A stretch of 64,000 nt of DNA from Opitutales bacterium (GCA_028280845.1 JANQKZ010000032.1:69390-133389), one strand, 5' to 3'. Positions 1-64,000 are shown, counted from the first letter of the stretch. Made by a program: numbers and translations. The notes: a model not told the origin generated them from the letters alone.

Positions 1-948
1 TTTAAAAGCAGGCCATTGGATTCCACCAGTCATCGAGGGTCTGGTAAACGAATAGGCTTCAGGGAAGGTGGATGGCCGTTTTCCATCGACCCACACCTCA
101 ATGGGGAAGGATAACCCATCCCTGGCGATGGCCTCGATCCGATTCCCCTCGAATTCAAGCTCAAGGACTCCGTCCTGCCAGAACACATCCTCACCCACGA
201 CAAAGGTCCGGACCCGGTCATCCGCGGCGAGATCCACTTCCGGAAGCACAATCAGAAAGCGCTTATTCAGCTCCGCCATCAGCCACCAGCCATGGTCATT
301 GAGGTGCACTGCATCCTTGAGCAGGTCCCGGGGTTCCAGGTCATGGGTACGCAGATAAGCCTCCCATTCAGTGCGCTGCGGCTGAAGCGCACATCCATAT
401 TCTTCGGCAAATGAGGGAAGATACCATTGGCTCATTTTGTCATTCCACAGCCCTTGCTCCTCCAGGGTAGGAGCCTTGGGATCCGGCCACTCTTTTAAAT
501 GATCGGTTTGAAGAATCACGTCTGCCGTCATCCGGGAACGGAATTGGCGGATAATATCCTCATAATCCACCTGGCTTCCGAATACATGGAATATAATCAG
601 GTCCGGATAAAACGGAAATACATCGTAATGCATGGTCCGCACCAACCGTTGAGAACTGAAGCCTCCAATCGCCAGGTTCCGGATATCCAGGTCGGCATGG
701 GGAAACCGGGCCTTCAGATCTTCCGCTACCGCAGCCGACCAGCCCTGCCCGACAATGGATTGCCCGTAAAAGAGGACTTTTACCCGATTCCGCTGCTCCT
801 CCGTGCTCGATGCCATAAGCTGCATACTGCGCTGAAATCCTACCCCATAGGCGGAGGGGTCAAGGGGGTCGGGAAGAGGGGGAAATGCACCCTCCCCGGG
901 CACAGGGACAAGGAAAGTTAATAAAAAGCAAAGGAAGGCAAATCTCAT
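1..948 (-). CDS. SGNH/GDSL-type hydrolase, secreted, partial (3' end off left edge)
   Basis: Reading leftward from an ATG at 948, an open frame runs without a stop to base 1, giving 316 codons of an incomplete protein. It begins with a hydrophobic signal peptide (MRFAFLCFLLTF). The catalytic-serine block reads VLFYGQSIVGQGW near residue 60, and a later block DAVHLNDHGW supplies the Asp-x-x-His pair typical of SGNH esterases. After about residue 230 the sequence becomes a beta-rich extension. The usual block III Gly-x-Asn-Asp is not evident: the matching stretch is FGSQVDYEDI. SGNH enzymes of this kind often deacetylate polysaccharides, which would suit the locus, but the substrate is not shown. 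Its upstream neighbour is divergent. Confidence 0.8.
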   Translation of the reverse strand, partial: MRFAFLCFLLTFLVPVPGEGAFPPLPDPLDPSAYGVGFQRSMQLMASSTEEQRNRVKVLFYGQSIVGQGWSAAVAEDLKARFPHADLDIRNLAIGGFSSQRLVRTMHYDVFPFYPDLIIFHVFGSQVDYEDIIRQFRSRMTADVILQTDHLKEWPDPKAPTLEEQGLWNDKMSQWYLPSFAEEYGCALQPQRTEWEAYLRTHDLEPRDLLKDAVHLNDHGWWLMAELNKRFLIVLPEVDLAADDRVRTFVVGEDVFWQDGVLELEFEGNRIEAIARDGLSFPIEVWVDGKRPSTFPEAYSFTRPSMTGGIQWPAFK

Positions 949-1071
949 AGGAGTTAACAGGAAGGGCACCTATCACAGGGATAGGACCCATCTCAATGGG
1001 TTTCCGTTGATCGTTGTGCGCGTATCGCGAGTTGCCAACTTCCCCGCCCCACGACAATTTCATACTTCTCT

Positions 1072-3021
1072 ATGAACGCGGATTCTGGAATTTCAGGCTG
1101 GGCCAAAGACCTTTTCTCAGCACTTAAAATCACTCCTGACGACGAGGCTTCTCTCATTCTCGACAAAGCCGAGCAGGTAGCCAACGATCTTGCACCCAAC
1201 ACCCGCCGGCTATGGAATGTGATCCTGTTTTTCCAGGGCATTGCCGTCCTCGCTCCCCTCTTCTGGTTCATGGTCGTGCGCGAACGCTGGGAGGTGCCGT
1301 TTACCGCATATGGGGTTGTCTTCTGCACGGTCGCCGTGGTCTTAATCTGCTGGTATGTCCGCTGGCGAGGCATGCAGCATGCCTGGGCCCGGGCTCGCAT
1401 GGTGGCAGAAATTGCGCGGTCCGAGACAGTTACCGCGCAGGTCGCTCCCCAGGCCACCGCCCAAGCTCTGAAAGGCGCGCCTTATCTCAGCAAAGTTGCG
1501 AGCCGGATGTCGGCCCACTTGTCCTTCCCAGGCACCTCCCTTGAGCAGCGACGCACCCTGTACCGCGAGCTGCGCATCGAGGATCAACTGAATTACTATC
1601 GCTTGAAACGTAAGCAGGCCGTGAAGGAGCGGAAGGGATTGAGTAAAGTTGTAACGCTTTCCCTGGACGCGGCCCTGTTTCTTTCCGTGGCTGGCCTAGC
1701 CGTATCACTTCGGGATGGAGCAGACCGCTGGCTGGACTGGTCGAGTTCCGATTACTTTCTCGGCTTCATGGGAACCGCGCTCCCCCTGATTGCCATCTTG
1801 GCCCAACTGCGAGGCGCTTACCTCGAACTCAATCGCCGGGTTGGCCGCTATGCCCAGCAAATCGAATATCTGGACAGTACCCTCTTGGAGATTAGTCGCA
1901 TCCAGGGGAATGCTGAGCTGGAAAATATGGTGGCTGAAACCGAACGAACGCTCCTGGGCGAAGTGGTAGAGTGGTATTATCAGGTGGAACACACCGAGCC
2001 CTACTATCGAGCCAGGCAGGGGGATACACAGAATGAGGAACTCACGCAACTCAGGGGCCGGCGCGCCGGCCTGTTTCCCAGGGTCATGGGAGCGATCGGA
2101 TTCGGCGCGGGATTCATCGGTAAAGTCCTCTTCGGGCGGCTATTGGTCGTAGCCATTTCGGTGGTCCTGACCACCGCACTCATTCACTACAAGCGCGCCC
2201 CAGATGACCCATCTATCCACTCCACGCTCAGGTTGGAGGACGGCCTCATGCTGTCGCCTGAACCGGGGAAACCTTATACCCCCTGGGCTCCCAAACCGGA
2301 ATACGCTGACAATGGATTTTTCATGATCGTCCATGGTCTACGGAACGGCGTCGACTTTGAAGCTACGGGTGACAATTGGATGACCCGGTTTGAAGTCGCT
2401 CTTCGCGAACAACTCGGCCCTGACCAACCCGATATATGCCTGGTCGATTGGCATGTCGCGGCTCGACCATCAGATGACATTAGAGGAACCCTCGACAGCA
2501 GCTACCTCCAGGCTCTCGGGCTGCCCCCCGGGGCCTACGATATGATGAATGACTTGTCTATGATTCGACCACAGGGGGAGCGGATCGGAGAGTTGGTCGG
2601 GTTCAAGCTCGCGCGGGCCATCCGGAACGGAAGTATCCGCCGGGACCGCCCCATGCACCTCGTCGGCCATAGCGCGGGCGGCTTTGTCGTCTTAAATGCA
2701 GCCATAGTTTTGCAAGAACTTGGACTCGCCCCGGATACCCTGCGAGTGACCATGCTCGACACACCCTTACCCGTAAAAGCCGACATCCTGAAAATTGCTC
2801 ATGAGCATCCTGTCGATTACTATGCAACCTCCACCTTTGCCCAGATGGTGCCGGCCGATGGGTTTACACCAGGCTTTCGCCGATTCTCCAAAACGCCTCC
2901 CGAGGGAGTCGACCCTTATATCGGAGCTCACTCCTTCGCCTACACCTATTATATTCATTCGATTCGAAACCCGAATGGAGAGGACGGCTTTTCCCTCTCT
3001 CCCTTTTCAAAGGGAAATTAA
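1072..3021 (+). CDS. Multi-pass membrane protein with C-terminal alpha/beta-hydrolase (lipase-like) domain; SLATT/DUF4231-like N-terminal half
   Basis: The protein has 649 aa. Hydrophobic segments lie at about 48-69, 77-97, 194-213, 228-249 and 353-371. Between the first two pairs is a stretch with AEIARSE (112-118) and RIEDQLNYYRLKRKQ (168-182), which resembles the R..DQ..YY..K pattern of DUF4231/SLATT two-helix membrane domains. That likeness is by eye only. The C-terminal part (about 412-649) looks like an alpha/beta hydrolase: IVHG strand at 419-422, nucleophile elbow GHSAGG at 532-537 (Ser534), candidate Asp563 (MLDTPLP) and His620 (GAHSF). A lipase or esterase tethered to the membrane is the simplest reading. 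No neighbour gives the substrate. Confidence 0.7.
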   Translation: MNADSGISGWAKDLFSALKITPDDEASLILDKAEQVANDLAPNTRRLWNVILFFQGIAVLAPLFWFMVVRERWEVPFTAYGVVFCTVAVVLICWYVRWRGMQHAWARARMVAEIARSETVTAQVAPQATAQALKGAPYLSKVASRMSAHLSFPGTSLEQRRTLYRELRIEDQLNYYRLKRKQAVKERKGLSKVVTLSLDAALFLSVAGLAVSLRDGADRWLDWSSSDYFLGFMGTALPLIAILAQLRGAYLELNRRVGRYAQQIEYLDSTLLEISRIQGNAELENMVAETERTLLGEVVEWYYQVEHTEPYYRARQGDTQNEELTQLRGRRAGLFPRVMGAIGFGAGFIGKVLFGRLLVVAISVVLTTALIHYKRAPDDPSIHSTLRLEDGLMLSPEPGKPYTPWAPKPEYADNGFFMIVHGLRNGVDFEATGDNWMTRFEVALREQLGPDQPDICLVDWHVAARPSDDIRGTLDSSYLQALGLPPGAYDMMNDLSMIRPQGERIGELVGFKLARAIRNGSIRRDRPMHLVGHSAGGFVVLNAAIVLQELGLAPDTLRVTMLDTPLPVKADILKIAHEHPVDYYATSTFAQMVPADGFTPGFRRFSKTPPEGVDPYIGAHSFAYTYYIHSIRNPNGEDGFSLSPFSKGN

Positions 3022-3064
3022 CCGCTGACGATTGAAAACGTTCACATCCTAACCAGTTTTACTC

Positions 3065-3940
3065 ATGACAAAAACTATTCTTATTACCGGATCCAGCAGC
3101 GGCTTTGGGAAATCCTCCGCAGAATTCCTCCTTGAAAAAGGACACACAGTCATCGCCACCATGCGCGCCCCTGAGGGCCGCAACCAGACAACTGCCGATG
3201 AACTCAAGGCAAAGGGTGCCAACATCGTCGAAATGGATGTCGCCAGCGACGAGAGTGTGGACCGGGCAATTCAAACCGCCCTGGCGGTCAACGGATCAAT
3301 CGATGTGGTGGTCAACAATGCCGGGATCGGTGTAGTCGGGCTCCAGGAGGCCTATACCCCGGATGACTGGAAGCACCTCTTCGAAATTAATGTCTTCGGA
3401 GTCCAGCGTGTGTGCCGGGCTATCCTCCCTCATATGAGAGAACGGGGCAGTGGCCTGTTACTCCAGGTGTCCAGCTTGCTTGGCCGGATATGCATCCCCT
3501 TCTACGGGCCCTACAATGCCTCGAAGTGGGCCCTCGAAGCGCTGTGTGAAAACTACCGCGTAGAGTTATCCCGGTTTGGGGTGGATGTCGCCATCATTGA
3601 ACCGGGGGGATATGCCACTGATTTCATGGACCGCCTCATGCCTCCCGGCGACCAGGAACGGTCCGCAGGCTACGGTGACTTTGCCCATGCTCCCCAAAGC
3701 TCCCTGGAAAACTTTGAAAAAGCCCTCGAAGCGAATCCTCAACAAAACCCACTCGACGTGTCGAACGCCATCGTCTCAGTCATTGAGACCCCTGCAGGTG
3801 AACGCCCCTTTCGAACCGTGGTCGATAAGCTAGGCATGGGGGCTCCCCTCATCGATTATAATGAGCATCTCGCCAAGGTCACGGAGGGCATTTACTCCGC
3901 CTTCGGCACTCAAGATCTCCTCAAACTCAAGACCCAATAA
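3065..3940 (+). CDS. Short-chain dehydrogenase/reductase (classical SDR)
   Basis: This is a 291-aa NAD(P)-dependent oxidoreductase. It has the glycine-rich cofactor motif TGSSSGFG near residue 8, NNAG near residue 90, a Ser in the VSSLLG strand and the catalytic YNASK (Tyr-x3-Lys) near residue 150. The C-terminal third is longer than in FabG-type SDRs and resembles retinol-dehydrogenase-like or 'SDR family oxidoreductase' proteins that act on bulky alcohols. It has no signal peptide, so it should be cytoplasmic. It starts 43 bp after the lipase-like gene and may be cotranscribed with it. Substrate unknown. Confidence 0.88.
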   Translation: MTKTILITGSSSGFGKSSAEFLLEKGHTVIATMRAPEGRNQTTADELKAKGANIVEMDVASDESVDRAIQTALAVNGSIDVVVNNAGIGVVGLQEAYTPDDWKHLFEINVFGVQRVCRAILPHMRERGSGLLLQVSSLLGRICIPFYGPYNASKWALEALCENYRVELSRFGVDVAIIEPGGYATDFMDRLMPPGDQERSAGYGDFAHAPQSSLENFEKALEANPQQNPLDVSNAIVSVIETPAGERPFRTVVDKLGMGAPLIDYNEHLAKVTEGIYSAFGTQDLLKLKTQ

Positions 3941-4080
3941 ACCCCTACCCGATTCGTTGTTCTTATCGAACCCGGCAGGCTGCGCCACGCCGTAGCGTCA
4001 ACGAAGGCGGCCCGCGCCAAAGAGCTAGAGCAATCTGCATCGGTGACGAGGCCAACAACCATCTTCTCTCTCCTCCTCAA

Positions 4081-4728
4081 CTACTCCAGTTCCTTAATCC
4101 GAATGTTTTTATACGAAACGACCTTAGCCTCGTCCTGGAAACTGATGTAGCCAGCCATGGGCCTGCTTTTCATGGCTGACTTGCTCAGGTCAAGGGCCTG
4201 GATGAGTTGACCATTCAGGAACACCACCAGGTGGGAGTCTTTCATTACGATCTGATAGCGGTTCCATTCGCCTGCCGGCTTTACCGCATTCACAAAGGGG
4301 GCCGTCGTGCGTATAATTCCCCCGCAATCATGATTCCCGGGCTTTTCCAGATGGTGCGTATCCAGGATCTGTATTTCAAAACCGCTGGCGACATGATCAC
4401 CCAGGTCTCCCACCCGTAGGAACACCCCAGAATTCCCCTCGGGAGCAAACTTAAAGTCTACCTCCAGAACATAGTTGCGATAAATCTTTTCCGAGGTCAG
4501 GTAGGCATCGTAACGCTGCCACCCCTCTTCTCCTTCTCTGGGATGAAGGGTGATTACGCCATCCTTCACAATCCAGTTGCCGGTGGTATTCCACCCGGTC
4601 AGATCCTTCCCATTGAAAAGATCAACCCAGCCAGATTCCGACCACTCGGTGATTTCGTCCGCCTGGAGGGAGACTCCCATGGCGAAAGTGAATATAGTCA
4701 AAAATCGGGGTAAGGAGAACGTCTTCAT
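4081..4728 (-). CDS. DUF1080 family protein (3-keto-disaccharide hydrolase-like), secreted
   Basis: The protein has 215 aa: a signal peptide (MKTFSLPRFLTIFTFAMGVSLQA) followed by a single DUF1080 jelly-roll domain. Family hallmarks are visible: WVDLFNGKDLTGW, an NSGVFLRV strand, FEIQILDTH and a C-terminal YKNIRIKELE. Family members hydrolyse 3-keto-glycosides or bind glycans, and they are concanavalin-like folds acting in the periplasm or outside the cell. The next gene rightward (4864) is a second DUF1080 protein on the opposite strand. The two start sites face each other across about 135 bp, so they are divergently transcribed paralogues. Confidence 0.88.
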   Translation of the reverse strand: MKTFSLPRFLTIFTFAMGVSLQADEITEWSESGWVDLFNGKDLTGWNTTGNWIVKDGVITLHPREGEEGWQRYDAYLTSEKIYRNYVLEVDFKFAPEGNSGVFLRVGDLGDHVASGFEIQILDTHHLEKPGNHDCGGIIRTTAPFVNAVKPAGEWNRYQIVMKDSHLVVFLNGQLIQALDLSKSAMKSRPMAGYISFQDEAKVVSYKNIRIKELE

Positions 4729-4863
4729 GCAGGTTTTCTAGGGAGTGGCAGACACCAGGGCCAGCCCTTTCCCCGCTTTTTCCTTGTTACCCTGCCCTCC
4801 GCTCACAGGATAGGGAAAGGAGTCGATTCGACCTTCACCCGATACGGGTATCACCCCACCCCC

Positions 4864-5589
4864 ATGAAAACCCTGCTTACCCCACTCATCCTGTTGACCC
4901 TCCTTACAGCTCCGGCCACCTCCGGAGAATGGGTATCCCTCTTCGATGGAAAGTCCCTCCAGGGATGGACCCCAAAAATCACCGGATACCCGCTCGGGGA
5001 AAACCCGGGAGAGATATTCCGCGTCAAAGATGGCGTCATCCATGTGAGCTATGACGCTTTCGAGGAATTTGAGGACCGCTTCGGTCACTTGTTTTACCAA
5101 ACCCCCTACTCCCACTACATCTTCCGCATGGAGTATCGCTTCTTTGGTGACCAGGCCAAAGGCGGACCGGATTGGGCTTACCGCAACAGTGGTGTCATGG
5201 TCCATGGGCAATCCCCCGAATCCATGGGGCTCGATCAGGAATTCCCCGTATGTGTCGAAGTCCAGGTCCTCGGTGCCGATCCCGGCAAAACCCGGAGCAC
5301 CGGCAACCTCTGCACCCCGGGGACCATGGTCTTCATGAATGGGGAACTAAATGAAGACCATTGCACCGATTCGTCCTCCAAGAGTTTCCCCGGCGACCAA
5401 TGGGTCACTCTGGAAATCCATGTCAATGGAAATGATGAAATCATTCACTACATCAATGGAGAAGAGGTCCTCCGCTACCAGCAACCTCACAAAGACGATG
5501 GCACCATGCTCTCCGCTGGCACCATCTCCCTCCAGGCCGAAAGCCATGGGTGCGAGTTTCGCAACATCATGATCAAGGTGCTGGAATAA
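4864..5589 (+). CDS. DUF1080 family protein (3-keto-disaccharide hydrolase-like), secreted
   Basis: The protein has 241 aa with an N-terminal signal peptide (MKTLLTPLILLTLLTAPATS). The DUF1080 pattern is clear: WVSLFDGKSLQGW, YRNSGVMVHGQ, VCVEVQVLG, and a terminal FRNIMIKVLE. It heads a rightward run with rpiB-like, dhaK, dhaL and sulfatase genes, so its product should feed that pathway. It differs from its divergent neighbour by an insertion after the first strand (YPLGENPGEIFRVKDG), so it is a distant paralogue rather than a recent duplicate. The hydrolytic role is inferred from characterised family members. Confidence 0.88.
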   Translation: MKTLLTPLILLTLLTAPATSGEWVSLFDGKSLQGWTPKITGYPLGENPGEIFRVKDGVIHVSYDAFEEFEDRFGHLFYQTPYSHYIFRMEYRFFGDQAKGGPDWAYRNSGVMVHGQSPESMGLDQEFPVCVEVQVLGADPGKTRSTGNLCTPGTMVFMNGELNEDHCTDSSSKSFPGDQWVTLEIHVNGNDEIIHYINGEEVLRYQQPHKDDGTMLSAGTISLQAESHGCEFRNIMIKVLE

Positions 5590-5654
5590 GCCCTCACTTT
5601 ACGGACCACTCCTTTTGCATTGCGGTGGCACAGCCAGAATTCCACCCTCAAGCC

Positions 5655-6125
5655 ATGGCTGGACATGAGGACCCCGTAAAGACCATTGCAATCGGCTGTG
5701 ACCCGAACGCTGCCTCACTCAAACAAGTCCTGATCGAGTATCTCCAATCCCTCGGCTTGGGGGTGAAGGACTTTGGCAGCGACGATCCCATCTATGCTAA
5801 TGTCGCCGTCGAAGTAGCTCGCGCCGTGGCCGCCGGCCAACATTGGCGCGGCATCATCCTGTGTGGCACTGGTCTCGGGGTTTGCCTCGCGGCAAACAAG
5901 GTTGAGGGCGCCTACGCGGTCACCTGCACCGACCCCTACTCCACCGAGCGATCCATCAAGAGTAACAATGCCAATATTTTGACCATGGGCTCCTTAGTCG
6001 TTGGCCCGGAACTCGCCAAGTCTCTGGTTACCACCTGGGTGAATGCTGAATACGAGCCCGGCGGCCGCTCCGAACCCAAAGTGGCCCGCATCCGCGAGCT
6101 CGAACAGGAACTCCGCACCCCCTGA
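5655..6125 (+). CDS. rpiB: RpiB/LacAB family sugar-phosphate isomerase
   Basis: The start at 5655 (MAGHEDPVKTIAIG) is preferred because the open frame upstream overlaps the DUF1080 gene and reads as noise. The resulting 156 aa match the family's usual 145-160. The fold signature is present: CDPNAASLK at the N-terminus, the active-site loop CGTGLGVCLAANK (catalytic Cys near residue 74) and SNNANILTMGS. The enzyme interconverts aldose and ketose phosphates in the cytoplasm. Adjacent dhaK and dhaL suggest the substrate could be a tetrulose phosphate rather than ribose 5-phosphate, since RpiB homologues paired with DhaK-type kinases act in erythrulose/threitol catabolism. That assignment is inference. 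Confidence 0.85.
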   Translation: MAGHEDPVKTIAIGCDPNAASLKQVLIEYLQSLGLGVKDFGSDDPIYANVAVEVARAVAAGQHWRGIILCGTGLGVCLAANKVEGAYAVTCTDPYSTERSIKSNNANILTMGSLVVGPELAKSLVTTWVNAEYEPGGRSEPKVARIRELEQELRTP

Positions 6126-6137
6126 TTTCCTCCCCCA

Positions 6138-6174
6138 GTCATTGCGAGGAGCCAAGCGACGCGGCAATCCCATC
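6138..6174. repeat. Dispersed palindromic repeat of the 'CATTGCGAGGAGC...GCGGCAATC' type
   Basis: The spacer between the rpiB-like gene and dhaK holds GTCATTGCGAGGAGC and, downstream, GACGCGGCAATCCC. ATTGC (from 6141) and GCAAT (to 6168) can pair, so the stretch folds into an imperfect hairpin. Nearly identical short palindromes recur in intergenic spaces of many unrelated bacterial genomes. Here it sits inside an otherwise tight operon. Only one copy was seen in the window. Confidence 0.6.
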
Positions 6175-6217
6175 TCCCTTTCCCCATTTCTATTTTCCAT
6201 CTCTACCCCACACCCCC

Positions 6218-7216
6218 ATGCAACGCATCTTCAACGACCCCGATGATATCGTGAACGAAATGGTCGACGGCTTTGTCGCCGCCCACCCGGACATTGTCAC
6301 CCCAACGGCCAACCCACGAGTGCTGAAAACCGCTTTCACTTACCCGGAGCCCAAAGTCGGTGTCGTTACCGGAGGCGGATCCGGACACAAGCCCGCCTTC
6401 ATCGGCTATATCGGTAAAAACATGGTGGACGCGGTCGCTATCGGTGAAATCTTCTCCTCCCCCTCTGCCAAAAATTTCCTCGATGCTTTCAAGGCGGCCG
6501 ACCAGGGCAAAGGAGTCGCCTGCCTCTACGGGAATTACGCCGGAGACAATATGAATGTGAAAATTGCCATCGAGGACGCCGAAGACGATGACATCGAAGT
6601 CAAAACCGTGGTGGCCAACGATGATGTCCCTTCCGCGCCAGGGGATGAGAGGGAGAAGCGGCGCGGCGTAGCCGGAGAAGTGCTCATGTGGAAAGTGGGG
6701 GGAGCCAAGGCAGCAATGGGAGGGACCCTCGACGAAGTAATTGCAACCGCTCAAAAGGCTATCGATCATTGCCGCAGTGTCGGCATCGGCCTGACGCCCT
6801 GTACCATTCCATCCGTGGGTAAGGCGAACTTCTCCATCGAGCCAGGTAAAATGGAAGTGGGGATCGGTCACCATGGAGAACCAGGCATCCAGGTGGATGA
6901 TTTGAAGAGCGCAGATGAAATGGCCCAGATGTCTTTGGATATTATATTGCCCGATTTACCTTTCGCTTCGGGCGACGAAGTCGTCGCCTTAGTCTCTGGC
7001 CTTGGGGCGACTCCAGTTATGGAGCTCTACGTCTACTACCGCAAGGTAGCTCAACTCCTGGGAGATGCTGGTATTTCCGTATACCGTCCATTCGTTGGAA
7101 ATTACTTTACCTCTCTTGAAATGATGGGAGTCACCCTGACCCTCATGAAGTTGGACGAAGAACTCAAAACCTGCATGGATTTCGAAGCCTACTCCGTAGG
7201 TCTCAAACAAAGCTGA
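6218..7216 (+). CDS. dhaK: Dihydroxyacetone kinase-type subunit DhaK (ketose kinase substrate-binding subunit)
   Basis: The protein has 332 aa, full length for DhaK. It shows the substrate-loop motif GGGSGHKPAF near residue 54 and the hemiaminal-forming histidine region GHHGEPGI near residue 220, where the usual GIHGEPG has His for Ile. DhaK binds dihydroxyacetone or related short ketoses covalently while DhaL supplies the phosphoryl group. dhaL follows after 4 bp, so the two are translationally linked. No dhaM (PTS donor) gene is nearby, so an ATP-dependent two-subunit enzyme is likely. The neighbouring rpiB-like isomerase points to erythrulose or a similar tetrulose as a possible substrate. 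This is inference. Confidence 0.92.
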   Translation: MQRIFNDPDDIVNEMVDGFVAAHPDIVTPTANPRVLKTAFTYPEPKVGVVTGGGSGHKPAFIGYIGKNMVDAVAIGEIFSSPSAKNFLDAFKAADQGKGVACLYGNYAGDNMNVKIAIEDAEDDDIEVKTVVANDDVPSAPGDEREKRRGVAGEVLMWKVGGAKAAMGGTLDEVIATAQKAIDHCRSVGIGLTPCTIPSVGKANFSIEPGKMEVGIGHHGEPGIQVDDLKSADEMAQMSLDIILPDLPFASGDEVVALVSGLGATPVMELYVYYRKVAQLLGDAGISVYRPFVGNYFTSLEMMGVTLTLMKLDEELKTCMDFEAYSVGLKQS

Positions 7217-7220
7217 CCCC

Positions 7221-7862
7221 ATGCCCCAATCCTTCCCCAACGCAGGAAATGCCATCATCGTCCTCGCCCTCCGCGATGTCATCGTGGAGCACAAGGCCTA
7301 CCTCAGCGAGGTCGATGGAGCCATTGGTGATGGAGATCACGGGATCAATATGGCCAAAGGGTTTTCCATGGCCGCCGACAGCCTCGATCCAACCGCAAGT
7401 TTGAGTGAGGGATTCAAGCACTTAGGCAACACCTTGTTGGAGGACATCGGTGGATCCATGGGCCCTCTATATGGAAATTTCTTCCGCAAGATGGCCCGGG
7501 CATCCCGCAAGGAAGCGCGGATCACAGCAACCGTGTTCGAAACGATGCTGTCCGATGCCGTTACTTCACTGGTGGACCTGGGGGGCGCCAAGGTAGGAGA
7601 CAAAACCCTCCTGGATGTATTGGACCCCGCTATGACCGCCTATCGCGAAGCGTTGGCCACCGGTGAGTCCTTTGAAAACGCCCTTGGCATCCTTGGTGCT
7701 TCGGCGGAAGCAGCCAAAGAGGGAACCAAAGACATGGTGGCCAAACTGGGCCGGGCCGCCCGACTCGGCGAACGCTCTCGAGGTGTAATCGATGCCGGAG
7801 CGGCATCTTGTTCCCTGATCCTCAACACCCTCTCTGCAGAATTCACCAAGCGGCTAGGATAA
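7221..7862 (+). CDS. dhaL: Dihydroxyacetone kinase-type subunit DhaL (nucleotide-binding subunit)
   Basis: The protein has 213 aa and the all-helical DhaL fold. The Mg-nucleotide ligands are in DGAIGDGDHGIN near residue 33, followed by GGSMGPLYGNFF and, near the end, DAGAASCSLIL. It would carry the nucleotide that phosphorylates the ketose held by DhaK. It starts 4 bp after dhaK and ends 14 bp before a sulfatase gene, so all belong to one transcript. Cytoplasmic, with no odd features. In PTS systems DhaL holds tightly bound ADP and is recharged by DhaM. Absence of dhaM here favours free ATP use. Confidence 0.92.
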   Translation: MPQSFPNAGNAIIVLALRDVIVEHKAYLSEVDGAIGDGDHGINMAKGFSMAADSLDPTASLSEGFKHLGNTLLEDIGGSMGPLYGNFFRKMARASRKEARITATVFETMLSDAVTSLVDLGGAKVGDKTLLDVLDPAMTAYREALATGESFENALGILGASAEAAKEGTKDMVAKLGRAARLGERSRGVIDAGAASCSLILNTLSAEFTKRLG

Positions 7863-7876
7863 TCCCTCTTCCCTCC

Positions 7877-9361
7877 ATGAAAGCAATCCGTTACCTCCTG
7901 TTAACCCTGTTCCTCCTCGGGTGGTTGTACGGAACTGATGAACCATCCCAACCCGATATCCTATTCATTGCGGTCGACGATTTAAACGACTGGATTGAGC
8001 CTCTCGGCGGACACCCTCAAGCCATCACGCCCAATTTTGAGCGGCTGGCGAAAATGGGGACGATATTCCCCCATGCGTATTGCGCAGCCCCTGCGTGCAA
8101 CCCTTCCCGAGTGGCCGTCTTATCCGGCATGGCGCCTCATCGATCCGGGATCTACATCAACAATCAACCCATGTGGAATAGCCCTGCCATCCAGGAAGCA
8201 GTCATGCTACCCAGTACTTTCCGGCGTGCCGGGTACCGGGCTATCGGCTCGGGCAAGATTTATCATTCCAACTTCCCGGATGCCCAATCCTGGGACGACT
8301 TCTGGCCCTCTTTAGATCTCCAGCGCCCCTGGACCGCCCTTCCTCCCCCCGCCGACTTGCCCTTGAATGGCATTCCGCAAACCAGCCAGTTTGATTGGGG
8401 AATCGTGGATGCCCGGAAAGAGGATTTAGCAGACTGGAAAGTGGCCGATTGGGTCATCCATCAACTGGAGCACCCACCCGAGGACCAACCCATGTTTCTC
8501 GCTTGCGGCATATACCTCCCCCACCTCCCCTGGTATGTCCCCGAGGCCTACTTTGAACCATTTCCCATTGAATCCATTCAGCTCCCGGAGGTCCTCAACT
8601 CCGATCTTGAAGACCTCCCCGTGGCCGCCAGATCCTTCATCCGCTTAAACGACCACGATAATGTGCTCGCCCACGACCAATGGAAATATGCTGTTCAGGG
8701 CTACCTCGCCTCCATTAGCTACGCCGATATGATCCTGGGGCGCCTTCTGGATGCCTTGGAGCAGAGTCCACGTGGCCACAACACCATTGTGGTCCTCTGG
8801 TCCGACCATGGATGGAACCTGGGAGAAAAACAGCACTGGCGGAAGTTTGCCCTTTGGGAGAACACCACCCGATCCGTCCTGATGTGGGCTGGCCCCGGTA
8901 TCCCTCCCGGTGAAGTCAGCGAGGCCCCGGCCAGCTTGCTCGATATCTATCCAACCCTGGTGCGTATGGCAGGAATTGAAGAGACACCAGACCTTTTGCG
9001 CCAAATGGATGGCACGCCCCTGACCTTTTGGTTCGAGAACCCCGCAAGGGAAAGGGGAAAACCCGTGCTGACCACCTGGCATAAAGAGAACCATTCTTTG
9101 CGTTCCAAACGCTGGAGATATACTCGCTACGCCGATGGTTCGGAAGAACTCTATGACCACCAGAATGATCCCAACGAGTGGGTCAACCTCGCGGGCAAAC
9201 CCGAATTTCAGAGCGTAATTCGACAACACGCTAAGTTTCTACCACAGCACAACGCGGATCAAACACCTGCAGACGGGGAAGAACCTAGCTATTACGAGCG
9301 CCTCGAGTTGCAATTTCCCGAGCTCAAAGACATCATCAGAGAATATCAGTCAGTGGATTAA
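7877..9361 (+). CDS. Sulfatase, iduronate-2-sulfatase-like (Cys-type formylglycine)
   Basis: The start at 7877 (MKAIRYLLLTLFLLGW) gives a clean signal peptide and a 494-aa exported enzyme. The longer upstream frame overlaps dhaL. The N-terminal metal site is FIAVDDLNDW, and the formylglycine motif is CNPSR (in PACNPSRVAVLSG) near residue 78. Later come VLWSDHGWNLGEK (metal and substrate ligands) and YTRYADGSEELYDH. This pattern matches iduronate-2-sulfatase-like members of family S1, which remove sulfate from uronate- or hexose-containing polysaccharides. The Cys must be converted to formylglycine by a maturase not found in the window. Confidence 0.92.
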   Translation: MKAIRYLLLTLFLLGWLYGTDEPSQPDILFIAVDDLNDWIEPLGGHPQAITPNFERLAKMGTIFPHAYCAAPACNPSRVAVLSGMAPHRSGIYINNQPMWNSPAIQEAVMLPSTFRRAGYRAIGSGKIYHSNFPDAQSWDDFWPSLDLQRPWTALPPPADLPLNGIPQTSQFDWGIVDARKEDLADWKVADWVIHQLEHPPEDQPMFLACGIYLPHLPWYVPEAYFEPFPIESIQLPEVLNSDLEDLPVAARSFIRLNDHDNVLAHDQWKYAVQGYLASISYADMILGRLLDALEQSPRGHNTIVVLWSDHGWNLGEKQHWRKFALWENTTRSVLMWAGPGIPPGEVSEAPASLLDIYPTLVRMAGIEETPDLLRQMDGTPLTFWFENPARERGKPVLTTWHKENHSLRSKRWRYTRYADGSEELYDHQNDPNEWVNLAGKPEFQSVIRQHAKFLPQHNADQTPADGEEPSYYERLELQFPELKDIIREYQSVD

Positions 9362-9447
9362 GACGAAGGCGGTGCATAGCGCTTTTAATGTGCGTGCAGC
9401 GAAAGCAGGGAACCCATTCCTGAAAGCGATCAAGAAATTGACATGCC

Positions 9448-9651
9448 ATGGACTCAAGAGAAGCGGATATCAGCCACCTCGAACGGAAAATTGCTCAACT
9501 GGAACAACACGTGTCCGAGCAGGATAAAGCTATGTTTGGGTTTTCCAAACAAATGGACCAGCTCCGCGAACGCTTGGACAAACTTCAGAACCAGGTGGAT
9601 GCCGCAGACTCCGCCGGCGCCGAGCCCATGGAGAAGCCACCCCATTATTGA
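9448..9651 (+). CDS. slyX: SlyX family protein
   Basis: This 67-aa protein is almost all coiled coil (heptad pattern from ISHLERKIAQLEQHV to LDKLQNQV) and ends in the family's trademark PPHY tail (KPPHY). SlyX proteins are small, widespread and of unknown function, first noted next to slyD in enterobacteria. Length and tail fit closely. It stands alone between a sulfatase and a convergent SDR gene whose stop lies 4 bp beyond, with no sign of a role in sugar use. Confidence 0.82.
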   Translation: MDSREADISHLERKIAQLEQHVSEQDKAMFGFSKQMDQLRERLDKLQNQVDAADSAGAEPMEKPPHY

Positions 9652-9655
9652 GACA

Positions 9656-10471
9656 TTAAAGCCGGGGAACCGTAAGTCCACCGTCGACCAGAATCACCTG
9701 ACCGGTCGAGTAGGGAAAATCTCCCCTCGCCAGCGAGGCGACGACCTTTCCACTATCACCGGGCTCTCCCCAACGGGGCTGCAGGCATAAGCCTTCTTCA
9801 ATCATTTTGTCATATTTCTCTGCCACCGCGGAGGTCATATCCGTGCGCGTCACGCCCGGGCGCACTTCATAAACCGGGATGCCCTCTGCTCCCAGGCGGA
9901 CAGCAAAGACTTGAGACATCATGGCAATCCCCGCTTTAGCTAAACAATATTCTCCGCGGTTGATGCTCGCCAGGGTAGCCGAGATGGAACCAATGTTGAT
10001 GATCTTCCCCTCAAAGCTGGAGTCGGCCTGCTTCGCGGCCACCATCTGGTTCGCAATGGCCTGGGACAAAAAGAAGGCCCCTTTCAGGTTGATGTCCATC
10101 ACCCGGTCATAATTTTCCTCGGTCGTTTCGAGCACATCGAGGCGCTGCTTGGGGGCGACCCCAGCATTGTTGACCAGAAGATTCAGGGCACCTCCGGCAA
10201 AGCCCTTCACGACAGACAGGATCGCCTCGCGGCCCTCCGCTTCACCAATATTCCCCTGCGCATAGGTCACCTCCACGCCCAGGGCTCTCAACTCATCCAA
10301 CACAGGCTGCACATCGGCCGCTGCCCGCATCCCGTTAATGACCAGGCCCCACCCCTCAGCGGCCAATGCCCGTGCAATCCCCAAACCAATCCCACGGCTC
10401 CCTCCGGTTATCAGGGCAAATTTTGGTCTTTTGTTTTTCGTTTGTTGTGTCTCGTTTTCTGGACTACTCAT
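9656..10471 (-). CDS. SDR family oxidoreductase (FabG/3-ketoacyl reductase-like)
   Basis: The protein has 271 aa: TGGSRGIGLGIA cofactor loop near residue 22, NNAGVAP near residue 98, INIGSISA strand (Ser), and EYCLAK as the Tyr-x3-Lys catalytic pair. It ends with GQVILVDGGLTVPRL, typical of FabG-like tetrameric SDRs. The first 15 residues are polar and may be a short extension. It is the last gene of a leftward series (GH88, TIM-barrel, Gfo/Idh/MocA, SDR) separated from the rest by a small gene on the other strand. A role in sugar or uronate oxidation is more likely than fatty-acid synthesis, by context only. Confidence 0.88.
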   Translation of the reverse strand: MSSPENETQQTKNKRPKFALITGGSRGIGLGIARALAAEGWGLVINGMRAAADVQPVLDELRALGVEVTYAQGNIGEAEGREAILSVVKGFAGGALNLLVNNAGVAPKQRLDVLETTEENYDRVMDINLKGAFFLSQAIANQMVAAKQADSSFEGKIINIGSISATLASINRGEYCLAKAGIAMMSQVFAVRLGAEGIPVYEVRPGVTRTDMTSAVAEKYDKMIEEGLCLQPRWGEPGDSGKVVASLARGDFPYSTGQVILVDGGLTVPRL

Positions 10472-10498
10472 TAATATATCAAATTGGGAGGTGGTAAT

Positions 10499-10864
10499 AT
10501 GGGAACGTTTACTCGATTCGAAGATATTGAAGCCTGGAAAGCGGCTCGGGAGCTGAACAAGAGTATCTACTCGATATCTGGATCAGGATCCTTTGCAAAA
10601 GATTTTGCCTTGAAAGAACAGATACGACGGGCCGCCATTTCAATTAGCTCCAATATCGCGGAGGGGTTTGGGAGGAATTCATCAAAGGAGTTCAAAAATT
10701 TTTTAGGATATGCTTCTGGCTCTGCTAATGAGGTTCAAAGCCAACTTTATTTAGCGCTCGATCAGGGTTATCTCACGAAGACCGACTTCAAGTCCATTGT
10801 AGAGGATGCTGAAAGAACTAAGAAGCTGATCGGTGGACTCATTCACTATCTCAATAGAAATTGA
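10499..10864 (+). CDS. Four-helix-bundle protein (23S rRNA intervening-sequence protein family)
   Basis: The start at 10499 is chosen because a strong ribosome site (GGGAGGTGG) lies just upstream. The 121-aa product has the family's pattern: FEDIEAWKAARELNKSIY, LKEQIRRAAISISSNIAEGFGR and FLGYASGSANEVQSQL. Such proteins were first described from insertions in spirochaete 23S rRNA, but most are free-standing, and they form four-helix bundles of unknown function. Base composition is clearly more AT-rich than the flanking genes. The gene interrupts a leftward operon on the opposite strand, so lateral arrival is likely. Confidence 0.88.
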   Translation: MGTFTRFEDIEAWKAARELNKSIYSISGSGSFAKDFALKEQIRRAAISISSNIAEGFGRNSSKEFKNFLGYASGSANEVQSQLYLALDQGYLTKTDFKSIVEDAERTKKLIGGLIHYLNRN

Positions 10865-10919
10865 TTAGTAGAGAAACGAACGGCAAAGAACGATAAACTA
10901 AAAACCAGTTGGCAATCTC

Positions 10920-12065
<1,146 letters not shown>

Positions 12066-12139
12066 AAAATGAAGTTCTTCGTTTTTTGTTATTTGAAAAA
12101 ATTTGACCGCTCAAACGATATACGACCCACGACAAACCA

Positions 12140-12952
12140 CTAAACGTGGTTAATATAAGCCTCCTTGATTTTAGATAGGTATGTATCCGGATCCGTCGCC
12201 CACCAGCGGTTGGAGAAGATCTCCACTTCGTTCCACCCCTGAAACCCGGTCGCCTCGACCCAGCTACGGATCCGGGGAATGTCAATACACCCTTCCCCCA
12301 TCAGGCCTCGATCATTCAAAAGATCCTCGGTCGGAGTCTTCCAGTCGCAGACATGGAACCCGCAGATCCGCTCGCCGGCCCGCTGGAGCTGCTGCTCCAG
12401 GTCAGGATCCCACCAGACGTGGTATACGTCGACAGCTACCCCCACGAGGGGAGAGTTCAACTGATCCATGAGGTCGTTTGCCTGGCCAACCGTATTCACC
12501 GCACTACGACAATCCGCATACAGCGGATGCAGCGGCTCAATCGCAAGGATCACCCCCAGGGCCTGGGCATGATCGATCAAGGCGGCTATTCCTTCGGTAA
12601 TCTGTTTCCGCGCCTCCACCAGAGGAACCCCCGGTTCGGCCCCACACACCAGAACGACCTGAGGCGCCCCAACTGCCTGGGCCTCATCCAGACAGCGGCG
12701 ATTATCATCCAGGGCGGCTTGCCGTTTCACCGGGTCTGTCGATACAAAGAACCCACCCCGAACCAGCGACACCGCCTCTAACCCATGATCATCCAACAGG
12801 GTCTTCGACTCCTCCAATGATCTCCCTTCCAGCCACTGCCGCCAAATTCCCATGCCACGCACGCCCCCCGTCGCGAACTTTTGGCAAGCCGTGGGAAAAT
12901 CCCACTGCTTCGTCGTGATGGTATGGATGGCGAGTCGAGATAAATTGTCCAT
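12140..12952 (-). CDS. Sugar phosphate isomerase/epimerase-type TIM-barrel protein
   Basis: A start at 12952 (MDNLSRLAIHTIT) is preferred because GGAG lies six bases before it. An in-frame ATG 12 bases further upstream is the alternative. The 270-aa product has the xylose-isomerase-like TIM-barrel pattern: GVRGMGIWRQWL, LAIEPLHPLYADCRSAV, VDVYHVWWDP and WNEVEIFS supply Glu, Asp and His metal ligands. No signal peptide. Family members include epimerases, 2-keto-inositol dehydratases and hydroxypyruvate isomerases. Position between GH88 and Gfo/Idh/MocA genes points to modification of an uronate- or keto-sugar intermediate. Confidence 0.85.
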   Translation of the reverse strand: MDNLSRLAIHTITTKQWDFPTACQKFATGGVRGMGIWRQWLEGRSLEESKTLLDDHGLEAVSLVRGGFFVSTDPVKRQAALDDNRRCLDEAQAVGAPQVVLVCGAEPGVPLVEARKQITEGIAALIDHAQALGVILAIEPLHPLYADCRSAVNTVGQANDLMDQLNSPLVGVAVDVYHVWWDPDLEQQLQRAGERICGFHVCDWKTPTEDLLNDRGLMGEGCIDIPRIRSWVEATGFQGWNEVEIFSNRWWATDPDTYLSKIKEAYINHV

Positions 12953-12976
12953 GATTTGCTCCATGCAAAGTGTTTC

Positions 12977-13022
12977 GTGCTTATCGTTCCCGGTTAGGCG
13001 TTAATCATTAAACGCTAAGCAC
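12977..13022. repeat. Inverted repeat between GH88 and TIM-barrel genes
   Basis: GTGCTTATCGTT (12977-12988) pairs with AACGCTAAGCAC (13011-13022) at 11 of 12 positions. The 22-base loop also contains GCGTT, which can pair with the same AACGC, so two alternative stems exist. It starts 5 bases past the GH88 stop as read leftward, and may act as an attenuator, RNA-stability element or weak terminator. It has no T-tract. Confidence 0.5.
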
Positions 13023-13027
13023 TATCT

Positions 13028-14398
13028 TCACTTAAAAAAAGTGAGATAAGGCCCGTCTTCCAACAGCCGTTGAATATAAACGGCCAGTTCCATGAGATGG
13101 TAATCGCCCCACATGGAGGATTCCCCGCAGGCAATCGCCTGCCCCGCGGGCACATGATCCCAGCCATTCGGCTGGTGGTAAATGCTATGCAACAACAAGC
13201 CCTGGTGATTCGGATCCAGGGAGAGGTAAGCATCACTGAACAGCGCAGCTGAGGTGACGAGGGCGGCCTGCTCATACTGAGCCGCCGCCGGGTTACCCTT
13301 CGTTTTCAAATAACGGGCCAACCGGAACAAACCCTGGGCCGTAATCGCAGAGGCCGTGCTATCCACAGGCTCATACGCATTGAAAGGATCAGCCGGGCGA
13401 TCTAGATAATCTCCCAGCTTATAGAGATTGGGAGCGCCCTGGTCCCAATAACTGATTCCATCGGTGGGGGTGTTCTCAATAAAGTTGTCGGCTACGGCCA
13501 AGGCGGCTTTCTCCATGAGGCCGACCCACCGATTCCTACCGCCAAAGGGCTCTAAATCGGCATCATCCAGTTGCGCCAGAAACTCCAGTTCCTCGGCAAA
13601 TCCACAAGTCGCCCAGGCCTGCCCACGGGTCCAGGTGCTGAACCCGGTGTAGCCCTGCTGGGCATTGGGACAACGGAAGGCTCCATCTTTGGTATTGAAC
13701 ACGGCTTCGTGCGCCGTGCGCCCGCGAACATCATAGGAATCCCGACCCTCGCCATAAAACACACTAAAGAGGGCCGTGGATTCAATGTGGAGTAATGCCC
13801 GCTCCAACAGACTGATGGCTTTATCCCCTTCTCCCATTAACACATGCCCAAGGCGATGGGCCTGCATTAAAATCCGGCAGGATCGAATCGTGTCCACAAA
13901 CAGAGAATGGGGGCCATTGAAGCTATGGATAAATCCGCCCCCCTGGCGATTCGTCCATCGCGAAGCTTGCACCGCGCCGGACACCTTGATGGCTAATTCA
14001 TAAAAATGGCGCTCCCAGTCATTATCCGGGAGGATCCCTTCCAGCATAAGTCGGCGAAGGTTTCCATAGGTAGAGAGGTTGTTGAACCCGTGATCATGCA
14101 CGCCGATATGGCTCACATGACTGGCCATCCGGCTTACCGTTCGGCTTCGCCCGGACTCAAGGCTTTCCTCGTCGCCGGTTGCGTCAAAATGAAGAATAGC
14201 AATCCCGTAGCGAAAGCCCTCGGTCCACTCGGTCCACCCCCGAGTGGTGTATTTTCCATCCACCGTAAACACGGGAGACCCCTTGGCGTCGTCATATTCA
14301 GAATCGATGGACTGCACCTTCTGCTTCGCCAGGGCAAAGCACTGGTCAATGCCTCCTCGGAGTTCTTCCAATTTTGGAGCGGAATTTAAGTTTATCAT
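13028..14398 (-). CDS. GH88-like unsaturated glucuronyl hydrolase
   Basis: The 456-aa protein has no signal peptide, so it is cytoplasmic. It shows the six-hairpin alpha/alpha-barrel signatures of GH88: HDHGF (candidate catalytic Asp102), HSLFVDTIRS (Asp169, matching the DT of the family), the Trp-rich TWTRGQAW segment near 256-262, EPVDSTASAI, and SSMWGDYHLMEL near the C-terminus. GH88 removes the 4,5-unsaturated uronic acid left by polysaccharide lyases from imported oligosaccharides. It starts a leftward series with epimerase and oxidoreductases, which would process the freed uronate. The putative heparinase-type lyase at the right edge of the window is a plausible source of its substrate. 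Confidence 0.87.
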   Translation of the reverse strand: MINLNSAPKLEELRGGIDQCFALAKQKVQSIDSEYDDAKGSPVFTVDGKYTTRGWTEWTEGFRYGIAILHFDATGDEESLESGRSRTVSRMASHVSHIGVHDHGFNNLSTYGNLRRLMLEGILPDNDWERHFYELAIKVSGAVQASRWTNRQGGGFIHSFNGPHSLFVDTIRSCRILMQAHRLGHVLMGEGDKAISLLERALLHIESTALFSVFYGEGRDSYDVRGRTAHEAVFNTKDGAFRCPNAQQGYTGFSTWTRGQAWATCGFAEELEFLAQLDDADLEPFGGRNRWVGLMEKAALAVADNFIENTPTDGISYWDQGAPNLYKLGDYLDRPADPFNAYEPVDSTASAITAQGLFRLARYLKTKGNPAAAQYEQAALVTSAALFSDAYLSLDPNHQGLLLHSIYHQPNGWDHVPAGQAIACGESSMWGDYHLMELAVYIQRLLEDGPYLTFFK

Positions 14399-14410
14399 TT
14401 TGCTTTTGTG

Positions 14411-14490
14411 CTCTCACCAAGACTCAGAGATCGCGGAGCGAACTCTTTCATGCGGGATGACTCTCTATGGCTCTGTGTCTCCGTGAGAAA
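14411..14490. repeat. Candidate dispersed intergenic element with CTCTGTGTCTCCGTGAG core
   Basis: The spacer upstream of the GH88 gene holds TCTCAC at 14412-14417 and GTGAGA at 14483-14488, which can pair. Between them is a stretch unlike coding sequence that includes CTCTGTGTCTCCGTGAG. Very similar wording occurs repeatedly between genes in many planctomycete, verrucomicrobial and related genomes, from general recollection. Only one copy is seen here. Confidence 0.35.
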
Positions 14491-14509
14491 ATGGATCTTT
14501 CGTTTTTGG

Positions 14510-15052
14510 TTAGAATCGGTGGGTCTTTTTCAAATGAACAATGAAAAGCCGGGTGTCTTCCACCACTTCGTAGGTGTGTGGTAAAACAGCATCAAATTTC
14601 AGAACCTCCCCCGCCTTTAGTTCGTAATGCTCTTTAGGGAGTTGAATGCGAATTCGGCCCGCTTTGACCCAGCAAATCTCGAAGTCATCGCCGTGCGCCT
14701 CCGGTCGGGTTAACTCACTTCCCCGGTCGGCCGACACGGAGAAGCACTCGATTCCCTCATAGTGTACCTTTTCGAATCTGAAATCGCCCGACTGATACTG
14801 TTCCGCTTCCTTCAAATGCGCTGCCGTAGATTCGGAAAGTCCGAGCAGATCACTGGCCGATAATCCGAATACCCGGGCCAGCCGGTAAAGTGTATCAATC
14901 TCGCACACATGCTGGTTCCGCTCAAGGCGTGACAGTACAGCAATCGACACCCCGCTCTGCTCCGACAGCTGTTCCAGGGTCATGCTGCGGGTCTTCCGTA
15001 ATTCACGTATCACCGAAAAATCAAGGGATGCTGGTTTGGACCCATTTTTCAT
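14510..15052 (-). CDS. XRE-family transcriptional regulator with C-terminal cupin domain
   Basis: The protein has 180 aa. Residues about 15-70 form a lambda-repressor-type helix-turn-helix (MTLEQLSEQSGVSIAVLSRLERN, then LYRLARVFGLSASDLLGLSE). Residues about 105-180 form a small cupin (HGDDFEICWVKAGRIRIQLP, AGEVLKFDAVLPHTYEVVED) that probably binds a small ligand. It is divergent from the DMT transporter at 15102 with a 49-bp AT-rich spacer, so it most likely controls that gene and itself. The GH88 gene lies just beyond its stop on the same strand and could share its control. Confidence 0.9.
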   Translation of the reverse strand: MKNGSKPASLDFSVIRELRKTRSMTLEQLSEQSGVSIAVLSRLERNQHVCEIDTLYRLARVFGLSASDLLGLSESTAAHLKEAEQYQSGDFRFEKVHYEGIECFSVSADRGSELTRPEAHGDDFEICWVKAGRIRIQLPKEHYELKAGEVLKFDAVLPHTYEVVEDTRLFIVHLKKTHRF

Positions 15053-15101
15053 CTTGCATAGTAAATTTATACAATATTCTTATATTACAAGAAAATTTTT
15101 C
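15053..15101. promoter_or_regulatory. Divergent promoter/operator spacer between XRE-cupin regulator and DMT transporter
   Basis: The 49-bp spacer is strikingly AT-rich in a GC-rich region and contains AAATTT at both ends plus an internal dyad-like TATACAATATTCTTATATTACA. It must carry the promoters of both genes and probably the binding site of the XRE-cupin protein. No exact box can be assigned by eye. Confidence 0.5.
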
Positions 15102-15974
15102 ATGACAAACTTGATCTTTCCCGCCTCCGCGGCCCTCTTGTATTCGCTGGCCTCTTTCATCAGTAGAAGAGCACTAGATGAAGGTGCCGGCATTATGCGT
15201 CAGGCGTTTATCGTAAACCAGGTTTTCGTCTTCTGCTTCCTGCCCTTTGCCCTCTTCGATAAACACCCGCCCGACTGGTCCTTATGGGCCTGGCCCCTGC
15301 TCACTGGTTTTTTCTTCTTCTTGGGCCAGGGACTGACCTTTGCCGCCATCCGCACAGGAGACGTCAGCCTGCAAACCCCCATCATGGGAACGAAATCGAT
15401 CTTTGTTGTAATCATTGCCGCAACGGTGGGAGTGGAAGTCATTGGGCTTAAAATCTGGGTGGCGGCTTTCCTCGTGGCGGTCGGCGTCATCCTTCTGGCG
15501 CTACCCAAAAACATCGACCGAAAAAAGCGGAACCACACCCTCCTATTCGCCCTGAGCAGCAGTTTGAGTTTTGCCGTATCTGATGTCCTCGTGTCAGCCC
15601 ACGCTGCGGCCTTTGGCCCCGGGACCTTCCTGCTCATCGCCATGCTCACCTGTGCGCTCCTTTCCTGGAGCCTCGTATATTTCTTTCGCGCCCCACTCAA
15701 AGAAATCTCTTCCAAGGCGTGGCCATGGGTGATCGGGAGTGCGCTCCTCATGGGTGTCCAGGCTGTTCTCCTCAACCAATACATCGCCCAAACCGGGAAA
15801 GTCGCCGAGGCCAACATCATCTATTCGACCCGTGGACTCTGGAGTGTCATCCTCGCGTTGTTCCTTGCCGGAACCATCATCCACCAGAGCGATCAGCTGA
15901 CCCGTTCCGGGGCCATGCAACGGTTCCTCGGGGCCGGGACTATGATGGTCGCCGTGGTTCTGCTATTTGTTTAG
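15102..15974 (+). CDS. DMT-superfamily (EamA-like) transporter
   Basis: The start at 15102 (MTNLIFPASAALLYSLASF) follows the divergent spacer. The open frame upstream of it overlaps the regulator antisense. The 290-aa protein is hydrophobic throughout, with about ten membrane helices in two similar halves, as in EamA/RhaT-type drug/metabolite transporters. The conserved second-helix region reads PIMGTKSIFVVIIA. It likely moves a small metabolite across the inner membrane; direction and substrate are not shown. A Tat- or Sec-exported sulfatase gene follows after 14 bp and may be cotranscribed. Confidence 0.85.
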   Translation: MTNLIFPASAALLYSLASFISRRALDEGAGIMRQAFIVNQVFVFCFLPFALFDKHPPDWSLWAWPLLTGFFFFLGQGLTFAAIRTGDVSLQTPIMGTKSIFVVIIAATVGVEVIGLKIWVAAFLVAVGVILLALPKNIDRKKRNHTLLFALSSSLSFAVSDVLVSAHAAAFGPGTFLLIAMLTCALLSWSLVYFFRAPLKEISSKAWPWVIGSALLMGVQAVLLNQYIAQTGKVAEANIIYSTRGLWSVILALFLAGTIIHQSDQLTRSGAMQRFLGAGTMMVAVVLLFV

Positions 15975-15988
15975 AGCTTCTCCACAAC

Positions 15989-17359
15989 ATGAAAGCCTTA
16001 CCCATCCTCCTTACCCTTTGCCTCGCCGCCCCTTTTCCGTCAGGGGCCTTCGGCGAAGCCCGGCCCAACGTCCTCATGGTCTTGGTGGATGATCTCAACG
16101 ACGTCCCGGGCTTCATGCAGGCCTCCCCCGATGCCCAGACCCCCTACATGGACCGCTTGGCCCGATCCGGCATGGTGTTTGGTAAAGCGCATTGCCAATA
16201 CCCCCTCTGTGGACCCTCAAGAGCCAGCTTCATGTCCGGCCTGCTGCCCTCCACCCTCAATTTCACCAGCCACATGAAGGATGCCCAGCTCGAGGCTCGA
16301 GCCCACGAGCTGGGCACCCCGCTGCTCCACACCTACTTCCAGCAACATGGCTACAAGACTCTGGCGGTAGGCAAAATCTGTCACAACCATGTCCCCGAGG
16401 GCAGTGTCCACGCCTCCGGCGGGCGCGGTTCCTTCCGCGAGGGGACCGGCCGGCTCCGCGCCAACTGGCACCAGGAAAACACCAGCACCGACTGGGCCAT
16501 GGCTCCGGAGCAGGATGACCAGCTCCCCGACTACCACGCGGCTCAGTGGGCCGTGGACCGCCTGAACGAACAGCACGACCAGCCCTTCTTCCTCATGGTC
16601 GGCTTCCTCCGACCCCATGTTCCCTGGTACGTGCCCGAGCCCTGGTTCCGAAAGTACCCCGATCCCGCTGCGCTGACCCTGCCTCTCTATCGACCCAACG
16701 ACCTGGAGGACGTCTCCGTCTACGCGCAAAAAATCAGCATCCTCCCCCAATACCCCCGGACTGATTGGGCCATCGAACAGAACCAGTGGAGCCAGATCTT
16801 CCACGCCTACCTCGCCAGCACGAGCTTTGTGGATCACTATGTGGGCCAGGTCCTCCAGGCCCTGGAACAAAGCGCTTATAGCGAGAACACCATCATCGTC
16901 CTCTTCTCGGATCACGGGTACCACCTTGGCGAAAAGAACACCTTTCAAAAACAAACCTTGTGGGAACGCTCCTCCCGGGTGCCCCTCATCATCGCCGGAC
17001 CTACCATCGAGCCCGATCAACGCACCGACCGGGTGGTCAGCTTGCTCGATATCTACCCCACCCTCGTCGAGCTGGCCGGATTACCCCCTAACCCCGCCAA
17101 CGAAGGCCGCAGCCTCCTTCCCCTGCTCCAGGATCCCCAACGGGTCTGGCCCTATCCCGCCATCACCTACTGGGAGGGTAACAACGTCGCCATCCAAACC
17201 GAGCAATTCCGCTACATCCGCTACACGGATGGCTCCGAAGAACTCTACGACCATACCACCGACCCGCATGAATGGAACAATCTCGTGAAGGATCCCGCCT
17301 TCGACACAATCAAGCGACAGCTCATCCCGGCCATTCCAGAAAACGCCTTCACCGACTAG
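15989..17359 (+). CDS. Sulfatase, iduronate-2-sulfatase-like
   Basis: The start at 15989 (MKALPILLTLCLAAPFPSGA) yields a signal peptide and a 456-aa exported enzyme. The longer upstream frame lies inside the transporter gene. Key sites are LVDDLNDV (metal), CGPSR as the formylglycine motif (YPLCGPSRASFMSG) near residue 73, GFLRPHVPWYVPE, LFSDHGYHLGEK and YIRYTDGSEELYDH. It belongs to the same S1 branch as the sulfatases at 7877 and 19823 but is not a recent copy of either. Probable role: removal of sulfate from a polysaccharide outside the cytoplasm. Confidence 0.92.
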   Translation: MKALPILLTLCLAAPFPSGAFGEARPNVLMVLVDDLNDVPGFMQASPDAQTPYMDRLARSGMVFGKAHCQYPLCGPSRASFMSGLLPSTLNFTSHMKDAQLEARAHELGTPLLHTYFQQHGYKTLAVGKICHNHVPEGSVHASGGRGSFREGTGRLRANWHQENTSTDWAMAPEQDDQLPDYHAAQWAVDRLNEQHDQPFFLMVGFLRPHVPWYVPEPWFRKYPDPAALTLPLYRPNDLEDVSVYAQKISILPQYPRTDWAIEQNQWSQIFHAYLASTSFVDHYVGQVLQALEQSAYSENTIIVLFSDHGYHLGEKNTFQKQTLWERSSRVPLIIAGPTIEPDQRTDRVVSLLDIYPTLVELAGLPPNPANEGRSLLPLLQDPQRVWPYPAITYWEGNNVAIQTEQFRYIRYTDGSEELYDHTTDPHEWNNLVKDPAFDTIKRQLIPAIPENAFTD

Positions 17360-17454
17360 AGGTTTCTCAAAATCCGCAGCCTGTCCCGAAGCCCCCCAAG
17401 CGGAATCACAAAGGGCGCGTTTTTCGTTTCATAAGCAAGCGGGAAATCCTGTTT

Positions 17455-19800
17455 TCAAAGCTCACGAATCCAAATGTTTCGAAACTCCACAGGGTGGCTT
17501 TCTCCCTTCAAGGCAAGGGGCAGTTTATCTTCGTGTGCCTGGTAAGGTTTGATCTTCCTGTGCGCCGTTGGGCCAAGGATTTCGGTGTCATCCTGGACCA
17601 GGATCCCATTGTGGAAGACGGTCACATGGGCAGGCTCCAGGAGTTCTCCATCTTTAAACCGGGGAGCCCGGAAAATGATGTCATAACTCTGCCATGCTCC
17701 GGGAGCACGACTCGCATTTACCAGGGGAGGGGCCTGCCCATACACGGATGCCGCCGATCCATCGGGGTAGATTTTTGATGAGTAGGAGTCATACACCTGG
17801 ACCTCATAAAGGCCCATGAGGACGATTCCACTATTGCCCAGGCGACCCAAGCCCGTTGCCAAACTGGGCGGATTCGGCGTCCGCCATTCTACACGAAGCT
17901 GGCAATCACCAAAGCGCCCTTTGGTTTCCAGAAACTGATCCCCGGCGATTAACACATTACCCCGAATGGTCCAGCCACCGCTGTTTTCAAATTGGTCCAT
18001 AGATGAGCCATCAAAGATGACGACTGCGTCCGAAGGTGCTTCCATTATCCCCTGTGACTCGGGGGGGATCACCCGGGGTGGCTGCGGGCGATTCACATCG
18101 TGCAACCGGTACTCCGAGCCTGGAATAGTCAATGGCTGCTTCTCCTTAAACCCTGGATGCTCGAAAATAAACCAACCCACCTCGCCCGACGCGATGATCT
18201 CTCGAGGGGTGACCTCTGGGCCTAAACCGGTTGGCGAGTATCGGCGGGACTTCGCCAGGACGACCTTATCAATCTCTATCCCGTCCTCCCGCATCCAGAT
18301 ATTCAAGGTAGCGGGTCCTGCTTCCGTTATCTCTATGGTAGGCCGAGGGCCATCCTTACTCCGGCTATCCCAAAGCCATTCCTTAGAATCATTCTCCATC
18401 CGGTCGGCCGTATCCACGGGTAACCCATTCAATCCAACGTGATAGGAGTTTGCATATACGTTTTCCCCTTTTGCGCGCGTCCACACATAATACGAGCCAG
18501 GTTCTGAAAAATGAATTCGGTAATCCAGCTTTGGGCTATCCCGATAAGGATCCCAGGTCATGAAATCTGTATCCCGGTCTCCCTTCGAGGCGGAGCCACT
18601 GACCAAGTCTGGTAGCGCCTGAACCTTATAGCCTCCCGAGGCCGTTTCGTCTTCAACGAGGAGCCATTCGTGCTTTCCCCCGGGAATACTGGCGTCGAAA
18701 TCTTCAGCCTCAATCGCAATGATTCCCTCTTGAGAGGATGCCTGTTCAATCCGTGGCTTTTCCGGCGGCGGGTTAAATTGAAACAGGTAGACGTAGCCTT
18801 CATCGCCACTTGCCGCCACCAGGTTGTCCGGGTTCACTGCTAGAAATTCCACTTGTCGGCTATACTCCTGACCCTGTGCCCAGCCTACCAGAGACCAATC
18901 GTCCACCCGCCAAACCCGAATCACCCCATCATAAGGCCCACCGGTGAAGACATATTTTCCGTCGGCACTCCACTCCACCGCTTCGATGTTGGGCTGATTT
19001 CCATCGTCATCATCGCCGGGAAGGGCCACAGCATCCGAATCATGCTGCAGGTCGGCGACCAACCGTCCGGTTTCCACCTCATAGATTCGGCAACGCTGCT
19101 TTTGTCCCGCCACCGCAAAATAGCGGGTATCCGGTGAGAAACGGACGGACTTCACACGGTCTATCCCAAAATCCACCTGATACAATGGCTTCCAATCGAT
19201 ACTTCGCGTCACGATGGCGGCCGCCCCATCACTCCCGGTTAACAACAGGGAACTGTCCGCGGACCAATCAATGGAATTGCATTCCCACCGTGTCGGATGG
19301 GGAATTTCCACCAGTTTCTCGAAGTCCGGCAAGCTGTAAACCACGGCCAATTGGTTTTCAGCCACCGCCACCCACTTTCCATTGGGCGAGAAGGCCGCCC
19401 CATCCGTATTGGCCCCCCGGCCTAAATTCTTCACCATCTCGCCAGTAGATAAGTCCCATATCTTGGCTCCGGTATCATTCATCCCGGTTAGCATCCATTG
19501 GTCATCCGGCGAAAAGGTGATCGCGTTCGTCTCGCCCCCACTTCCATTTACATCCGTCTCACTATGCCTAACGGTGAACACCAAAGCACCGTCCGCCACC
19601 CGAAAGAGTTTGGTCAACCCTGAGTTGTCACTGGCGGCAATGATATCCCCCGCCCAGTTAAACTGACAACCATCCGAGGCACCGGCTGCGCCATCCTCGT
19701 CGACTTTTATTTTCCTGACTAACTCCAGCGTCGGTTTCGCCTGGGCGAAGGCAATCCAGGGGATAACAAACAGGGCAACTATTGAGGTATATATTTTCAT
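17455..19800 (-). CDS. Secreted WD40 propeller / carbohydrate-binding-like / DUF1080 fusion
   Basis: The start at 19800 (MKIYTSIVALFVIPWIAFAQ) gives a signal peptide and 781 aa. The longer frame reads into the upstream sulfatase. Residues about 25-355 are WD40-type repeats (ITFSPDDQWMLTGM, KIWDLSTGEMV, VEWSADGKYVFTGG, IRVWRVDDWSLVGW). Residues about 370-520 look like a beta-sandwich carbohydrate-binding domain (IAIEAEDFDASIPGG, DYRIHFSEPGSYYVWTRA). Residues about 585-781 are DUF1080 (VVIFDGSSMDQFENSGGW, NSGIVLMGLYEVQVYD, FRNIWIREL). It starts 22 bp after the sulfatase at 19823 and is surely cotranscribed. A surface glycan-processing protein with a binding propeller is a fair guess. Confidence 0.87.
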   Translation of the reverse strand: MKIYTSIVALFVIPWIAFAQAKPTLELVRKIKVDEDGAAGASDGCQFNWAGDIIAASDNSGLTKLFRVADGALVFTVRHSETDVNGSGGETNAITFSPDDQWMLTGMNDTGAKIWDLSTGEMVKNLGRGANTDGAAFSPNGKWVAVAENQLAVVYSLPDFEKLVEIPHPTRWECNSIDWSADSSLLLTGSDGAAAIVTRSIDWKPLYQVDFGIDRVKSVRFSPDTRYFAVAGQKQRCRIYEVETGRLVADLQHDSDAVALPGDDDDGNQPNIEAVEWSADGKYVFTGGPYDGVIRVWRVDDWSLVGWAQGQEYSRQVEFLAVNPDNLVAASGDEGYVYLFQFNPPPEKPRIEQASSQEGIIAIEAEDFDASIPGGKHEWLLVEDETASGGYKVQALPDLVSGSASKGDRDTDFMTWDPYRDSPKLDYRIHFSEPGSYYVWTRAKGENVYANSYHVGLNGLPVDTADRMENDSKEWLWDSRSKDGPRPTIEITEAGPATLNIWMREDGIEIDKVVLAKSRRYSPTGLGPEVTPREIIASGEVGWFIFEHPGFKEKQPLTIPGSEYRLHDVNRPQPPRVIPPESQGIMEAPSDAVVIFDGSSMDQFENSGGWTIRGNVLIAGDQFLETKGRFGDCQLRVEWRTPNPPSLATGLGRLGNSGIVLMGLYEVQVYDSYSSKIYPDGSAASVYGQAPPLVNASRAPGAWQSYDIIFRAPRFKDGELLEPAHVTVFHNGILVQDDTEILGPTAHRKIKPYQAHEDKLPLALKGESHPVEFRNIWIREL

Positions 19801-19822
19801 TCTGAAGGTGGGGTCTTGGGGG

Positions 19823-21406
19823 TTATTGAAGCCAACTTGGGACGGAATCCTCCGCCAGCCAGGCCTCCACGCGTCGATCATGCCGATCACCCTCCCAGGT
19901 ATCCGTTCCCGCCGGCAGCGCATCATGAGCAGGCAACCATTGTCGATGGGCCTCAATGACCTCGGCATAAGCCGGATTCCCGGCGAGGTTGATATGCTCT
20001 CCAGGATCCCTGCGGTGATCGTAAAGCTCCTCCGTGCCATCCCGGTAGCGGATGTATCGCCAGTCATTACTGCGGACCGAATGATTCCGGTAATACCAGG
20101 TGCTCAGGACAGGGCGGTCCCACGAGGAAACCTTCCCTTCAATAAAGGGAACCAGCGAAACTCCTTCATTCTTCGGAGCTGGGGGGAGCTGGCTGAGCTC
20201 CACCAGCGTAGGATAGAGATCCAACAAACTGACCACCTGGTCCACCCGTTGTCCGGGGCTGACCTGGCTGGGTGCTTTGATCACCAGGGGAACCTTGGTG
20301 GATTCCTCCCATAAGGATTGCTTTCGCCAATGCTTTTTTTCTCCAAGGTGCTGCCCGTGGTCCGACCACAACACGACAATGGTGTTATCGGCATGAGGAC
20401 TCTTTTCCAGGGCAGTCAGCACTTTGCCAAGCTCATGATCCACAAAGGAGATACAGGCCAGATAACCATAAACCAACTCCTGCCAATAGGTATCGCTCAG
20501 GCTGACCACGGCGTTATGGTCCCCGATTTTTATCGTCCCATAAGCGATAGATTTCCCCAGGAGCGGGATATCCGACATCTCATCGTCCGGCACATCCGGT
20601 ATCTGGATGGAGTCCAGATCGTAGAGGTCAAAAAACTCCTTCGGCGCGGTGTAAGGGACATGGGGCCGCACAAAACCCACAGCGAGAAAGAAGGGTTGGT
20701 CATGGTCCTTTTCCAGCTGATTGACCGCCCATTCCGAGATGAGCTCGTCAAACATCTTACCTCCCGGCATATCTTCCCGGTCCAGTGCACCCCAACAGAG
20801 GGAGTGCCCGTCGGCAAAGTCCGCTCCGTAATGATTCACGATCTGGCTCCCCGCTTTAGGGAAGGGATAAAACTTGGTCCCACCATACCCATCTCCCCGG
20901 TCCCTCAGGTCTTTCGGCACCTTGTAATCCGGGGCGACCTCATCCCAGAAGTCATCCGTCCGCTCGGGATGATCCGACACCCCCCGATGGTAGATTTTCC
21001 CCACCGCCATGGTCTTGTAGCCGTTATCTTTGAAGTATTGGGAAAGCATCTTGTGGGTTCCCATGACCTGATCGTAGGTCTTCCGCATGCTGGATATGGA
21101 GGTGTACCACCCTGTCGTGCTCGGGTGAAGGCCGCTCAAGAGGGACGTGCGCGAAGCAAAACAAACCGCCTGAGAACAGTGGGCATTGGTGAACAACACC
21201 CCTTGATCCATGAGCCGGTCCATATTTGGGGTGATCGCTTGCGGATGTCCCTCCATGGCGCCGATCCAATCGTTTAAATCGTCAATCGCGATAAAGAGCA
21301 CATTGGGCCGCTCTGGCAGGTCCGCTTGCGCCCAGGAAGTGGCAGGAAGGCTGCCAAGCAGCAACAAGGAAGACAGAACATAGCGTGGGTTCATCAAAAG
21401 ACTCAT
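19823..21406 (-). CDS. Sulfatase with variant CFASR active-site motif
   Basis: The protein has 527 aa and an N-terminal signal peptide (MSLLMNPRYVLSSLLLLG); a second ATG four codons in is an alternative start. It has FIAIDDLNDWIGAMEG, the formylglycine motif CFASR (in QAVCFASRTSLLSGL) with Ala instead of Pro, VLWSDHGQHLGEKKHW and YIRYRDGTEELYDH. Cys-x-Ala-x-Arg is tolerated in some sulfatases. The start codon overlaps the stop of a truncated PhoD-like frame in an ATGA arrangement, so translation may be coupled. The WD40/DUF1080 fusion gene follows after 22 bp. Confidence 0.9.
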   Translation of the reverse strand: MSLLMNPRYVLSSLLLLGSLPATSWAQADLPERPNVLFIAIDDLNDWIGAMEGHPQAITPNMDRLMDQGVLFTNAHCSQAVCFASRTSLLSGLHPSTTGWYTSISSMRKTYDQVMGTHKMLSQYFKDNGYKTMAVGKIYHRGVSDHPERTDDFWDEVAPDYKVPKDLRDRGDGYGGTKFYPFPKAGSQIVNHYGADFADGHSLCWGALDREDMPGGKMFDELISEWAVNQLEKDHDQPFFLAVGFVRPHVPYTAPKEFFDLYDLDSIQIPDVPDDEMSDIPLLGKSIAYGTIKIGDHNAVVSLSDTYWQELVYGYLACISFVDHELGKVLTALEKSPHADNTIVVLWSDHGQHLGEKKHWRKQSLWEESTKVPLVIKAPSQVSPGQRVDQVVSLLDLYPTLVELSQLPPAPKNEGVSLVPFIEGKVSSWDRPVLSTWYYRNHSVRSNDWRYIRYRDGTEELYDHRRDPGEHINLAGNPAYAEVIEAHRQWLPAHDALPAGTDTWEGDRHDRRVEAWLAEDSVPSWLQ

Positions 21407-21630
21407 GGGTTAAAAGAAACTTCGTGGTAGAGTTGGCCATCGCTTCCCATCCGCTCGTCGATCGAAGTAGACCGAGCCCAAATGATCGCCGTGGTGTCGC
21501 TCATCTCACCAACCCTTATTTCAGTCCCCTGAAAAGGGGGCTCCTCCACCTTCGCAAGCAAAAGGAAGGGAAAAAATACTATAGGAATAACAGGCAAGAG
21601 CGAGTCAACGCCTCGGGAACACGGCTTCAT
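21403..21630 (-). pseudogene. Truncated PhoD-like alkaline phosphatase N-terminus
   Basis: This is a 75-codon frame: a signal peptide (MKPCSRGVDSLLPVIPIVFF) followed by PPFQGTEIRVGEMSDTTAIIWARST. That piece matches the N-terminal strand pair of PhoD proteins, including the full PhoD encoded at 50391 (GPFLGNGVKIGEVDQNSAILWVRLT). The catalytic domain is absent. The frame ends in ATGA shared with the sulfatase start, which suggests a deletion that fused a phoD 5' end to the sulfatase. It may still be translated as a short leader. Confidence 0.6.
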
Positions 21631-21704
21631 CGGTTGGGGGGAAGTTGGGGAACTGAACAACGCCAACATGCTTATACCGATCGCATGGGGTCAACGCCGA
21701 CCGA

Positions 21705-21720
21705 CCGTGACGCGTCACAA
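21705..21720. promoter_or_regulatory. Candidate operator, perfect 12-bp palindrome GTGACGCGTCAC
   Basis: CCGTGACGCGTCACAA lies in the divergent spacer about 100 bp before the GH2 start and 75 bp before the PhoD-remnant/sulfatase unit. The core is a perfect palindrome with a central CG pair, as LacI-type operators often have. Two close relatives sit upstream of the TonB-receptor and GH3 genes (14 of 16 identical to the copy at 32065). Confidence 0.55.
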
Positions 21721-21819
21721 CCGCCCGAGCTTGAAGTAAAGTAAGGGAATGATTGAAAGTCTCCCCTGCACAAATAGTAAGATGGGATCCAACCTTACCC
21801 ATCCGATTCGGCTATCCCC

Positions 21820-24702
21820 ATGAATGTCCTACAACGTGTGCTCATCCTGGCTTGGGGAGGAACCTTCCTCCTGTTTCCAGACCTCAACGCGGTGACCGAG
21901 GAGCGGTCGACCTACCAGACCCAGAGAATGTATCTCTCGGGAAAAGGCCCTTCCGTTGCCATCCCATGGGAATTCTTTTCTACCACGGGCCAAAACAGCG
22001 GAGAATGGACCACCATTCCGGTTCCATCGAATTGGGAACAGGAGGGGTTTGGCGGGCTTAATTATGGACATGACGACCCAGATGGAAAGCACGCGGAGGT
22101 GGGCATCTACCGCACGCGCTTCCGCGTTCCAGAAGCATGGAAGGAGATGTTGGTCCGTCTCGTCATCGAAGCCTCCATGACCGAGACCTCGGTCAAGGTA
22201 AACGGGCAACCTGTCGGTGCCCTTCAACAGGGGGGCTACCAGAAAATCCAGATCAACTTAAACCCGGAGAAAAACGATTCCCTTCTCTACGGCGCCGAAA
22301 ATGAGCTGGAAATCACCGTGGCCAAAAAACCCTCCAACCGCAGCCTGGATATCTCCGAAAGAAAGGCCGATTACTGGGTGTTTGGCGGTATTTACCGACC
22401 GGTATACCTCGAAATCTCCCCACGGACCCTGATTCATCGGGTCGCTATCGATGCCCGAGCCGATGGTCACTTCGAAATGGATGTGTTTCCTCAGGTACAT
22501 CGACCCAAACTCCGGGATCCTTCTGCCCAAAACCGGGTGGACGCCATCAGGGCGACCCTGGAGACGCTTGACGGGCAGCCCATCGCTCCCGCCATGTCCA
22601 GCCCGTTATCGGGCCATGGAGCAGCCCGGGTGACTTTGGAAACTCAAGTGGATACCCCTCGGCTCTGGTCCCCCGAGTTCCCCAACCTGTACCAGGTCAG
22701 GACCCAACTGCTCATGGAAGGCGAAATCCTGCATGAAGTCGTGAACCGGTTTGGATTCCGAACATTCGAATTGAGACCGGGAGATGGCCTCTATCTCAAC
22801 AACCGCAAACTCAAGATCCGGGGCATCAATCGCAATGGTTTTCGCCCCGATACGGCGCGTGCCCTCGACCCCGAAGACGCCTGGGAGGATGCCCGGGCTA
22901 TCAAGGCGATGAATGCCAACCTGGTGCGCGCTCACTTGCCCCCTACCAAGGCCTTTCTCGAAGCTTGTGATCAACTCGGTTTGTTGTTCATTCTCGAATT
23001 GACCAATTGGCAGGCTCCCGCCACCGACCCGCTGATTGCGAGAAACATCGCCTATGCGTTGGTCACGGATTACCAGAATTATCCCAGCGTGGTCTTCTGG
23101 GCGAATGGAAACGAGGGTGGATTCTCCCGGGAGGTGGATGATCTCTTCGCCCTTATCGATAAGCAGGGCAGGCCCGTGCTCCATCCCTGGGCCTTGTTCG
23201 ACCGGATCAATACTTACCACTACCCGTCCTATGACCAACTCGCCACGCTCTTGCAGCAGGAAGAAGTCGTCCTGCCCACCGAGGCCCTGCACGGGCTCTA
23301 CGATGGCGGCCATGGCGCTGGCCTGGAAGACTTCTGGACCCTCTCCCTGGAGTCCGAGCAATCCGCCGGTCTGGTCCTCTGGTGCTGGGCGGATGCCGCC
23401 ATCCAACGACTCGATCGAGGTGGAGAGTTGGATACCGACGGGGATCACTCCGCCGACGGCATCGTAGGCCCCTATGGGAAGAAGGAAGGCAGCTACTATA
23501 CCGTCCGGGAAATCTGGTCCCCGGTTCAGGTGGCCAGTGAATTCAGTCTCCAGAATTTTGATGGATCGGTGCCCGTTGAGAACCGGTTTCTCGAAACAGA
23601 CCTGAACCAATGCTCCTTCCACTGGAAACTCATTCAAGTCTCCGCTCCGGTTGGAGGCCCTGCCTCCACTGCAGTGCTGAGCCAAGGCTCAGCTGAAGCG
23701 GGCTCCATCCCACCCGGATCGTCCGGGGAAGTCACCCTCCCCCTCCCGGCAGACTGGGATCAGGCCCACGCCCTTGAGTGGATTGCTTCGGATCCCCACG
23801 GCCGTGAGCTCATGAACTGGGTTTGGAAAATCCAGGAAGCGCCTAAACCTAAATTAACCTCCCTCAACCAGCCTCGCCTGTCCAGCAGCCATCACTTCAC
23901 GGTGCATCAGGGCTCCCGGGTCTGGTCCTTTTCCCCAAAGAATGGGCGCCTTCTCGCTGTCTCCGACAATGGAAAGCGATTGGGACTTGGCAATGGGCCC
24001 GTCCGCCTTGCCGCCGATTCCACCGGACAAGCCATCCCGAGTCCTTCCGAATGGCACGTGGAGGCCAGGGAGCGACCCAACGCAGTCACCATTCAGGCGA
24101 GATCTATCACGGACCGATCTTCGTTTATCTGGACCGTCCGCGAAGATGGCGGGGTAACCTTGGAATATGATTTCCAGACCGGCGAAGAACTCTATTCCCA
24201 TCTCGCCATTGGGTTCGACCTCCCAAAAGAGTCCGTCATTTCCAAAAGCTGGTTGGGCGACGGTCCTTTCAGAATCTGGAACAACCGGCGCAAGGGTCCC
24301 CGCTACGGTCTTTGGGAAAACACCTACAATAATGGGCTCAGCGGTTACATGGGACATTGGCAGATCCCGGAATTCAAGGGAGTCTTCGGCAATGTGGATT
24401 GGATGAAGCTGGAACTGAAATCGAGACTGTCCTTACTCCTGGAAACCGAGACCATCCGCGACATTGGGGTGCTGCGCCCTTTCCATCCCACCTTTAAACG
24501 GGCATCCTGGAGCTACCCCGACTCAGGCGGCCTGTTTGTCTTTCATGTGGTTCCTTCAGTCGGCACCAAGTTCAAACCAGCCGAGGAATTAGGCCCACAA
24601 TCTATGCCTCAATCGGTTTCCTCAATGAACGGGGTGCTGCATTTTCACCTCTTCCCAGAGAATAAGCGGGGAGCCTCTGGCCACGGAGTAGCTTTAAAAT
24701 GA
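21820..24702 (+). CDS. GH2-family glycoside hydrolase (beta-galactosidase/glucuronidase-like)
   Basis: The protein has 960 aa with a short hydrophobic N-terminus (LILAWGGTFLLF) that may be a signal peptide. The order is a jelly-roll sugar-binding domain (WTTIPVPSNWEQEGFGG, DYWVFGGIYRPVYLE), an Ig-like domain, then a TIM barrel from about residue 330 (IRGINRNGF). The acid/base site is Glu432 in WANGNEGG and the likely nucleophile is Glu488 in LPTEALHG. C-terminal sheet domains follow. GH2 enzymes cleave beta-galactosides, glucuronides or mannosides. The GTGACGCGTCAC palindrome lies upstream. Substrate specificity cannot be read by eye. Confidence 0.9.
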   Translation: MNVLQRVLILAWGGTFLLFPDLNAVTEERSTYQTQRMYLSGKGPSVAIPWEFFSTTGQNSGEWTTIPVPSNWEQEGFGGLNYGHDDPDGKHAEVGIYRTRFRVPEAWKEMLVRLVIEASMTETSVKVNGQPVGALQQGGYQKIQINLNPEKNDSLLYGAENELEITVAKKPSNRSLDISERKADYWVFGGIYRPVYLEISPRTLIHRVAIDARADGHFEMDVFPQVHRPKLRDPSAQNRVDAIRATLETLDGQPIAPAMSSPLSGHGAARVTLETQVDTPRLWSPEFPNLYQVRTQLLMEGEILHEVVNRFGFRTFELRPGDGLYLNNRKLKIRGINRNGFRPDTARALDPEDAWEDARAIKAMNANLVRAHLPPTKAFLEACDQLGLLFILELTNWQAPATDPLIARNIAYALVTDYQNYPSVVFWANGNEGGFSREVDDLFALIDKQGRPVLHPWALFDRINTYHYPSYDQLATLLQQEEVVLPTEALHGLYDGGHGAGLEDFWTLSLESEQSAGLVLWCWADAAIQRLDRGGELDTDGDHSADGIVGPYGKKEGSYYTVREIWSPVQVASEFSLQNFDGSVPVENRFLETDLNQCSFHWKLIQVSAPVGGPASTAVLSQGSAEAGSIPPGSSGEVTLPLPADWDQAHALEWIASDPHGRELMNWVWKIQEAPKPKLTSLNQPRLSSSHHFTVHQGSRVWSFSPKNGRLLAVSDNGKRLGLGNGPVRLAADSTGQAIPSPSEWHVEARERPNAVTIQARSITDRSSFIWTVREDGGVTLEYDFQTGEELYSHLAIGFDLPKESVISKSWLGDGPFRIWNNRRKGPRYGLWENTYNNGLSGYMGHWQIPEFKGVFGNVDWMKLELKSRLSLLLETETIRDIGVLRPFHPTFKRASWSYPDSGGLFVFHVVPSVGTKFKPAEELGPQSMPQSVSSMNGVLHFHLFPENKRGASGHGVALK

Positions 24703-24796
24703 GCCCGCGATTACCTCCTCATCTTCCTCCACCGGGTTCTGCAGCCATTTGCCCTTTTCCAGATTTCGTGAATGTTTTCAGAAGCAGAATCTCCAT

Positions 24797-25975
24797 ATGA
24801 GACCTTTCGCTTATTCGACATTAATTTTGATCGCAGCCTACATGGTCCCGCCACCCTTGGTGGGTCAACGGCCACCCTCAGTCTCCCCGGAAGAGGAACC
24901 CACACTCCAGGATTCTATCTTTTTTGGCATTCAAATCATCGCCATTCTTGAGGAAAAGGAGTTCCCGGTCATCCATTATGAAAACGATACGCCTTTTGTC
25001 CAAGTAGCGGGGAAACGAGTTCCTACTCCCCCGAATGCCGTCTTCAAGTGGAAGCGGGCGATTAAACACAGCGAGAGCTTTCTCCCCGTCCTCACCTTGA
25101 AAGCGGAACCTCGATCCACCCGATTTAATGAACTGTCCGAATCCTATATCCAAGCCAACATGGACATGGACCGGCAGGCGACCATATCCGAGATGGCTCA
25201 ATCCGGCGAAGATCCCCGAATGCTCATGGGAGAGGGTGCTCATCGATATATGTCCGCCGAAGCCATGGGGCTGGTCGCTCAAGACAATATCGCTCAACTG
25301 GAAGAAACCCAACGGGAGATCGACCGTGAGCTGGATGAGAGCCTGAAGCAGTTTGATGCCCTGGGCATCGTCCTGGAAATGAAACCGGAGGAGCCGCTCG
25401 AAGACTGTTATTTGTTTGTCCGTGTGAAGTATCGCGAACAGGGAACCGGGCCCGAAGCTATTCAACAACTGGGTCGCTTTTTTGAATTGAAGGACCTCCA
25501 TCCCAATGACAGAAACCGGCATTTCATCGAAGTGACGGGATTACCCGAAGGACCCATCATCGAAGAAACCAACTATTTTTTCTTTTCCGGCGAAAAGGAG
25601 ATCCCGACCGATTTTTCCGAACAGCGCATGTTGCTGACCGAGGCGGAAGCCTTCGATTTCCTCTACGCCGATTTCATTTCCAACAGCGAAACCTCGACCC
25701 AAAGCCCCAGTCTGTTCAAATCCCTCTCACGGAGTGAAGCCCTTTCCCGGGTTTCGCCGGATACCATCTCCAAAGCAATCGTTTCCCTGGAGGTGGATCC
25801 CCTCGGTGAGGTGACTGTCCTCTCTGTCCAGGGGGTGCCTCCCTCCGACCAGGCCATCCTCACTTCCCTGGTTTCCACCCGGAAATTCTTCCCCGCCTTG
25901 AACACCGGTGTCCCTGTATCGGAGCAAATCGAGATCCCTTTCTCCAGCCTGCTCGAGCATTCTGCATCGAGGTAG
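24797..25975 (+). CDS. Secreted protein of unrecognised family with C-terminal TonB-like domain (paralogue of the gene at 60118)
   Basis: I do not recognise this family. The start at 24797 (MRPFAYSTLILIAAYM) gives a signal peptide and 392 aa; an upstream in-frame ATG at 24749 is less likely. Residues about 185-295 share striking blocks with the 394-aa protein at 60118: EDCYLF (202-207), EIPT (268-271) and AFDFLYADFIS (285-295). Residues about 325-385 resemble a TonB C-terminal fold: IVSLEVDPLGEVTVL, TRKFFPALNTGVPV, then EIEIPF-type strand. A charged helix (EETQREIDRELDESLKQF) precedes the core. It begins 94 bp after the GH2 gene. A periplasmic binding or adaptor role is possible but unproven. 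Confidence 0.75.
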   Translation: MRPFAYSTLILIAAYMVPPPLVGQRPPSVSPEEEPTLQDSIFFGIQIIAILEEKEFPVIHYENDTPFVQVAGKRVPTPPNAVFKWKRAIKHSESFLPVLTLKAEPRSTRFNELSESYIQANMDMDRQATISEMAQSGEDPRMLMGEGAHRYMSAEAMGLVAQDNIAQLEETQREIDRELDESLKQFDALGIVLEMKPEEPLEDCYLFVRVKYREQGTGPEAIQQLGRFFELKDLHPNDRNRHFIEVTGLPEGPIIEETNYFFFSGEKEIPTDFSEQRMLLTEAEAFDFLYADFISNSETSTQSPSLFKSLSRSEALSRVSPDTISKAIVSLEVDPLGEVTVLSVQGVPPSDQAILTSLVSTRKFFPALNTGVPVSEQIEIPFSSLLEHSASR

Positions 25976-25983
25976 AACCTGCT

Positions 25984-27744
25984 CTAGACGGATAGTTTAT
26001 CCTTTTTTTGCCTTAGCGTTCGCCTTGCATAGAAGAGCAAAATCGCTCCAAGGAAAAGCAGGAATCCCGCCACGCCTCCGATGGCTACCCGGCCCTCGAT
26101 CGGATTGGGAATGAACATGAGCAGGGCCACAAAACTACCATAGATGAGCGAAAACATCCCGAGGGCCTTGGCTTGAAATGCGGTATTGTCGCCTCCCACC
26201 TCCTGCTCAAAGTCCACCGGACGATCCAGGTCTTGGAAAAACTCCTTGGCCTCTTCCGTACCTCTCCGGTTGAACCCCATGGAGCCGAGACAGAAAAGCG
26301 AACATAGCGGCACATTGATCAGGAAAGACCAGGTGATGGGATGCGCCACGATGTATTCCACGTCCTCGGGACCCCAGAACCAACCCAGGATTTCTCGGCC
26401 CCATGAAGTATCCAGACCTCCAAAAATCAGCATGGAAACCGAGGTGCCCAGAATGATGGTAGCCACCGCCCCCCAACGCGGAATCCGGGAAAAAAACAAT
26501 CCCCAAAACACAGGAACCGCAATCGGCACGGTCAGGCGGGCATTCAGGTGCTGGTATAGATCGAAGAGAGAGATCTTCCCCCCCTGCACGATGTAAATTG
26601 AGGTGAAAATGACCAAACCCGAGAGGGCAACGGTGGCCCACTTTCCTGCCTGCAAAACATGGTGCTCGCTCATCTTCCTCTTGGAAAACAGGGGGACGTA
26701 GACACTCTTCACGAAATACCCGGCATTCCGGTTCAGGGAGTTCCCCAGCGAGGATACGGTAGAAGCAATAATTGCCGCCACCAGGAGACCGAGCATGCCA
26801 TCTGGAAGCAACTGCACCGCCACCGCAACATAGCTGGCTTCAGAAGGGATGGCTAAATGATCGTAGGCTTCCGCCAGCCCCGGAGAAAAGGCTTCCGCCA
26901 CCATCGGAACCAAATACCAGACGACCGGTAAAATGATATACCCGCAGAGCGGAATGAGGGCAGCCCGCCGGGCGTGTTTGGAGTCTTTCGCCGCAATATA
27001 ACGATGGGCCGTCGTCAGGTTATTCCGGGCAACAAGACTCATCAGAATGAAACCGAACACCCACCACAGGTCGTAGGTTTCACTTCGGGGCAAAATCGGG
27101 TTCCAGTGCCCCTCGGGGATTCTATCGAAAAATGCCCCGAAGCCTCCCAAATGGAACACCGCGAGAAGAAATACCGATATGCTCACCCCAACAATCAGAA
27201 CCAATTGAATAAAGTCACTGGCGATCAATCCCCACCTACCGCCATACCAAGCGAGGAAGGTCACCAGGACTCCGGTAAAGGTGATAACCCGGGTTTGAGA
27301 AACCGGAAACACACTGGCCAATACAATCGACAAGCCCACTATCCACACGGTCATGGTCACAATGCTGGCCAACAGGCTCAACCAAGTATAAAACTGCTCG
27401 ACCCCACGGCCGTAGCGTTTGCGTACCGCCAGCATAGCGGTCACCACCCTCAGCCGACGGAATTTGGAGGCAAACCAGCCATAGGCCAGGAGGTAGCCCA
27501 GCACATCGCTCAGGGGGATAATGAAGATGATGACCCCGTAGGTATAGGCAATATGCGCGGCTCCGGTAAAGGTCCAGGCGCTGAAGTTGGTGATGAACAT
27601 GCTGGTCCCCAGGAGCCACCAGACGACCTTGAACCCACCGGCAAAATACTCTCTGGAGTCTCGATTCAGCCGGTGGAAAACCACTCCAATGGCCAGGAGC
27701 AGCAAAAAATAGACCCCAATCGACAGATAGTCATAGTTACTCAT
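25984..27744 (-). CDS. Sodium:solute symporter (SSS family)
   Basis: The 586-aa protein has about 13-14 hydrophobic segments. The N-terminal YLSIGVYFLLLLAIGVVFH and the sodium-site region LLGTSMFITNFSAWTFTGAA match the family that includes glucose, sialate and inositol symporters. Such genes sit in many verrucomicrobial sugar loci and import monosaccharides or small glycosides with Na+. It overlaps the upstream LacI gene by 8 bp, so the regulator and transporter are translationally coupled. The likely cargo is a product of the surrounding GH/sulfatase enzymes. Confidence 0.9.
   Translation of the reverse strand: MSNYDYLSIGVYFLLLLAIGVVFHRLNRDSREYFAGGFKVVWWLLGTSMFITNFSAWTFTGAAHIAYTYGVIIFIIPLSDVLGYLLAYGWFASKFRRLRVVTAMLAVRKRYGRGVEQFYTWLSLLASIVTMTVWIVGLSIVLASVFPVSQTRVITFTGVLVTFLAWYGGRWGLIASDFIQLVLIVGVSISVFLLAVFHLGGFGAFFDRIPEGHWNPILPRSETYDLWWVFGFILMSLVARNNLTTAHRYIAAKDSKHARRAALIPLCGYIILPVVWYLVPMVAEAFSPGLAEAYDHLAIPSEASYVAVAVQLLPDGMLGLLVAAIIASTVSSLGNSLNRNAGYFVKSVYVPLFSKRKMSEHHVLQAGKWATVALSGLVIFTSIYIVQGGKISLFDLYQHLNARLTVPIAVPVFWGLFFSRIPRWGAVATIILGTSVSMLIFGGLDTSWGREILGWFWGPEDVEYIVAHPITWSFLINVPLCSLFCLGSMGFNRRGTEEAKEFFQDLDRPVDFEQEVGGDNTAFQAKALGMFSLIYGSFVALLMFIPNPIEGRVAIGGVAGFLLFLGAILLFYARRTLRQKKDKLSV
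25990..26009 (+). terminator. Possible short Rho-independent terminator inside the convergent symporter 3' end
   Basis: GGATA (25990-25994), a GTT loop, TATCC and then seven T residues form a small stem plus T-tract in the plus direction. It lies 15 bp after the stop of the 24797 gene. It overlaps the last codons of the convergent symporter gene. The 5-bp stem makes it weak. Confidence 0.4.
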
Positions 27745-28798
27745 TCCGTGACGGCAGGGAGGGCCCTTCGACCCATTTCCCCAATACTTTCAGCACATGT
27801 GGCTCTCGAGACAATCCCCGTTCCCCACGGTTGATTTTCCCCGCGATCAAATCCACCGTGGCCGCCCCAACCGACTCAAAGCGCTGGTCCACCCCGGCCA
27901 GATTCACACTGTCCGGATACCCCGGCAGCAGGTCCATCAATGCAAAACTGACGTCTTCCGGAAAACGGATCTCCAGCTCACCCATGAGTTGCATGAAGTA
28001 ACGCTCTCCTAAGATAGCCTCCGGCCGATTTTTCTTCATCCAACGCTCCAGGCCACGATGCTCATTTTCCCCGATTTCAAACTCAAAAGCAGGCAGAACC
28101 GGGAGATGGGGATTATTCCGTTGAAATATCATATAGGCCGCCAGCCACCTCCCCTCACTACGGTCATTGATCCACTTGCGGGCTCCAAACCCGATGCGCT
28201 CGTAACCCTGCTTTTTGATCTCTTCCAGGGCCAAAAGCGCCGAGCCGAAGTGCGACATCACGGCCCGGTCCGCATTCTTCGCCTTGGTCACGGAAAAGCC
28301 AATGCCAGCCACAAAAAATTTATTCCAATCGAGATCGTATTCGTAATGCTCTGGGTGCTGGCGACTATCAATGCTCGGAATGAGGACGGCCTGGATACCG
28401 CGTTGATACAAGATCTGGGACAGCCGCTTGTAGGAATGGCCGCAATCCTGAACCATGAAATCCTCGACCTGGAAGCCCAACCGCGCAGCCCGCTGCTCCA
28501 CGCCCCGCCGATATAGTTTATGCGCATAGTGGCCCGTACCCCACTTGATCTCCTGAAAGGGTGGCGGTACGATGGCCAATACGGTCCGGTCCTCTTTGAC
28601 GCGCCGCTGGCGGACACTCGACATCAACGCAGTGACCATCGGATTCGACTGATAACCCAGTTCCACCGCCAGCTTCTGGATGCGGTCCCGCGTGGCCTGT
28701 GAGACATCCGGGGCATTATTCAGCGCACGCGAAACCGTGGTCCGTGATACTCCAGCATGAGTGGCCAATTCGCGAATGGTCATAGCGTAGGGTGCCAT
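27737..28798 (-). CDS. LacI-family transcriptional regulator
   Basis: The start at 28798 (MAPYAMTIRELATHAG) is preferred over a TTG nine codons upstream; a third choice is the internal ATG at 28783. The product has about 353 aa. The HTH is TIRELATHAGVSRTTVSRALNNAPDVS with the hinge helix after it, then a periplasmic-binding-protein-like effector domain (VLAIVPPPF, AVLIPSID, YERIGFGARKW, LAGVDQRFESVGAATVDLI). It lies between the TonB receptor and the symporter on the same strand. It probably senses a sugar from the pathway and binds the GTGACRCGTCAC-type sites found upstream of three nearby units. Confidence 0.92.
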   Translation of the reverse strand: MAPYAMTIRELATHAGVSRTTVSRALNNAPDVSQATRDRIQKLAVELGYQSNPMVTALMSSVRQRRVKEDRTVLAIVPPPFQEIKWGTGHYAHKLYRRGVEQRAARLGFQVEDFMVQDCGHSYKRLSQILYQRGIQAVLIPSIDSRQHPEHYEYDLDWNKFFVAGIGFSVTKAKNADRAVMSHFGSALLALEEIKKQGYERIGFGARKWINDRSEGRWLAAYMIFQRNNPHLPVLPAFEFEIGENEHRGLERWMKKNRPEAILGERYFMQLMGELEIRFPEDVSFALMDLLPGYPDSVNLAGVDQRFESVGAATVDLIAGKINRGERGLSREPHVLKVLGKWVEGPSLPSRNE

Positions 28799-28956
28799 TG
28801 TGAAAGCCCTTATTTCATTATGCAATCTTGCTTACCCGTAAAGCTGCCGGACCAAATAGGTGCAGGCCCCGGCCAACCCTCCAGGCAGGGAGACGCCATC
28901 TGGAGGCATCGCTCTTCCTGAAGGGAGACCCCATGGCCTGCCTCATTACAGGTAGA

Positions 28957-28986
28957 CCGGGGACTGGCCCCTCGGCGAGCCCCCGG
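28957..28986. terminator. GC-rich inverted repeat after TonB-receptor gene
   Basis: CCGGGG (28957-28962) pairs with CCCCGG (28981-28986), with an inner GGGG/CCCC option. It follows the stop of the TonB-receptor gene as read leftward and precedes the LacI gene. It has no T-tract, so it may be a stability element or a weak terminator rather than a strong stop. Confidence 0.3.
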
Positions 28987-29010
28987 CTTGGTTACTGAAC
29001 ACTGCTACCC

Positions 29011-31983
29011 CTAAAAGCGTACTCTGGCGGACAATTCCCAACTCGACGGGGTAATATTCCGCACCCGAAGGGTCTCTTCACCGGTGAACTGATCCACAAA
29101 TCCGCTGAAGGGTTTGTAACCATCCCGGTTCGACCAATCGGTGATGTTCCGGAAGCGCAGCGTAAAGTCGGTCTCCTGCTCAAAGATCCTCGTGGCGTAG
29201 AGGAAGGTCAGATTCATCGGATGAGTCGATCCGCCGTACCATAACACCCCATCGTTGGTAGACATGAGATAATCATCACTGATTTTTCCATCGAGCAGGA
29301 CTCTCAGCCCATCGGCGAAACTCTCTTCCGGGAATTCGTAGTCCACCACATAGCTGAACCGCCACGGGCGGGCCCGCGTCCCGGTGATCAGGCCGGAGCC
29401 CTGATTGAACTCGAGCACGTTCTGGGCGTCTTCCAGGTATTCCCGAAGATCCTCTTCAAACCCGGGCAGCTCATCGGGATCATAGTTGGGATCGTTGGGC
29501 CAGTTCGCCTCAATGATGGGCGCGCGAGCCGCTGCCCGTGCTTCAGCCAACTCGACCTGAGCCGCGTAATCGGAAAAGTCGCGCTCACTTTCTATGTCGA
29601 CATAAGCCAGGGCCAAGCGGGCACGAAAGCCCCCGATGCGTTGCGTACTCATAGTGAATTCAAAGCCCTTCGACGTTTCATCGGCCGTTACCTGACGGTG
29701 TTCCTGATTGAGGCCGCGGGCGATCTCCACAAAGCCGGGATCCCCCGGTTCTGCTGGCATGTAGGTCATCGTTCCATCCTGATCGATCAGGATCTCTCCA
29801 TCATTGAACAGCATTTCCAGCTCACTGGCGTTGTTACTCGTACTGAACCGAAAGGCGACATTCTCCCGGTCCACCTGGAACACGGCTGCCGTAGCTACGA
29901 TTCGACCGTCTAGAGCATCGCCCTTGACTCCGAATTCAATAGTTTTGCCCTTTTGCGGGCCCAGCACGCGGCCAAGGAAGTCTTCGGTACCCTGCCACCG
30001 GAAGGAGGTGGAATAGTTGCCGTAGACATTGAGATTATTCAACACTCCATAGGAAAGCCCAAGGGAATAAGTGGTATCGCTTTGATCAAACTCGGGCAGA
30101 TACTCGTATTGGTCCGGAGCTTCTTCCGGGCTGCCCAGGTAGACATCCTGACCCCACCAGGCCAGCTCACCATATTCGGCTACCAGCTCTTCCCGGCTTC
30201 CGGTTGGCAGGATATAGCGCTTCAGGTTAAACGCATCATAGCGCACCCCTAAAAGAGAAACCAGTCTCCCTCCGAAATAGGAACCCGAGGAGGAGAGGGA
30301 GGCGGACTGGGTAAACCGCTTATCCGTGTAGGGCTTGTTCGACGTCGTATACGCCACCCACAGGGGCTCAATCACACCAGGGACATTTGGAAGAAGATCG
30401 GGAGCCAGGCTCGCCGTCAGCTCCGGGTTCCGCAGATCAGGAACCGGATTATCCGCATCGAAATATACCCGGGTCCGCAGGCGGTGACTCCCTTCCAGGT
30501 CTTCGGTCACATCATACTCCCCCGTGTCGGGGTCGAACGCTTTGGCTCGATTGACCAGACGAAAACGGAAACTGGTCGCCAGGTCATCCATGTAGGACCA
30601 GGTCCCCACCAGGAATTGTTCAAACCATGGGGTTTTCAAAGGATAAGCCGCCGTGAAACGCACATTATTCAATTTATTTCCGAACTCTTTCCGATCGATA
30701 TCGGTATCCAGATAGTAGCGTCCATCAGAGTCCATGCTCATGGTCGTTCCATAACTGCCATCGTTCCGAATCTGCGACTGGGTCTGCCGATTGACAGAAG
30801 CTTCCAGGAACAGGTCTCCAATCCGTTGCTCCACCCAAATGGAGTAGTTCTCCACCGGCCGGTCAACGAAGTCCTGGGTACCCCGCGTGTTGACCTGGAT
30901 GGGGATGGGACCGGCAGTGAACTTCGGGTCGCCGGAGGAGCGGTCCCTGACCACCTGGGTCAGGTTCTTGGCCAGGGACAGGTCGTCGCCGGTCGCCCCA
31001 TTGCGACGGTCATTTGAATCGATCGTGAAGGGAGGCAGGAATCCGCCCTGCCCGTCCGGCTCGTAAAAGAGGCGCGTCCGGGGATCATAAAACTCTCCAA
31101 AACTGGTATAGACCTGGCGGCTGGATGAAGAAAAGCCCCGTCCCAAAGCAGCGCGCTGATTGACTTGGATCTGGGTATTGCCCCGTTGCCGTTCGAACTC
31201 GAGCTTCTCATATTCCGCCCGGATGATGGTGTTCTTAAACGGTTTGTAGGTGGCAGCAAGGTGGTAGCCAAATAATTCATCTGTCGCAAAATCAATATAG
31301 GGACGCTGGTTGCGCTGCACCATATTGAACCGGACATAAAAATTGTCTGTGATCTTCCGATTCACATCTAAGGTAAACCGATAGGCATCATAGCTGCCAT
31401 AGGAGGCTCGGATCGCCCCAAAGTTCCGGTTCTGGGCCCGCTTGGTGTAAACCGTGGCCAACCCGCCCGGAGAGGTATCCCCGAACATCAGAGAGTTGGA
31501 CCCCTTGTTAAAGTCGATCCGCTCTACGTTGTAAGTATCCGTGCGTGGATACCAGGTGAAGAAGTTCCGGGAAGACGCTGCGTTCTCACGCCCGCCCAGT
31601 CCCATGCCGCGATAGGAGGTGCGGTTGTCATCATTGGTGCTATCCACTTGAGGTGCGGTCTCCAGCCCGGCAATGAAGTTGGAGGCTTCGTCCAGGTCAT
31701 ACGCGCCGACATCATCCAAAAACTCAGGGGTCACGGCGTCGATGCTCAGCGGCATGTCCCGAATCGACTGACGCGTCCGCGTTCCAATGAGCGTCGTTCC
31801 GGCTGACCAGCCATCATCGTCGCGCGCTACGATTTCAAAGGGAGACAGTTCTTCTACCTCTGCTGGGGCTTCTTCCTCCTGCTCCTCTGTCTGAGCATGA
31901 AGGGGAAGGGTGAGGGGTAGAAACATCAAGGAAATAAGGTATGCGAAAACATACCTTGCCAGGGGAAGGGGTAGATCTTTCAT
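29011..31983 (-). CDS. TonB-dependent outer-membrane receptor
   Basis: The 990-aa protein has a signal peptide (residues about 1-31), then the lead-in VEELSPFEIVARDDDG typical of verrucomicrobial receptors. Next comes the plug (TRTRQSIRDMPLSIDAVTPEFLDDVG, ETAPQVDSTNDDNRTSYRGMG) and a long barrel ending in the expected aromatic ELSARVRF. It imports bulky substrates, here probably oligosaccharides, using TonB energy. No SusD-like partner is present, which is usual for this phylum. A copy of the shared palindrome lies about 80 bp upstream of its start. It heads or lies within the same leftward transcript as LacI and the symporter. Confidence 0.93.
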   Translation of the reverse strand: MKDLPLPLARYVFAYLISLMFLPLTLPLHAQTEEQEEEAPAEVEELSPFEIVARDDDGWSAGTTLIGTRTRQSIRDMPLSIDAVTPEFLDDVGAYDLDEASNFIAGLETAPQVDSTNDDNRTSYRGMGLGGRENAASSRNFFTWYPRTDTYNVERIDFNKGSNSLMFGDTSPGGLATVYTKRAQNRNFGAIRASYGSYDAYRFTLDVNRKITDNFYVRFNMVQRNQRPYIDFATDELFGYHLAATYKPFKNTIIRAEYEKLEFERQRGNTQIQVNQRAALGRGFSSSSRQVYTSFGEFYDPRTRLFYEPDGQGGFLPPFTIDSNDRRNGATGDDLSLAKNLTQVVRDRSSGDPKFTAGPIPIQVNTRGTQDFVDRPVENYSIWVEQRIGDLFLEASVNRQTQSQIRNDGSYGTTMSMDSDGRYYLDTDIDRKEFGNKLNNVRFTAAYPLKTPWFEQFLVGTWSYMDDLATSFRFRLVNRAKAFDPDTGEYDVTEDLEGSHRLRTRVYFDADNPVPDLRNPELTASLAPDLLPNVPGVIEPLWVAYTTSNKPYTDKRFTQSASLSSSGSYFGGRLVSLLGVRYDAFNLKRYILPTGSREELVAEYGELAWWGQDVYLGSPEEAPDQYEYLPEFDQSDTTYSLGLSYGVLNNLNVYGNYSTSFRWQGTEDFLGRVLGPQKGKTIEFGVKGDALDGRIVATAAVFQVDRENVAFRFSTSNNASELEMLFNDGEILIDQDGTMTYMPAEPGDPGFVEIARGLNQEHRQVTADETSKGFEFTMSTQRIGGFRARLALAYVDIESERDFSDYAAQVELAEARAAARAPIIEANWPNDPNYDPDELPGFEEDLREYLEDAQNVLEFNQGSGLITGTRARPWRFSYVVDYEFPEESFADGLRVLLDGKISDDYLMSTNDGVLWYGGSTHPMNLTFLYATRIFEQETDFTLRFRNITDWSNRDGYKPFSGFVDQFTGEETLRVRNITPSSWELSARVRF

Positions 31984-32064
31984 CTTAGTTTCTAGTTTGG
32001 GTACAGGGGGTAAATTCCGCTTTTATTGTGCGTTTCCCCCTTTTGAAATAGCAATATCGAGGTC

Positions 32065-32080
32065 CCGTGACACGTCACGA
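32065..32080. promoter_or_regulatory. Candidate operator GTGACACGTCAC upstream of TonB receptor
   Basis: CCGTGACACGTCACGA matches the 21705 site at 14 of 16 positions and the 36940 site at 14 of 16. It lies 84 bp upstream of the receptor start codon and between it and the SurA-N-like gene. An imperfect palindrome (5 of 6 per arm), consistent with a dimeric HTH regulator such as the nearby LacI protein. Confidence 0.55.
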
Positions 32081-32127
32081 AAACCAGCAAAACCGACCCC
32101 TTCTGCTACAAATTGAAAAGAACCTAT

Positions 32128-32739
32128 TCAGCCTTCAGTTAGGCTCGAGCCCAGGAGTGGAGCCACTCGGGAATCGATCGCCTGATCCAGCAGGTCGTCC
32201 GCCGGCGAATTCCCATCAAGGCTCTTCCCCATCACGCGCAAAAGGAAAAGCCGGAGCTGATCCATATGGTAACGGTACAGGTTGATAGGCGAAAACTCGA
32301 TGGGACCATAAAGGACGCGGCCTGCCTCCAACGCCGCTCGCCGGGACTGGTTCACGGACCGGCAAAATGCTGAAAAATCTGGAAAGGGAAGGCCCTCTCC
32401 CACCCCATGTTCCTCAGCCAGGGCCTGGAGGGCCCGAGCCCTCAGGACTGACTCAAGGAGTTGGGCTTCCAGCATCTCACGGGGAACCTGGCCACTGATT
32501 GCTTCATCCCAGAGATCTCCACGCAGGGCCACCCCATGGGTAGCCTTGAAGTAGATAAAGACCTTGGATTCAATGTCCGGTCGGTGCAGGTCGAACTCCT
32601 CTCGATAGACAGGCTCATCTTCGAACCAGGTCAGGATGTCCTCGGGGGCAGGTTTACCGTACGTTCCAATCCAACAGAGGGCTATGCCACCCAGAAACCA
32701 AACCGGCAGGGGGAAGAGATGCTTAGAAACGGGTTTCAT
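32128..32739 (-). CDS. Secreted/anchored SurA-N-like protein of unknown function
   Basis: A start at 32739 (MKPVSKHLFPLPVWFLGGIALCW) gives a signal or anchor segment and 203 aa; the longer frame overlaps the beta-helix gene by more. The segment DEPVYREEFDLH, followed by FKATHGVALRGDLWDEAISGQVPREMLEAQ and RARALQALAEEHGV, resembles the N-terminal chaperone part of SurA/PrsA-type proteins, without the PPIase domain. Such proteins are seen beside polysaccharide-lyase genes, so a folding helper for the co-encoded beta-helix protein is possible. It overlaps that gene by 17 bp, so the two are coupled. Confidence 0.62.
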   Translation of the reverse strand: MKPVSKHLFPLPVWFLGGIALCWIGTYGKPAPEDILTWFEDEPVYREEFDLHRPDIESKVFIYFKATHGVALRGDLWDEAISGQVPREMLEAQLLESVLRARALQALAEEHGVGEGLPFPDFSAFCRSVNQSRRAALEAGRVLYGPIEFSPINLYRYHMDQLRLFLLRVMGKSLDGNSPADDLLDQAIDSRVAPLLGSSLTEG

Positions 32740-34264
32740 GCACTCCAATATCCGGAGCCTTCCCGACCGGCACCGGGTTGCCCCAGAAATCACGGGACAC
32801 TCCTTCAATCAGGACACCGGCATCGATACCGGGTGACCCAGGTTTCAGACGGTATCCGCTGAGGCGATCCGGGTCTGCCATATCAATCCGGGTCCCCCCC
32901 TTGCCGGGATCAACAAACAGGGGATCGTCCGTCACGGCTCCCGGATCACCACCCTCTCCGGGCCAAACCGGAATATTAAAATAGACATTGTTTTCAAATT
33001 TCAGGCCCTTGCCCAGGGTGGCGCTCGGCCCCCAAGCCCCCGACCCCTCAAAATAAAAAATATTATTGGAGAAGGTCGTCTCAATCATCTCCCGGTCTTC
33101 GGCATTAAAGAGGACATGCTCCAGGTCGGCGGAGATATAGTGGGCATTGTTGTAGATGTGGACGTCCTCCACCTTATTGGCATTGCGGAAGCCATAAAAA
33201 TACAGGCCATGGGTTTCGTTCTGGGAGATATTATAGCGGATCACGACCCCCTTATTGTACCGCCGCATGATCCCCATGAACCAATGGTTATCATGACTGT
33301 AGTTGTATTGAAAGGTCGTGTTGCTGGCATCCCAATCCGCATCAAATCCACCGCGGTCGATTCCCCCCTCCCCAATGTTTCCATAGGCCTCGTTGTTTTG
33401 AATGATAATCCCGTCCGTCGTGAAGTTAAAGATGGAGTGGCCCGTCGAATACCGGCTGCTGTTGGCCAGGACGTTGTACTCGTAGATCGCATCCTTACTG
33501 ACTCGGGCGATCACACAATTCCTCCCGGTATCGGTCACAAAGTTGCCCGCCACGTATACGTTCGTCCACAGGTATTCCAACTGATTCTCCTCAATCCGGG
33601 GGAAGGTGGAGGCGTTGCCGATGCCGACACCGCCTACCCTGGCCACGGTGTTGTTCAGGATTCGCAAGTTGTCGATGCGCACGGGAGTATCCCCATAGGT
33701 GTGGACATGGATTCCCCCTTTCAGCTTACCCTCGACCTTGCCATTCACACTGTGAACATAACAGTCCTCAATCAGGTACCCACTCATGACTTCCTTCATG
33801 GGATCATCAATCAGGATATAAATTCCCTTGAGATCCCCCTGCTCGCCTTCCGACCCATCGGTATTGGTCACCTCCAGCCCCCGGACTTCCCAGTACTCGA
33901 CATTGTGGAGGAAAACCGCAGCCTGGTTTTCACCGCCCATACCATGAATGACCGGTCTCGGACCTTCCCCATAACTGCCCAATCGGATGCGTGCTTCCGC
34001 GGTCCCGCTCCCCTTGGGAGCAAACATGCCGGTAAAGACTTCCCCTCGCTTGAAGAGGATGGTATCCCCCGGCTCAAAGTGCTGGGCGCGCAGTGCATCG
34101 AAATCCTCTTGGTCACCAATCCAATAGACAGTCCCTGTTGCGTTCAGCAAGGTGGGTTGAACCGGTGTGAAAACAACCAAACCGGCTGAAACAACCAAGA
34201 GTCTGGTGATGTTTTCCAAGCGGGCAGTTACTGCTCGGGATAGTAGGTAGTGTGGGAACTTCAT
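32723..34264 (-). CDS. Right-handed parallel beta-helix protein (polysaccharide lyase-like)
   Basis: The 513-aa protein has a hydrophobic N-terminus ending near LLNATGTVYWIGDQEDFD. Its opening (LRAQHFEPGDTILFKRGEVFTG) and repeating short strands with Asn ladders (IHVHTYG, LRILNNTVARVGGVGIGN, IIIQNNEAYGNIGEGGIDRGG, FQYNYSHDN, VVIRYNISQN) are typical of right-handed beta-helices such as PL6-like and pectate-lyase-like proteins. The catalytic residues cannot be assigned. It ends with a typical SPGIDAG / PDIGVHE tail. It is cotranscribed with GH3 upstream and the SurA-N-like gene downstream. Confidence 0.82.
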   Translation of the reverse strand: MKFPHYLLSRAVTARLENITRLLVVSAGLVVFTPVQPTLLNATGTVYWIGDQEDFDALRAQHFEPGDTILFKRGEVFTGMFAPKGSGTAEARIRLGSYGEGPRPVIHGMGGENQAAVFLHNVEYWEVRGLEVTNTDGSEGEQGDLKGIYILIDDPMKEVMSGYLIEDCYVHSVNGKVEGKLKGGIHVHTYGDTPVRIDNLRILNNTVARVGGVGIGNASTFPRIEENQLEYLWTNVYVAGNFVTDTGRNCVIARVSKDAIYEYNVLANSSRYSTGHSIFNFTTDGIIIQNNEAYGNIGEGGIDRGGFDADWDASNTTFQYNYSHDNHWFMGIMRRYNKGVVIRYNISQNETHGLYFYGFRNANKVEDVHIYNNAHYISADLEHVLFNAEDREMIETTFSNNIFYFEGSGAWGPSATLGKGLKFENNVYFNIPVWPGEGGDPGAVTDDPLFVDPGKGGTRIDMADPDRLSGYRLKPGSPGIDAGVLIEGVSRDFWGNPVPVGKAPDIGVHETRF

Positions 34265-34371
34265 GGGGTATGGAATGGAAATTAAAGGTTCCTTTGCTCG
34301 ATGACAAAGAGATATAAGGTGGAGAATTCGGGTCCCCCTTGCTCGCTTTTGCAGGGTGGAAATACCATCGT

Positions 34372-36816
34372 TTAGGGAACCACAGTAAATCGCTCCTCCT
34401 GATGGATGCTGACCGAGGAATTGCCGACCATGACCAGAAACTCGCCTGGTTCCACCACCCGTACCATGTCCGCATTGAGCAACTCCATGTGCTCCGGCTT
34501 CAGAGTGAAGTGAACCACTTGGGATTCGCCCGAGGCCAGATTCACCCGCTCAAATCCCCGCAACATTTTGTCGTAGGTGGTGACGGAGCTGACCACATCC
34601 TGAAGATAAAGCTGCACGACTTCACTTCCATAACGCTCTCCGATGTTGGTCACCGTGACTTCGACGTCTACGGAGTCGCCGGCTTGTATTTTATTTTTGG
34701 ATACGTTTAGGCCAGACAGTTCAAACTCGGTATAGCTCAAACCATGTCCAAAGGGATACAGGGGGCCCGTCACCCGGGAGAAGCCGATCCCATTGGGCCC
34801 GCGCTTCGGTTGACCCGCATTGGAAGCCGGCTTGGAGGGAAAGGATATGGGAATCTGCCCGACCGTTTTGGGAAAAGTGACCGATAACTTACCCCCCGGA
34901 TTGTAATCGCCAAAAAGAGTTTCCGCAATGGCCAGCCCGCCCAGCTCGCCGGGGAACCAGGCCTCTAGAATCGCCGGCACGTAGCGATCGGCCCAGTTCA
35001 CCGCCAGGGGGCGGCCATTGATCAAGACGAGGATAACCGGAACTCCGGTTTTATGAATTTCCTGCAGGAGTAATTCCTGGCGGCCGGGCAGCTTCAAGCT
35101 GGTCCGGGACACACTCTCACCCACCGTGCGCTCACTATCACCCAAGACGACAATGGCCAGGTCACTGGAGGTGGCTTTCTCTACCGCCTCTTGCAAGAGG
35201 GCCGCTTCGGTGGCATCCAGAGGCTGAGGCAGTATTTCGGATTCCGGCCAGGTCGGATCTACGATCTCGCACCCCTTCGCATACTCGATCTCAATCTCTG
35301 CACCCACCAGGGCCTTCAATCCCTCCAGCACCGTGACGACCTCGACATTGGAGGGGCCGTAGCGACTGATCGACCCTTCTCCATCATTCGCGTTGGGTCC
35401 CGTGACCAGAATCCGTTGGATTTGCTTCCTGTCCAGGGGAAGAATTCCATCGTTTTTCAGGAGAACCAGGGATTCATAAGTAGCCTGGGTGGCCACCTCC
35501 AGATGCTCGGGATTGCGCACGACCTGGTCCGCCAGTTCCGGGTCCCGGTATGGCGCATCAAAAAGCCCCATTTTGAACTTGTAGGCCAATACTTCCGATA
35601 CCCGTAAATCGACCAGATCCATACGGATCCGCCCGGCTTCAATCGCTTCGCGCAAGGGAAACACAAAATTCTCCGGCTTGGTGAAATTGGTGCGGATATT
35701 GACTCCCGCCTCCAGGCATTGGGCAATCGCCTCCTGGTAGGTTTCCGCGGTCCGGTGTTTGGTAAAGGGATACTCCACCGCATCGCTGTCCGATACGACA
35801 TATCCCGTAAATCCGTACTCCTCCCGCAGGAGCTCGGTCAGGAAATAGGAACTGGTGCTGACGGGGATCCCGTCCCAATCGTTGTAGGAACTCATCACTC
35901 CCATACCTCCCCCGTCTTGGATGGCCACCCGGAAGGGCTCCATGAACATGCCAAGCATTTCTCGGGGCGCCACTTTGGGATCCGTCCGGGCCTTCCCATC
36001 CCGGCCGCCTTTGGGAATGCCATAAACCGCAAAGTGTTTGGCGGTCGAAGCAACCCCTTCCGCCTGGAGACCCCGCACCATTTCCAACCCATAGGCTGAG
36101 GTAAGGAAGGGATCCTCACTGTAACACTCTACGATACGTCCCCACCGGGGGTCTCGCGGCAGGTCGAGGATGGGTGCGTAAATATTGGAATATCCCAGAG
36201 CAAAGGCCTCCCTGCCCACCATGTGGCCAATCTGCCTCACCAGTTCCAGGTTCCAGGTACTCCCCACCCCAATTTGAGCTGGCAATAAAGTAGCGGAGTC
36301 ATGGCACAATCCCCGGATGCCTTCGTTGGTGAAATCGGCCGGTATCCCCAGACGGGTCTCCTCAATGAAGAAACGCTGCACCGTATTCAGCGCCTCCACA
36401 TGCGCTCCAAAAGGATAGGAAAACTCCCGCGTACTGCCCTTGGCCACACATCGGATGGAATTATTCAGATGCTCATCGATATTCCCGATCCCATCTTTCC
36501 AGACCCGTTCATACCATTCCTCCGTGGGCAAGGGGTCTTCCAGCACTCGACAATACCCGTATAGCGTCACCAGCTGGCAGGTCTTCTCCTCCATCGTCAT
36601 CTGCGACAGTAAATCCGCCACCCGGTGCTCCACCGATGCCGCCGGATTTTCATAAATGTCCTGCTTCCCATTCTTATTCAGGTCGATCCAACCATCATGA
36701 TAAATGTCCAGGTCAGCGGCCGAGGCACAGAGATGTCCAATCACCAAAAAGCACCCGGTCACTGCCAGGTATCGGAAAGAGGACCAGAGCGGGGTATTCA
36801 CAGCATTCTCCTTCAT
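34372..36816 (-). CDS. GH3-family glycoside hydrolase (beta-glucosidase/xylosidase-like)
   Basis: The 814-aa secreted enzyme has a signal sequence (YLAVTGCFLVIGHLCASA). The barrel domain carries the GH3 hallmark KHFAVYGIPKGGRDG and the nucleophile Asp in GYVVSDSDAVEY. The sandwich domain has LLKNDGILPLDRKQIQRILVTGPNAN and GGLAIAETLFGDYNPGGKLSVTFP. A fibronectin-III-like domain follows near 745-814 (GSEVVQLYLQDV, RGFERVNLASGESQVV). GH3 enzymes release terminal beta-linked glucose, xylose or related sugars. A palindrome related to the 21705 and 32065 sites lies upstream. The beta-helix and SurA-N-like genes follow on the same strand. Confidence 0.92.
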   Translation of the reverse strand: MKENAVNTPLWSSFRYLAVTGCFLVIGHLCASAADLDIYHDGWIDLNKNGKQDIYENPAASVEHRVADLLSQMTMEEKTCQLVTLYGYCRVLEDPLPTEEWYERVWKDGIGNIDEHLNNSIRCVAKGSTREFSYPFGAHVEALNTVQRFFIEETRLGIPADFTNEGIRGLCHDSATLLPAQIGVGSTWNLELVRQIGHMVGREAFALGYSNIYAPILDLPRDPRWGRIVECYSEDPFLTSAYGLEMVRGLQAEGVASTAKHFAVYGIPKGGRDGKARTDPKVAPREMLGMFMEPFRVAIQDGGGMGVMSSYNDWDGIPVSTSSYFLTELLREEYGFTGYVVSDSDAVEYPFTKHRTAETYQEAIAQCLEAGVNIRTNFTKPENFVFPLREAIEAGRIRMDLVDLRVSEVLAYKFKMGLFDAPYRDPELADQVVRNPEHLEVATQATYESLVLLKNDGILPLDRKQIQRILVTGPNANDGEGSISRYGPSNVEVVTVLEGLKALVGAEIEIEYAKGCEIVDPTWPESEILPQPLDATEAALLQEAVEKATSSDLAIVVLGDSERTVGESVSRTSLKLPGRQELLLQEIHKTGVPVILVLINGRPLAVNWADRYVPAILEAWFPGELGGLAIAETLFGDYNPGGKLSVTFPKTVGQIPISFPSKPASNAGQPKRGPNGIGFSRVTGPLYPFGHGLSYTEFELSGLNVSKNKIQAGDSVDVEVTVTNIGERYGSEVVQLYLQDVVSSVTTYDKMLRGFERVNLASGESQVVHFTLKPEHMELLNADMVRVVEPGEFLVMVGNSSVSIHQEERFTVVP

Positions 36817-36939
36817 AGGATTTGTCCAGGGGGGGATAACAGGGGTTCACTCATGCCCAGGTCGGCTTGTATAGAGCGCTTCCCACGGCATACAGTTCTC
36901 ACCCTGTCCCTTGCCCCCGGCAAACACAACCGGCCAAAC

Positions 36940-36955
36940 TCGGGACACGTCACGA
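36940..36955. promoter_or_regulatory. Candidate operator GGGACACGTCAC upstream of GH3 unit
   Basis: TCGGGACACGTCACGA differs from the site at 32065 at two of 16 positions. It lies about 125 bp upstream of the GH3 start codon, between that gene and the TetR gene end. One arm is degenerate, so binding may be weaker than at the other two sites. Confidence 0.5.
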
Positions 36956-36994
36956 TGGACCGCTCGTCAAATAATTCGACTGGATTTTCAGAGC

Positions 36995-37609
36995 CTAGGT
37001 TGACGACTCCGAAGGAACCGCCGCCTCTACTGTTAGAAGCCGGGTATATACCTTCACCATCGAGTCCAGATGTTCCTGAAGGTCTTCCTCCTTTTGAACG
37101 AACCGTTTCATCTCTGCCGTCGACAAATTGATCAGGCGTCCGACTTGCTGAATGGTCATGTCCAGGGACTTCAATGACTCCAGATGGAGGTCCTCGGCCC
37201 CTTCGATCGCATCACAGATCTGCACCTCGGACCAACTCATGCCCTCCATTCTCAAATCGTTGGCGAAGGAGTAACTCGACTCATATAAGTCATCCGCCAA
37301 GGGGCTTTCATGCATCAGTCGGAAGGGATCCAACACCCAATATCGAAGAACCCCTCCTAACCTTTCTTCCAATGTCCTCCACTCCTTCAGGCCCTCTGCC
37401 GCCATTTCCCGGAAACGCTCCATATATAACAATATCCCCGCCCGAAAGATCTCCACTTTGTTCGCATACTCCAGATACACCGCCGGCCGCGACATCTCCG
37501 AAGCCTCCGCAATGTCGCCCATCGTCACCCGCTTATACCCATATTTCAGGAATAGCCGTACTGCCGCATCCAATATCCGCTCTTGTTTGGTATTTATCAC
37601 ATCATTCAT
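36995..37609 (-). CDS. TetR-family transcriptional regulator
   Basis: The start at 37609 (MNDVINTKQERILDAAV) gives 204 aa; the longer frame runs antisense through the divergent gene and is rejected. The HTH is typical: ILDAAVRLFLKYGYKRVTMGDIAEASEMSRPAVYLEYANKVEIF. The helical C-terminal part is a ligand-binding domain. It is divergent from the RND adaptor gene with a 55-bp spacer containing repeated TGTCA/TGACA words, so it should repress the efflux pair and itself. An inducer is unknown. Confidence 0.92.
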   Translation of the reverse strand: MNDVINTKQERILDAAVRLFLKYGYKRVTMGDIAEASEMSRPAVYLEYANKVEIFRAGILLYMERFREMAAEGLKEWRTLEERLGGVLRYWVLDPFRLMHESPLADDLYESSYSFANDLRMEGMSWSEVQICDAIEGAEDLHLESLKSLDMTIQQVGRLINLSTAEMKRFVQKEEDLQEHLDSMVKVYTRLLTVEAAVPSESST

Positions 37610-37610
37610 G

Positions 37611-37670
37611 TTGACAGATTTTGTTTTTTTGTCAATTTCTGACGTTATAACAAATTTACAAAAAATGTCA
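37611..37670. promoter_or_regulatory. TetR-type operator region with TTGACA/TGTCAA inverted repeat
   Basis: TTGACA (37611-37616) and TGTCAA (37630-37635) form an inverted repeat. TGACG (37640-37644) and TGTCA (37666-37670, overlapping the adaptor start) are further half-site-like words, so at least four copies lie in 60 bp. The spacer is AT-rich and separates the divergent TetR and adaptor genes. The likely binder is the TetR protein. Confidence 0.55.
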
Positions 37671-38780
37671 GAAGGATATAAATTCAATTCATACCGCATG
37701 CTGCTGGTGGTGGGAACCGTTCTGGGAATCGGCATGCTCTTGGGTCTTTCCGGGTGCAGCAAACCCGCCGAGGAGACTGCCGCCCTGCTGCCTCGCCCGA
37801 TCAAAGTCTTCGAAGTGCACAACGGAGGGGTAGCCCAGGTCCTGGAATATCCAGGCCAGATTGAAGCCGCCCAGATCAGTCTGAAATCGTTTGAGGTGGA
37901 GGGACGCATCATCGAAATGCACGTCAAAGAAGGGCAGGAAGTTCACAAGGGAGAGATCCTGGCTCAACTGGACCCCCGGGACTATCGATCAGATCGCGAT
38001 TTTGCCCAAGCCAACTATGATGCCGCCCTATCTGTAGCCGACCGGGTGCGGCGCCTCTTTCAACAAGACGCGATATCCCGCCAGGAACTCGATATCGCTG
38101 AACGGGACCTGAAAACGGCACAAGCTAACCTGGATCGGGCCCAGAAAGCCCTGGAAGACACCACCATGGTGGCAGATTTCGAAGGGAAAATCGCTCGGAT
38201 CTACGTAGATGACTTTGCCAACGTCGTCGCTAAGGAGCAGGTGCTTGTGCTATTGGACGATTCCAAACTGGAAATCGTGGTTCAGGTTCCCGAAAGTGTC
38301 ATGGCCATTCCGGTTGAGGGAGAGACCGACGCTGAACGGGTGGCCCGGGCCCAGCCTGTTGTTATCCTGAGTGCGATACCAGACAAGGAGTATCCTGCCA
38401 TACTCAAAGAGGCTTCAGAGACTCCGGACCCCATAACCCGCACCTACGAAGTTACCCTTGAATTTGATCCGGAGGAAGACCACCTTGTCATGCCGGGAAT
38501 GACAGCCAAGGTGAAGGCCGTCATTCCCCCAAATGATACCACCCGGTCTGCGGGTTATGTGGTTCCGGCAAATAGCATAGTGACCGATTGGGAAGGCAAA
38601 CCCTTTGTCTGGAAATTAGATCCTGAATCCATGACGGTCAGCAAAGTACTGATCGAGGCCGGGGCCATGACCGAAGATGTAGTATCTGTTCAAGGCGAAG
38701 TCAGCAGTGGTGACCTTATCGCCGCCTCCGGCGTTGCCTACCTGTCCGAGGGCCAGGAAGTCCGCATCTGGAATCCGTAG
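37665..38780 (+). CDS. RND efflux periplasmic adaptor (membrane-fusion protein), lipoprotein
   Basis: The start at 37665 (MSEGYKFNSYRMLLVVG) gives 371 aa; an internal ATG at 37698 is an alternative. The N-terminus is a lipoprotein signal (LLGLSGCSKP, Cys lipobox). The adaptor order is visible: lipoyl half-motif (VLEYPGQIEAAQ, LAQLDPRDY), a helical hairpin (LDIAERDLKTAQANLDRAQ), then beta-barrel (VMPGMTAKVKAVIPP) and membrane-proximal domain. It couples an RND pump to an outer-membrane channel. The pump gene follows after 27 bp. No TolC-like gene is nearby. Confidence 0.9.
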   Translation: MSEGYKFNSYRMLLVVGTVLGIGMLLGLSGCSKPAEETAALLPRPIKVFEVHNGGVAQVLEYPGQIEAAQISLKSFEVEGRIIEMHVKEGQEVHKGEILAQLDPRDYRSDRDFAQANYDAALSVADRVRRLFQQDAISRQELDIAERDLKTAQANLDRAQKALEDTTMVADFEGKIARIYVDDFANVVAKEQVLVLLDDSKLEIVVQVPESVMAIPVEGETDAERVARAQPVVILSAIPDKEYPAILKEASETPDPITRTYEVTLEFDPEEDHLVMPGMTAKVKAVIPPNDTTRSAGYVVPANSIVTDWEGKPFVWKLDPESMTVSKVLIEAGAMTEDVVSVQGEVSSGDLIAASGVAYLSEGQEVRIWNP

Positions 38781-38807
38781 GCATTCCACCCAGCACCTTA
38801 ACTAGCC

Positions 38808-41800
38808 ATGAACCCTGCAGCATTCAGTCTTAAACATAAGACGACAACGACTGTTTTAACGGTCGTGCTCTTCCTGGGCGGTCTCTCCAGTTTCCTCAAC
38901 ATGAGCCGCCTGGAAGACCCTGAGTTTACCATCAAAGACGCCCTCGTCGTCACCCCTTACCCAGGCGCCTCCGCCCAGGAAGTGGAACAGGAAGTGACCG
39001 ATGAAATTGAAACAGCGATCCAACAGCTCGGTCAGCTCGACGAAATTGAATCCCGCTCCGAGCGCGGCCTCTCCATCGTCACTGTATCCATCAAGGACTC
39101 GTATGATGCAGCCACCCTGCCCCAGGTTTGGGATGAACTGCGGCGCAAAGTGGGAGATGCCCAGGCCCAACTTCCCCCCGGAACTCAGGAATCCATGGTT
39201 ATTGATGACTATGGCGATGTCTTTGGCGTCTACATGGTACTCTACGGTGAGGAGTATTCCTACGCCGAATTGAAGGAGGTAGCCGATTACCTGAAGCGGG
39301 AACTGCTGCTGGTCCAGGATGTGGCCCGCATTGAGTTGCACGGCTACCGAACCGAGGCCATCTTCATTGAGCCCAAACGGGAAATCCTCTCCCAGATCGG
39401 AATCTCCTCCGAGCAAATAGGCCAGAGCCTGATCCAGAAAAACCTCGCCATCGACACCGGTCGGGTCCGCATGGGCAAAGAGTTCATCACCATCGACCCT
39501 ACTGGAGAAATCAACCGGATCGAAGACTTCGAAGACCTCGCCATTTCTTACTCTGGCCGCCAGTTCTATTTGAAGGACATCGCAGATGTGCACCGAGGCT
39601 ATGTCGACCCCCAGGATGACATCATCACTTACGATGGCATGCCCGGCATAGCCCTGGGAATCTCCACCATCTCCGGTGGCAATGTGGTTCGCATGGGGGA
39701 AGCCATCGACCAACGCTTAGATGAAATCCGATCTGAACTTCCGCTTGGAATGGAGATCGGTATTGTATCCCATCAGGCCACCTCCGTCGTCAAAGCGATC
39801 GACGGATTTACCGCCAGCCTGATTCAGGCCCTGGTCATCGTGGTCGGCGTACTTTTGCTTTTTATGGGGGTCCGGAGCGGGCTTCTGATCGGGTTCATCC
39901 TCCTGCTCACGATTATTGGGAGCTTTCTCTTCCTTCAACCCATGGGCGTGGCCTTGGAACGCATCTCACTCGGGGCTCTCATCATCGCTCTGGGGATGTT
40001 GGTGGATAATGCCATCGTCGTCATTGATGGGATGCTGAATGGAATCAAACGGGGGAAAACTCGCGAGCAAGCCGCTATCGACACCGTGAGGCAATCCGCC
40101 CTTCCCTTATTAGGTGCCACCCTGATCGCCATTTTCGCCTTCGCCGCCATTGGCACCACCGACAATGCCGCCGGTGAATTCTGCCGGTCGCTGTTTTATG
40201 TCATTTGTACATCCCTGCTGCTCAGCTGGGTCACCGCCGTGACCGTTACCCCACTGCTGGCCGTGATCGTCCTGAAGGGCCCCAAGGTGGATATGGGTTC
40301 CAAAGACACGCCAAGTCCTGACCTCTTCAACAACCGGTTCTACCGGGTTTATAAATCGATCCTTCAGGGGCTCATCCACTTCCGCTGGATCACCGTGACC
40401 GTGGTCGGCCTGCTCTTCTTTGCATCGTTGTGGGGCTTCGGTTACGTCAAGCAGGCCTTCTTCCCGCCCTCCACCCGGGCTCAGTACATGGTAGACCTGT
40501 GGCTGCCCCAGGGTGCTCATATCGAGGAGACCCAGGCCCACGTGAACGAGCTGGAATCCTGGTTGAAGGAACAGGATGGCATCCAGCATGTGACATCTGT
40601 TCTCGGTCGGGGCGCCCTCCGCTTCATCCTGACCTATGCTCCGGAAATGGCCAACCCGGCCTATGCCCAGTTGCTGATTGATGTGGACGATGCCAAACAC
40701 ATCCCTGAATTCATCAACAGCACTGAAGCCTTCATTCATGAAAACCTCCCCGACGCCACCGGCTATGGGACCAAGTTTGAGCTGGGTCCTGGGGAGAAAG
40801 GCAAAATTCAAGCCCGCTTTCTTGGTTCCGATCCCAATGAGCTTCGCCGGCTCGCCAGTTCCGCCCAGGAAATTTTCGAATCCCACTCCAATACCAAATC
40901 CGTCCGGACCGATTGGCGCCAACGCGTCAAACTGCTGCGCCCCCAACTGGCTGAGGATCGCGCCAGCCTCCTCGGCATCGGCAAAACCGAGCTCGCCTAC
41001 GCCATCCGTCAGGCCTTTGAAGGCCAGTCCGTCGGCGTCTACCGGGAGGGCGACCTGCTCCTGCCCATCATCATCCGGGCCACCGAGCGCGAGCGGAACG
41101 ACTTCGGCCAGCTCGAAAGCATCCACATCTGGAGCCCGGTCGCCCAGCGGCGAGTCCCCCTCTCCCAGGTGATCTCCGGCACCGAAATTGTCTTCGAGGA
41201 CGAAATTCTCATGCGCCTCAACCGCAAACCCACAATCACTGTTTATGCGGACCCCATTGAAGGAACTGCCAGTGCCCTCTTTGAAGAGCTCCGTCCTCAA
41301 ATTGAAGCACTCGAACTTCCGTCCGGTTACGAATTGGTCTGGTATGGCGAATACAAAAATTCCAACGATGCGAATGAAGCCCTTGCTGCGGGGATTCCTT
41401 TCTTCTTTCTGCTTATGGTGCTCACCACCATCACCCTGTTCAATTCACTCCGGCAACCTTTAGTCATTTGGATGTGCGTCCCCCTATCCATCATAGGGGT
41501 AACGGTTGGCCTCCTGACCACGGGCCAACCGTTTACCTTCATGGCTCTCCTCGGAGTCATCAGTCTCTCCGGAATGCTGATCAAAAACGCCATTGTCATG
41601 ATCGATGAGCTCAATGCCCAGGTGGGACGCGGGAAGGCCCTCTATCAAGCCATCGTTGACTCTGCCGCCAGCCGCCTGCTCCCCGTCGCCATGGCAGCCT
41701 CCACTACCGCCCTGGGCATGATCCCTCTCCTCTTTGACGACTTTTTCGCCGCCATGGCCGTCACTATCGTCTTCGGACTCCTATTTGCCACCATCCTGAC

Positions 41801-41861
41801 CACCCTGGTCCTGCCCGTTTTTTATTCCATCCTCTTCCGGGTGAAACCCACAACCGCATAG
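38808..41861 (+). CDS. RND-family efflux transporter (AcrB/HAE1-like)
   Basis: The 1017-aa inner-membrane pump has the standard two-fold layout: TM1 after the N-terminal KHKTTTTVLTVVLFLGG, large periplasmic loops (TPYPGASAQEVEQEV), and the first central TM block with LGMLVDNAIVVIDG containing the proton-relay Asp. A second half follows with similar helices (IPFFFLLMVLTTITLF, LIKNAIVMIDELNAQVGRGK). It takes compounds from periplasm or membrane and drives them out through the adaptor encoded just upstream. Substrates are unknown; drugs, bile-like compounds or toxic sugar derivatives are all possible. Its stop is followed by a strong stem-loop. Confidence 0.92.
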   Translation: MNPAAFSLKHKTTTTVLTVVLFLGGLSSFLNMSRLEDPEFTIKDALVVTPYPGASAQEVEQEVTDEIETAIQQLGQLDEIESRSERGLSIVTVSIKDSYDAATLPQVWDELRRKVGDAQAQLPPGTQESMVIDDYGDVFGVYMVLYGEEYSYAELKEVADYLKRELLLVQDVARIELHGYRTEAIFIEPKREILSQIGISSEQIGQSLIQKNLAIDTGRVRMGKEFITIDPTGEINRIEDFEDLAISYSGRQFYLKDIADVHRGYVDPQDDIITYDGMPGIALGISTISGGNVVRMGEAIDQRLDEIRSELPLGMEIGIVSHQATSVVKAIDGFTASLIQALVIVVGVLLLFMGVRSGLLIGFILLLTIIGSFLFLQPMGVALERISLGALIIALGMLVDNAIVVIDGMLNGIKRGKTREQAAIDTVRQSALPLLGATLIAIFAFAAIGTTDNAAGEFCRSLFYVICTSLLLSWVTAVTVTPLLAVIVLKGPKVDMGSKDTPSPDLFNNRFYRVYKSILQGLIHFRWITVTVVGLLFFASLWGFGYVKQAFFPPSTRAQYMVDLWLPQGAHIEETQAHVNELESWLKEQDGIQHVTSVLGRGALRFILTYAPEMANPAYAQLLIDVDDAKHIPEFINSTEAFIHENLPDATGYGTKFELGPGEKGKIQARFLGSDPNELRRLASSAQEIFESHSNTKSVRTDWRQRVKLLRPQLAEDRASLLGIGKTELAYAIRQAFEGQSVGVYREGDLLLPIIIRATERERNDFGQLESIHIWSPVAQRRVPLSQVISGTEIVFEDEILMRLNRKPTITVYADPIEGTASALFEELRPQIEALELPSGYELVWYGEYKNSNDANEALAAGIPFFFLLMVLTTITLFNSLRQPLVIWMCVPLSIIGVTVGLLTTGQPFTFMALLGVISLSGMLIKNAIVMIDELNAQVGRGKALYQAIVDSAASRLLPVAMAASTTALGMIPLLFDDFFAAMAVTIVFGLLFATILTTLVLPVFYSILFRVKPTTA

Positions 41862-41862
41862 G

Positions 41863-41888
41863 GCGCACGCTCGTAAATGAGCGGGCGC
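41863..41888 (+). terminator. GC-rich stem-loop after the RND transporter gene
   Basis: GCGCACGCTC (41863-41872) pairs with GAGCGGGCGC (41879-41888) at 9 of 10 positions around a six-base loop GTAAAT, one base after the stop codon. No T-tract follows. It probably ends or stabilises the efflux transcript. Confidence 0.5.
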
Positions 41889-42039
41889 GGCGGAAACGAT
41901 TACTACGAATCAGGGGCGAAGACTTGAGGAAGTCCATCAGCCAAGTCGAAGGGCTGCGCCCAAGAGACCAAATCGACCCGAACCCAGGTAGGGCTGGACC
42001 CCCGGGCCAGTCGGATCTACGGTAATCCCGAGATCCACC

Positions 42040-43086
42040 ATGCCCCATCCCCCATCCCCTGCCTGGAAAAAAACCAAACTGCTCGACTTTAAGCATGGAT
42101 ACAGCATCGCCGTAACCCGGAACGGAACGGAGCCTCAGCTGTTCATCGGTTCAGAGGTGGAAGGCCCCTCCCTGGCCCTCTCCCTGGATGGACAATGCGT
42201 AACTGAATTCGCCAAAGGCCCCGGGGGATCCATGGCCATCATCCCTGCCCCTGACAGAGACCACTGCCTCCTCTCCATTGCTGGTATGTTCCCCCCATTT
42301 ATCGGACAGGCTGGGGCGATCCTTAAACACGAGCGCAAAGAAAAGGGATGGGGTTCCACCGAATTGGTGAAGCTTCCCTTTGCTCACCGCATGGACTTCC
42401 TCGAAACTGCCCTTGGGCGGACCGTCCTCATCGTCGCTGCCGTGGCCCAGGACAAGCATAACCCAGATGACTGGGAACACCCCGGCCCCATCCTGGCCCT
42501 ACCCTGGGATCCAGAGTCCGGCGGGCTCGGTCAGCCCGAAACCCTCGATCTGGCCCTGGTTCGCAACCACGGCATGCTTCGCAAACCACTAGACGATCGA
42601 GACGCCGTCTGGGTGTCCGGGGCAGAAGGCATTTTTGCCATTCAACCCGCTCCCGATCTGAGCGGCTGGGCCATCCAGCAGTGCTTTGATCGAGAAGTGA
42701 GTGAGTTTGTCTTCCTCGATCTGGATGGAGACGGACATGAAGAACTGATCACCATTGAACCCTTTCATGGGAACCTTTTCCGTGTCTACCGCCGGGTTGG
42801 CCAGACTTGGGAACTGACCTTCGAGGATACCCTTTCCTTCGGGCATGGCCTGGCCGCCACTGCCTACCAGGGGTATCCCATGGTTGCCGTGGGCAACCGT
42901 GCTGATCACCGCAGCCTCTTCCTCTACAACTGGAACGCTTCCCCCTTGGATACTCCAAAGAAATCGATCCTCGACCGTGATGTCGGCCCGACCCAAACCC
43001 TGTTCTTCGAGCATGACCATGCCCTCCACCTGCTGTCCTGCAACCCCACCCAGGATGAATTGGCCTGCTACACCTTCAACCCCTAA
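42040..43086 (+). CDS. FG-GAP/VCBS-type beta-propeller protein of unknown function
   Basis: The 348-aa protein has no signal peptide, which is odd for propeller proteins of this kind. Short repeated beta stretches occur throughout, and FVFLDLDGDGHEELITIEPF is a Ca2+-binding FG-GAP/EF-like loop. Trp-Asp and Gly-Asn patterns suggest a seven- or six-bladed propeller. A catalytic role cannot be assigned. It is followed after 20 bp by a beta-hydroxyacid dehydrogenase gene, so both probably serve the same pathway in the cytoplasm. A 178-bp spacer and stem-loop separate it from the efflux genes. Confidence 0.6.
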   Translation: MPHPPSPAWKKTKLLDFKHGYSIAVTRNGTEPQLFIGSEVEGPSLALSLDGQCVTEFAKGPGGSMAIIPAPDRDHCLLSIAGMFPPFIGQAGAILKHERKEKGWGSTELVKLPFAHRMDFLETALGRTVLIVAAVAQDKHNPDDWEHPGPILALPWDPESGGLGQPETLDLALVRNHGMLRKPLDDRDAVWVSGAEGIFAIQPAPDLSGWAIQQCFDREVSEFVFLDLDGDGHEELITIEPFHGNLFRVYRRVGQTWELTFEDTLSFGHGLAATAYQGYPMVAVGNRADHRSLFLYNWNASPLDTPKKSILDRDVGPTQTLFFEHDHALHLLSCNPTQDELACYTFNP

Positions 43087-43106
43087 TCACTCTCTCCCGG
43101 TTTTCT

Positions 43107-43964
43107 ATGTCTGAAAAAATTGGTTTCATCGGCCTCGGAGTCATGGGGCGTCCCATGGCCAGCCATTTGGCCAGCCACGTCCCACTTACGGTTTACGACC
43201 TGGATCCTGAAAAAACCGCTGCCATTCCCGGGGCCACTCCGGCCACCACCGTGACCGAAGTCGGCCAGGAGGCCAGTTACGTGCTCCTTTCCCTCCTCAA
43301 TTCCAAGGTAGTCGAAGAAGTCACCGTGGGCCCGGAGGGACTCCTCCATGCCATGCCAGCCGAGAGCACGGTCATCGACCTCAGCACCACCGAACCCGCC
43401 GTCTCCCGGTCCGTGGCCCAGACGCTCGCCACTCGCGGAATCCATTTCCTCGATGCACCCGTCAGCGGTGGCGAAGGAGGAGCCAAACAGGGAGAACTCG
43501 CCATCATGGCTGGCGGCGATCCTAATGTATTCAAAAAATCAATACACCTGCTAAACACCTTTGCCAAATCCGTTGTTCACCTCGGCCCGGTGGGTGCGGG
43601 CGGGGTCACCAAGTTGGCCAACAACATGATCGTGGCCTCCACCTTTGCCACCATTGCTGAAGCCTTCGCCCTGGCTCAGAAAAATGGTCTCGATTGCGCC
43701 ACGGTATACCACGCCATCAAAGACGGCTGGGCCGCCTCACCCGTCCTTGATGTAGCCGCCAGGGACATAATCTCCGGGGAGTTTAACCCCGGGGGAACCA
43801 TCGACATGCTCCTCAAGGACATGCACTACGCCCTCAACCTGGCAGAGGAGTCCCAATCCTCCACCCCCATGACTTCGACCCTGGTCGAACTGAACCAGAA
43901 AGCCCAACAGCTTGGCCTGGGTCAGCGCTCTCAAGCTGCTCTCATCCAGCTTTGGACCCAATAA
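43107..43964 (+). CDS. 3-hydroxyacid dehydrogenase family (tartronate semialdehyde reductase/3-hydroxyisobutyrate dehydrogenase-like)
   Basis: The 285-aa protein has the Rossmann motif IGFIGLGVMGRPMA at the N-terminus, the substrate-binding DAPVSGGEGGAKQGELAIMAGG near residue 116, and GPVGAGGVTKLANN near residue 165 with the catalytic Lys. The C-terminal helices match the family. Enzymes of this group reduce tartronate or succinate semialdehydes. Near a sugar-uronate locus, tartronate semialdehyde reduction would connect glucarate or uronate breakdown to glycerate, which fits the D-2-hydroxyacid dehydrogenase gene at 59101. That link is inference. Confidence 0.9.
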   Translation: MSEKIGFIGLGVMGRPMASHLASHVPLTVYDLDPEKTAAIPGATPATTVTEVGQEASYVLLSLLNSKVVEEVTVGPEGLLHAMPAESTVIDLSTTEPAVSRSVAQTLATRGIHFLDAPVSGGEGGAKQGELAIMAGGDPNVFKKSIHLLNTFAKSVVHLGPVGAGGVTKLANNMIVASTFATIAEAFALAQKNGLDCATVYHAIKDGWAASPVLDVAARDIISGEFNPGGTIDMLLKDMHYALNLAEESQSSTPMTSTLVELNQKAQQLGLGQRSQAALIQLWTQ

Positions 43965-43977
43965 CCAACGCCGGGGA

Positions 43978-44020
43978 GCTCTAGGCAGTATTGTGGGTAA
44001 TTAAAGACGCTGCCTAGAGC
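43978..44020. terminator. Bidirectional terminator-like 11-bp perfect inverted repeat
   Basis: GCTCTAGGCAG (43978-43988) pairs perfectly with CTGCCTAGAGC (44010-44020) across a 21-base loop, and GGGG/CCCC next to them can extend the stem. It lies between two convergent genes and includes the stop codon of the leftward one. It could stop both transcripts. Confidence 0.55.
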
Positions 44021-44892
44021 CCCGCCAAATACCGCATGCTTTCCTGGATACTGGCGATGGGGTTGGGCGAATGGTCTTGCTCCACATGACAATGCTCTAC
44101 ACCCGCTCCCTGAGCCGCTTCAATGATGGGCTCCATGGGAATGATGCCATTGCCGAGCTCCTTAAAAGCATCTGGGGAAATCGAGCCAAAGTGCGGTAAA
44201 TCCATTCCGGCCTTCAAGTCCTTCAGGTGAAGCTGAGACACCCGACCCTTCAACTGCTGGATCAGGTCTACCGGCTCCACCCCGGCTAACTTCACCCAGA
44301 AGACATCCACTTCAAACTGCATGTGGTCGGAGAACTCGTCCATGAACACATCGTAGCCGGATTTCCCCGCATCTATCTTTTCAAACTCAAAACTGTGGTT
44401 GTGGTAGGCCAGCTGAATCCCCGCCTTTTTCGATTGCTCAGCCGCCACATTACACCGCTCCGCAATGCGCTTGTAGTGGTCGAGCGTTTCCCGCTCATGA
44501 CCATGCAGGTAGGGAATCACCAGGTGAGAAATCCCATCATCCTTGGCCTGCTGCAGAATCTTATCAAAAGCACCGGCCCCAGCCTTGTCGGGATGGGTCA
44601 CCGCCTCCCAGGCAAAATGACTCGAATTTACCGCCAACCCGTGATCCAGCGACGCCTGGATCATAGCTTCGCTATTCGGGTAGCCGTAAGCCTCTACCTG
44701 CTTATAGCCAGCTTCGGCTACGGCCTGGATCGTCCCAACGGTATCGGCATTCAGCTCATTCCGTAAAGTATATAGCTGAATCCCGATATTTTTGCGGTAA
44801 GGATTATTCTTCGCCAGGGCAAAGGACTGAAATGTGGCGGAGCTGGCCAGGGTAGCTGCCAGGGAAGACTTGATAAAGGTGCGTCGTCTCAT
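44014..44892 (-). CDS. Sugar phosphate isomerase/epimerase-type TIM-barrel protein, Tat-exported
   Basis: The 292-aa protein starts MRRRTFIKSSLAATLASS, a twin-arginine (RRTFIK) signal with hydrophobic core, so it is exported folded, presumably with metal or cofactor. The TIM-barrel pattern follows: GIQLYTLRNEL, VEAYGYPNSE, HFAWEAVTHP, YHNHSFEFEK (metal His), FEVDVFWVKLAGVEP and HLKDLK, then HCHVEQDHS. Exported members of this family act on oxidised or C-linked sugars. It is divergent from a decayed AraC gene. Shared Tat signals with the Gfo/Idh/MocA and aldo/keto reductase genes nearby suggest a common periplasmic pathway. Confidence 0.88.
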   Translation of the reverse strand: MRRRTFIKSSLAATLASSATFQSFALAKNNPYRKNIGIQLYTLRNELNADTVGTIQAVAEAGYKQVEAYGYPNSEAMIQASLDHGLAVNSSHFAWEAVTHPDKAGAGAFDKILQQAKDDGISHLVIPYLHGHERETLDHYKRIAERCNVAAEQSKKAGIQLAYHNHSFEFEKIDAGKSGYDVFMDEFSDHMQFEVDVFWVKLAGVEPVDLIQQLKGRVSQLHLKDLKAGMDLPHFGSISPDAFKELGNGIIPMEPIIEAAQGAGVEHCHVEQDHSPNPIASIQESMRYLAGL

Positions 44893-45207
44893 CGTTTAAT
44901 TGGGTTAACTGGAACTGGGGTAAAGGGGATCGTCACCCTTTCGGGAAATTACTTTCATTAACTTGATGCACAAATATCTCAAATCAACCAACCAAAATCC
45001 AGCGGGCAAAACCTAAGAAGAAGGAAAGAAGTGGAAAAACGATTTCCCGAGCGCGTGAACATGATTTCCATCCAGCGGGAAGCAAACGACCTTCGGCTTG
45101 ACGGACACAGCGAGGCGAGGATCGAGAAGTCCCGGGTCAAGATGGAGGAAGTCGTAGCCAAAACGATCCCGGATTATCTAGACCAGACCTGCAGGTTTCC
45201 CAATCGG
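44893..45207. other. Intergenic stretch, no gene recognised
   Basis: About 315 bp separates the TIM-barrel start from the decayed AraC end. Both strands hold only short, low-quality frames. No tRNA, repeat or clear promoter box was recognised, but the promoter of the leftward TIM-barrel gene must lie here. Confidence 0.5.
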
Positions 45208-45474
45208 CTAGGAAATACTCCGGTATTGGCGAGGGGAGACGCCATAGTGGAAACGGAAGTAGCGGTTGAAGTTCGCCAGGTTATTAAACCCGCAGGCAAA
45301 GGCGATCTCAGCAACAGTCTGGTCGGATTCCAACAGCTCCCGGGCGGCCCGGCCCAACCGCAGCTCGATGATGAATTGGCTGAAGGGTTTGCCCATCTGC
45401 TGGCGGAAAAACCGACTGAAGGATTGCGGATGGAGCGCGGCGCACTGGGCGACCGATTCCAGGAATTCGCTTTT
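45208..45474 (-). pseudogene. AraC-family regulator, C-terminal HTH remnant
   Basis: From the stop at 45208 backwards, the frame reads a full AraC DNA-binding domain: SVAQCAALHPQSFSRFF, RLGRAARELLESDQTVAEIA, then FACGFNNLANFNRYF and GVSPRQYRS. In the same frame a TAG sits at 45475-45477, ten residues before SVAQ. The frame continues upstream of that TAG to an ATG at 45813 with no obvious cupin, so the gene appears disrupted. The HTH alone starting at 45396 (MGKPFSQF) lacks the first helix-turn-helix. It lies beside a sulfatase that it might once have regulated. Confidence 0.6.
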
Positions 45475-45811
45475 CTAGAGCCCAGTATGCGCTTCACGAA
45501 AGCCTTCCCCCTTAGACACAGGCTCTACTGCATGGACCAGCTTATCCTTTACCCAGGCTTCAGTGCGATCCCGACCCACAGGAGATTGAGGTGAAACAGG
45601 CAATGTATGAATCCGCCTCCCAGGTTGTGTCCTGATGGATGTATCCAAGCTGGATAAACCTCCCTCATGGAAACCTTGGCCTTGCTTCAGATCGATGCAG
45701 CAGTCTTTGATCCACCCATCCCTAAACCCTGTCAGAATCTCCTCAAAGCCAATAAAGTGGACACCTTCATTGCCAACCGGAAGCAGACGGTCTAAATGTA
45801 AAAGTTTTCTC

Positions 45812-47155
45812 ATGAAACCCAAAATCCCCTTACCCACTTGCGCCCTGCTCCTCTGCTTCTTGCAGCTCACCTTGTCCGCGACCCCTCCCAATGTCATTGT
45901 CCTGTTCGCCGACGACCTGGGCTACGGTGACTTGAGCTGCTACGGGCATCCCACGATCCGCACCCCCTACCTCGACCAGATGGCCGCCGAAGGCTTGCGT
46001 CTGACCTCTTTTTACAGCGGGGCCGATGTCTGCAGCCCGGCTCGAGCCGCGCTCCTCACCGGCCGCTACCCCATTCACGCAGGCATGCCCCATAACACGG
46101 GTCCCGGATCCGACCGCCACCTGCCCAAAAACCAGATCCTGATTCCGCAAATCCTCCAGGGCCAGGGTTACGTGAGCAAGGCCATCGGCAAGTGGCACCT
46201 GGGCCACCAGGATGCGTCACTCCTCCCCGTGGGTCGTGGCTTCGATCACTTTTTCGGGCTCCCCTACTCCAACGACATGATTCGTCCCTGGGTCAATACG
46301 GACGAGCCCATGTATATGTTCCGTGATGGAGAACCTCTGGAAAAAGTTGGCCATGAGCAGAGCCACCTGACCAAGGCTTACACGGAGGAAGCCCTTGCCT
46401 TCATCCGGAAACAGGTCAAATCCGAGACTCCCTTCTTCATCTACCTGGCATACTCCATGCCCCACCTCCCGGTACATGCTCCACCCGAGCGGCAGGGCAC
46501 CTCCACTGCCGGGCGCTATGGGGATGTCATCGAAACCATCGACTGGAGTGCGGGGCAAATCATGGACGAACTCCGCCAATTGGGGATTGAACACAATACC
46601 CTAGTTGTCTTCACGAGCGACAATGGGCCCTGGCATAACCTGCCCGACCGCATGTTGGCCGAGGGCAACGAACGCTGGCACTCCGGCACCGCCGGTCACC
46701 TGAGAGGAGCTAAAACCACTTCCTATGAAGGGGGCTCTCGCGTGCCCGGCATCTTCTGGTGGCCGGGAACCATCCCCTCCGGCCGGACATCCTCCGCCAT
46801 GGCTTCCACCATCGACCTTCTCCCCACCGCGGCTGCCCTCGCGGGGGCAACGCTACCCCAGAACCACGCTGTAGATGGCTATAATCTCCTTCCCTTCCTC
46901 ATGGGAAGAACCGACACCCCCCGCAAGGAATTCATCTATTCACGGGGAGCCTACTTCGAAGCCATCCGCCAAGGACCATGGAAGCTGCGCATCGGGGGCA
47001 GTAACCCGCAGATCGAGCTGTTCCACCTCGATCGGGACCCCTCCGAGATGTACAACGTCGCCAATCGCTACCCGGAACAGGTGCAACATCTGCAAGCCGC
47101 CCTCCAGGAAAGGGCAGCTCATTATCAGGCAGACCTGCGGGAGCTGAAACCATAA
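45812..47155 (+). CDS. Arylsulfatase A-type sulfatase
   Basis: The start at 45812 (MKPKIPLPTCALLLCFLQLTLSA) gives a signal peptide and 447 aa. The metal site is VLFADDLGYGDLSCYGHP, the formylglycine motif is CSPAR (in GADVCSPARAALLTGRYP) near residue 71, and GKWHLGHQD with FTSDNGPW complete the site. This branch (arylsulfatase A/N-acetylgalactosamine-6-sulfatase-like) differs from the four iduronate-2-sulfatase-like genes, implying a second sulfate position in the substrate. It precedes the Tat-exported Gfo/Idh/MocA gene by 10 bp, so they form an operon. Confidence 0.93.
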   Translation: MKPKIPLPTCALLLCFLQLTLSATPPNVIVLFADDLGYGDLSCYGHPTIRTPYLDQMAAEGLRLTSFYSGADVCSPARAALLTGRYPIHAGMPHNTGPGSDRHLPKNQILIPQILQGQGYVSKAIGKWHLGHQDASLLPVGRGFDHFFGLPYSNDMIRPWVNTDEPMYMFRDGEPLEKVGHEQSHLTKAYTEEALAFIRKQVKSETPFFIYLAYSMPHLPVHAPPERQGTSTAGRYGDVIETIDWSAGQIMDELRQLGIEHNTLVVFTSDNGPWHNLPDRMLAEGNERWHSGTAGHLRGAKTTSYEGGSRVPGIFWWPGTIPSGRTSSAMASTIDLLPTAAALAGATLPQNHAVDGYNLLPFLMGRTDTPRKEFIYSRGAYFEAIRQGPWKLRIGGSNPQIELFHLDRDPSEMYNVANRYPEQVQHLQAALQERAAHYQADLRELKP

Positions 47156-47164
47156 GGAACCGAA

Positions 47165-48616
47165 GTGAATCCCTTGAATCGAAGAGCCTTTCTCAAAACC
47201 TCCTTGGGCGCAGCCGCCATGACCCCGATTGCTTCCGCCTGGGCCAAACCAGCTGGCAGTCTGGAGACCGTCCGGATCGGCATCATCGGATGCGGATGGA
47301 AGGGCCTCAGCCATATCGAGACCTTCGATGCCCTGCCCCAATGCCGGGTGGTCGCCCTGTCCGATCCCGACGAAAGCCGCATGCAGGAGGGCCTGACCAA
47401 GCTGGAACCGGGCCGCCCCCCCGCCCGGACCTATCGCGACTTTAGAGAACTCCTCGAGCAACCGGATATCGATGCCGTGGTCATCGTCACCCCTAACCAC
47501 TGGCACGCCCTCATGGCGGTCCTCGCTTGCGAGGCCGGCAAACACGTCTTCCTCGAAAAACCCCTCACCCGGACCTGGAACGAAGCGAGCCTCATCCTCC
47601 AAGCCGCCCAACGCACCGGCCGCATGATCCAGGGCGGCGCCCAGGGTCGCTCCGATGTCGGATTCAACGCCGCCCTCGAATTCATCAAATCCCAAGAGTT
47701 CGGCCGGCCCCAATGGGCTCATGGGTTCTGGTATCGCACCCGCGAGCCGATCGGTAAAGTGACTGGCCCTCAATCGATTCCGGCAAATGTCGACTACAAC
47801 CTCTGGACCGGCCCCGCCCCGCTGAAGCCGCTCATGCGCGAACGCTTTCACTATGACTGGCACTGGCAGTGGGACTACGGCAACGGCGAGATGGGGAACC
47901 TCGGCACCCACCAGGCCGATGAAATTGTCTACGCGCTCGGCCTGGAAGAGCTGCCCACTCGCGCCATGAGCCTGGGTGGTCGCTTCCTCTGGAACGACGA
48001 TGGCCAGACCGCCAACATGCATCTCGCCCTGTTGGATTTTCAGGGGCTTCCTTTTCTCCTCGAGGTCAGAGACCTGCCCGACCGAACTGGAGTCAGCCAC
48101 CCCGCCAGCCAGTACGGCCGCCGCAGCGGAAATCGCATCCAATACGAAGGCGGCTACATCCTCGGCGGACGCGGCGGAGCCGATGTCTACGACGCCGAGG
48201 GCAACCGCATCCAGCGCTTCCCCGGAGATGCCGGCGGCAGCCACCAGGCCAATTTTATCGAAGCCATCCGGCAGGACCATCCTTCCATCCTCGCCTCCCC
48301 CATCGAAAACGCCATCCTCTCCACCCAACTCACCAACCTGGCCAACCTGTCCTACCTCGCAGGTCGCCTAGCCACCACTCCGGAGATAAAGTCGGCTACC
48401 GCTCCCATGGGCCAGGCTCAGCCATCCGTAGATGCGTTCCTCGACCATTTGGGCCGACTAGGGATCCACCCTGACCAGCAGCCCATCACCCTGGGACCCT
48501 GGGTTAAACCGAAAGGACTACACTCCCTACCGATGACCGGAGATTCCAGTCTGGATCTACTCCTTCAGGAAAGGAGCCAAGTCCGCGCCCGGGCGCCTTT
48601 CAATTTCCCCGCTTAG
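47165..48616 (+). CDS. Gfo/Idh/MocA family oxidoreductase, Tat-exported
   Basis: A GTG start at 47165 gives 483 aa. The N-terminus NRRAFLKTSLGAAAMTPIASAWA is a twin-arginine signal, so the enzyme is exported with its cofactor bound. The Rossmann fold follows (VRIGIIGCGWKGL), then VTPNHWHALMAVLA and FLEKPLTR (EKP motif). The WHWQWDYGNGEMGNLGTHQADEI segment is typical of the exported, planctomycete/verrucomicrobial branch. Such enzymes oxidise glycoside hydroxyls using bound NAD(P). It follows a sulfatase by 10 bp and overlaps the convergent aldo/keto reductase by 4 bp. It pairs logically with DUF1080 proteins that hydrolyse 3-keto-glycosides. Confidence 0.9.
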   Translation: MNPLNRRAFLKTSLGAAAMTPIASAWAKPAGSLETVRIGIIGCGWKGLSHIETFDALPQCRVVALSDPDESRMQEGLTKLEPGRPPARTYRDFRELLEQPDIDAVVIVTPNHWHALMAVLACEAGKHVFLEKPLTRTWNEASLILQAAQRTGRMIQGGAQGRSDVGFNAALEFIKSQEFGRPQWAHGFWYRTREPIGKVTGPQSIPANVDYNLWTGPAPLKPLMRERFHYDWHWQWDYGNGEMGNLGTHQADEIVYALGLEELPTRAMSLGGRFLWNDDGQTANMHLALLDFQGLPFLLEVRDLPDRTGVSHPASQYGRRSGNRIQYEGGYILGGRGGADVYDAEGNRIQRFPGDAGGSHQANFIEAIRQDHPSILASPIENAILSTQLTNLANLSYLAGRLATTPEIKSATAPMGQAQPSVDAFLDHLGRLGIHPDQQPITLGPWVKPKGLHSLPMTGDSSLDLLLQERSQVRARAPFNFPA

Positions 48617-49605
48617 GCCACCCCGCCGTCCACGTACCCGGGCTGCATCCAGGCCACGTTCTCATGGCGGAAGAAGGGCTCCATCTTGGTACTGAGTGCT
48701 TCCATCTTCGCCTCCGGCAGGGGTTTAAAGTTCCGGACGAGCTCGAGGTTCTTTCTCAGGACCTCCATGCTGCCCTGGCTGATATTCGCCGTCGCGAAAT
48801 GAGGCAGGGTCAGCGAGTAGTGAACCAGGTCGGCCGGATCCAGCTCCGGCACACTTTCCCGGGGCCGAATCACCTTCATGGCGATGACCCCCAGACCGTG
48901 TTGGGCCGCCACAGGCACGGCATGGCCTTCGAAGTCCTTCGGGGTGTTTTTCGATTGATGATTGAGGGCAATCATCATGGCCTCAAAATCGTAAAGCTCT
49001 GCCGCTCGCTTCATACCCTCGGGCGTCGTGTGCCCGGTAAAGCCAATATGTTTGATGACTCCCTGGTCCCGATAATCATGGAGGACGTTCAAAACCTTTC
49101 CCTTGTCCCCTAAGGTCTCGGCATCTTCCACCGACTCGATGCTGTGGACATGAAACAGGTCGATGGTATCGGTATTCAGTCGCTTCAGGCTTTGTTCAAT
49201 TTCAGCTTTGGCCGCGTCAGCATCTCGCTCTCCGGTTTTGGTCACCAGGAATACTTCCTTACGACGACTCGGCAGCAGCTTCCCGATCCGCGCTTCACTG
49301 GAAATCTGTTTATTCCCGTAACTCGCTGCCGTGTCCCAGAAATACACGCCGTGGTTTAAGGCATACTCCAGGATCTCCAGGGCCTCGTCGTCATCCTCAA
49401 TCGCCATCCACCGGCTACCCGTCCCGAAGGCCAACAGGGGGACGTCTACCCCAACCTTTCCCAGCCTGCGAGTAGGCAAGCCCTTTGGATCAAAGGAAGA
49501 GGAGGGCTTCATTCCGGCAGACCCCAGGTGGGGCAACGCAGCGGCACCCGCGGTCGCTACGGCTGAGGTTTTAATAAATTTCCGACGAGGCAGTTTCTTT
49601 TCCAT
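48613..49605 (-). CDS. Aldo/keto reductase, Tat-exported
   Basis: The 330-aa protein begins MEKKLPRRKFIKTSAVATAG, a twin-arginine (RRKFIK) signal. The AKR barrel follows: LLAFGTGSRW, FWDTAASYGN with the active-site Asp and Tyr, LVTKTGE (Lys), and IDLFHVHSI (His). It ends HENVAWMQPGYVDGGVA. It is convergent with the exported Gfo/Idh/MocA gene, sharing 4 bp of stop codons. A periplasmic carbonyl-sugar reductase role is likely, since cofactor can be carried by Tat export. Substrate not shown. Confidence 0.88.
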   Translation of the reverse strand: MEKKLPRRKFIKTSAVATAGAAALPHLGSAGMKPSSSFDPKGLPTRRLGKVGVDVPLLAFGTGSRWMAIEDDDEALEILEYALNHGVYFWDTAASYGNKQISSEARIGKLLPSRRKEVFLVTKTGERDADAAKAEIEQSLKRLNTDTIDLFHVHSIESVEDAETLGDKGKVLNVLHDYRDQGVIKHIGFTGHTTPEGMKRAAELYDFEAMMIALNHQSKNTPKDFEGHAVPVAAQHGLGVIAMKVIRPRESVPELDPADLVHYSLTLPHFATANISQGSMEVLRKNLELVRNFKPLPEAKMEALSTKMEPFFRHENVAWMQPGYVDGGVA

Positions 49606-49745
49606 AACGATGTGACTCCTAAGCTAACCATAAAATAACACTAAAGCTCATTAAAGGAATTTCCTTTAGGCTGCAATAGTGACGATCTGCGGTTGTTTGG
49701 TGTCTCTATTTTAGCGGGGTTTAGCATGAATAAGTGGTGCATCCA

Positions 49746-50372
49746 TCAGGGTTCGACCTTGAGCCCGTAAACCTCGATCCAATCGAGCCGCGAGCAGGCC
49801 GGGCTCCGCCCGCCCGCCATGAGGTCGGTAAATCCGACCGATTTTACACGGGAAAGATCCGGATCGTCCATCCATCGGGTCTCCCGGATGTCGTCCGCAT
49901 TCAATCGACGCCAACGGATATCCATGATGTTGAACTCCTTCTCCCGCCAATCCTGGCTCGGCCCATCCGAGGCGTCGCTCACCAGCCAGGTGCCATCTTC
50001 CAATTGCAGCACGATGCGCAACTGCCGGAAACCGGCCTGCTTGGAGCGCCAGCGAATCTTGGCGTGCCCGGTCAAGTCGATGAGGTAATCCCTTGGGGTC
50101 AAAGACACCATCCAGTTGCCCTCACAAAGGCCTGACCAGATATAAAAGGGATCATCAATCGGTTTCTCGTGATTGCTCTTCTTGATCACATTCCGACCCG
50201 GACCGTGCAACCCCAGAATCAGGTCAGGATGCACGACGTGCTCCTGCGTCACCGGTATGGCGGGCGGAAGCTCAGCCCAGTCTTCGCGAAAGAGGAGGTC
50301 GGGCCGATAAGGGGCGTCTTGACCAAAGGCCGACACCAAGGGAAAAAACAAAAGACAATAGAAACGATTCAT
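49746..50372 (-). CDS. Secreted beta-sandwich-like protein of unknown function
   Basis: The 208-aa protein has a signal peptide (MNRFYCLLFFPLVSAFGQ) and no family I can name. It opens RPDLLFREDWAELPPAIPVTQEHV and continues with strands such as WMVSLTPRDYLIDLTGHAKIRWRS, LRIVLQLEDGTWLVSD, REKEFNIMDIRWRRL and RLDWIEVYGLKVEP, a jelly-roll-like order. Similar proteins are often found next to sulfatases and may bind glycans. It starts 18 bp after the stop of the PhoD gene, so the two are cotranscribed, which points to a periplasmic role. Confidence 0.6.
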   Translation of the reverse strand: MNRFYCLLFFPLVSAFGQDAPYRPDLLFREDWAELPPAIPVTQEHVVHPDLILGLHGPGRNVIKKSNHEKPIDDPFYIWSGLCEGNWMVSLTPRDYLIDLTGHAKIRWRSKQAGFRQLRIVLQLEDGTWLVSDASDGPSQDWREKEFNIMDIRWRRLNADDIRETRWMDDPDLSRVKSVGFTDLMAGGRSPACSRLDWIEVYGLKVEP

Positions 50373-50390
50373 TCTAAAACTCCTTTGAAT

Positions 50391-51854
50391 TTAGGGATTC
50401 CCCAAAACCTCCCGGTGGCGGACCACTGGAACGGTCGACATCGGGAATTCCGGGTCTCGACCAAACCATTCCGCTCGAGCGATTCCATTTTCGATCGTGA
50501 TCCCGAGGAATCCTCCCTTCTCACTGAAAAAGGTATGGTATTCCGGCTGGAATCCTGGATCACCTCCGTAATTGTGCTCATCATTGATCGGACCACAGCC
50601 CATTTCCATGATTCCGGTTTTTGGATCGATGGAGCAATACTGCCAGTGCCGGTCGCCCGTGATGACAAAGGTGTTGGCTTGAGTAGCGATGAAATCCCGC
50701 AGCTCCTGCCCCTCATGCATGAAGCCATCATTGGAGTGATTATCGTTTTTTCGTGGTTTATCTGGCCCCACAATGGGCCCCGGAGTAATGATGAACTTAT
50801 ATTTGGCATCCGATTCTTCGATGGTCCGCTTCAGCCACGCCTTCTGGTCCGCACCCAGGATGGTTTTTTCCGGGCCATCGGGGTCCGTATTCGCGGAGCG
50901 AAAGTCGCGGTTCTCTGTCATCCATATTTGGACATCCCTCCCCCACCGAATGGTCCGATACGTTTTCTCCCCCATGGGCACCTGTTCACGAAAGATCGAC
51001 AGCCCCTCCTCCCAGGTCAAATCCCCGTAGGTCTGCCCCGGCCAGCAATCATTCACTAAGGTGTCATGATCATCCTTCATGAAGTAGGAGCTGACCTGCG
51101 TGTGAAAAGCCAGGTTATACCCATAAGCAAACATCAGATTCCACTTGGCCCGGGCTTCGGCCACATTCTTCGCCAGGGGCGCCTTGTCATAATAAACAAT
51201 GTCACCCGTATGGACAAAAAAGTGGGGGTCTAAGGCCAGCATCTGCTGGTAGGTCTGGTGCCCTTCTGCCCCCGCATCTACGCTCCGCACCGCCTGGCAG
51301 GTGGTGACGATGAACCGGATGGGCCCGGCATCCTCCTTGGCGGGAGCGGTCTTGAACTGGCCCGGTAAGGCTGTCGTGGGTTGGTAGCCCTCCCCCCTCC
51401 GGGCCCAGACCAGGTAGTGGTAGGTCTGACCAGGTTGGAGATTCTCCAAGGGCACCTGCGCGATGAAATCTCGATCGGGATCGACCGAGATCCAGGGGGT
51501 TCCAAAGATTTCCGGAAACCCCTCTCCCGCTGCCATATACTGAATAAAGACTTCCCCTTCGGCCCCAGGCAGAATATCGGTCGGCATGGGACCTACCTCG
51601 GGACGGGCAATCGGTGAACCCTCCGTCAATATAGGCATTCGACCAAAGTCAGCCGTGGGTTCCCTCGTCAATCGAACCCACAGAATCGCTGAGTTTTGAT
51701 CGACCTCGCCTATTTTGACCCCATTGCCCAGAAAGGGACCGTCCACAGCACCCAAGTTTCCAAAAGGTAATAAGACCATAGCAGCCATGCAGATCCGCCC
51801 CGGATCATATTTACTGACAACGGATCTTAAAAATCCAATCATAGTGGTTTTCAT
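50391..51854 (-). CDS. PhoD-family alkaline phosphatase/phosphodiesterase
   Basis: The 487-aa protein has an exported N-terminus (AAMVLLPFGNLGAVDGPF). The PhoD N-terminal strand unit (KIGEVDQNSAILWVRLT) leads into the metallophosphatase core: FFVHTGDIVYYD, KDDHDTLVND and VITGDRHWQY supply the metal ligands. It hydrolyses phosphate mono- or diesters outside the cytoplasm and probably serves phosphate recovery or a sugar-phosphate step. A truncated relative of its N-terminus is seen at 21403-21630. The unknown beta-sandwich gene lies just downstream. Confidence 0.9.
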   Translation of the reverse strand: MKTTMIGFLRSVVSKYDPGRICMAAMVLLPFGNLGAVDGPFLGNGVKIGEVDQNSAILWVRLTREPTADFGRMPILTEGSPIARPEVGPMPTDILPGAEGEVFIQYMAAGEGFPEIFGTPWISVDPDRDFIAQVPLENLQPGQTYHYLVWARRGEGYQPTTALPGQFKTAPAKEDAGPIRFIVTTCQAVRSVDAGAEGHQTYQQMLALDPHFFVHTGDIVYYDKAPLAKNVAEARAKWNLMFAYGYNLAFHTQVSSYFMKDDHDTLVNDCWPGQTYGDLTWEEGLSIFREQVPMGEKTYRTIRWGRDVQIWMTENRDFRSANTDPDGPEKTILGADQKAWLKRTIEESDAKYKFIITPGPIVGPDKPRKNDNHSNDGFMHEGQELRDFIATQANTFVITGDRHWQYCSIDPKTGIMEMGCGPINDEHNYGGDPGFQPEYHTFFSEKGGFLGITIENGIARAEWFGRDPEFPMSTVPVVRHREVLGNP

Positions 51855-51928
51855 AAGTTCACCCTAACCACTCTGTTGCCTCTTCACGAGCGAAAATCCA
51901 TTCCAACCGTTACACCCGCGCTATTCCT

Positions 51929-52813
51929 ATGTGTGTTGCCCCCGTTCGATTAAAGCCCCGATTTCTCCTTGGGTTTACCGCCTTTTGGGGGGCGCTGGCT
52001 CTGGCAGTCCACGCCAATTCGCCGGATAAGACACTTGCCTATAAACCGGTGGAGAATGGCTCCCTCTCTCTTCATATCTTTCACCCGAAAGACCATAAAT
52101 CCACAGACGGTCGACCCGCCATCGTCTTCTTCTTTGGAGGAGGCTGGAATACCGGGAGCCCTTCCCAGTTCTACCCACAGTGTGCCTATCTGGCCTCCCG
52201 GGGAATGGTGGCGATCTCTGCAGAATATCGGACAAAGTCCAGCCATGGGACTGACCCTCGGGCTTGTGTCGAAGACGGAAAATCGGCCATACGCTTTGTG
52301 CGTCGTCACGCCTCCGAGCTGGGCATTGACCCCAATCGAATCGCGGCCGGTGGAGGGTCCGCAGGAGCCCACGTCGCCATCGCCACGGCAACCCTCTCGC
52401 AATTCAACGCACAGGGAGAGGACACAGCAGTGTCCAGCATTCCCAATGCCCTCGTCCTCTTCAATCCCGTTTATGACAATGGACCCGGAGGATATGGACA
52501 TGAGCGCGTGAAAGACTACTGGACGTCATTCTCTCCCCTGCATAATCTATCTCCGGATACTCCACCGACCGTGGTGTTTCTTGGGACTGCTGATACCTTG
52601 GTGCCCGTGGAAACTGCGGAGGAATTTCAAAATCGCATGAAAGCATTGGGAGCACATAGCGAATTACACCTATATGAAGATAAACCCCATGGTTTCTTCA
52701 ATCCAGGCAGGGATCCGGAGTCGTTTTATCTGACCCTGACTGAGGCTGATCGCTTCCTTACGAAATTGGGGTATCTCGAGGGTGAGCCTACTCTGGCACT
52801 TCCAGGGGAATGA
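51929..52813 (+). CDS. Alpha/beta-hydrolase, secreted esterase (HSL/BD-FAE-like)
   Basis: The 294-aa protein has a hydrophobic N-terminal segment (FLLGFTAFWGALALAVHA) that looks like a signal peptide. The oxyanion-hole motif FFFGGGW sits near residue 70, the nucleophile elbow is AGGGSAGAH (Ser near 148), the Asp lies in VVFLGTADTLVP and the His in EDKPHGFFN. Such enzymes remove acetyl or other ester groups from polysaccharides, in keeping with the SGNH hydrolase at the left edge. It is divergent from the PhoD gene and is followed by a lyxose-isomerase-like gene. Confidence 0.88.
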   Translation: MCVAPVRLKPRFLLGFTAFWGALALAVHANSPDKTLAYKPVENGSLSLHIFHPKDHKSTDGRPAIVFFFGGGWNTGSPSQFYPQCAYLASRGMVAISAEYRTKSSHGTDPRACVEDGKSAIRFVRRHASELGIDPNRIAAGGGSAGAHVAIATATLSQFNAQGEDTAVSSIPNALVLFNPVYDNGPGGYGHERVKDYWTSFSPLHNLSPDTPPTVVFLGTADTLVPVETAEEFQNRMKALGAHSELHLYEDKPHGFFNPGRDPESFYLTLTEADRFLTKLGYLEGEPTLALPGE

Positions 52814-52903
52814 TCTCCCCGGTGGACGAACAGTGAGAAATCGTCGACTTATCTTCCTGCCACACTTCAACTTTGATCTTCAAATTCCGCATTTACTTAC
52901 CCC

Positions 52904-53485
52904 ATGAAACAATCAGAAATCAACGCAGCCTACTTGGAGGCCAAGGCTGCCTTCGAGGCAAACGGTTGGGCCCTCCCCCCGAAACCGAAATGGGACATCA
53001 CCGATTTTGGCCTCGGCGATTTTGCGCGCTATGGCCTCGTCCTCATCAACCTGACAGAGGAACCGGAATACTGTGAAAAGCTGATGTATGCGAGGAAGAA
53101 TCAGTTCACTCCTATGCATAGCCATCAAAAGAAAAAAGAGGACATCATCTGCCGCTCCGGGAAACTGGCAATCGAGGTTTGGAAGGGGGTACCTAATTCG
53201 GATCACCCACGCACCTGCTTCACCCTCCAGCGAAATGGAGAATCGGTCACAATACAAAGCGGGGATATCCTGGTCCTCCAGGCCGGAGAAAGAGTCACGC
53301 TAGTTCCCGGGATTTACCATGAGTTCCGGGGAGCGGACGGCCCTGTCATCATCGGAGAAGTGTCGACTGCCAATGATGATCTAAATGACAACCTCTTTAT
53401 CAACCCTGACATTGGTCGATTTTCCAGTATTGAGGAAAACGCGCGTCCGGCAGTCCAACTGGTGTCCCAGGAACCTGAGCGATGA
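52904..53485 (+). CDS. D-lyxose ketol-isomerase-like cupin protein
   Basis: The 193-aa cytoplasmic protein shows the D-lyxose isomerase pattern: metal ligands in MHSHQKKKEDIICRSG near residue 70, VPGIYHEFRG, and the long signature GEVSTANDDLNDNLF with RFSSIEENARP near the end. Family members interconvert D-lyxose and D-xylulose, and often D-mannose and D-fructose. The PfkB-type kinase gene overlaps its stop by 4 bp (ATGA), so the two proteins act together as isomerase then kinase on the same sugar. Identity of the sugar is inferred. Confidence 0.82.
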   Translation: MKQSEINAAYLEAKAAFEANGWALPPKPKWDITDFGLGDFARYGLVLINLTEEPEYCEKLMYARKNQFTPMHSHQKKKEDIICRSGKLAIEVWKGVPNSDHPRTCFTLQRNGESVTIQSGDILVLQAGERVTLVPGIYHEFRGADGPVIIGEVSTANDDLNDNLFINPDIGRFSSIEENARPAVQLVSQEPER

Positions 53486-54501
53486 CACGATCGGGAATCA
53501 TCGCTGGAGGTAATTTTATTGTAGACCGCATCAAGATGTTGGACGTCTGGCCCAGCCAGGACGCTCTCGCCCATATCCATGCCGAGTCCAAGGGCAATGG
53601 CGGAGGCCCTTACAACGTCCTCAAAGACCTACGCAAACTGGGTGCATCCTTTCCCCTTGAGGCAATGGGATTGATCGGAGAGGACGAAGCCGGGCGATGG
53701 ATTCAGCAAGACCTGGAAAACCATGAAATAAGGATCAATACCCTTCGGACCACCAGTGAATCCCCCACCTCCTACACCGATGTCATGACGGTGGAATCAA
53801 GCGGTCGTCGGACTTTTTTCCATCAGAGCGGGACCAACGCCCTCTGGAATCCCACTCACGTCGATTTTTCACAACTAAGCTCGTATCGACATTTCCACTA
53901 CGCCTACCTCATGCTTCTGGAATCCATGGAGAAGCAGGACCATTCCGGAAACCCTGCCGTGACCCAAGTCCTCCAGTCCGCCCAACAGCACGGGCTGTCC
54001 ACCTCTGTCGATTGCGTCAGCTCATCCGCCGGCGGCTTTCCCGATCTGGTCCAGGCCGTCCTACCCTTCACCAACTATCTGTTCATGAATGAATGGGAGG
54101 CTTCCCGGATTACCGGATTAGAAATCGGCGAGGGTGATACCCTCGACATGGACCAGGTCCAGGCAGCCGCCGCTCAAATCTGCCACCATACCGAAACCCT
54201 CCGCGTCTTCATCCACTTCCCCCAAGGCGTATACTCCACCAATGGCCGTGGAGAAGATGTTGTCCAGGGTTCCGTACGCCTCCCTATGGACCGCATCCGC
54301 GGAGCTACCGGAGCCGGCGATGCTTTCTGCGCGGGTACCCTATTTGGCATTCATGAAGATTTGCCTATTCCAAAGTGCATGGAGCTTGGTGTCTGCGCCG
54401 CGGCCGCCTGTCTCCAATTTCCCACTGCCTCCGACGGCGTCCTCCCCGTCGATCAAAGCCTGGCCCTCGGCCAGGAATTCGGGTTTTATTCTCTAACTTA
54501 G
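53482..54501 (+). CDS. PfkB-family carbohydrate kinase
   Basis: The 339-aa protein has the ribokinase-like fold: N-terminal IIAGGNFIVDRIKMLD, GNGGGPYNVLKDLRKLG substrate loop, SPTSYTDVMTVES, and the ATP/anion-hole motif GATGAGDAFCAG near residue 275 with the catalytic Asp. The start overlaps the isomerase stop by 4 bp. It probably phosphorylates the ketose formed by the isomerase (xylulose or fructose). No transporter is adjacent, so sugar would come from the symporter or other systems. Confidence 0.88.
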   Translation: MTRSGIIAGGNFIVDRIKMLDVWPSQDALAHIHAESKGNGGGPYNVLKDLRKLGASFPLEAMGLIGEDEAGRWIQQDLENHEIRINTLRTTSESPTSYTDVMTVESSGRRTFFHQSGTNALWNPTHVDFSQLSSYRHFHYAYLMLLESMEKQDHSGNPAVTQVLQSAQQHGLSTSVDCVSSSAGGFPDLVQAVLPFTNYLFMNEWEASRITGLEIGEGDTLDMDQVQAAAAQICHHTETLRVFIHFPQGVYSTNGRGEDVVQGSVRLPMDRIRGATGAGDAFCAGTLFGIHEDLPIPKCMELGVCAAAACLQFPTASDGVLPVDQSLALGQEFGFYSLT

Positions 54502-54544
54502 ATAATAGCATCCCGCATCCATGACAAAAAGGGTATTCGATCTC

Positions 54545-54597
54545 CGACCACCGACCATCCGCCATCGACAATTCACCATCGACCATCGACAATCAAG
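54545..54597. repeat. Short direct repeats of CCATCGAC in the spacer before the DsbA-like gene
   Basis: CCATCGAC occurs at 54562, 54576 and 54583, and related GACCATCC at 54553, within about 50 bp. The block ends 3 bp before the start codon at 54600. It looks like a low-complexity expansion rather than a binding site, and it leaves no clear ribosome site before the next gene. Confidence 0.55.
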
Positions 54598-54599
54598 GC

Positions 54600-55253
54600 A
54601 TGCTCAAACTCACCTACTATCTCGATGTCGTCTCCTCCTGGTGTTTCTACGCGGAAGATACTTGGGCAGAGCTAAAGGAGTTTTACGAAGACTTGGCTAC
54701 TTTTGAATGGAAGGTATCCCTGATCCCGCCAGCAGGCCTTCCCAAGTCGCGGGAGGAAGAGGAATATTATTATCGCCGGAGCGGAACTACGGTCCGCTGG
54801 CAGACTATGCTGAACGGGGCCTGGTTGAATCCCGAAGTGGAGGAATATCTGGTGCCCAACGCCGTCGCAGAGGCAGGAAAAGACTTCGGAATCACCGATG
54901 ACCGAATTCGCTTAGCCCTTGCTCACGCTGCCATGGTGGAAGGCCAATCCATCTGGGATTGGAAGGTCGCCGCAGGTGCTGCTGTTACAGCCGTGGACCT
55001 TGATCAGGAAGCCCTGCTGGAGACAGCCCGGTCCCAGGAGATCGAAGATCGGGTCCGGGCTTCTACCCAAGCGTTCGACAATCTCCAGGTCAATCAACGC
55101 CCTACCTTTATCATTGAAGATGAAATCGGGGATCGTGCCGTCTTCTCCGGCCTCATCCACCTGGACCCGTTGGTGTCGACCATTGAGTCCATGATCGAGG
55201 ATTGCCAGGCCTACCGTGCCTACCACGCCCACCATGGCGAGTGGCCGGCTTGA
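54600..55253 (+). CDS. DsbA-family thioredoxin-like protein without CXXC
   Basis: The 217-aa protein has the DsbA/HCCA-isomerase fold: N-terminal LTYYLDVVSSWCFYAED, helical insertion (WLNPEVEEYLVPNAVAEAG), and the cis-Pro loop NQRPTFIIEDEIGDRAVFSG. The usual active-site CPWC reads SSWC, so the first Cys is Ser and disulphide exchange is unlikely. It could be an isomerase or glutathione-type enzyme like 2-hydroxychromene-2-carboxylate isomerase, where a Ser occupies this position. No signal peptide. It follows the PfkB gene at 98 bp and may be cotranscribed. Confidence 0.82.
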   Translation: MLKLTYYLDVVSSWCFYAEDTWAELKEFYEDLATFEWKVSLIPPAGLPKSREEEEYYYRRSGTTVRWQTMLNGAWLNPEVEEYLVPNAVAEAGKDFGITDDRIRLALAHAAMVEGQSIWDWKVAAGAAVTAVDLDQEALLETARSQEIEDRVRASTQAFDNLQVNQRPTFIIEDEIGDRAVFSGLIHLDPLVSTIESMIEDCQAYRAYHAHHGEWPA

Positions 55254-55394
55254 TCCGGATCCACAACACATCCCCGATGGAAGCGGTGGATCCTTCCCCC
55301 TCAATACCATCTCCCTATGCACAAATGCGAAATTTATTTCCCGAATTCGATTTAGCGGATTTGATTTCGTATTTAATATGATAAGGTTTTTTGT

Positions 55395-56111
55395 ATGAAG
55401 TTTGTCTTTTGCCTCTTAATCATAGCTGCGTTATCACTGCCCGGGGGAATGCTCATAGGCCAGAACACGAGCTCGGTCTTCAGTCCAGATGTGACCCGAG
55501 GAAAGAATGCCATCGAATACCGGGCTGCCTACGACTCAGATGCGGAGGCGTTTTCGCACCGGTTACATTACCAATACGGGTTCACTGACGCCTGGCGGGG
55601 CCGCGTAATTTTGACCCAATTTGATCGACCAAGCCAGAATCTGGAGCTCCGCTATATTCGCTTTGAGGGTCTCTGGCAATTCCTCGAAGATGGCGAGGCC
55701 GGGTGGGACAGCGCCCTCCGCTTTGAGCTCCAGTTGACCGAGGGCGACAACCCACCCCACCGGGCCCGTATCGCCTGGAGCGGCAAAAAGGACCTCAATG
55801 AGAAATGGCAAATCCGGGGCAATTTCCTGACCGGGCGCCAGTTCGGGAACGAATCCAAAAAGGGGTGGCTCCTGGAGAGCCGGGCTCAAATCACCCGCAA
55901 ACTCAATCCAAACTGGAGTCTGGCGGTGGACTACTTCGGGGACATGAATGACACCGACGAGTTTGGCGCTTTCAAAGATCAGGAACACCAGTTGGGTCCC
56001 CTACTCAAATTCAAGGCGGGAGGCGCTTCCGGCCTCTTTGGTCCCCTCTTCGGAGTATCCAGCTCCGCTCCAGACCTGGAACTGCGCTGTCACCTGATCT
56101 GGAGTTGGTAA
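55395..56111 (+). CDS. Small outer-membrane beta-barrel-like protein
   Basis: The 238-aa protein has a signal peptide (KFVFCLLIIAALSLPGGMLI). The rest alternates polar and hydrophobic residues in short strands (IEYRAAYDSDAEAFSHRLHYQYGF, LELRYIRFEGLWQF, SALRFELQLTEG, WQIRGNFLTGRQFG, LLESRAQITRKLNPNWSLAVDYF) and ends in an aromatic residue (HLIWSW), as outer-membrane barrels do. I see no named family. It stands alone between a DsbA-like gene and a GH28-like gene. A porin-like or copper/metabolite-resistance-type barrel is possible but not shown. Confidence 0.6.
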   Translation: MKFVFCLLIIAALSLPGGMLIGQNTSSVFSPDVTRGKNAIEYRAAYDSDAEAFSHRLHYQYGFTDAWRGRVILTQFDRPSQNLELRYIRFEGLWQFLEDGEAGWDSALRFELQLTEGDNPPHRARIAWSGKKDLNEKWQIRGNFLTGRQFGNESKKGWLLESRAQITRKLNPNWSLAVDYFGDMNDTDEFGAFKDQEHQLGPLLKFKAGGASGLFGPLFGVSSSAPDLELRCHLIWSW

Positions 56112-56188
56112 CAGTTACCCGTTGAACGATGATTGGAAACCCGGCGAATAGCATTGCCGATAAAAATCCAATCCCGCTTCAATAGCGC

Positions 56189-57634
56189 ATGAGCCGTCCC
56201 CTTTGCCTCATTCTGTTATTCCTGCCCCTCGCCTCCATGCTGCATTCCGGCGTTACGGTTTACCCTTACCCCGAAGAAGCCCCAAAGTCTGAACGCTATC
56301 GGGTCTTCATCAACGACCGGGAAGTGTTTGTTTACCAGAACCCCATTGCTTCGATTGTGATCTTCGAGATGGACGGCCCGGTGGAGGTGCGCATCGAGTC
56401 CCAAACCATCATTCGGCATGTCGATGTCCGGCCCCTGTCTCACGAAATCCAGTCCCAATGGGGCGGGAAGGCGGCCGCTTTTACCCTCGACCAACCCAGA
56501 AAACTGAGCATCGAATTCAACGGCCTGCTCGATGATCCGCTCTTTCTCTTTGCCCACGCCCCCATTGCCCGGCCTGCCAACAACCCGAAGGGTCGCCTCC
56601 TCACCTTCGAGGCCGGAAAAGTCCATGAGCTCGGACTGGTAGAGCTCCAGTCTGGCGACCTGGTCTTCCTGGAGGGGGGCGCCATTATAAAAGGAGACTT
56701 CCTCGCAGAAGAGGTCGAAGATGTCGTCATCCAGGGCCCTGGGATCATCGATGCCACCCTGACGACCGAGCCGAGCCCCGATACCGTTTACACCAATCGG
56801 GTTATCTCGCTCTTCCGGTCCCACAATATCCGCCTGGAGGACTTCCTCATTTCCAACGCCGGGAAGTGGCAGGTGGTTCCCGATCAATCCACTCAGGTCA
56901 CCATCGATGGCATACAAATTGTCAGTGACAACGGGACCGACGATGGAATCGATATCGTCCGCAGCCAGGAGGTCATCGTCCGCAACGTATTTGTCCATAC
57001 CAAGGATGATTGCATCGCGATCAAAGCCTTTACCCCCGACCGCCTGCTCCGCCCCAGCCAGAATATCCTCATCGAAAACGGCACCTTCTGGAATACCCAG
57101 TGGGGAAACGGGTTTGAAATCGGCTTTGAACTCCGGACCGACTCCGTTCGCAACATCGTCCTGCGGAATTGTGACTTTATTCACGTGGAGAAGGGGGCTG
57201 TCCTCAGCATCCACAACGCAGACTACGCCGTCGTCGAAAATGTCGTGTTTGAGGACATCCGCGTCGAGGATGCCCGTCAAAAACTCCTGGATTTTGCCAT
57301 CCTCTGGACCAAGTTCAGCGAAGACGGCCCCAAGACCGAAGCCGAGTGGGAACGCCGTTACCAACACGGAGGAGTATGGGACAATGTCATGGATTTCTCA
57401 GAAGCGGAGCGGGAGGCCATCACCCAAAACCGGGGAACCATCCAAAACATCATAGTCCGCAACCTGCGCATCGTTGACGGAGGCCTGCCCTTTTCCATCT
57501 TTTCGGGATTTGATGAAGATCACCTGGTCCAGGACATCCTCATCGAGGACGTCTACCTCTACGACCAGAAACTCACCACCGCCGAGGATCTTAAACTCTA
57601 CACTAAATTCACCGAAGGCGTCACCATCCGCTAA
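56189..57634 (+). CDS. GH28-like glycoside hydrolase (polygalacturonase fold), GNG variant
   Basis: The 481-aa protein has a signal peptide (RPLCLILLFLPLASML) and a parallel beta-helix core. GH28 motifs are visible: NGTDDGIDI (catalytic Asp region), TKDDCIAIK (Asp-Asp pair) and WGNGFEIGFEL where the normal GHG contains Asn instead of His. RIK is not evident. These changes suggest a GH28 relative with altered action, perhaps on uronate or modified galactose rather than plain pectin. It begins 77 bp after the barrel-like protein gene. The aldo/keto reductase gene follows after 154 bp. Confidence 0.82.
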   Translation: MSRPLCLILLFLPLASMLHSGVTVYPYPEEAPKSERYRVFINDREVFVYQNPIASIVIFEMDGPVEVRIESQTIIRHVDVRPLSHEIQSQWGGKAAAFTLDQPRKLSIEFNGLLDDPLFLFAHAPIARPANNPKGRLLTFEAGKVHELGLVELQSGDLVFLEGGAIIKGDFLAEEVEDVVIQGPGIIDATLTTEPSPDTVYTNRVISLFRSHNIRLEDFLISNAGKWQVVPDQSTQVTIDGIQIVSDNGTDDGIDIVRSQEVIVRNVFVHTKDDCIAIKAFTPDRLLRPSQNILIENGTFWNTQWGNGFEIGFELRTDSVRNIVLRNCDFIHVEKGAVLSIHNADYAVVENVVFEDIRVEDARQKLLDFAILWTKFSEDGPKTEAEWERRYQHGGVWDNVMDFSEAEREAITQNRGTIQNIIVRNLRIVDGGLPFSIFSGFDEDHLVQDILIEDVYLYDQKLTTAEDLKLYTKFTEGVTIR

Positions 57635-57788
57635 TGTTCAGGTGGAGGCGGCTCACCCCCAGGTCGCGAAGTTCTGATATCCTCGACCAATCAGAAAAGA
57701 ATGCTTAGGCTCAGCCTGCCCATTCCCCCCCTTCAATTGTGGGAGCGGGCTTGACCCGTGACTTGGCATCTTCAACTCACCACCCCCT

Positions 57789-58802
57789 ATGAAACGCCGT
57801 TCCTTCATCACCACCATCCCCGCTGCTGCGGCTGCCGGGTCTCTACCCGCCTCCGGCAGCTCCTCCAAGCCCGCTCCCCCTACCGACAAGTGGGGCCCCC
57901 TCCTTCCCTCCCGCCCCCTCGGCCAGACCGGCGATTCCGTCACCCTGCTCGGCGTCGGTGGCTTCCATGTGGGATGGACGGAAAAGAACCACGCCGCAGA
58001 AATCATCGAAACGGCCATGGAGGGTGGTATCCGTTTTTTCGATACCGCAGAGAGCTACCAGGAGGGCGAAAGCGAACGCCGCTTTGGCGAATACCTCATT
58101 CCCAAATACCGGAATGAGATTTATCTCATGACCAAAACCACGGCCAAAGATGCCAAAACCGCCCGGGAACACCTGGAGGGCAGCCTCCGCCGCATGAAAA
58201 CCGACACCCTGGATCTTTACCAGATCCACTCCCTCCGTGACCCGGAGGATGTCGACAACCGGCTCGCCAATGGTGTCCTGGATGTGCTGCTCCAGGCCCA
58301 GGAGCAGGGCAAAGTACGTCACCTTGGCATCACCTGTCATACCAACCCGGAGGCCCTCCTCCGCATGCTGGAACAGACCCGGGATACTCAACCCTTCCAG
58401 GCCTGCCAAATGCCGGTCAACGCCCTCGACCCCAGCGCCCATAGCTTCATTCGCCAGGTGCTTCCCTTGCTCCAGGAACGACAAATCGCCCTCCTCGCCA
58501 TGAAAACCTTAGCCGACGGTCGCTTCTTCGCCCTCAAGCGGCGCCCGGAATGGGTCCAATGGCAAACGGAAAACCCGATCATCCCCACCAGCCTGAGCAT
58601 TCGCGACGCCCTCGCCTACGCCTGGTCCCACCCTGTCAGCACCCTGATCACTGGAGCGGAGAATGCTTCCCTCCTGCGGGAAAAAATTGATTTTGCCAAG
58701 ACCGTTACCCCGCTTTCCGCGGAAGAGCAACGGGGCATGGAAGCCATGCTCCAAGCTTACCCCAGCGATGAAGTAGAATATTATAAACGCCCCACAAGCT
58801 GA
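57789..58802 (+). CDS. Aldo/keto reductase, Tat-exported
   Basis: The 337-aa protein begins MKRRSFITTIPAAAAAGSLPASG, a twin-arginine signal (RRSFIT). The AKR barrel follows: RPLGQTGDSVTLLGVGGFHVGW, FFDTAESYQEGESERRFG with active-site Asp and Tyr, LMTKTTAK (Lys), and LYQIHSLRDP (His). It is a distant relative of the exported AKR at 48613. As there, cofactor would be carried in during export, so a periplasmic carbonyl-sugar reduction is likely. It ends before a stem-loop at 58842. Confidence 0.88.
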   Translation: MKRRSFITTIPAAAAAGSLPASGSSSKPAPPTDKWGPLLPSRPLGQTGDSVTLLGVGGFHVGWTEKNHAAEIIETAMEGGIRFFDTAESYQEGESERRFGEYLIPKYRNEIYLMTKTTAKDAKTAREHLEGSLRRMKTDTLDLYQIHSLRDPEDVDNRLANGVLDVLLQAQEQGKVRHLGITCHTNPEALLRMLEQTRDTQPFQACQMPVNALDPSAHSFIRQVLPLLQERQIALLAMKTLADGRFFALKRRPEWVQWQTENPIIPTSLSIRDALAYAWSHPVSTLITGAENASLLREKIDFAKTVTPLSAEEQRGMEAMLQAYPSDEVEYYKRPTS

Positions 58803-58841
58803 CTGAGAGATCCACCACCTGGGCGTCATCTATCGAATAGA

Positions 58842-58880
58842 CCGGTCCGGGGCCCATAAGGGGTCCCGGATCCGGATTTT
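58842..58880 (+). terminator. Stem-loop with T-tract after the exported aldo/keto reductase gene
   Basis: GGTCCGGGGCCC (58844-58855) pairs with GGGGTCCCGGATCC (58860-58873) with a bulged A and one mismatch, and TTTT follows at 58877. It lies 40 bp after the AKR stop. The 220 bp beyond it to the next start hold nothing recognisable. Confidence 0.5.
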
Positions 58881-59100
58881 GGATGACCCTATTGACGACT
58901 TCACCTCGCGTGCACCAAGTTACTGCTAGGCTTAAGTGTCTTGAGGTGAATCTGCATGGTAACAGTATCGGGGTTTAGGACGTAATTAAAACAGGGCCAT
59001 AACCATTGGCGAGTAGCCCCCGAGTTCAGTCACCAGGTTAGAAAGGCCAATCAATAGTTTTTCATGTCCATGAGCTACGCACATCGGTTAAACTTCAGCT

Positions 59101-60069
59101 ATGAACATTGTGGCCTTGGACGGGTATACCTTGAATCCCGGCGACCTTTCCTGGGGCGCCCTTGAGACCGATAACACTTCTTTCAAGGTTTATGAACGGT
59201 CCACGCGGCAGGAAACCCTGGAACGGGCAGCCAAAGCGGAGGTTCTCTTAACCAATAAAACAGTTTTGGACCGCGAGATCATTGAGTCGCTCCCGGATTT
59301 GAAATACATTGGGGTCCTGGCCACGGGTTTCAATATCGTAGATGTTGATGCCGCCAGGGAGCGGGGGATCCCAGTGACCAATGTTCCCGGCTACGGAACG
59401 GAGGCCGTCGCTCAACACGTGTTCGCCCTCATCCTTGCCCTGGCCCGCCGGGTCGAACACCACGCCCAACGGGTTCGTACAAATGGATGGGCGACCTCCG
59501 ACGACTTTTGTTTCTGGGAAACCGACCAGATCGATCTGGAAAAGAAAAACCTCGGCATCCTCGGTTTCGGCAACATCGGCCGGGCGGTGGCCCGCATCGG
59601 ATCCGCTTTTAGGATGAATATCCTCATCCATAGCCGAAGCCATCCCCGGAACCTCTCCTCCGCCTATGAATTTGTCGACCTGAACACACTGCTTACCCGA
59701 TCAGATATCCTGAGCCTGCACTGCCCGTTGACGGAAGATACCCATTACCTGATGAATCAAAACGCATTTGAGCGTATGCGGAAGGGAGCCTTCCTCATCA
59801 ATACCGGAAGAGGGCCTCTGGTTCACGAAGGAGACTTGGCGGATGCCCTGAAGGACGGGGAGATCGCCGGCGCGGGGATCGATGTAATGGAGGCAGAACC
59901 TCCCCCACCCGATCACGCCCTTTACCAGATCGACACCTGCCTGATCACCCCTCATCTCGCCTGGGCAACACAGCGGGCTCGCCAACGGCTCCTGTCGGTC
60001 GTCATTGATAACCTGACAGCCTGGCTGGCCGGCCAACCGCAAAATGTTGTAAATTCGGTTTCGAGTTGA
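59101..60069 (+). CDS. D-2-hydroxyacid dehydrogenase (glycerate dehydrogenase-like)
   Basis: The 322-aa protein has the family order: N-terminal substrate domain (NKTVLDREIIESLPDLKYIGVLATGFNIVD), NAD-binding motif LGILGFGNIGRAVA near residue 152, then the catalytic Arg in INTGRGPLVHE, Glu in MEAEPPPPDH and His in LITPHLAWAT. It resembles hydroxypyruvate reductase/glycerate dehydrogenase (VATGFNIVDVDAARERGIPVTNVPGYGT). It would interconvert hydroxypyruvate and D-glycerate, joining the tartronate-semialdehyde-type reductase encoded at 43107. The unknown secreted protein gene follows after 48 bp. Confidence 0.92.
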   Translation: MNIVALDGYTLNPGDLSWGALETDNTSFKVYERSTRQETLERAAKAEVLLTNKTVLDREIIESLPDLKYIGVLATGFNIVDVDAARERGIPVTNVPGYGTEAVAQHVFALILALARRVEHHAQRVRTNGWATSDDFCFWETDQIDLEKKNLGILGFGNIGRAVARIGSAFRMNILIHSRSHPRNLSSAYEFVDLNTLLTRSDILSLHCPLTEDTHYLMNQNAFERMRKGAFLINTGRGPLVHEGDLADALKDGEIAGAGIDVMEAEPPPPDHALYQIDTCLITPHLAWATQRARQRLLSVVIDNLTAWLAGQPQNVVNSVSS

Positions 60070-60117
60070 ATTGCCAACCGAAGGGATTTTCGCCATAATA
60101 ATAAGCTCCTTATCTCG

Positions 60118-61302
60118 ATGAAACTTTTTTTTATTATAGGACTTGGGATTACCAGTTTGCTGGGTCAGCTCGCAGGCAGTTTGAATCTTCCACCGGCGGT
60201 CGAATTGGAAGAAGGGTTCATTGGACCTCAAGAAGAAAGCATTTTTATGGGGACCCACCTCTCCGCTGCCCATGGTGAACAAAAGCTGGAGGTAGTGGGC
60301 GTCGGACAAACAGGGATCATCGTCCAGAACGGAAACGAAATAGAAACCCTTGAGGGGATCGATGCGTTTTTCTTCAAGCGGTCCATTCGCTACAGTGATC
60401 GGTGGATCCGAATCGAAGAGTTAAGAGTAAAGCCATTCAACACGAAAGCGTATAGGTTTATTGAACAGAATCGGGCCGCCGTCGCCCTGCAGATGAGTCG
60501 GCAAGATCTCATGCAGCAGAGTTTGATGAAAGACGTCTCGCCTCCCATTGGGGTGAGCGCAGACGGCGGAGAAACCGCTGCGGTCGAAGGAGCCATGTCC
60601 CAAACGACTCAAGACAACTTACAGAGTTTTCAGGCCGCGAACGACTTTGTGAACCAGCTGGCAGACGACTTGGGTGGAGGCGAGGGCAGTTTTGATGCGC
60701 TACGCATTTCTATGCAGCTGGAACCCGACCGCCCCATCGACGATTGCTACCTCTTTTTGGTAGCCCGGTATAAAACATTAAATGAGCCGGAGGCCATCGA
60801 GGCGAACCATTTAGGCCTGCATAAAATTGGTGACCTTGAACCCGGCCAAACCACACGAGCCCTGTTTGCCTTCAAAGGGTTTCCCCCGAATTGCCACATC
60901 ATCGACATGCGGTATCATTTCTTCATCGGCGGAGAAGAAATTCCGACCAATTACTCCTACCAGCGGATATTGGTCGATGGGGAGCAAGCCTTTGATTTCT
61001 TATATGCGGACTACATTTCCCAGGAACACGAAGAGAACCGGGAACCCAGACTGTTTCGCAGGATCCTGGTCGATGATTCAGACCTCAACCAATTCACCAC
61101 CATCCGGGAGACCGCCTTATCCCTGACCATTCGAGAGGATGGTTCAGCGGAGTGGTTGGATCCCGAGAAGGCGGCGCCAGAGTATAAAGATAAGATTCAA
61201 GGCCTTATCCTGGCTTCCCGCTTTCTTCCTGCCGTCTATGATAACCAGTTAGTGGAGCAAACCATTTCCATCCAGCTAGGAGACCTCATGGAGTTGAATT
61301 AG
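60118..61302 (+). CDS. Secreted protein of unrecognised family with C-terminal TonB-like domain (paralogue of the gene at 24797)
   Basis: The 394-aa protein has a signal peptide (MKLFFIIGLGITSLLGQLAG). The conserved block shared with the 24797 gene lies at DDCYLF (208-213), EIPT (274-277) and AFDFLYADYIS (291-301). Residues about 335-390 again read like a TonB C-terminal fold: ALSLTIREDGSAEWL, ASRFLPAVYDNQLVEQTISIQL. The middle part is Gln/Ala-rich (LMQQSLMKD, QTTQDNLQSFQAAND) and differs from the paralogue. It ends 24 bp before the convergent heparinase/propeller gene. No function is known to me. Confidence 0.75.
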   Translation: MKLFFIIGLGITSLLGQLAGSLNLPPAVELEEGFIGPQEESIFMGTHLSAAHGEQKLEVVGVGQTGIIVQNGNEIETLEGIDAFFFKRSIRYSDRWIRIEELRVKPFNTKAYRFIEQNRAAVALQMSRQDLMQQSLMKDVSPPIGVSADGGETAAVEGAMSQTTQDNLQSFQAANDFVNQLADDLGGGEGSFDALRISMQLEPDRPIDDCYLFLVARYKTLNEPEAIEANHLGLHKIGDLEPGQTTRALFAFKGFPPNCHIIDMRYHFFIGGEEIPTNYSYQRILVDGEQAFDFLYADYISQEHEENREPRLFRRILVDDSDLNQFTTIRETALSLTIREDGSAEWLDPEKAAPEYKDKIQGLILASRFLPAVYDNQLVEQTISIQLGDLMELN

Positions 61303-61326
61303 GGCCTTTTCTCTATCGGGAAACCT

Positions 61327-64000
61327 TCACTCCCAATTGACATACCACACCTCGGTGTTGGGACCACCGTGGACACCTTCTCCGGGACCCCCGGTCGTGT
61401 AGAGGAAGGTGGGACTGGCAATGGGTTCATGATTCACTGGGCGCTGCATGCTGCCCATCCAACTGGGGGTATCCGGGTCGGGCTCGCTCACCCGCTCCAC
61501 ATGGAAACTGTTCCCAGAATCCGTGGAGACCATAAGAATAACTTCGCTGGAAGGATGCCCCCAATGGGTATTGTCAGCAGGTTGAGCATCGTGGATTGTC
61601 ACCACGGCCACCAACCTGCCCTGTTCATCAAAAGTAAAGGTACCATCGATCGGCTCCTTTCCCGGAAAGGCCGCTTCGACAAAGGGAAGCAGATCGACCG
61701 TTTTCCATTCGTCGCCAACGAGATGACGGAGCACAACACTCCTCGGTTGCCGGGCAAGCTCGTTCGTTAAAAACCAGGGCTGTCCATCGGGACCAATCAC
61801 CGTGCTTTTTATCCGAATATCCATTTCGGGATCCTTGAGAATCGTGCTGGCGTCTCCGTATTGGGTGGGCAACGCCATAGGCTGCCTATCCTGATTTATC
61901 CAGGATTTCCCTCCGTCCTCCGATTTCAGATAATGAATAGACTTCCCTCGCTTGGCCTCCAATTCGTAAAGGCAGTAGACCAAGTGCAGGTGGCCAGAGG
62001 AATCGACTGCGATCGAATGCCCCGTCCACATGTAGTCCAGAACATCGTTCTCAAAAAGGGCGACGGGCTCGGACCACGTACCTCCGGGTGGATGCTGCTG
62101 GTAGAGGACCCGCCACGGATCGGTCCCACTGCTCCGGTAAGTCAGGTGAAGGGTATCGTCGGGAGCACAGACCAGGCTGGGATAGGTTCCCATATTCCCA
62201 AACTCGACCGGGTCAGACCAGCTCTCAGGATCCCCCGCATTTAAAGTGTAGCGGTGTACAAAAGGCCCATGGTGCGGACCAAAAACGGCATGAATGATTC
62301 CCCGGCTGTCCCGGGTCAGGGCGGGTCCGGCATGGTTGCTCATGCCCTCCCCGATCTGGATGGGTTCCCCCCATTGACCCGTGTCCTTGTCGAGCCGATT
62401 CACCATGATGCGCGCGGGTTGATCGAGCCATCCCACAACACGAGAATCCTTCCAGTCTACAATTTTATGACTCATTCCATAAGCCGTAGCCCGGGTCGAG
62501 CCCGTTCGGGACAAACGCTCTTTTTCCAAGCCGGCATAGCGGGCCACTTCGAACTCAAACGCACGCTCCCTGCCCCCCGCCGGGAAAATATGATTCAGGG
62601 TAATGCGATAGAGTGTGTCGCCCCAACTGTCTTCCATGCGTGGATCCTCCAAGCTGATCTCGGTCACGAGCACATCCAGGTCTGCGGGATAACTTACCAT
62701 CGCGCGACGCTTGCCGGTATCTGGATGCGTGAGGTAGAGCGTACCGGGTGAGCTGCCCTGGCTTGGGATGTGATGAGTCATGAAGTGAAAATCGACCTCA
62801 TTCCGCTTGGAGCCGGATGTGCCACTACGGAATCGGAGGTCTTCCTTGAGGAGAATGCGGCCCGCGGCCCGCTGAAATCGGAAATGCCGGCTGTAGGTCT
62901 CGAGGTTCGCCTCGGGAGGATAGGCGGAAGTGATTTCCATATTTACCCGGGCCTCCTCCAGGGTATTGGTCGATTCAAACGAATCACTCCTCCACTGAAT
63001 CATGTGAGGTTGGGCCTGCTTATTGATATCAGGCAAATTATGGTAGCTGCTTTGCATGGACCAGATTTCGTAGCGTTGCTCGCTAAACGTCTTGGATGTG
63101 TAGGTCCCCACCCCGGTGTCGACCAAGAGGGGTTCTCCATCCAGAAAGACGATAAAATTGCCCACATCATTGTGGTTGTGGCTTTCTGCATTATAGCCAC
63201 CCTTGGCCGCGAGATAAAACCCGGACGCGGTATCGGTCGACTCGCGAATATAGACGGTCTCCAGGTCGTCCAACACGATGAAGGGACTGGGTTCGAACGG
63301 CTTATTGTAGGATTCTAGTTCCTTCCGCACAAAGATGTTCGGCAGTTGCCGCAGGAACACATACTCGGGTCGGTTTCGCGTGAGAAAAGGCTTGCGCGGC
63401 ATTTTGGCCGCAAAAGCTTTCAGATTTTCACTCCCAACCGCCTTCCCGTAGCGAAACAGGATTCCGGGCTCCGGTGTATATTTGGCAAAAGCATCGGCAA
63501 AGTTCACATACCAGGGTGGATTAATGCTGGCATACCACATGAAATTCCCCATCTCCCGAATAAGGGGTTCATCATAGATATCAATTTTTCCCCCGGTGGC
63601 TTGGTATAAGAGTCGTAAGCAATCCAGCATGCGGCCACCGGCGTGGTCCCAGTAAGCGGGACCTTCCTCACACCCCCCGTCATCAGGATAGACATTGATG
63701 AAGCGGTCCAGCACATCGAGGGCTTTCGACACATGCTCAGCCAACGCTTCATCAGACTCATGGAACACCAGGGCACAGAGCAGATAATTTGAAGTGATCC
63801 AAGGGCTCCAGTTGTTCGTAAACGGTTTCTCATAGGCCATCCACCAGTAGTCGGTCCGATTTAGAAAAGGTTCGAGGAGTTGGCGATTGACTTCGTATCG
63901 CATGCGTTGGCGAAACATCGGATTTATCTCATCCAGGTTTGCTCCAAAGAAATATTCGGTTGTCGCCAAAAGGGCGGCTGCCTCAGCAGCCACGAGAGCC
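61327..64000 (-). CDS. Heparinase II/III-like domain fused to BNR-type propeller, 5' end off right edge
   Basis: The frame enters from the right edge and is incomplete there; a GTG at 63993 is not a credible start. The first part (up to about residue 470) is an alpha/alpha-toroid followed by a sheet domain of heparinase II/III type: TNNWSPWITSNYLLCALVF, EGPAYWDHAGGRML, then GGYNAESHNHNDVGNFIVFLDGEPLLVDTGVGTY with the likely catalytic or metal histidines. The second part (about 500-885) is a BNR/sialidase-like propeller: GWLDQPARIMVNRLDKDTGQWGEPI, DSRGIIHAVFGPHHGPFVHRY, HLTYRSSGTDPW, VSTDSGNSF. Uronate-polysaccharide lysis with a binding or second catalytic propeller is likely; its products fit GH88 at 13028. 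Confidence 0.85.
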   Translation of the reverse strand, partial: ALVAAEAAALLATTEYFFGANLDEINPMFRQRMRYEVNRQLLEPFLNRTDYWWMAYEKPFTNNWSPWITSNYLLCALVFHESDEALAEHVSKALDVLDRFINVYPDDGGCEEGPAYWDHAGGRMLDCLRLLYQATGGKIDIYDEPLIREMGNFMWYASINPPWYVNFADAFAKYTPEPGILFRYGKAVGSENLKAFAAKMPRKPFLTRNRPEYVFLRQLPNIFVRKELESYNKPFEPSPFIVLDDLETVYIRESTDTASGFYLAAKGGYNAESHNHNDVGNFIVFLDGEPLLVDTGVGTYTSKTFSEQRYEIWSMQSSYHNLPDINKQAQPHMIQWRSDSFESTNTLEEARVNMEITSAYPPEANLETYSRHFRFQRAAGRILLKEDLRFRSGTSGSKRNEVDFHFMTHHIPSQGSSPGTLYLTHPDTGKRRAMVSYPADLDVLVTEISLEDPRMEDSWGDTLYRITLNHIFPAGGRERAFEFEVARYAGLEKERLSRTGSTRATAYGMSHKIVDWKDSRVVGWLDQPARIMVNRLDKDTGQWGEPIQIGEGMSNHAGPALTRDSRGIIHAVFGPHHGPFVHRYTLNAGDPESWSDPVEFGNMGTYPSLVCAPDDTLHLTYRSSGTDPWRVLYQQHPPGGTWSEPVALFENDVLDYMWTGHSIAVDSSGHLHLVYCLYELEAKRGKSIHYLKSEDGGKSWINQDRQPMALPTQYGDASTILKDPEMDIRIKSTVIGPDGQPWFLTNELARQPRSVVLRHLVGDEWKTVDLLPFVEAAFPGKEPIDGTFTFDEQGRLVAVVTIHDAQPADNTHWGHPSSEVILMVSTDSGNSFHVERVSEPDPDTPSWMGSMQRPVNHEPIASPTFLYTTGGPGEGVHGGPNTEVWYVNWE

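Follow-up and report, generated by a model that had tools for sequence, protein, structure and literature searches.

Oxidative cleavage of glycosides in the periplasm is established, and has been described for BT2156-2160, for LacABC with DUF1080 proteins and for the AtOGE operon. AtOGE (8BVK) is a 3-keto-O-glycoside beta-eliminase from Agrobacterium tumefaciens that eliminates 3-keto-O-glucosides with Mn2+, and the genes of its operon cover the steps of oxidation, elimination, hydration and reduction, with the oxidoreductases beside two TIM proteins (PMC10628242). AtHYD, the putative hydratase of that operon, carries a sugar phosphate isomerase annotation as well (PMC10628242). The glycoside 3-dehydrogenase BT2158 is located in the periplasm (PMC11300592), and LacABC with DUF1080 forms a proposed periplasmic 3'-ketolactose pathway (PMC9007349). 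3-keto-glycoside lyases are also the subject of a 2024 Nature paper, as far as it is cited in PMC13273386.

We compared these systems with a 64,000-nucleotide stretch of an Opitutales bacterium (GCA_028280845.1 JANQKZ010000032.1:69390-133389), the whole of which we call the window. It holds four carbohydrate enzymes with predicted Tat export: a TIM-barrel protein (TIM), a Gfo/Idh/MocA protein (Gfo) and two aldo/keto reductases (AKR1 and AKR2; Table 1). We give a probability of roughly 0.6 to the reading that the four are neighbours and not a dedicated pathway, that the genome around them has a greatly expanded repertoire, and that TIM is a lyase/hydratase. To the lyase group the window adds an apparently Tat-exported member, and to the exported Gfo proteins a divergent group; it shows no new kind of system.

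Table 1. Positions of the enzymes discussed, counted from the first letter of the window.
Feature	Position	Strand	Domain match and signal
TIM: predicted Tat-exported AP_endonuc_2 TIM barrel, probable 3-keto-glycoside 1,2-lyase and/or hydratase	44014..44892	-	PF01261
Sulfatase, formylglycine-type (CSPAR)	45812..47155	+	PF00884; Sec-like signal
Gfo: predicted Tat-exported Gfo/Idh/MocA oxidoreductase, Asn-variant subfamily	47165..48616	+	PF01408 + PF19051
AKR1: predicted Tat-exported aldo/keto reductase 1	48613..49605	-	PF00248, TIGR01409
AKR2: predicted Tat-exported aldo/keto reductase 2	57789..58802	+	PF00248
DUF1080 / 3keto-disac_hyd protein	ORF 4864..5589, domain 4927-5577	+	PF06439; Sec-like signal, no RR
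Second DUF1080 protein	ORF 4081..4728, domain 4093-4632	-	PF06439, 160 bits; no RR
Third DUF1080 domain, C-terminal in long WD40-type propeller protein	17464..18027	-	PF06439, 116-119 bits

Export signals and gene organisation

The pattern RRx[FLI][ILMV] occurs within the first 35 residues of 4 of the 43 window genes, and these are exactly TIM (MRRRTFIK), Gfo (NRRAFLK), AKR1 (RRKFIK) and AKR2 (KRRSFIT). With shuffled N-termini, 0.12 genes would be expected. The initial annotation, which had placed twin-arginine signals on these four enzymes within 15 kb, is thereby borne out for both ORFs and motifs. It had left Tat signals to be told apart from Sec signals, and TatABC to be looked for in the genome. 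The hydrophobic stretches of the four are weak (maximum 14-residue mean 1.0-1.5, against 1.6-2.7 in the Sec-type neighbours compared), so they fit the expectation for Tat, and TatC is encoded in the genome. The NCBI Tat-signal model (TIGR01409), searched across the genome at a loose threshold, gave 65 matches, including Gfo and AKR1 (19.5 bits for AKR1, with a cut-off of 16.7). TIM and AKR2 were not picked up in this search, so the Tat case for both rests on conservation of the motif. Across homologues the Tat motifs are conserved and the remainder of the signal diverges: 27 of 29 TIM orthologues retain the twin-Arg motif, an RR-type motif is found in 76 of 83 Gfo loci, and RR is present in every AKR2 homologue examined (identities up to 55%). 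Judged by an RR-x-F-[LI]-K motif, weak h-region, TatC and homologue conservation, all four enzymes are predicted Tat substrates. Clustered Tat genes are common in this genome, where 24 of 55 Tat-model matches have another inside 15 kb (about 16 expected), and the cluster in the window itself is therefore not very unusual.

The four genes are divided among separate transcription units, on both strands: TIM (-), sulfatase-Gfo (+), PhoD-like to AKR1 (-) and GH28-AKR2 (+). The sulfatase and Gfo genes are 9 bp apart and are probable operon partners, and AKR2 starts 154 bp after the GH28 gene. Promoter and terminator scans gave results at chance level only. In every relative checked, the homologues of the four either fall on separate contigs or are separated by more than 100 kb. 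One complete genome has TIM at 2669 kb, Gfo at 2824 and 3836 kb, and AKR2 at 3286 and 3586 kb. At 80 loci with Gfo homologues, we found no TIM match and one weak AKR match only. The three DUF1080 domains noted earlier in the window were confirmed. Between their genes and the Tat cluster lie 26-40 kb. Two of them are single-domain proteins with Sec-like signals, encoded by divergently arranged genes. The genome resembles the LacABC system, which oxidises and cleaves glycosides in the periplasm, in having DUF1080 proteins, but the window differs from it because its DUF1080 genes are not near the Tat genes. Elsewhere in the genome a DUF1080 gene does stand beside a Tat dehydrogenase (C22:67297 and contigs C33, C41 and C46).

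These observations bear on the proposal that the four Tat enzymes work with the DUF1080 proteins in a single periplasmic pathway, in which a sugar of a glycan is oxidised, cleaved and reduced again. Four Tat signals inside 15 kb speak for it, as do the resemblance of TIM and Gfo to the modules that serve as lyase and dehydrogenase in known pathways, the convergent AKR1 and Gfo genes, whose 3' ends overlap, and a paralogue of AKR2 that is divergent from a Tat Gfo on another contig (C18). Against it are the separate units, the unlinked homologues, the distance of the DUF1080 genes and the Sec-like signals of the two single-domain DUF1080 proteins. In addition, AKR1 lacks a close homologue in the order (the best is 35%), AKR genes are within 3 kb of a Gfo gene no more often than by chance (2 of 17, 0.85 expected), and Gfo lacks an Asp of the known 3-dehydrogenases. 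We rejected a pathway of the four genes since no relative checked has their homologues linked; a dedicated oxidoreductive glycan gene cluster is not supported, and the single pathway including DUF1080 is unlikely.

Both AKRs have an intact catalytic tetrad (D91 Y96 K123 H154 in AKR1 and D85 Y90 K116 H147 in AKR2), and their best PDB match is 9yeb, which is named only 'Oxidoreductase'. They could serve as the final ketoreductase, but this is unsupported, and a reductase outside the cytoplasm would need a captive cofactor or some other electron source. A literature search for AKRs or Gfo enzymes exported by Tat gave no match.

Activity suggested for the TIM-barrel protein

The best PDB sequence match of TIM is AtOGE (E 8e-20; 31% identity over 224 aligned residues), and its next relatives are 8tcd, 8tcs and 8tct. 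The two proteins have in common the TIM-barrel fold and eight metal or catalytic residues, whose roles in AtOGE we took from PMC10628242. AtOGE E39, H66, H132, H134, E161, D163, H189 and E233 correspond to TIM E67, H92, H164, H166, E194, D196, H222 and E271, with 8 of 8 identical, so the Mn2+ ligands (His132, Asp163, His189 and Glu233) and the catalytic His134 are all matched. All eight are invariant in the 29 orthologous TIM genes. Unlike AtOGE, TIM has a conserved Tat signal and is not in a tight operon in the window.

A fold search with a predicted model of TIM (mean pLDDT 87) placed two Parabacteroides proteins without assigned function at the top, followed by AL1 (8TCD, Alistipes), BT1 (8TCT, B. 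thetaiotaomicron) and AtOGE, which are the nearest named folds. AL1 and BT1 share HNH, D and H-x-K-D motifs with TIM, but identity in the structural alignment is 24-27% and the gene context is different. The 3-keto-beta-glucopyranoside-1,2-lyases scored from 5e-16 to 4e-13, and epimerases 3e-10 or weaker.

TIM might instead be an exported epimerase, isomerase or inosose-dehydratase-like enzyme that acts on free keto sugars or inositols. The superfamily is shared, IolE-type dehydratases do match TIM weakly (39 bits), and the chemistry of IolE is likewise an elimination beside a ketone. However, the 3-keto-glycoside lyases are the nearest named sequences and folds and stand clearly ahead of epimerases and IolE, and every AtOGE residue is retained, so we consider this improbable. 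Of the initial annotation, a link to 3-keto-glycoside chemistry holds for one enzyme, TIM. The lead of the lyases over the epimerases in the fold search means that 'epimerise' is probably wrong for this protein. TIM is probably a Tat-exported 3-keto-glycoside lyase/hydratase, and we infer this activity and substrate from sequence and the predicted model. Lyase and hydratase are inseparable here because TIM is only 31% identical to AtOGE, and because the annotation of AtHYD is likewise that of a sugar phosphate isomerase.

Of 273 genomes sampled from the order, 28 have a TIM orthologue. An MFS_2 sugar symporter directly precedes some of these orthologues, and in one genome (G036) the orthologue is followed after 66 bp by a Tat Gfo with a BT_2158 score of 282 bits. 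A sulfatase family is found within three genes in 22 TIM loci. We discarded this adjacency as a functional signal, as each of the genomes compared has 79-90 scored sulfatases (up to 335 candidates) and the sulfatases beside the orthologues are not close to the one in the window. The only arrangement that resembles a true operon is from a single lineage (f2), in the order Gfo, unknown protein, TIM, sulfatase.

The Gfo/Idh/MocA protein and the genome-wide repertoire

Gfo has the fold of BT2158 (family model NF058561) and of AL3 from Alistipes (8TDF), together with their catalytic Lys and His (K132, the Lys of E-K-P, and H249). NF058561 is its best NCBIfam match, with 133 bits where the cut-off is 750, and the Asp of G-D-x-x-x-H is replaced by N245. 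Asn is at this position in 80 of 80 homologues, most of which are from other phyla. On the low score and the Asp-to-Asn change we rejected Gfo as a true member of the BT_2158 family. The best PDB match is AL3, which also came first in a fold search with a predicted model (pLDDT 89), but several sugar oxidoreductases were within tenfold, so the search does not discriminate. Glucose-fructose oxidoreductase of Zymomonas is exported by Tat with bound NADP; Gfo has the Gfo fold in common with it (1H6A, the precursor form), but the match is weak and covers the Rossmann half only. By sequence, Gfo is assigned to a conserved Asn-type subfamily of exported sugar oxidoreductases, distantly related to the glycoside 3-dehydrogenases, and may possibly act as a 3-dehydrogenase.

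It is also conceivable that Gfo is a stand-alone NAD-dependent glycosidase like those of GH109, which would oxidise, eliminate, hydrate and reduce in one site with bound NAD and no partner. The fold is common to GH109 enzymes (2ixa and 6t2b are among the PDB matches), the Asn separates Gfo from the BT_2158 dehydrogenases, and there is no conserved partner across the 80 loci. Yet the GH109 matches extend over the Rossmann part only, 8tdf matches far better, and the substrate domain is PF19051, with no GH109 domain among the Pfam matches. We regard such a glycosidase as quite unlikely.

In the whole genome there are 33 BT_2158-like Gfo matches, 27 AP_endonuc_2 matches and 25 DUF1080 matches. Gfo is 14th among the 33, as thirteen genes score higher. 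AP_endonuc_2 genes are within 3 kb of a BT_2158-like Gfo gene in 8 of 26 cases (1.3 expected), and DUF1080 genes are somewhat enriched near them (4 of 21, 1.0 expected). These tests, like that for the AKRs, are indicative only: genes are assumed to be placed at random, clustering within operons is disregarded, and the window is itself counted. Several of the eight AP_endonuc_2-Gfo pairs have short or weak Gfo matches, and one is the window itself. Better pairs of Gfo with TIM-type genes and of Gfo with DUF1080 are located elsewhere in the genome; one tight Gfo-TIM pair is at C1:55085-57474.

In the reading we prefer, of neighbours within an expanded repertoire, the first step would be oxidation of the substrate by a Gfo/Idh/MocA dehydrogenase, of which the genome has many with Tat export; these presumably take NAD with them as they cross the membrane folded. 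The Gfo of the window would be one candidate oxidiser among about 33. TIM would then act as the exported 3-keto-glycoside lyase/hydratase. A bolder version has the lineage running a large, modular, exported pathway of oxidation, elimination, hydration and reduction, with interchangeable Tat dehydrogenases and lyases, Tat AKRs with captive NADP as a new reducing module and the Asn-variant Gfo as a new type of reaction; we think there is little chance that this is correct.

If the activity of TIM is confirmed, it would define a conserved group of Tat-exported 3-keto-glycoside lyases in the order. Exported redox cleavage of glycosides may then be a large share of glycan breakdown in these sulfatase-rich bacteria, and it is a share that CAZyme counts miss. 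The genome-wide repertoire of Gfo, AP_endonuc_2 and DUF1080 genes is more telling in this respect than the 15-kb stretch.

Tat-signal oxidoreductases on other contigs

In the source genome, 17 kb of contig C1 (40297-57474; loci L092 and L093) holds four Gfo/Idh/MocA oxidoreductase (Gfo) genes with twin-arginine (Tat) export signals. One of these scores 397 bits against the glycoside 3-dehydrogenase family BT_2158, and a Tat-signal AP_endonuc_2 TIM barrel starts 2 bp after the last. We consider this stretch a better candidate than the window for an operon of exported 3-keto-glycoside chemistry. On contig C18 (L109, 10099-12706), a Tat-signal paralogue (41%) of AKR2, an exported aldo/keto reductase (AKR) of the window, and a Tat-signal Gfo gene are transcribed divergently. 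Besides this pair and the one in the window, no close pairing of an AKR gene with a Gfo gene was found in the genome.

DUF1080 genes and a sugar-catabolic gene pair

Four further contigs carry DUF1080 genes with Tat-signal Gfo genes, surrounded by sulfatases. The window has two divergent DUF1080 genes 135 bp apart (4081-5589), and we found no Tat-signal Gfo gene close to them.

DUF1080 genes with Tat-signal Gfo genes among sulfatases (loci L095-L098)
Contig	Positions	Arrangement
C41	140345-142327	adjacent or overlapping
C46	60060-62179	adjacent or overlapping
C33	28689-31430	beside or near
C45	163-5978	beside or near

Also in the window, a PfkB kinase gene overlapped by a D-lyxose isomerase family gene (52904-54501) is a small operon for sugar catabolism.

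The TIM-sulfatase locus

Between the window's TIM-barrel and sulfatase genes lies an AraC-type regulator remnant broken across frames (45208-45800, minus strand), which looks like a pseudogene. In lineage f2, relatives with TIM-barrel orthologues, L158 (8208-12137) and its syntenic loci share a conserved arrangement in which a cytosolic Gfo gene is followed by genes for an uncharacterized 221-aa protein, a Tat-signal TIM barrel and a sulfatase, the last two genes overlapping by 4 bp. This is likely an operon, and it may link this lyase group with sulfated substrates.
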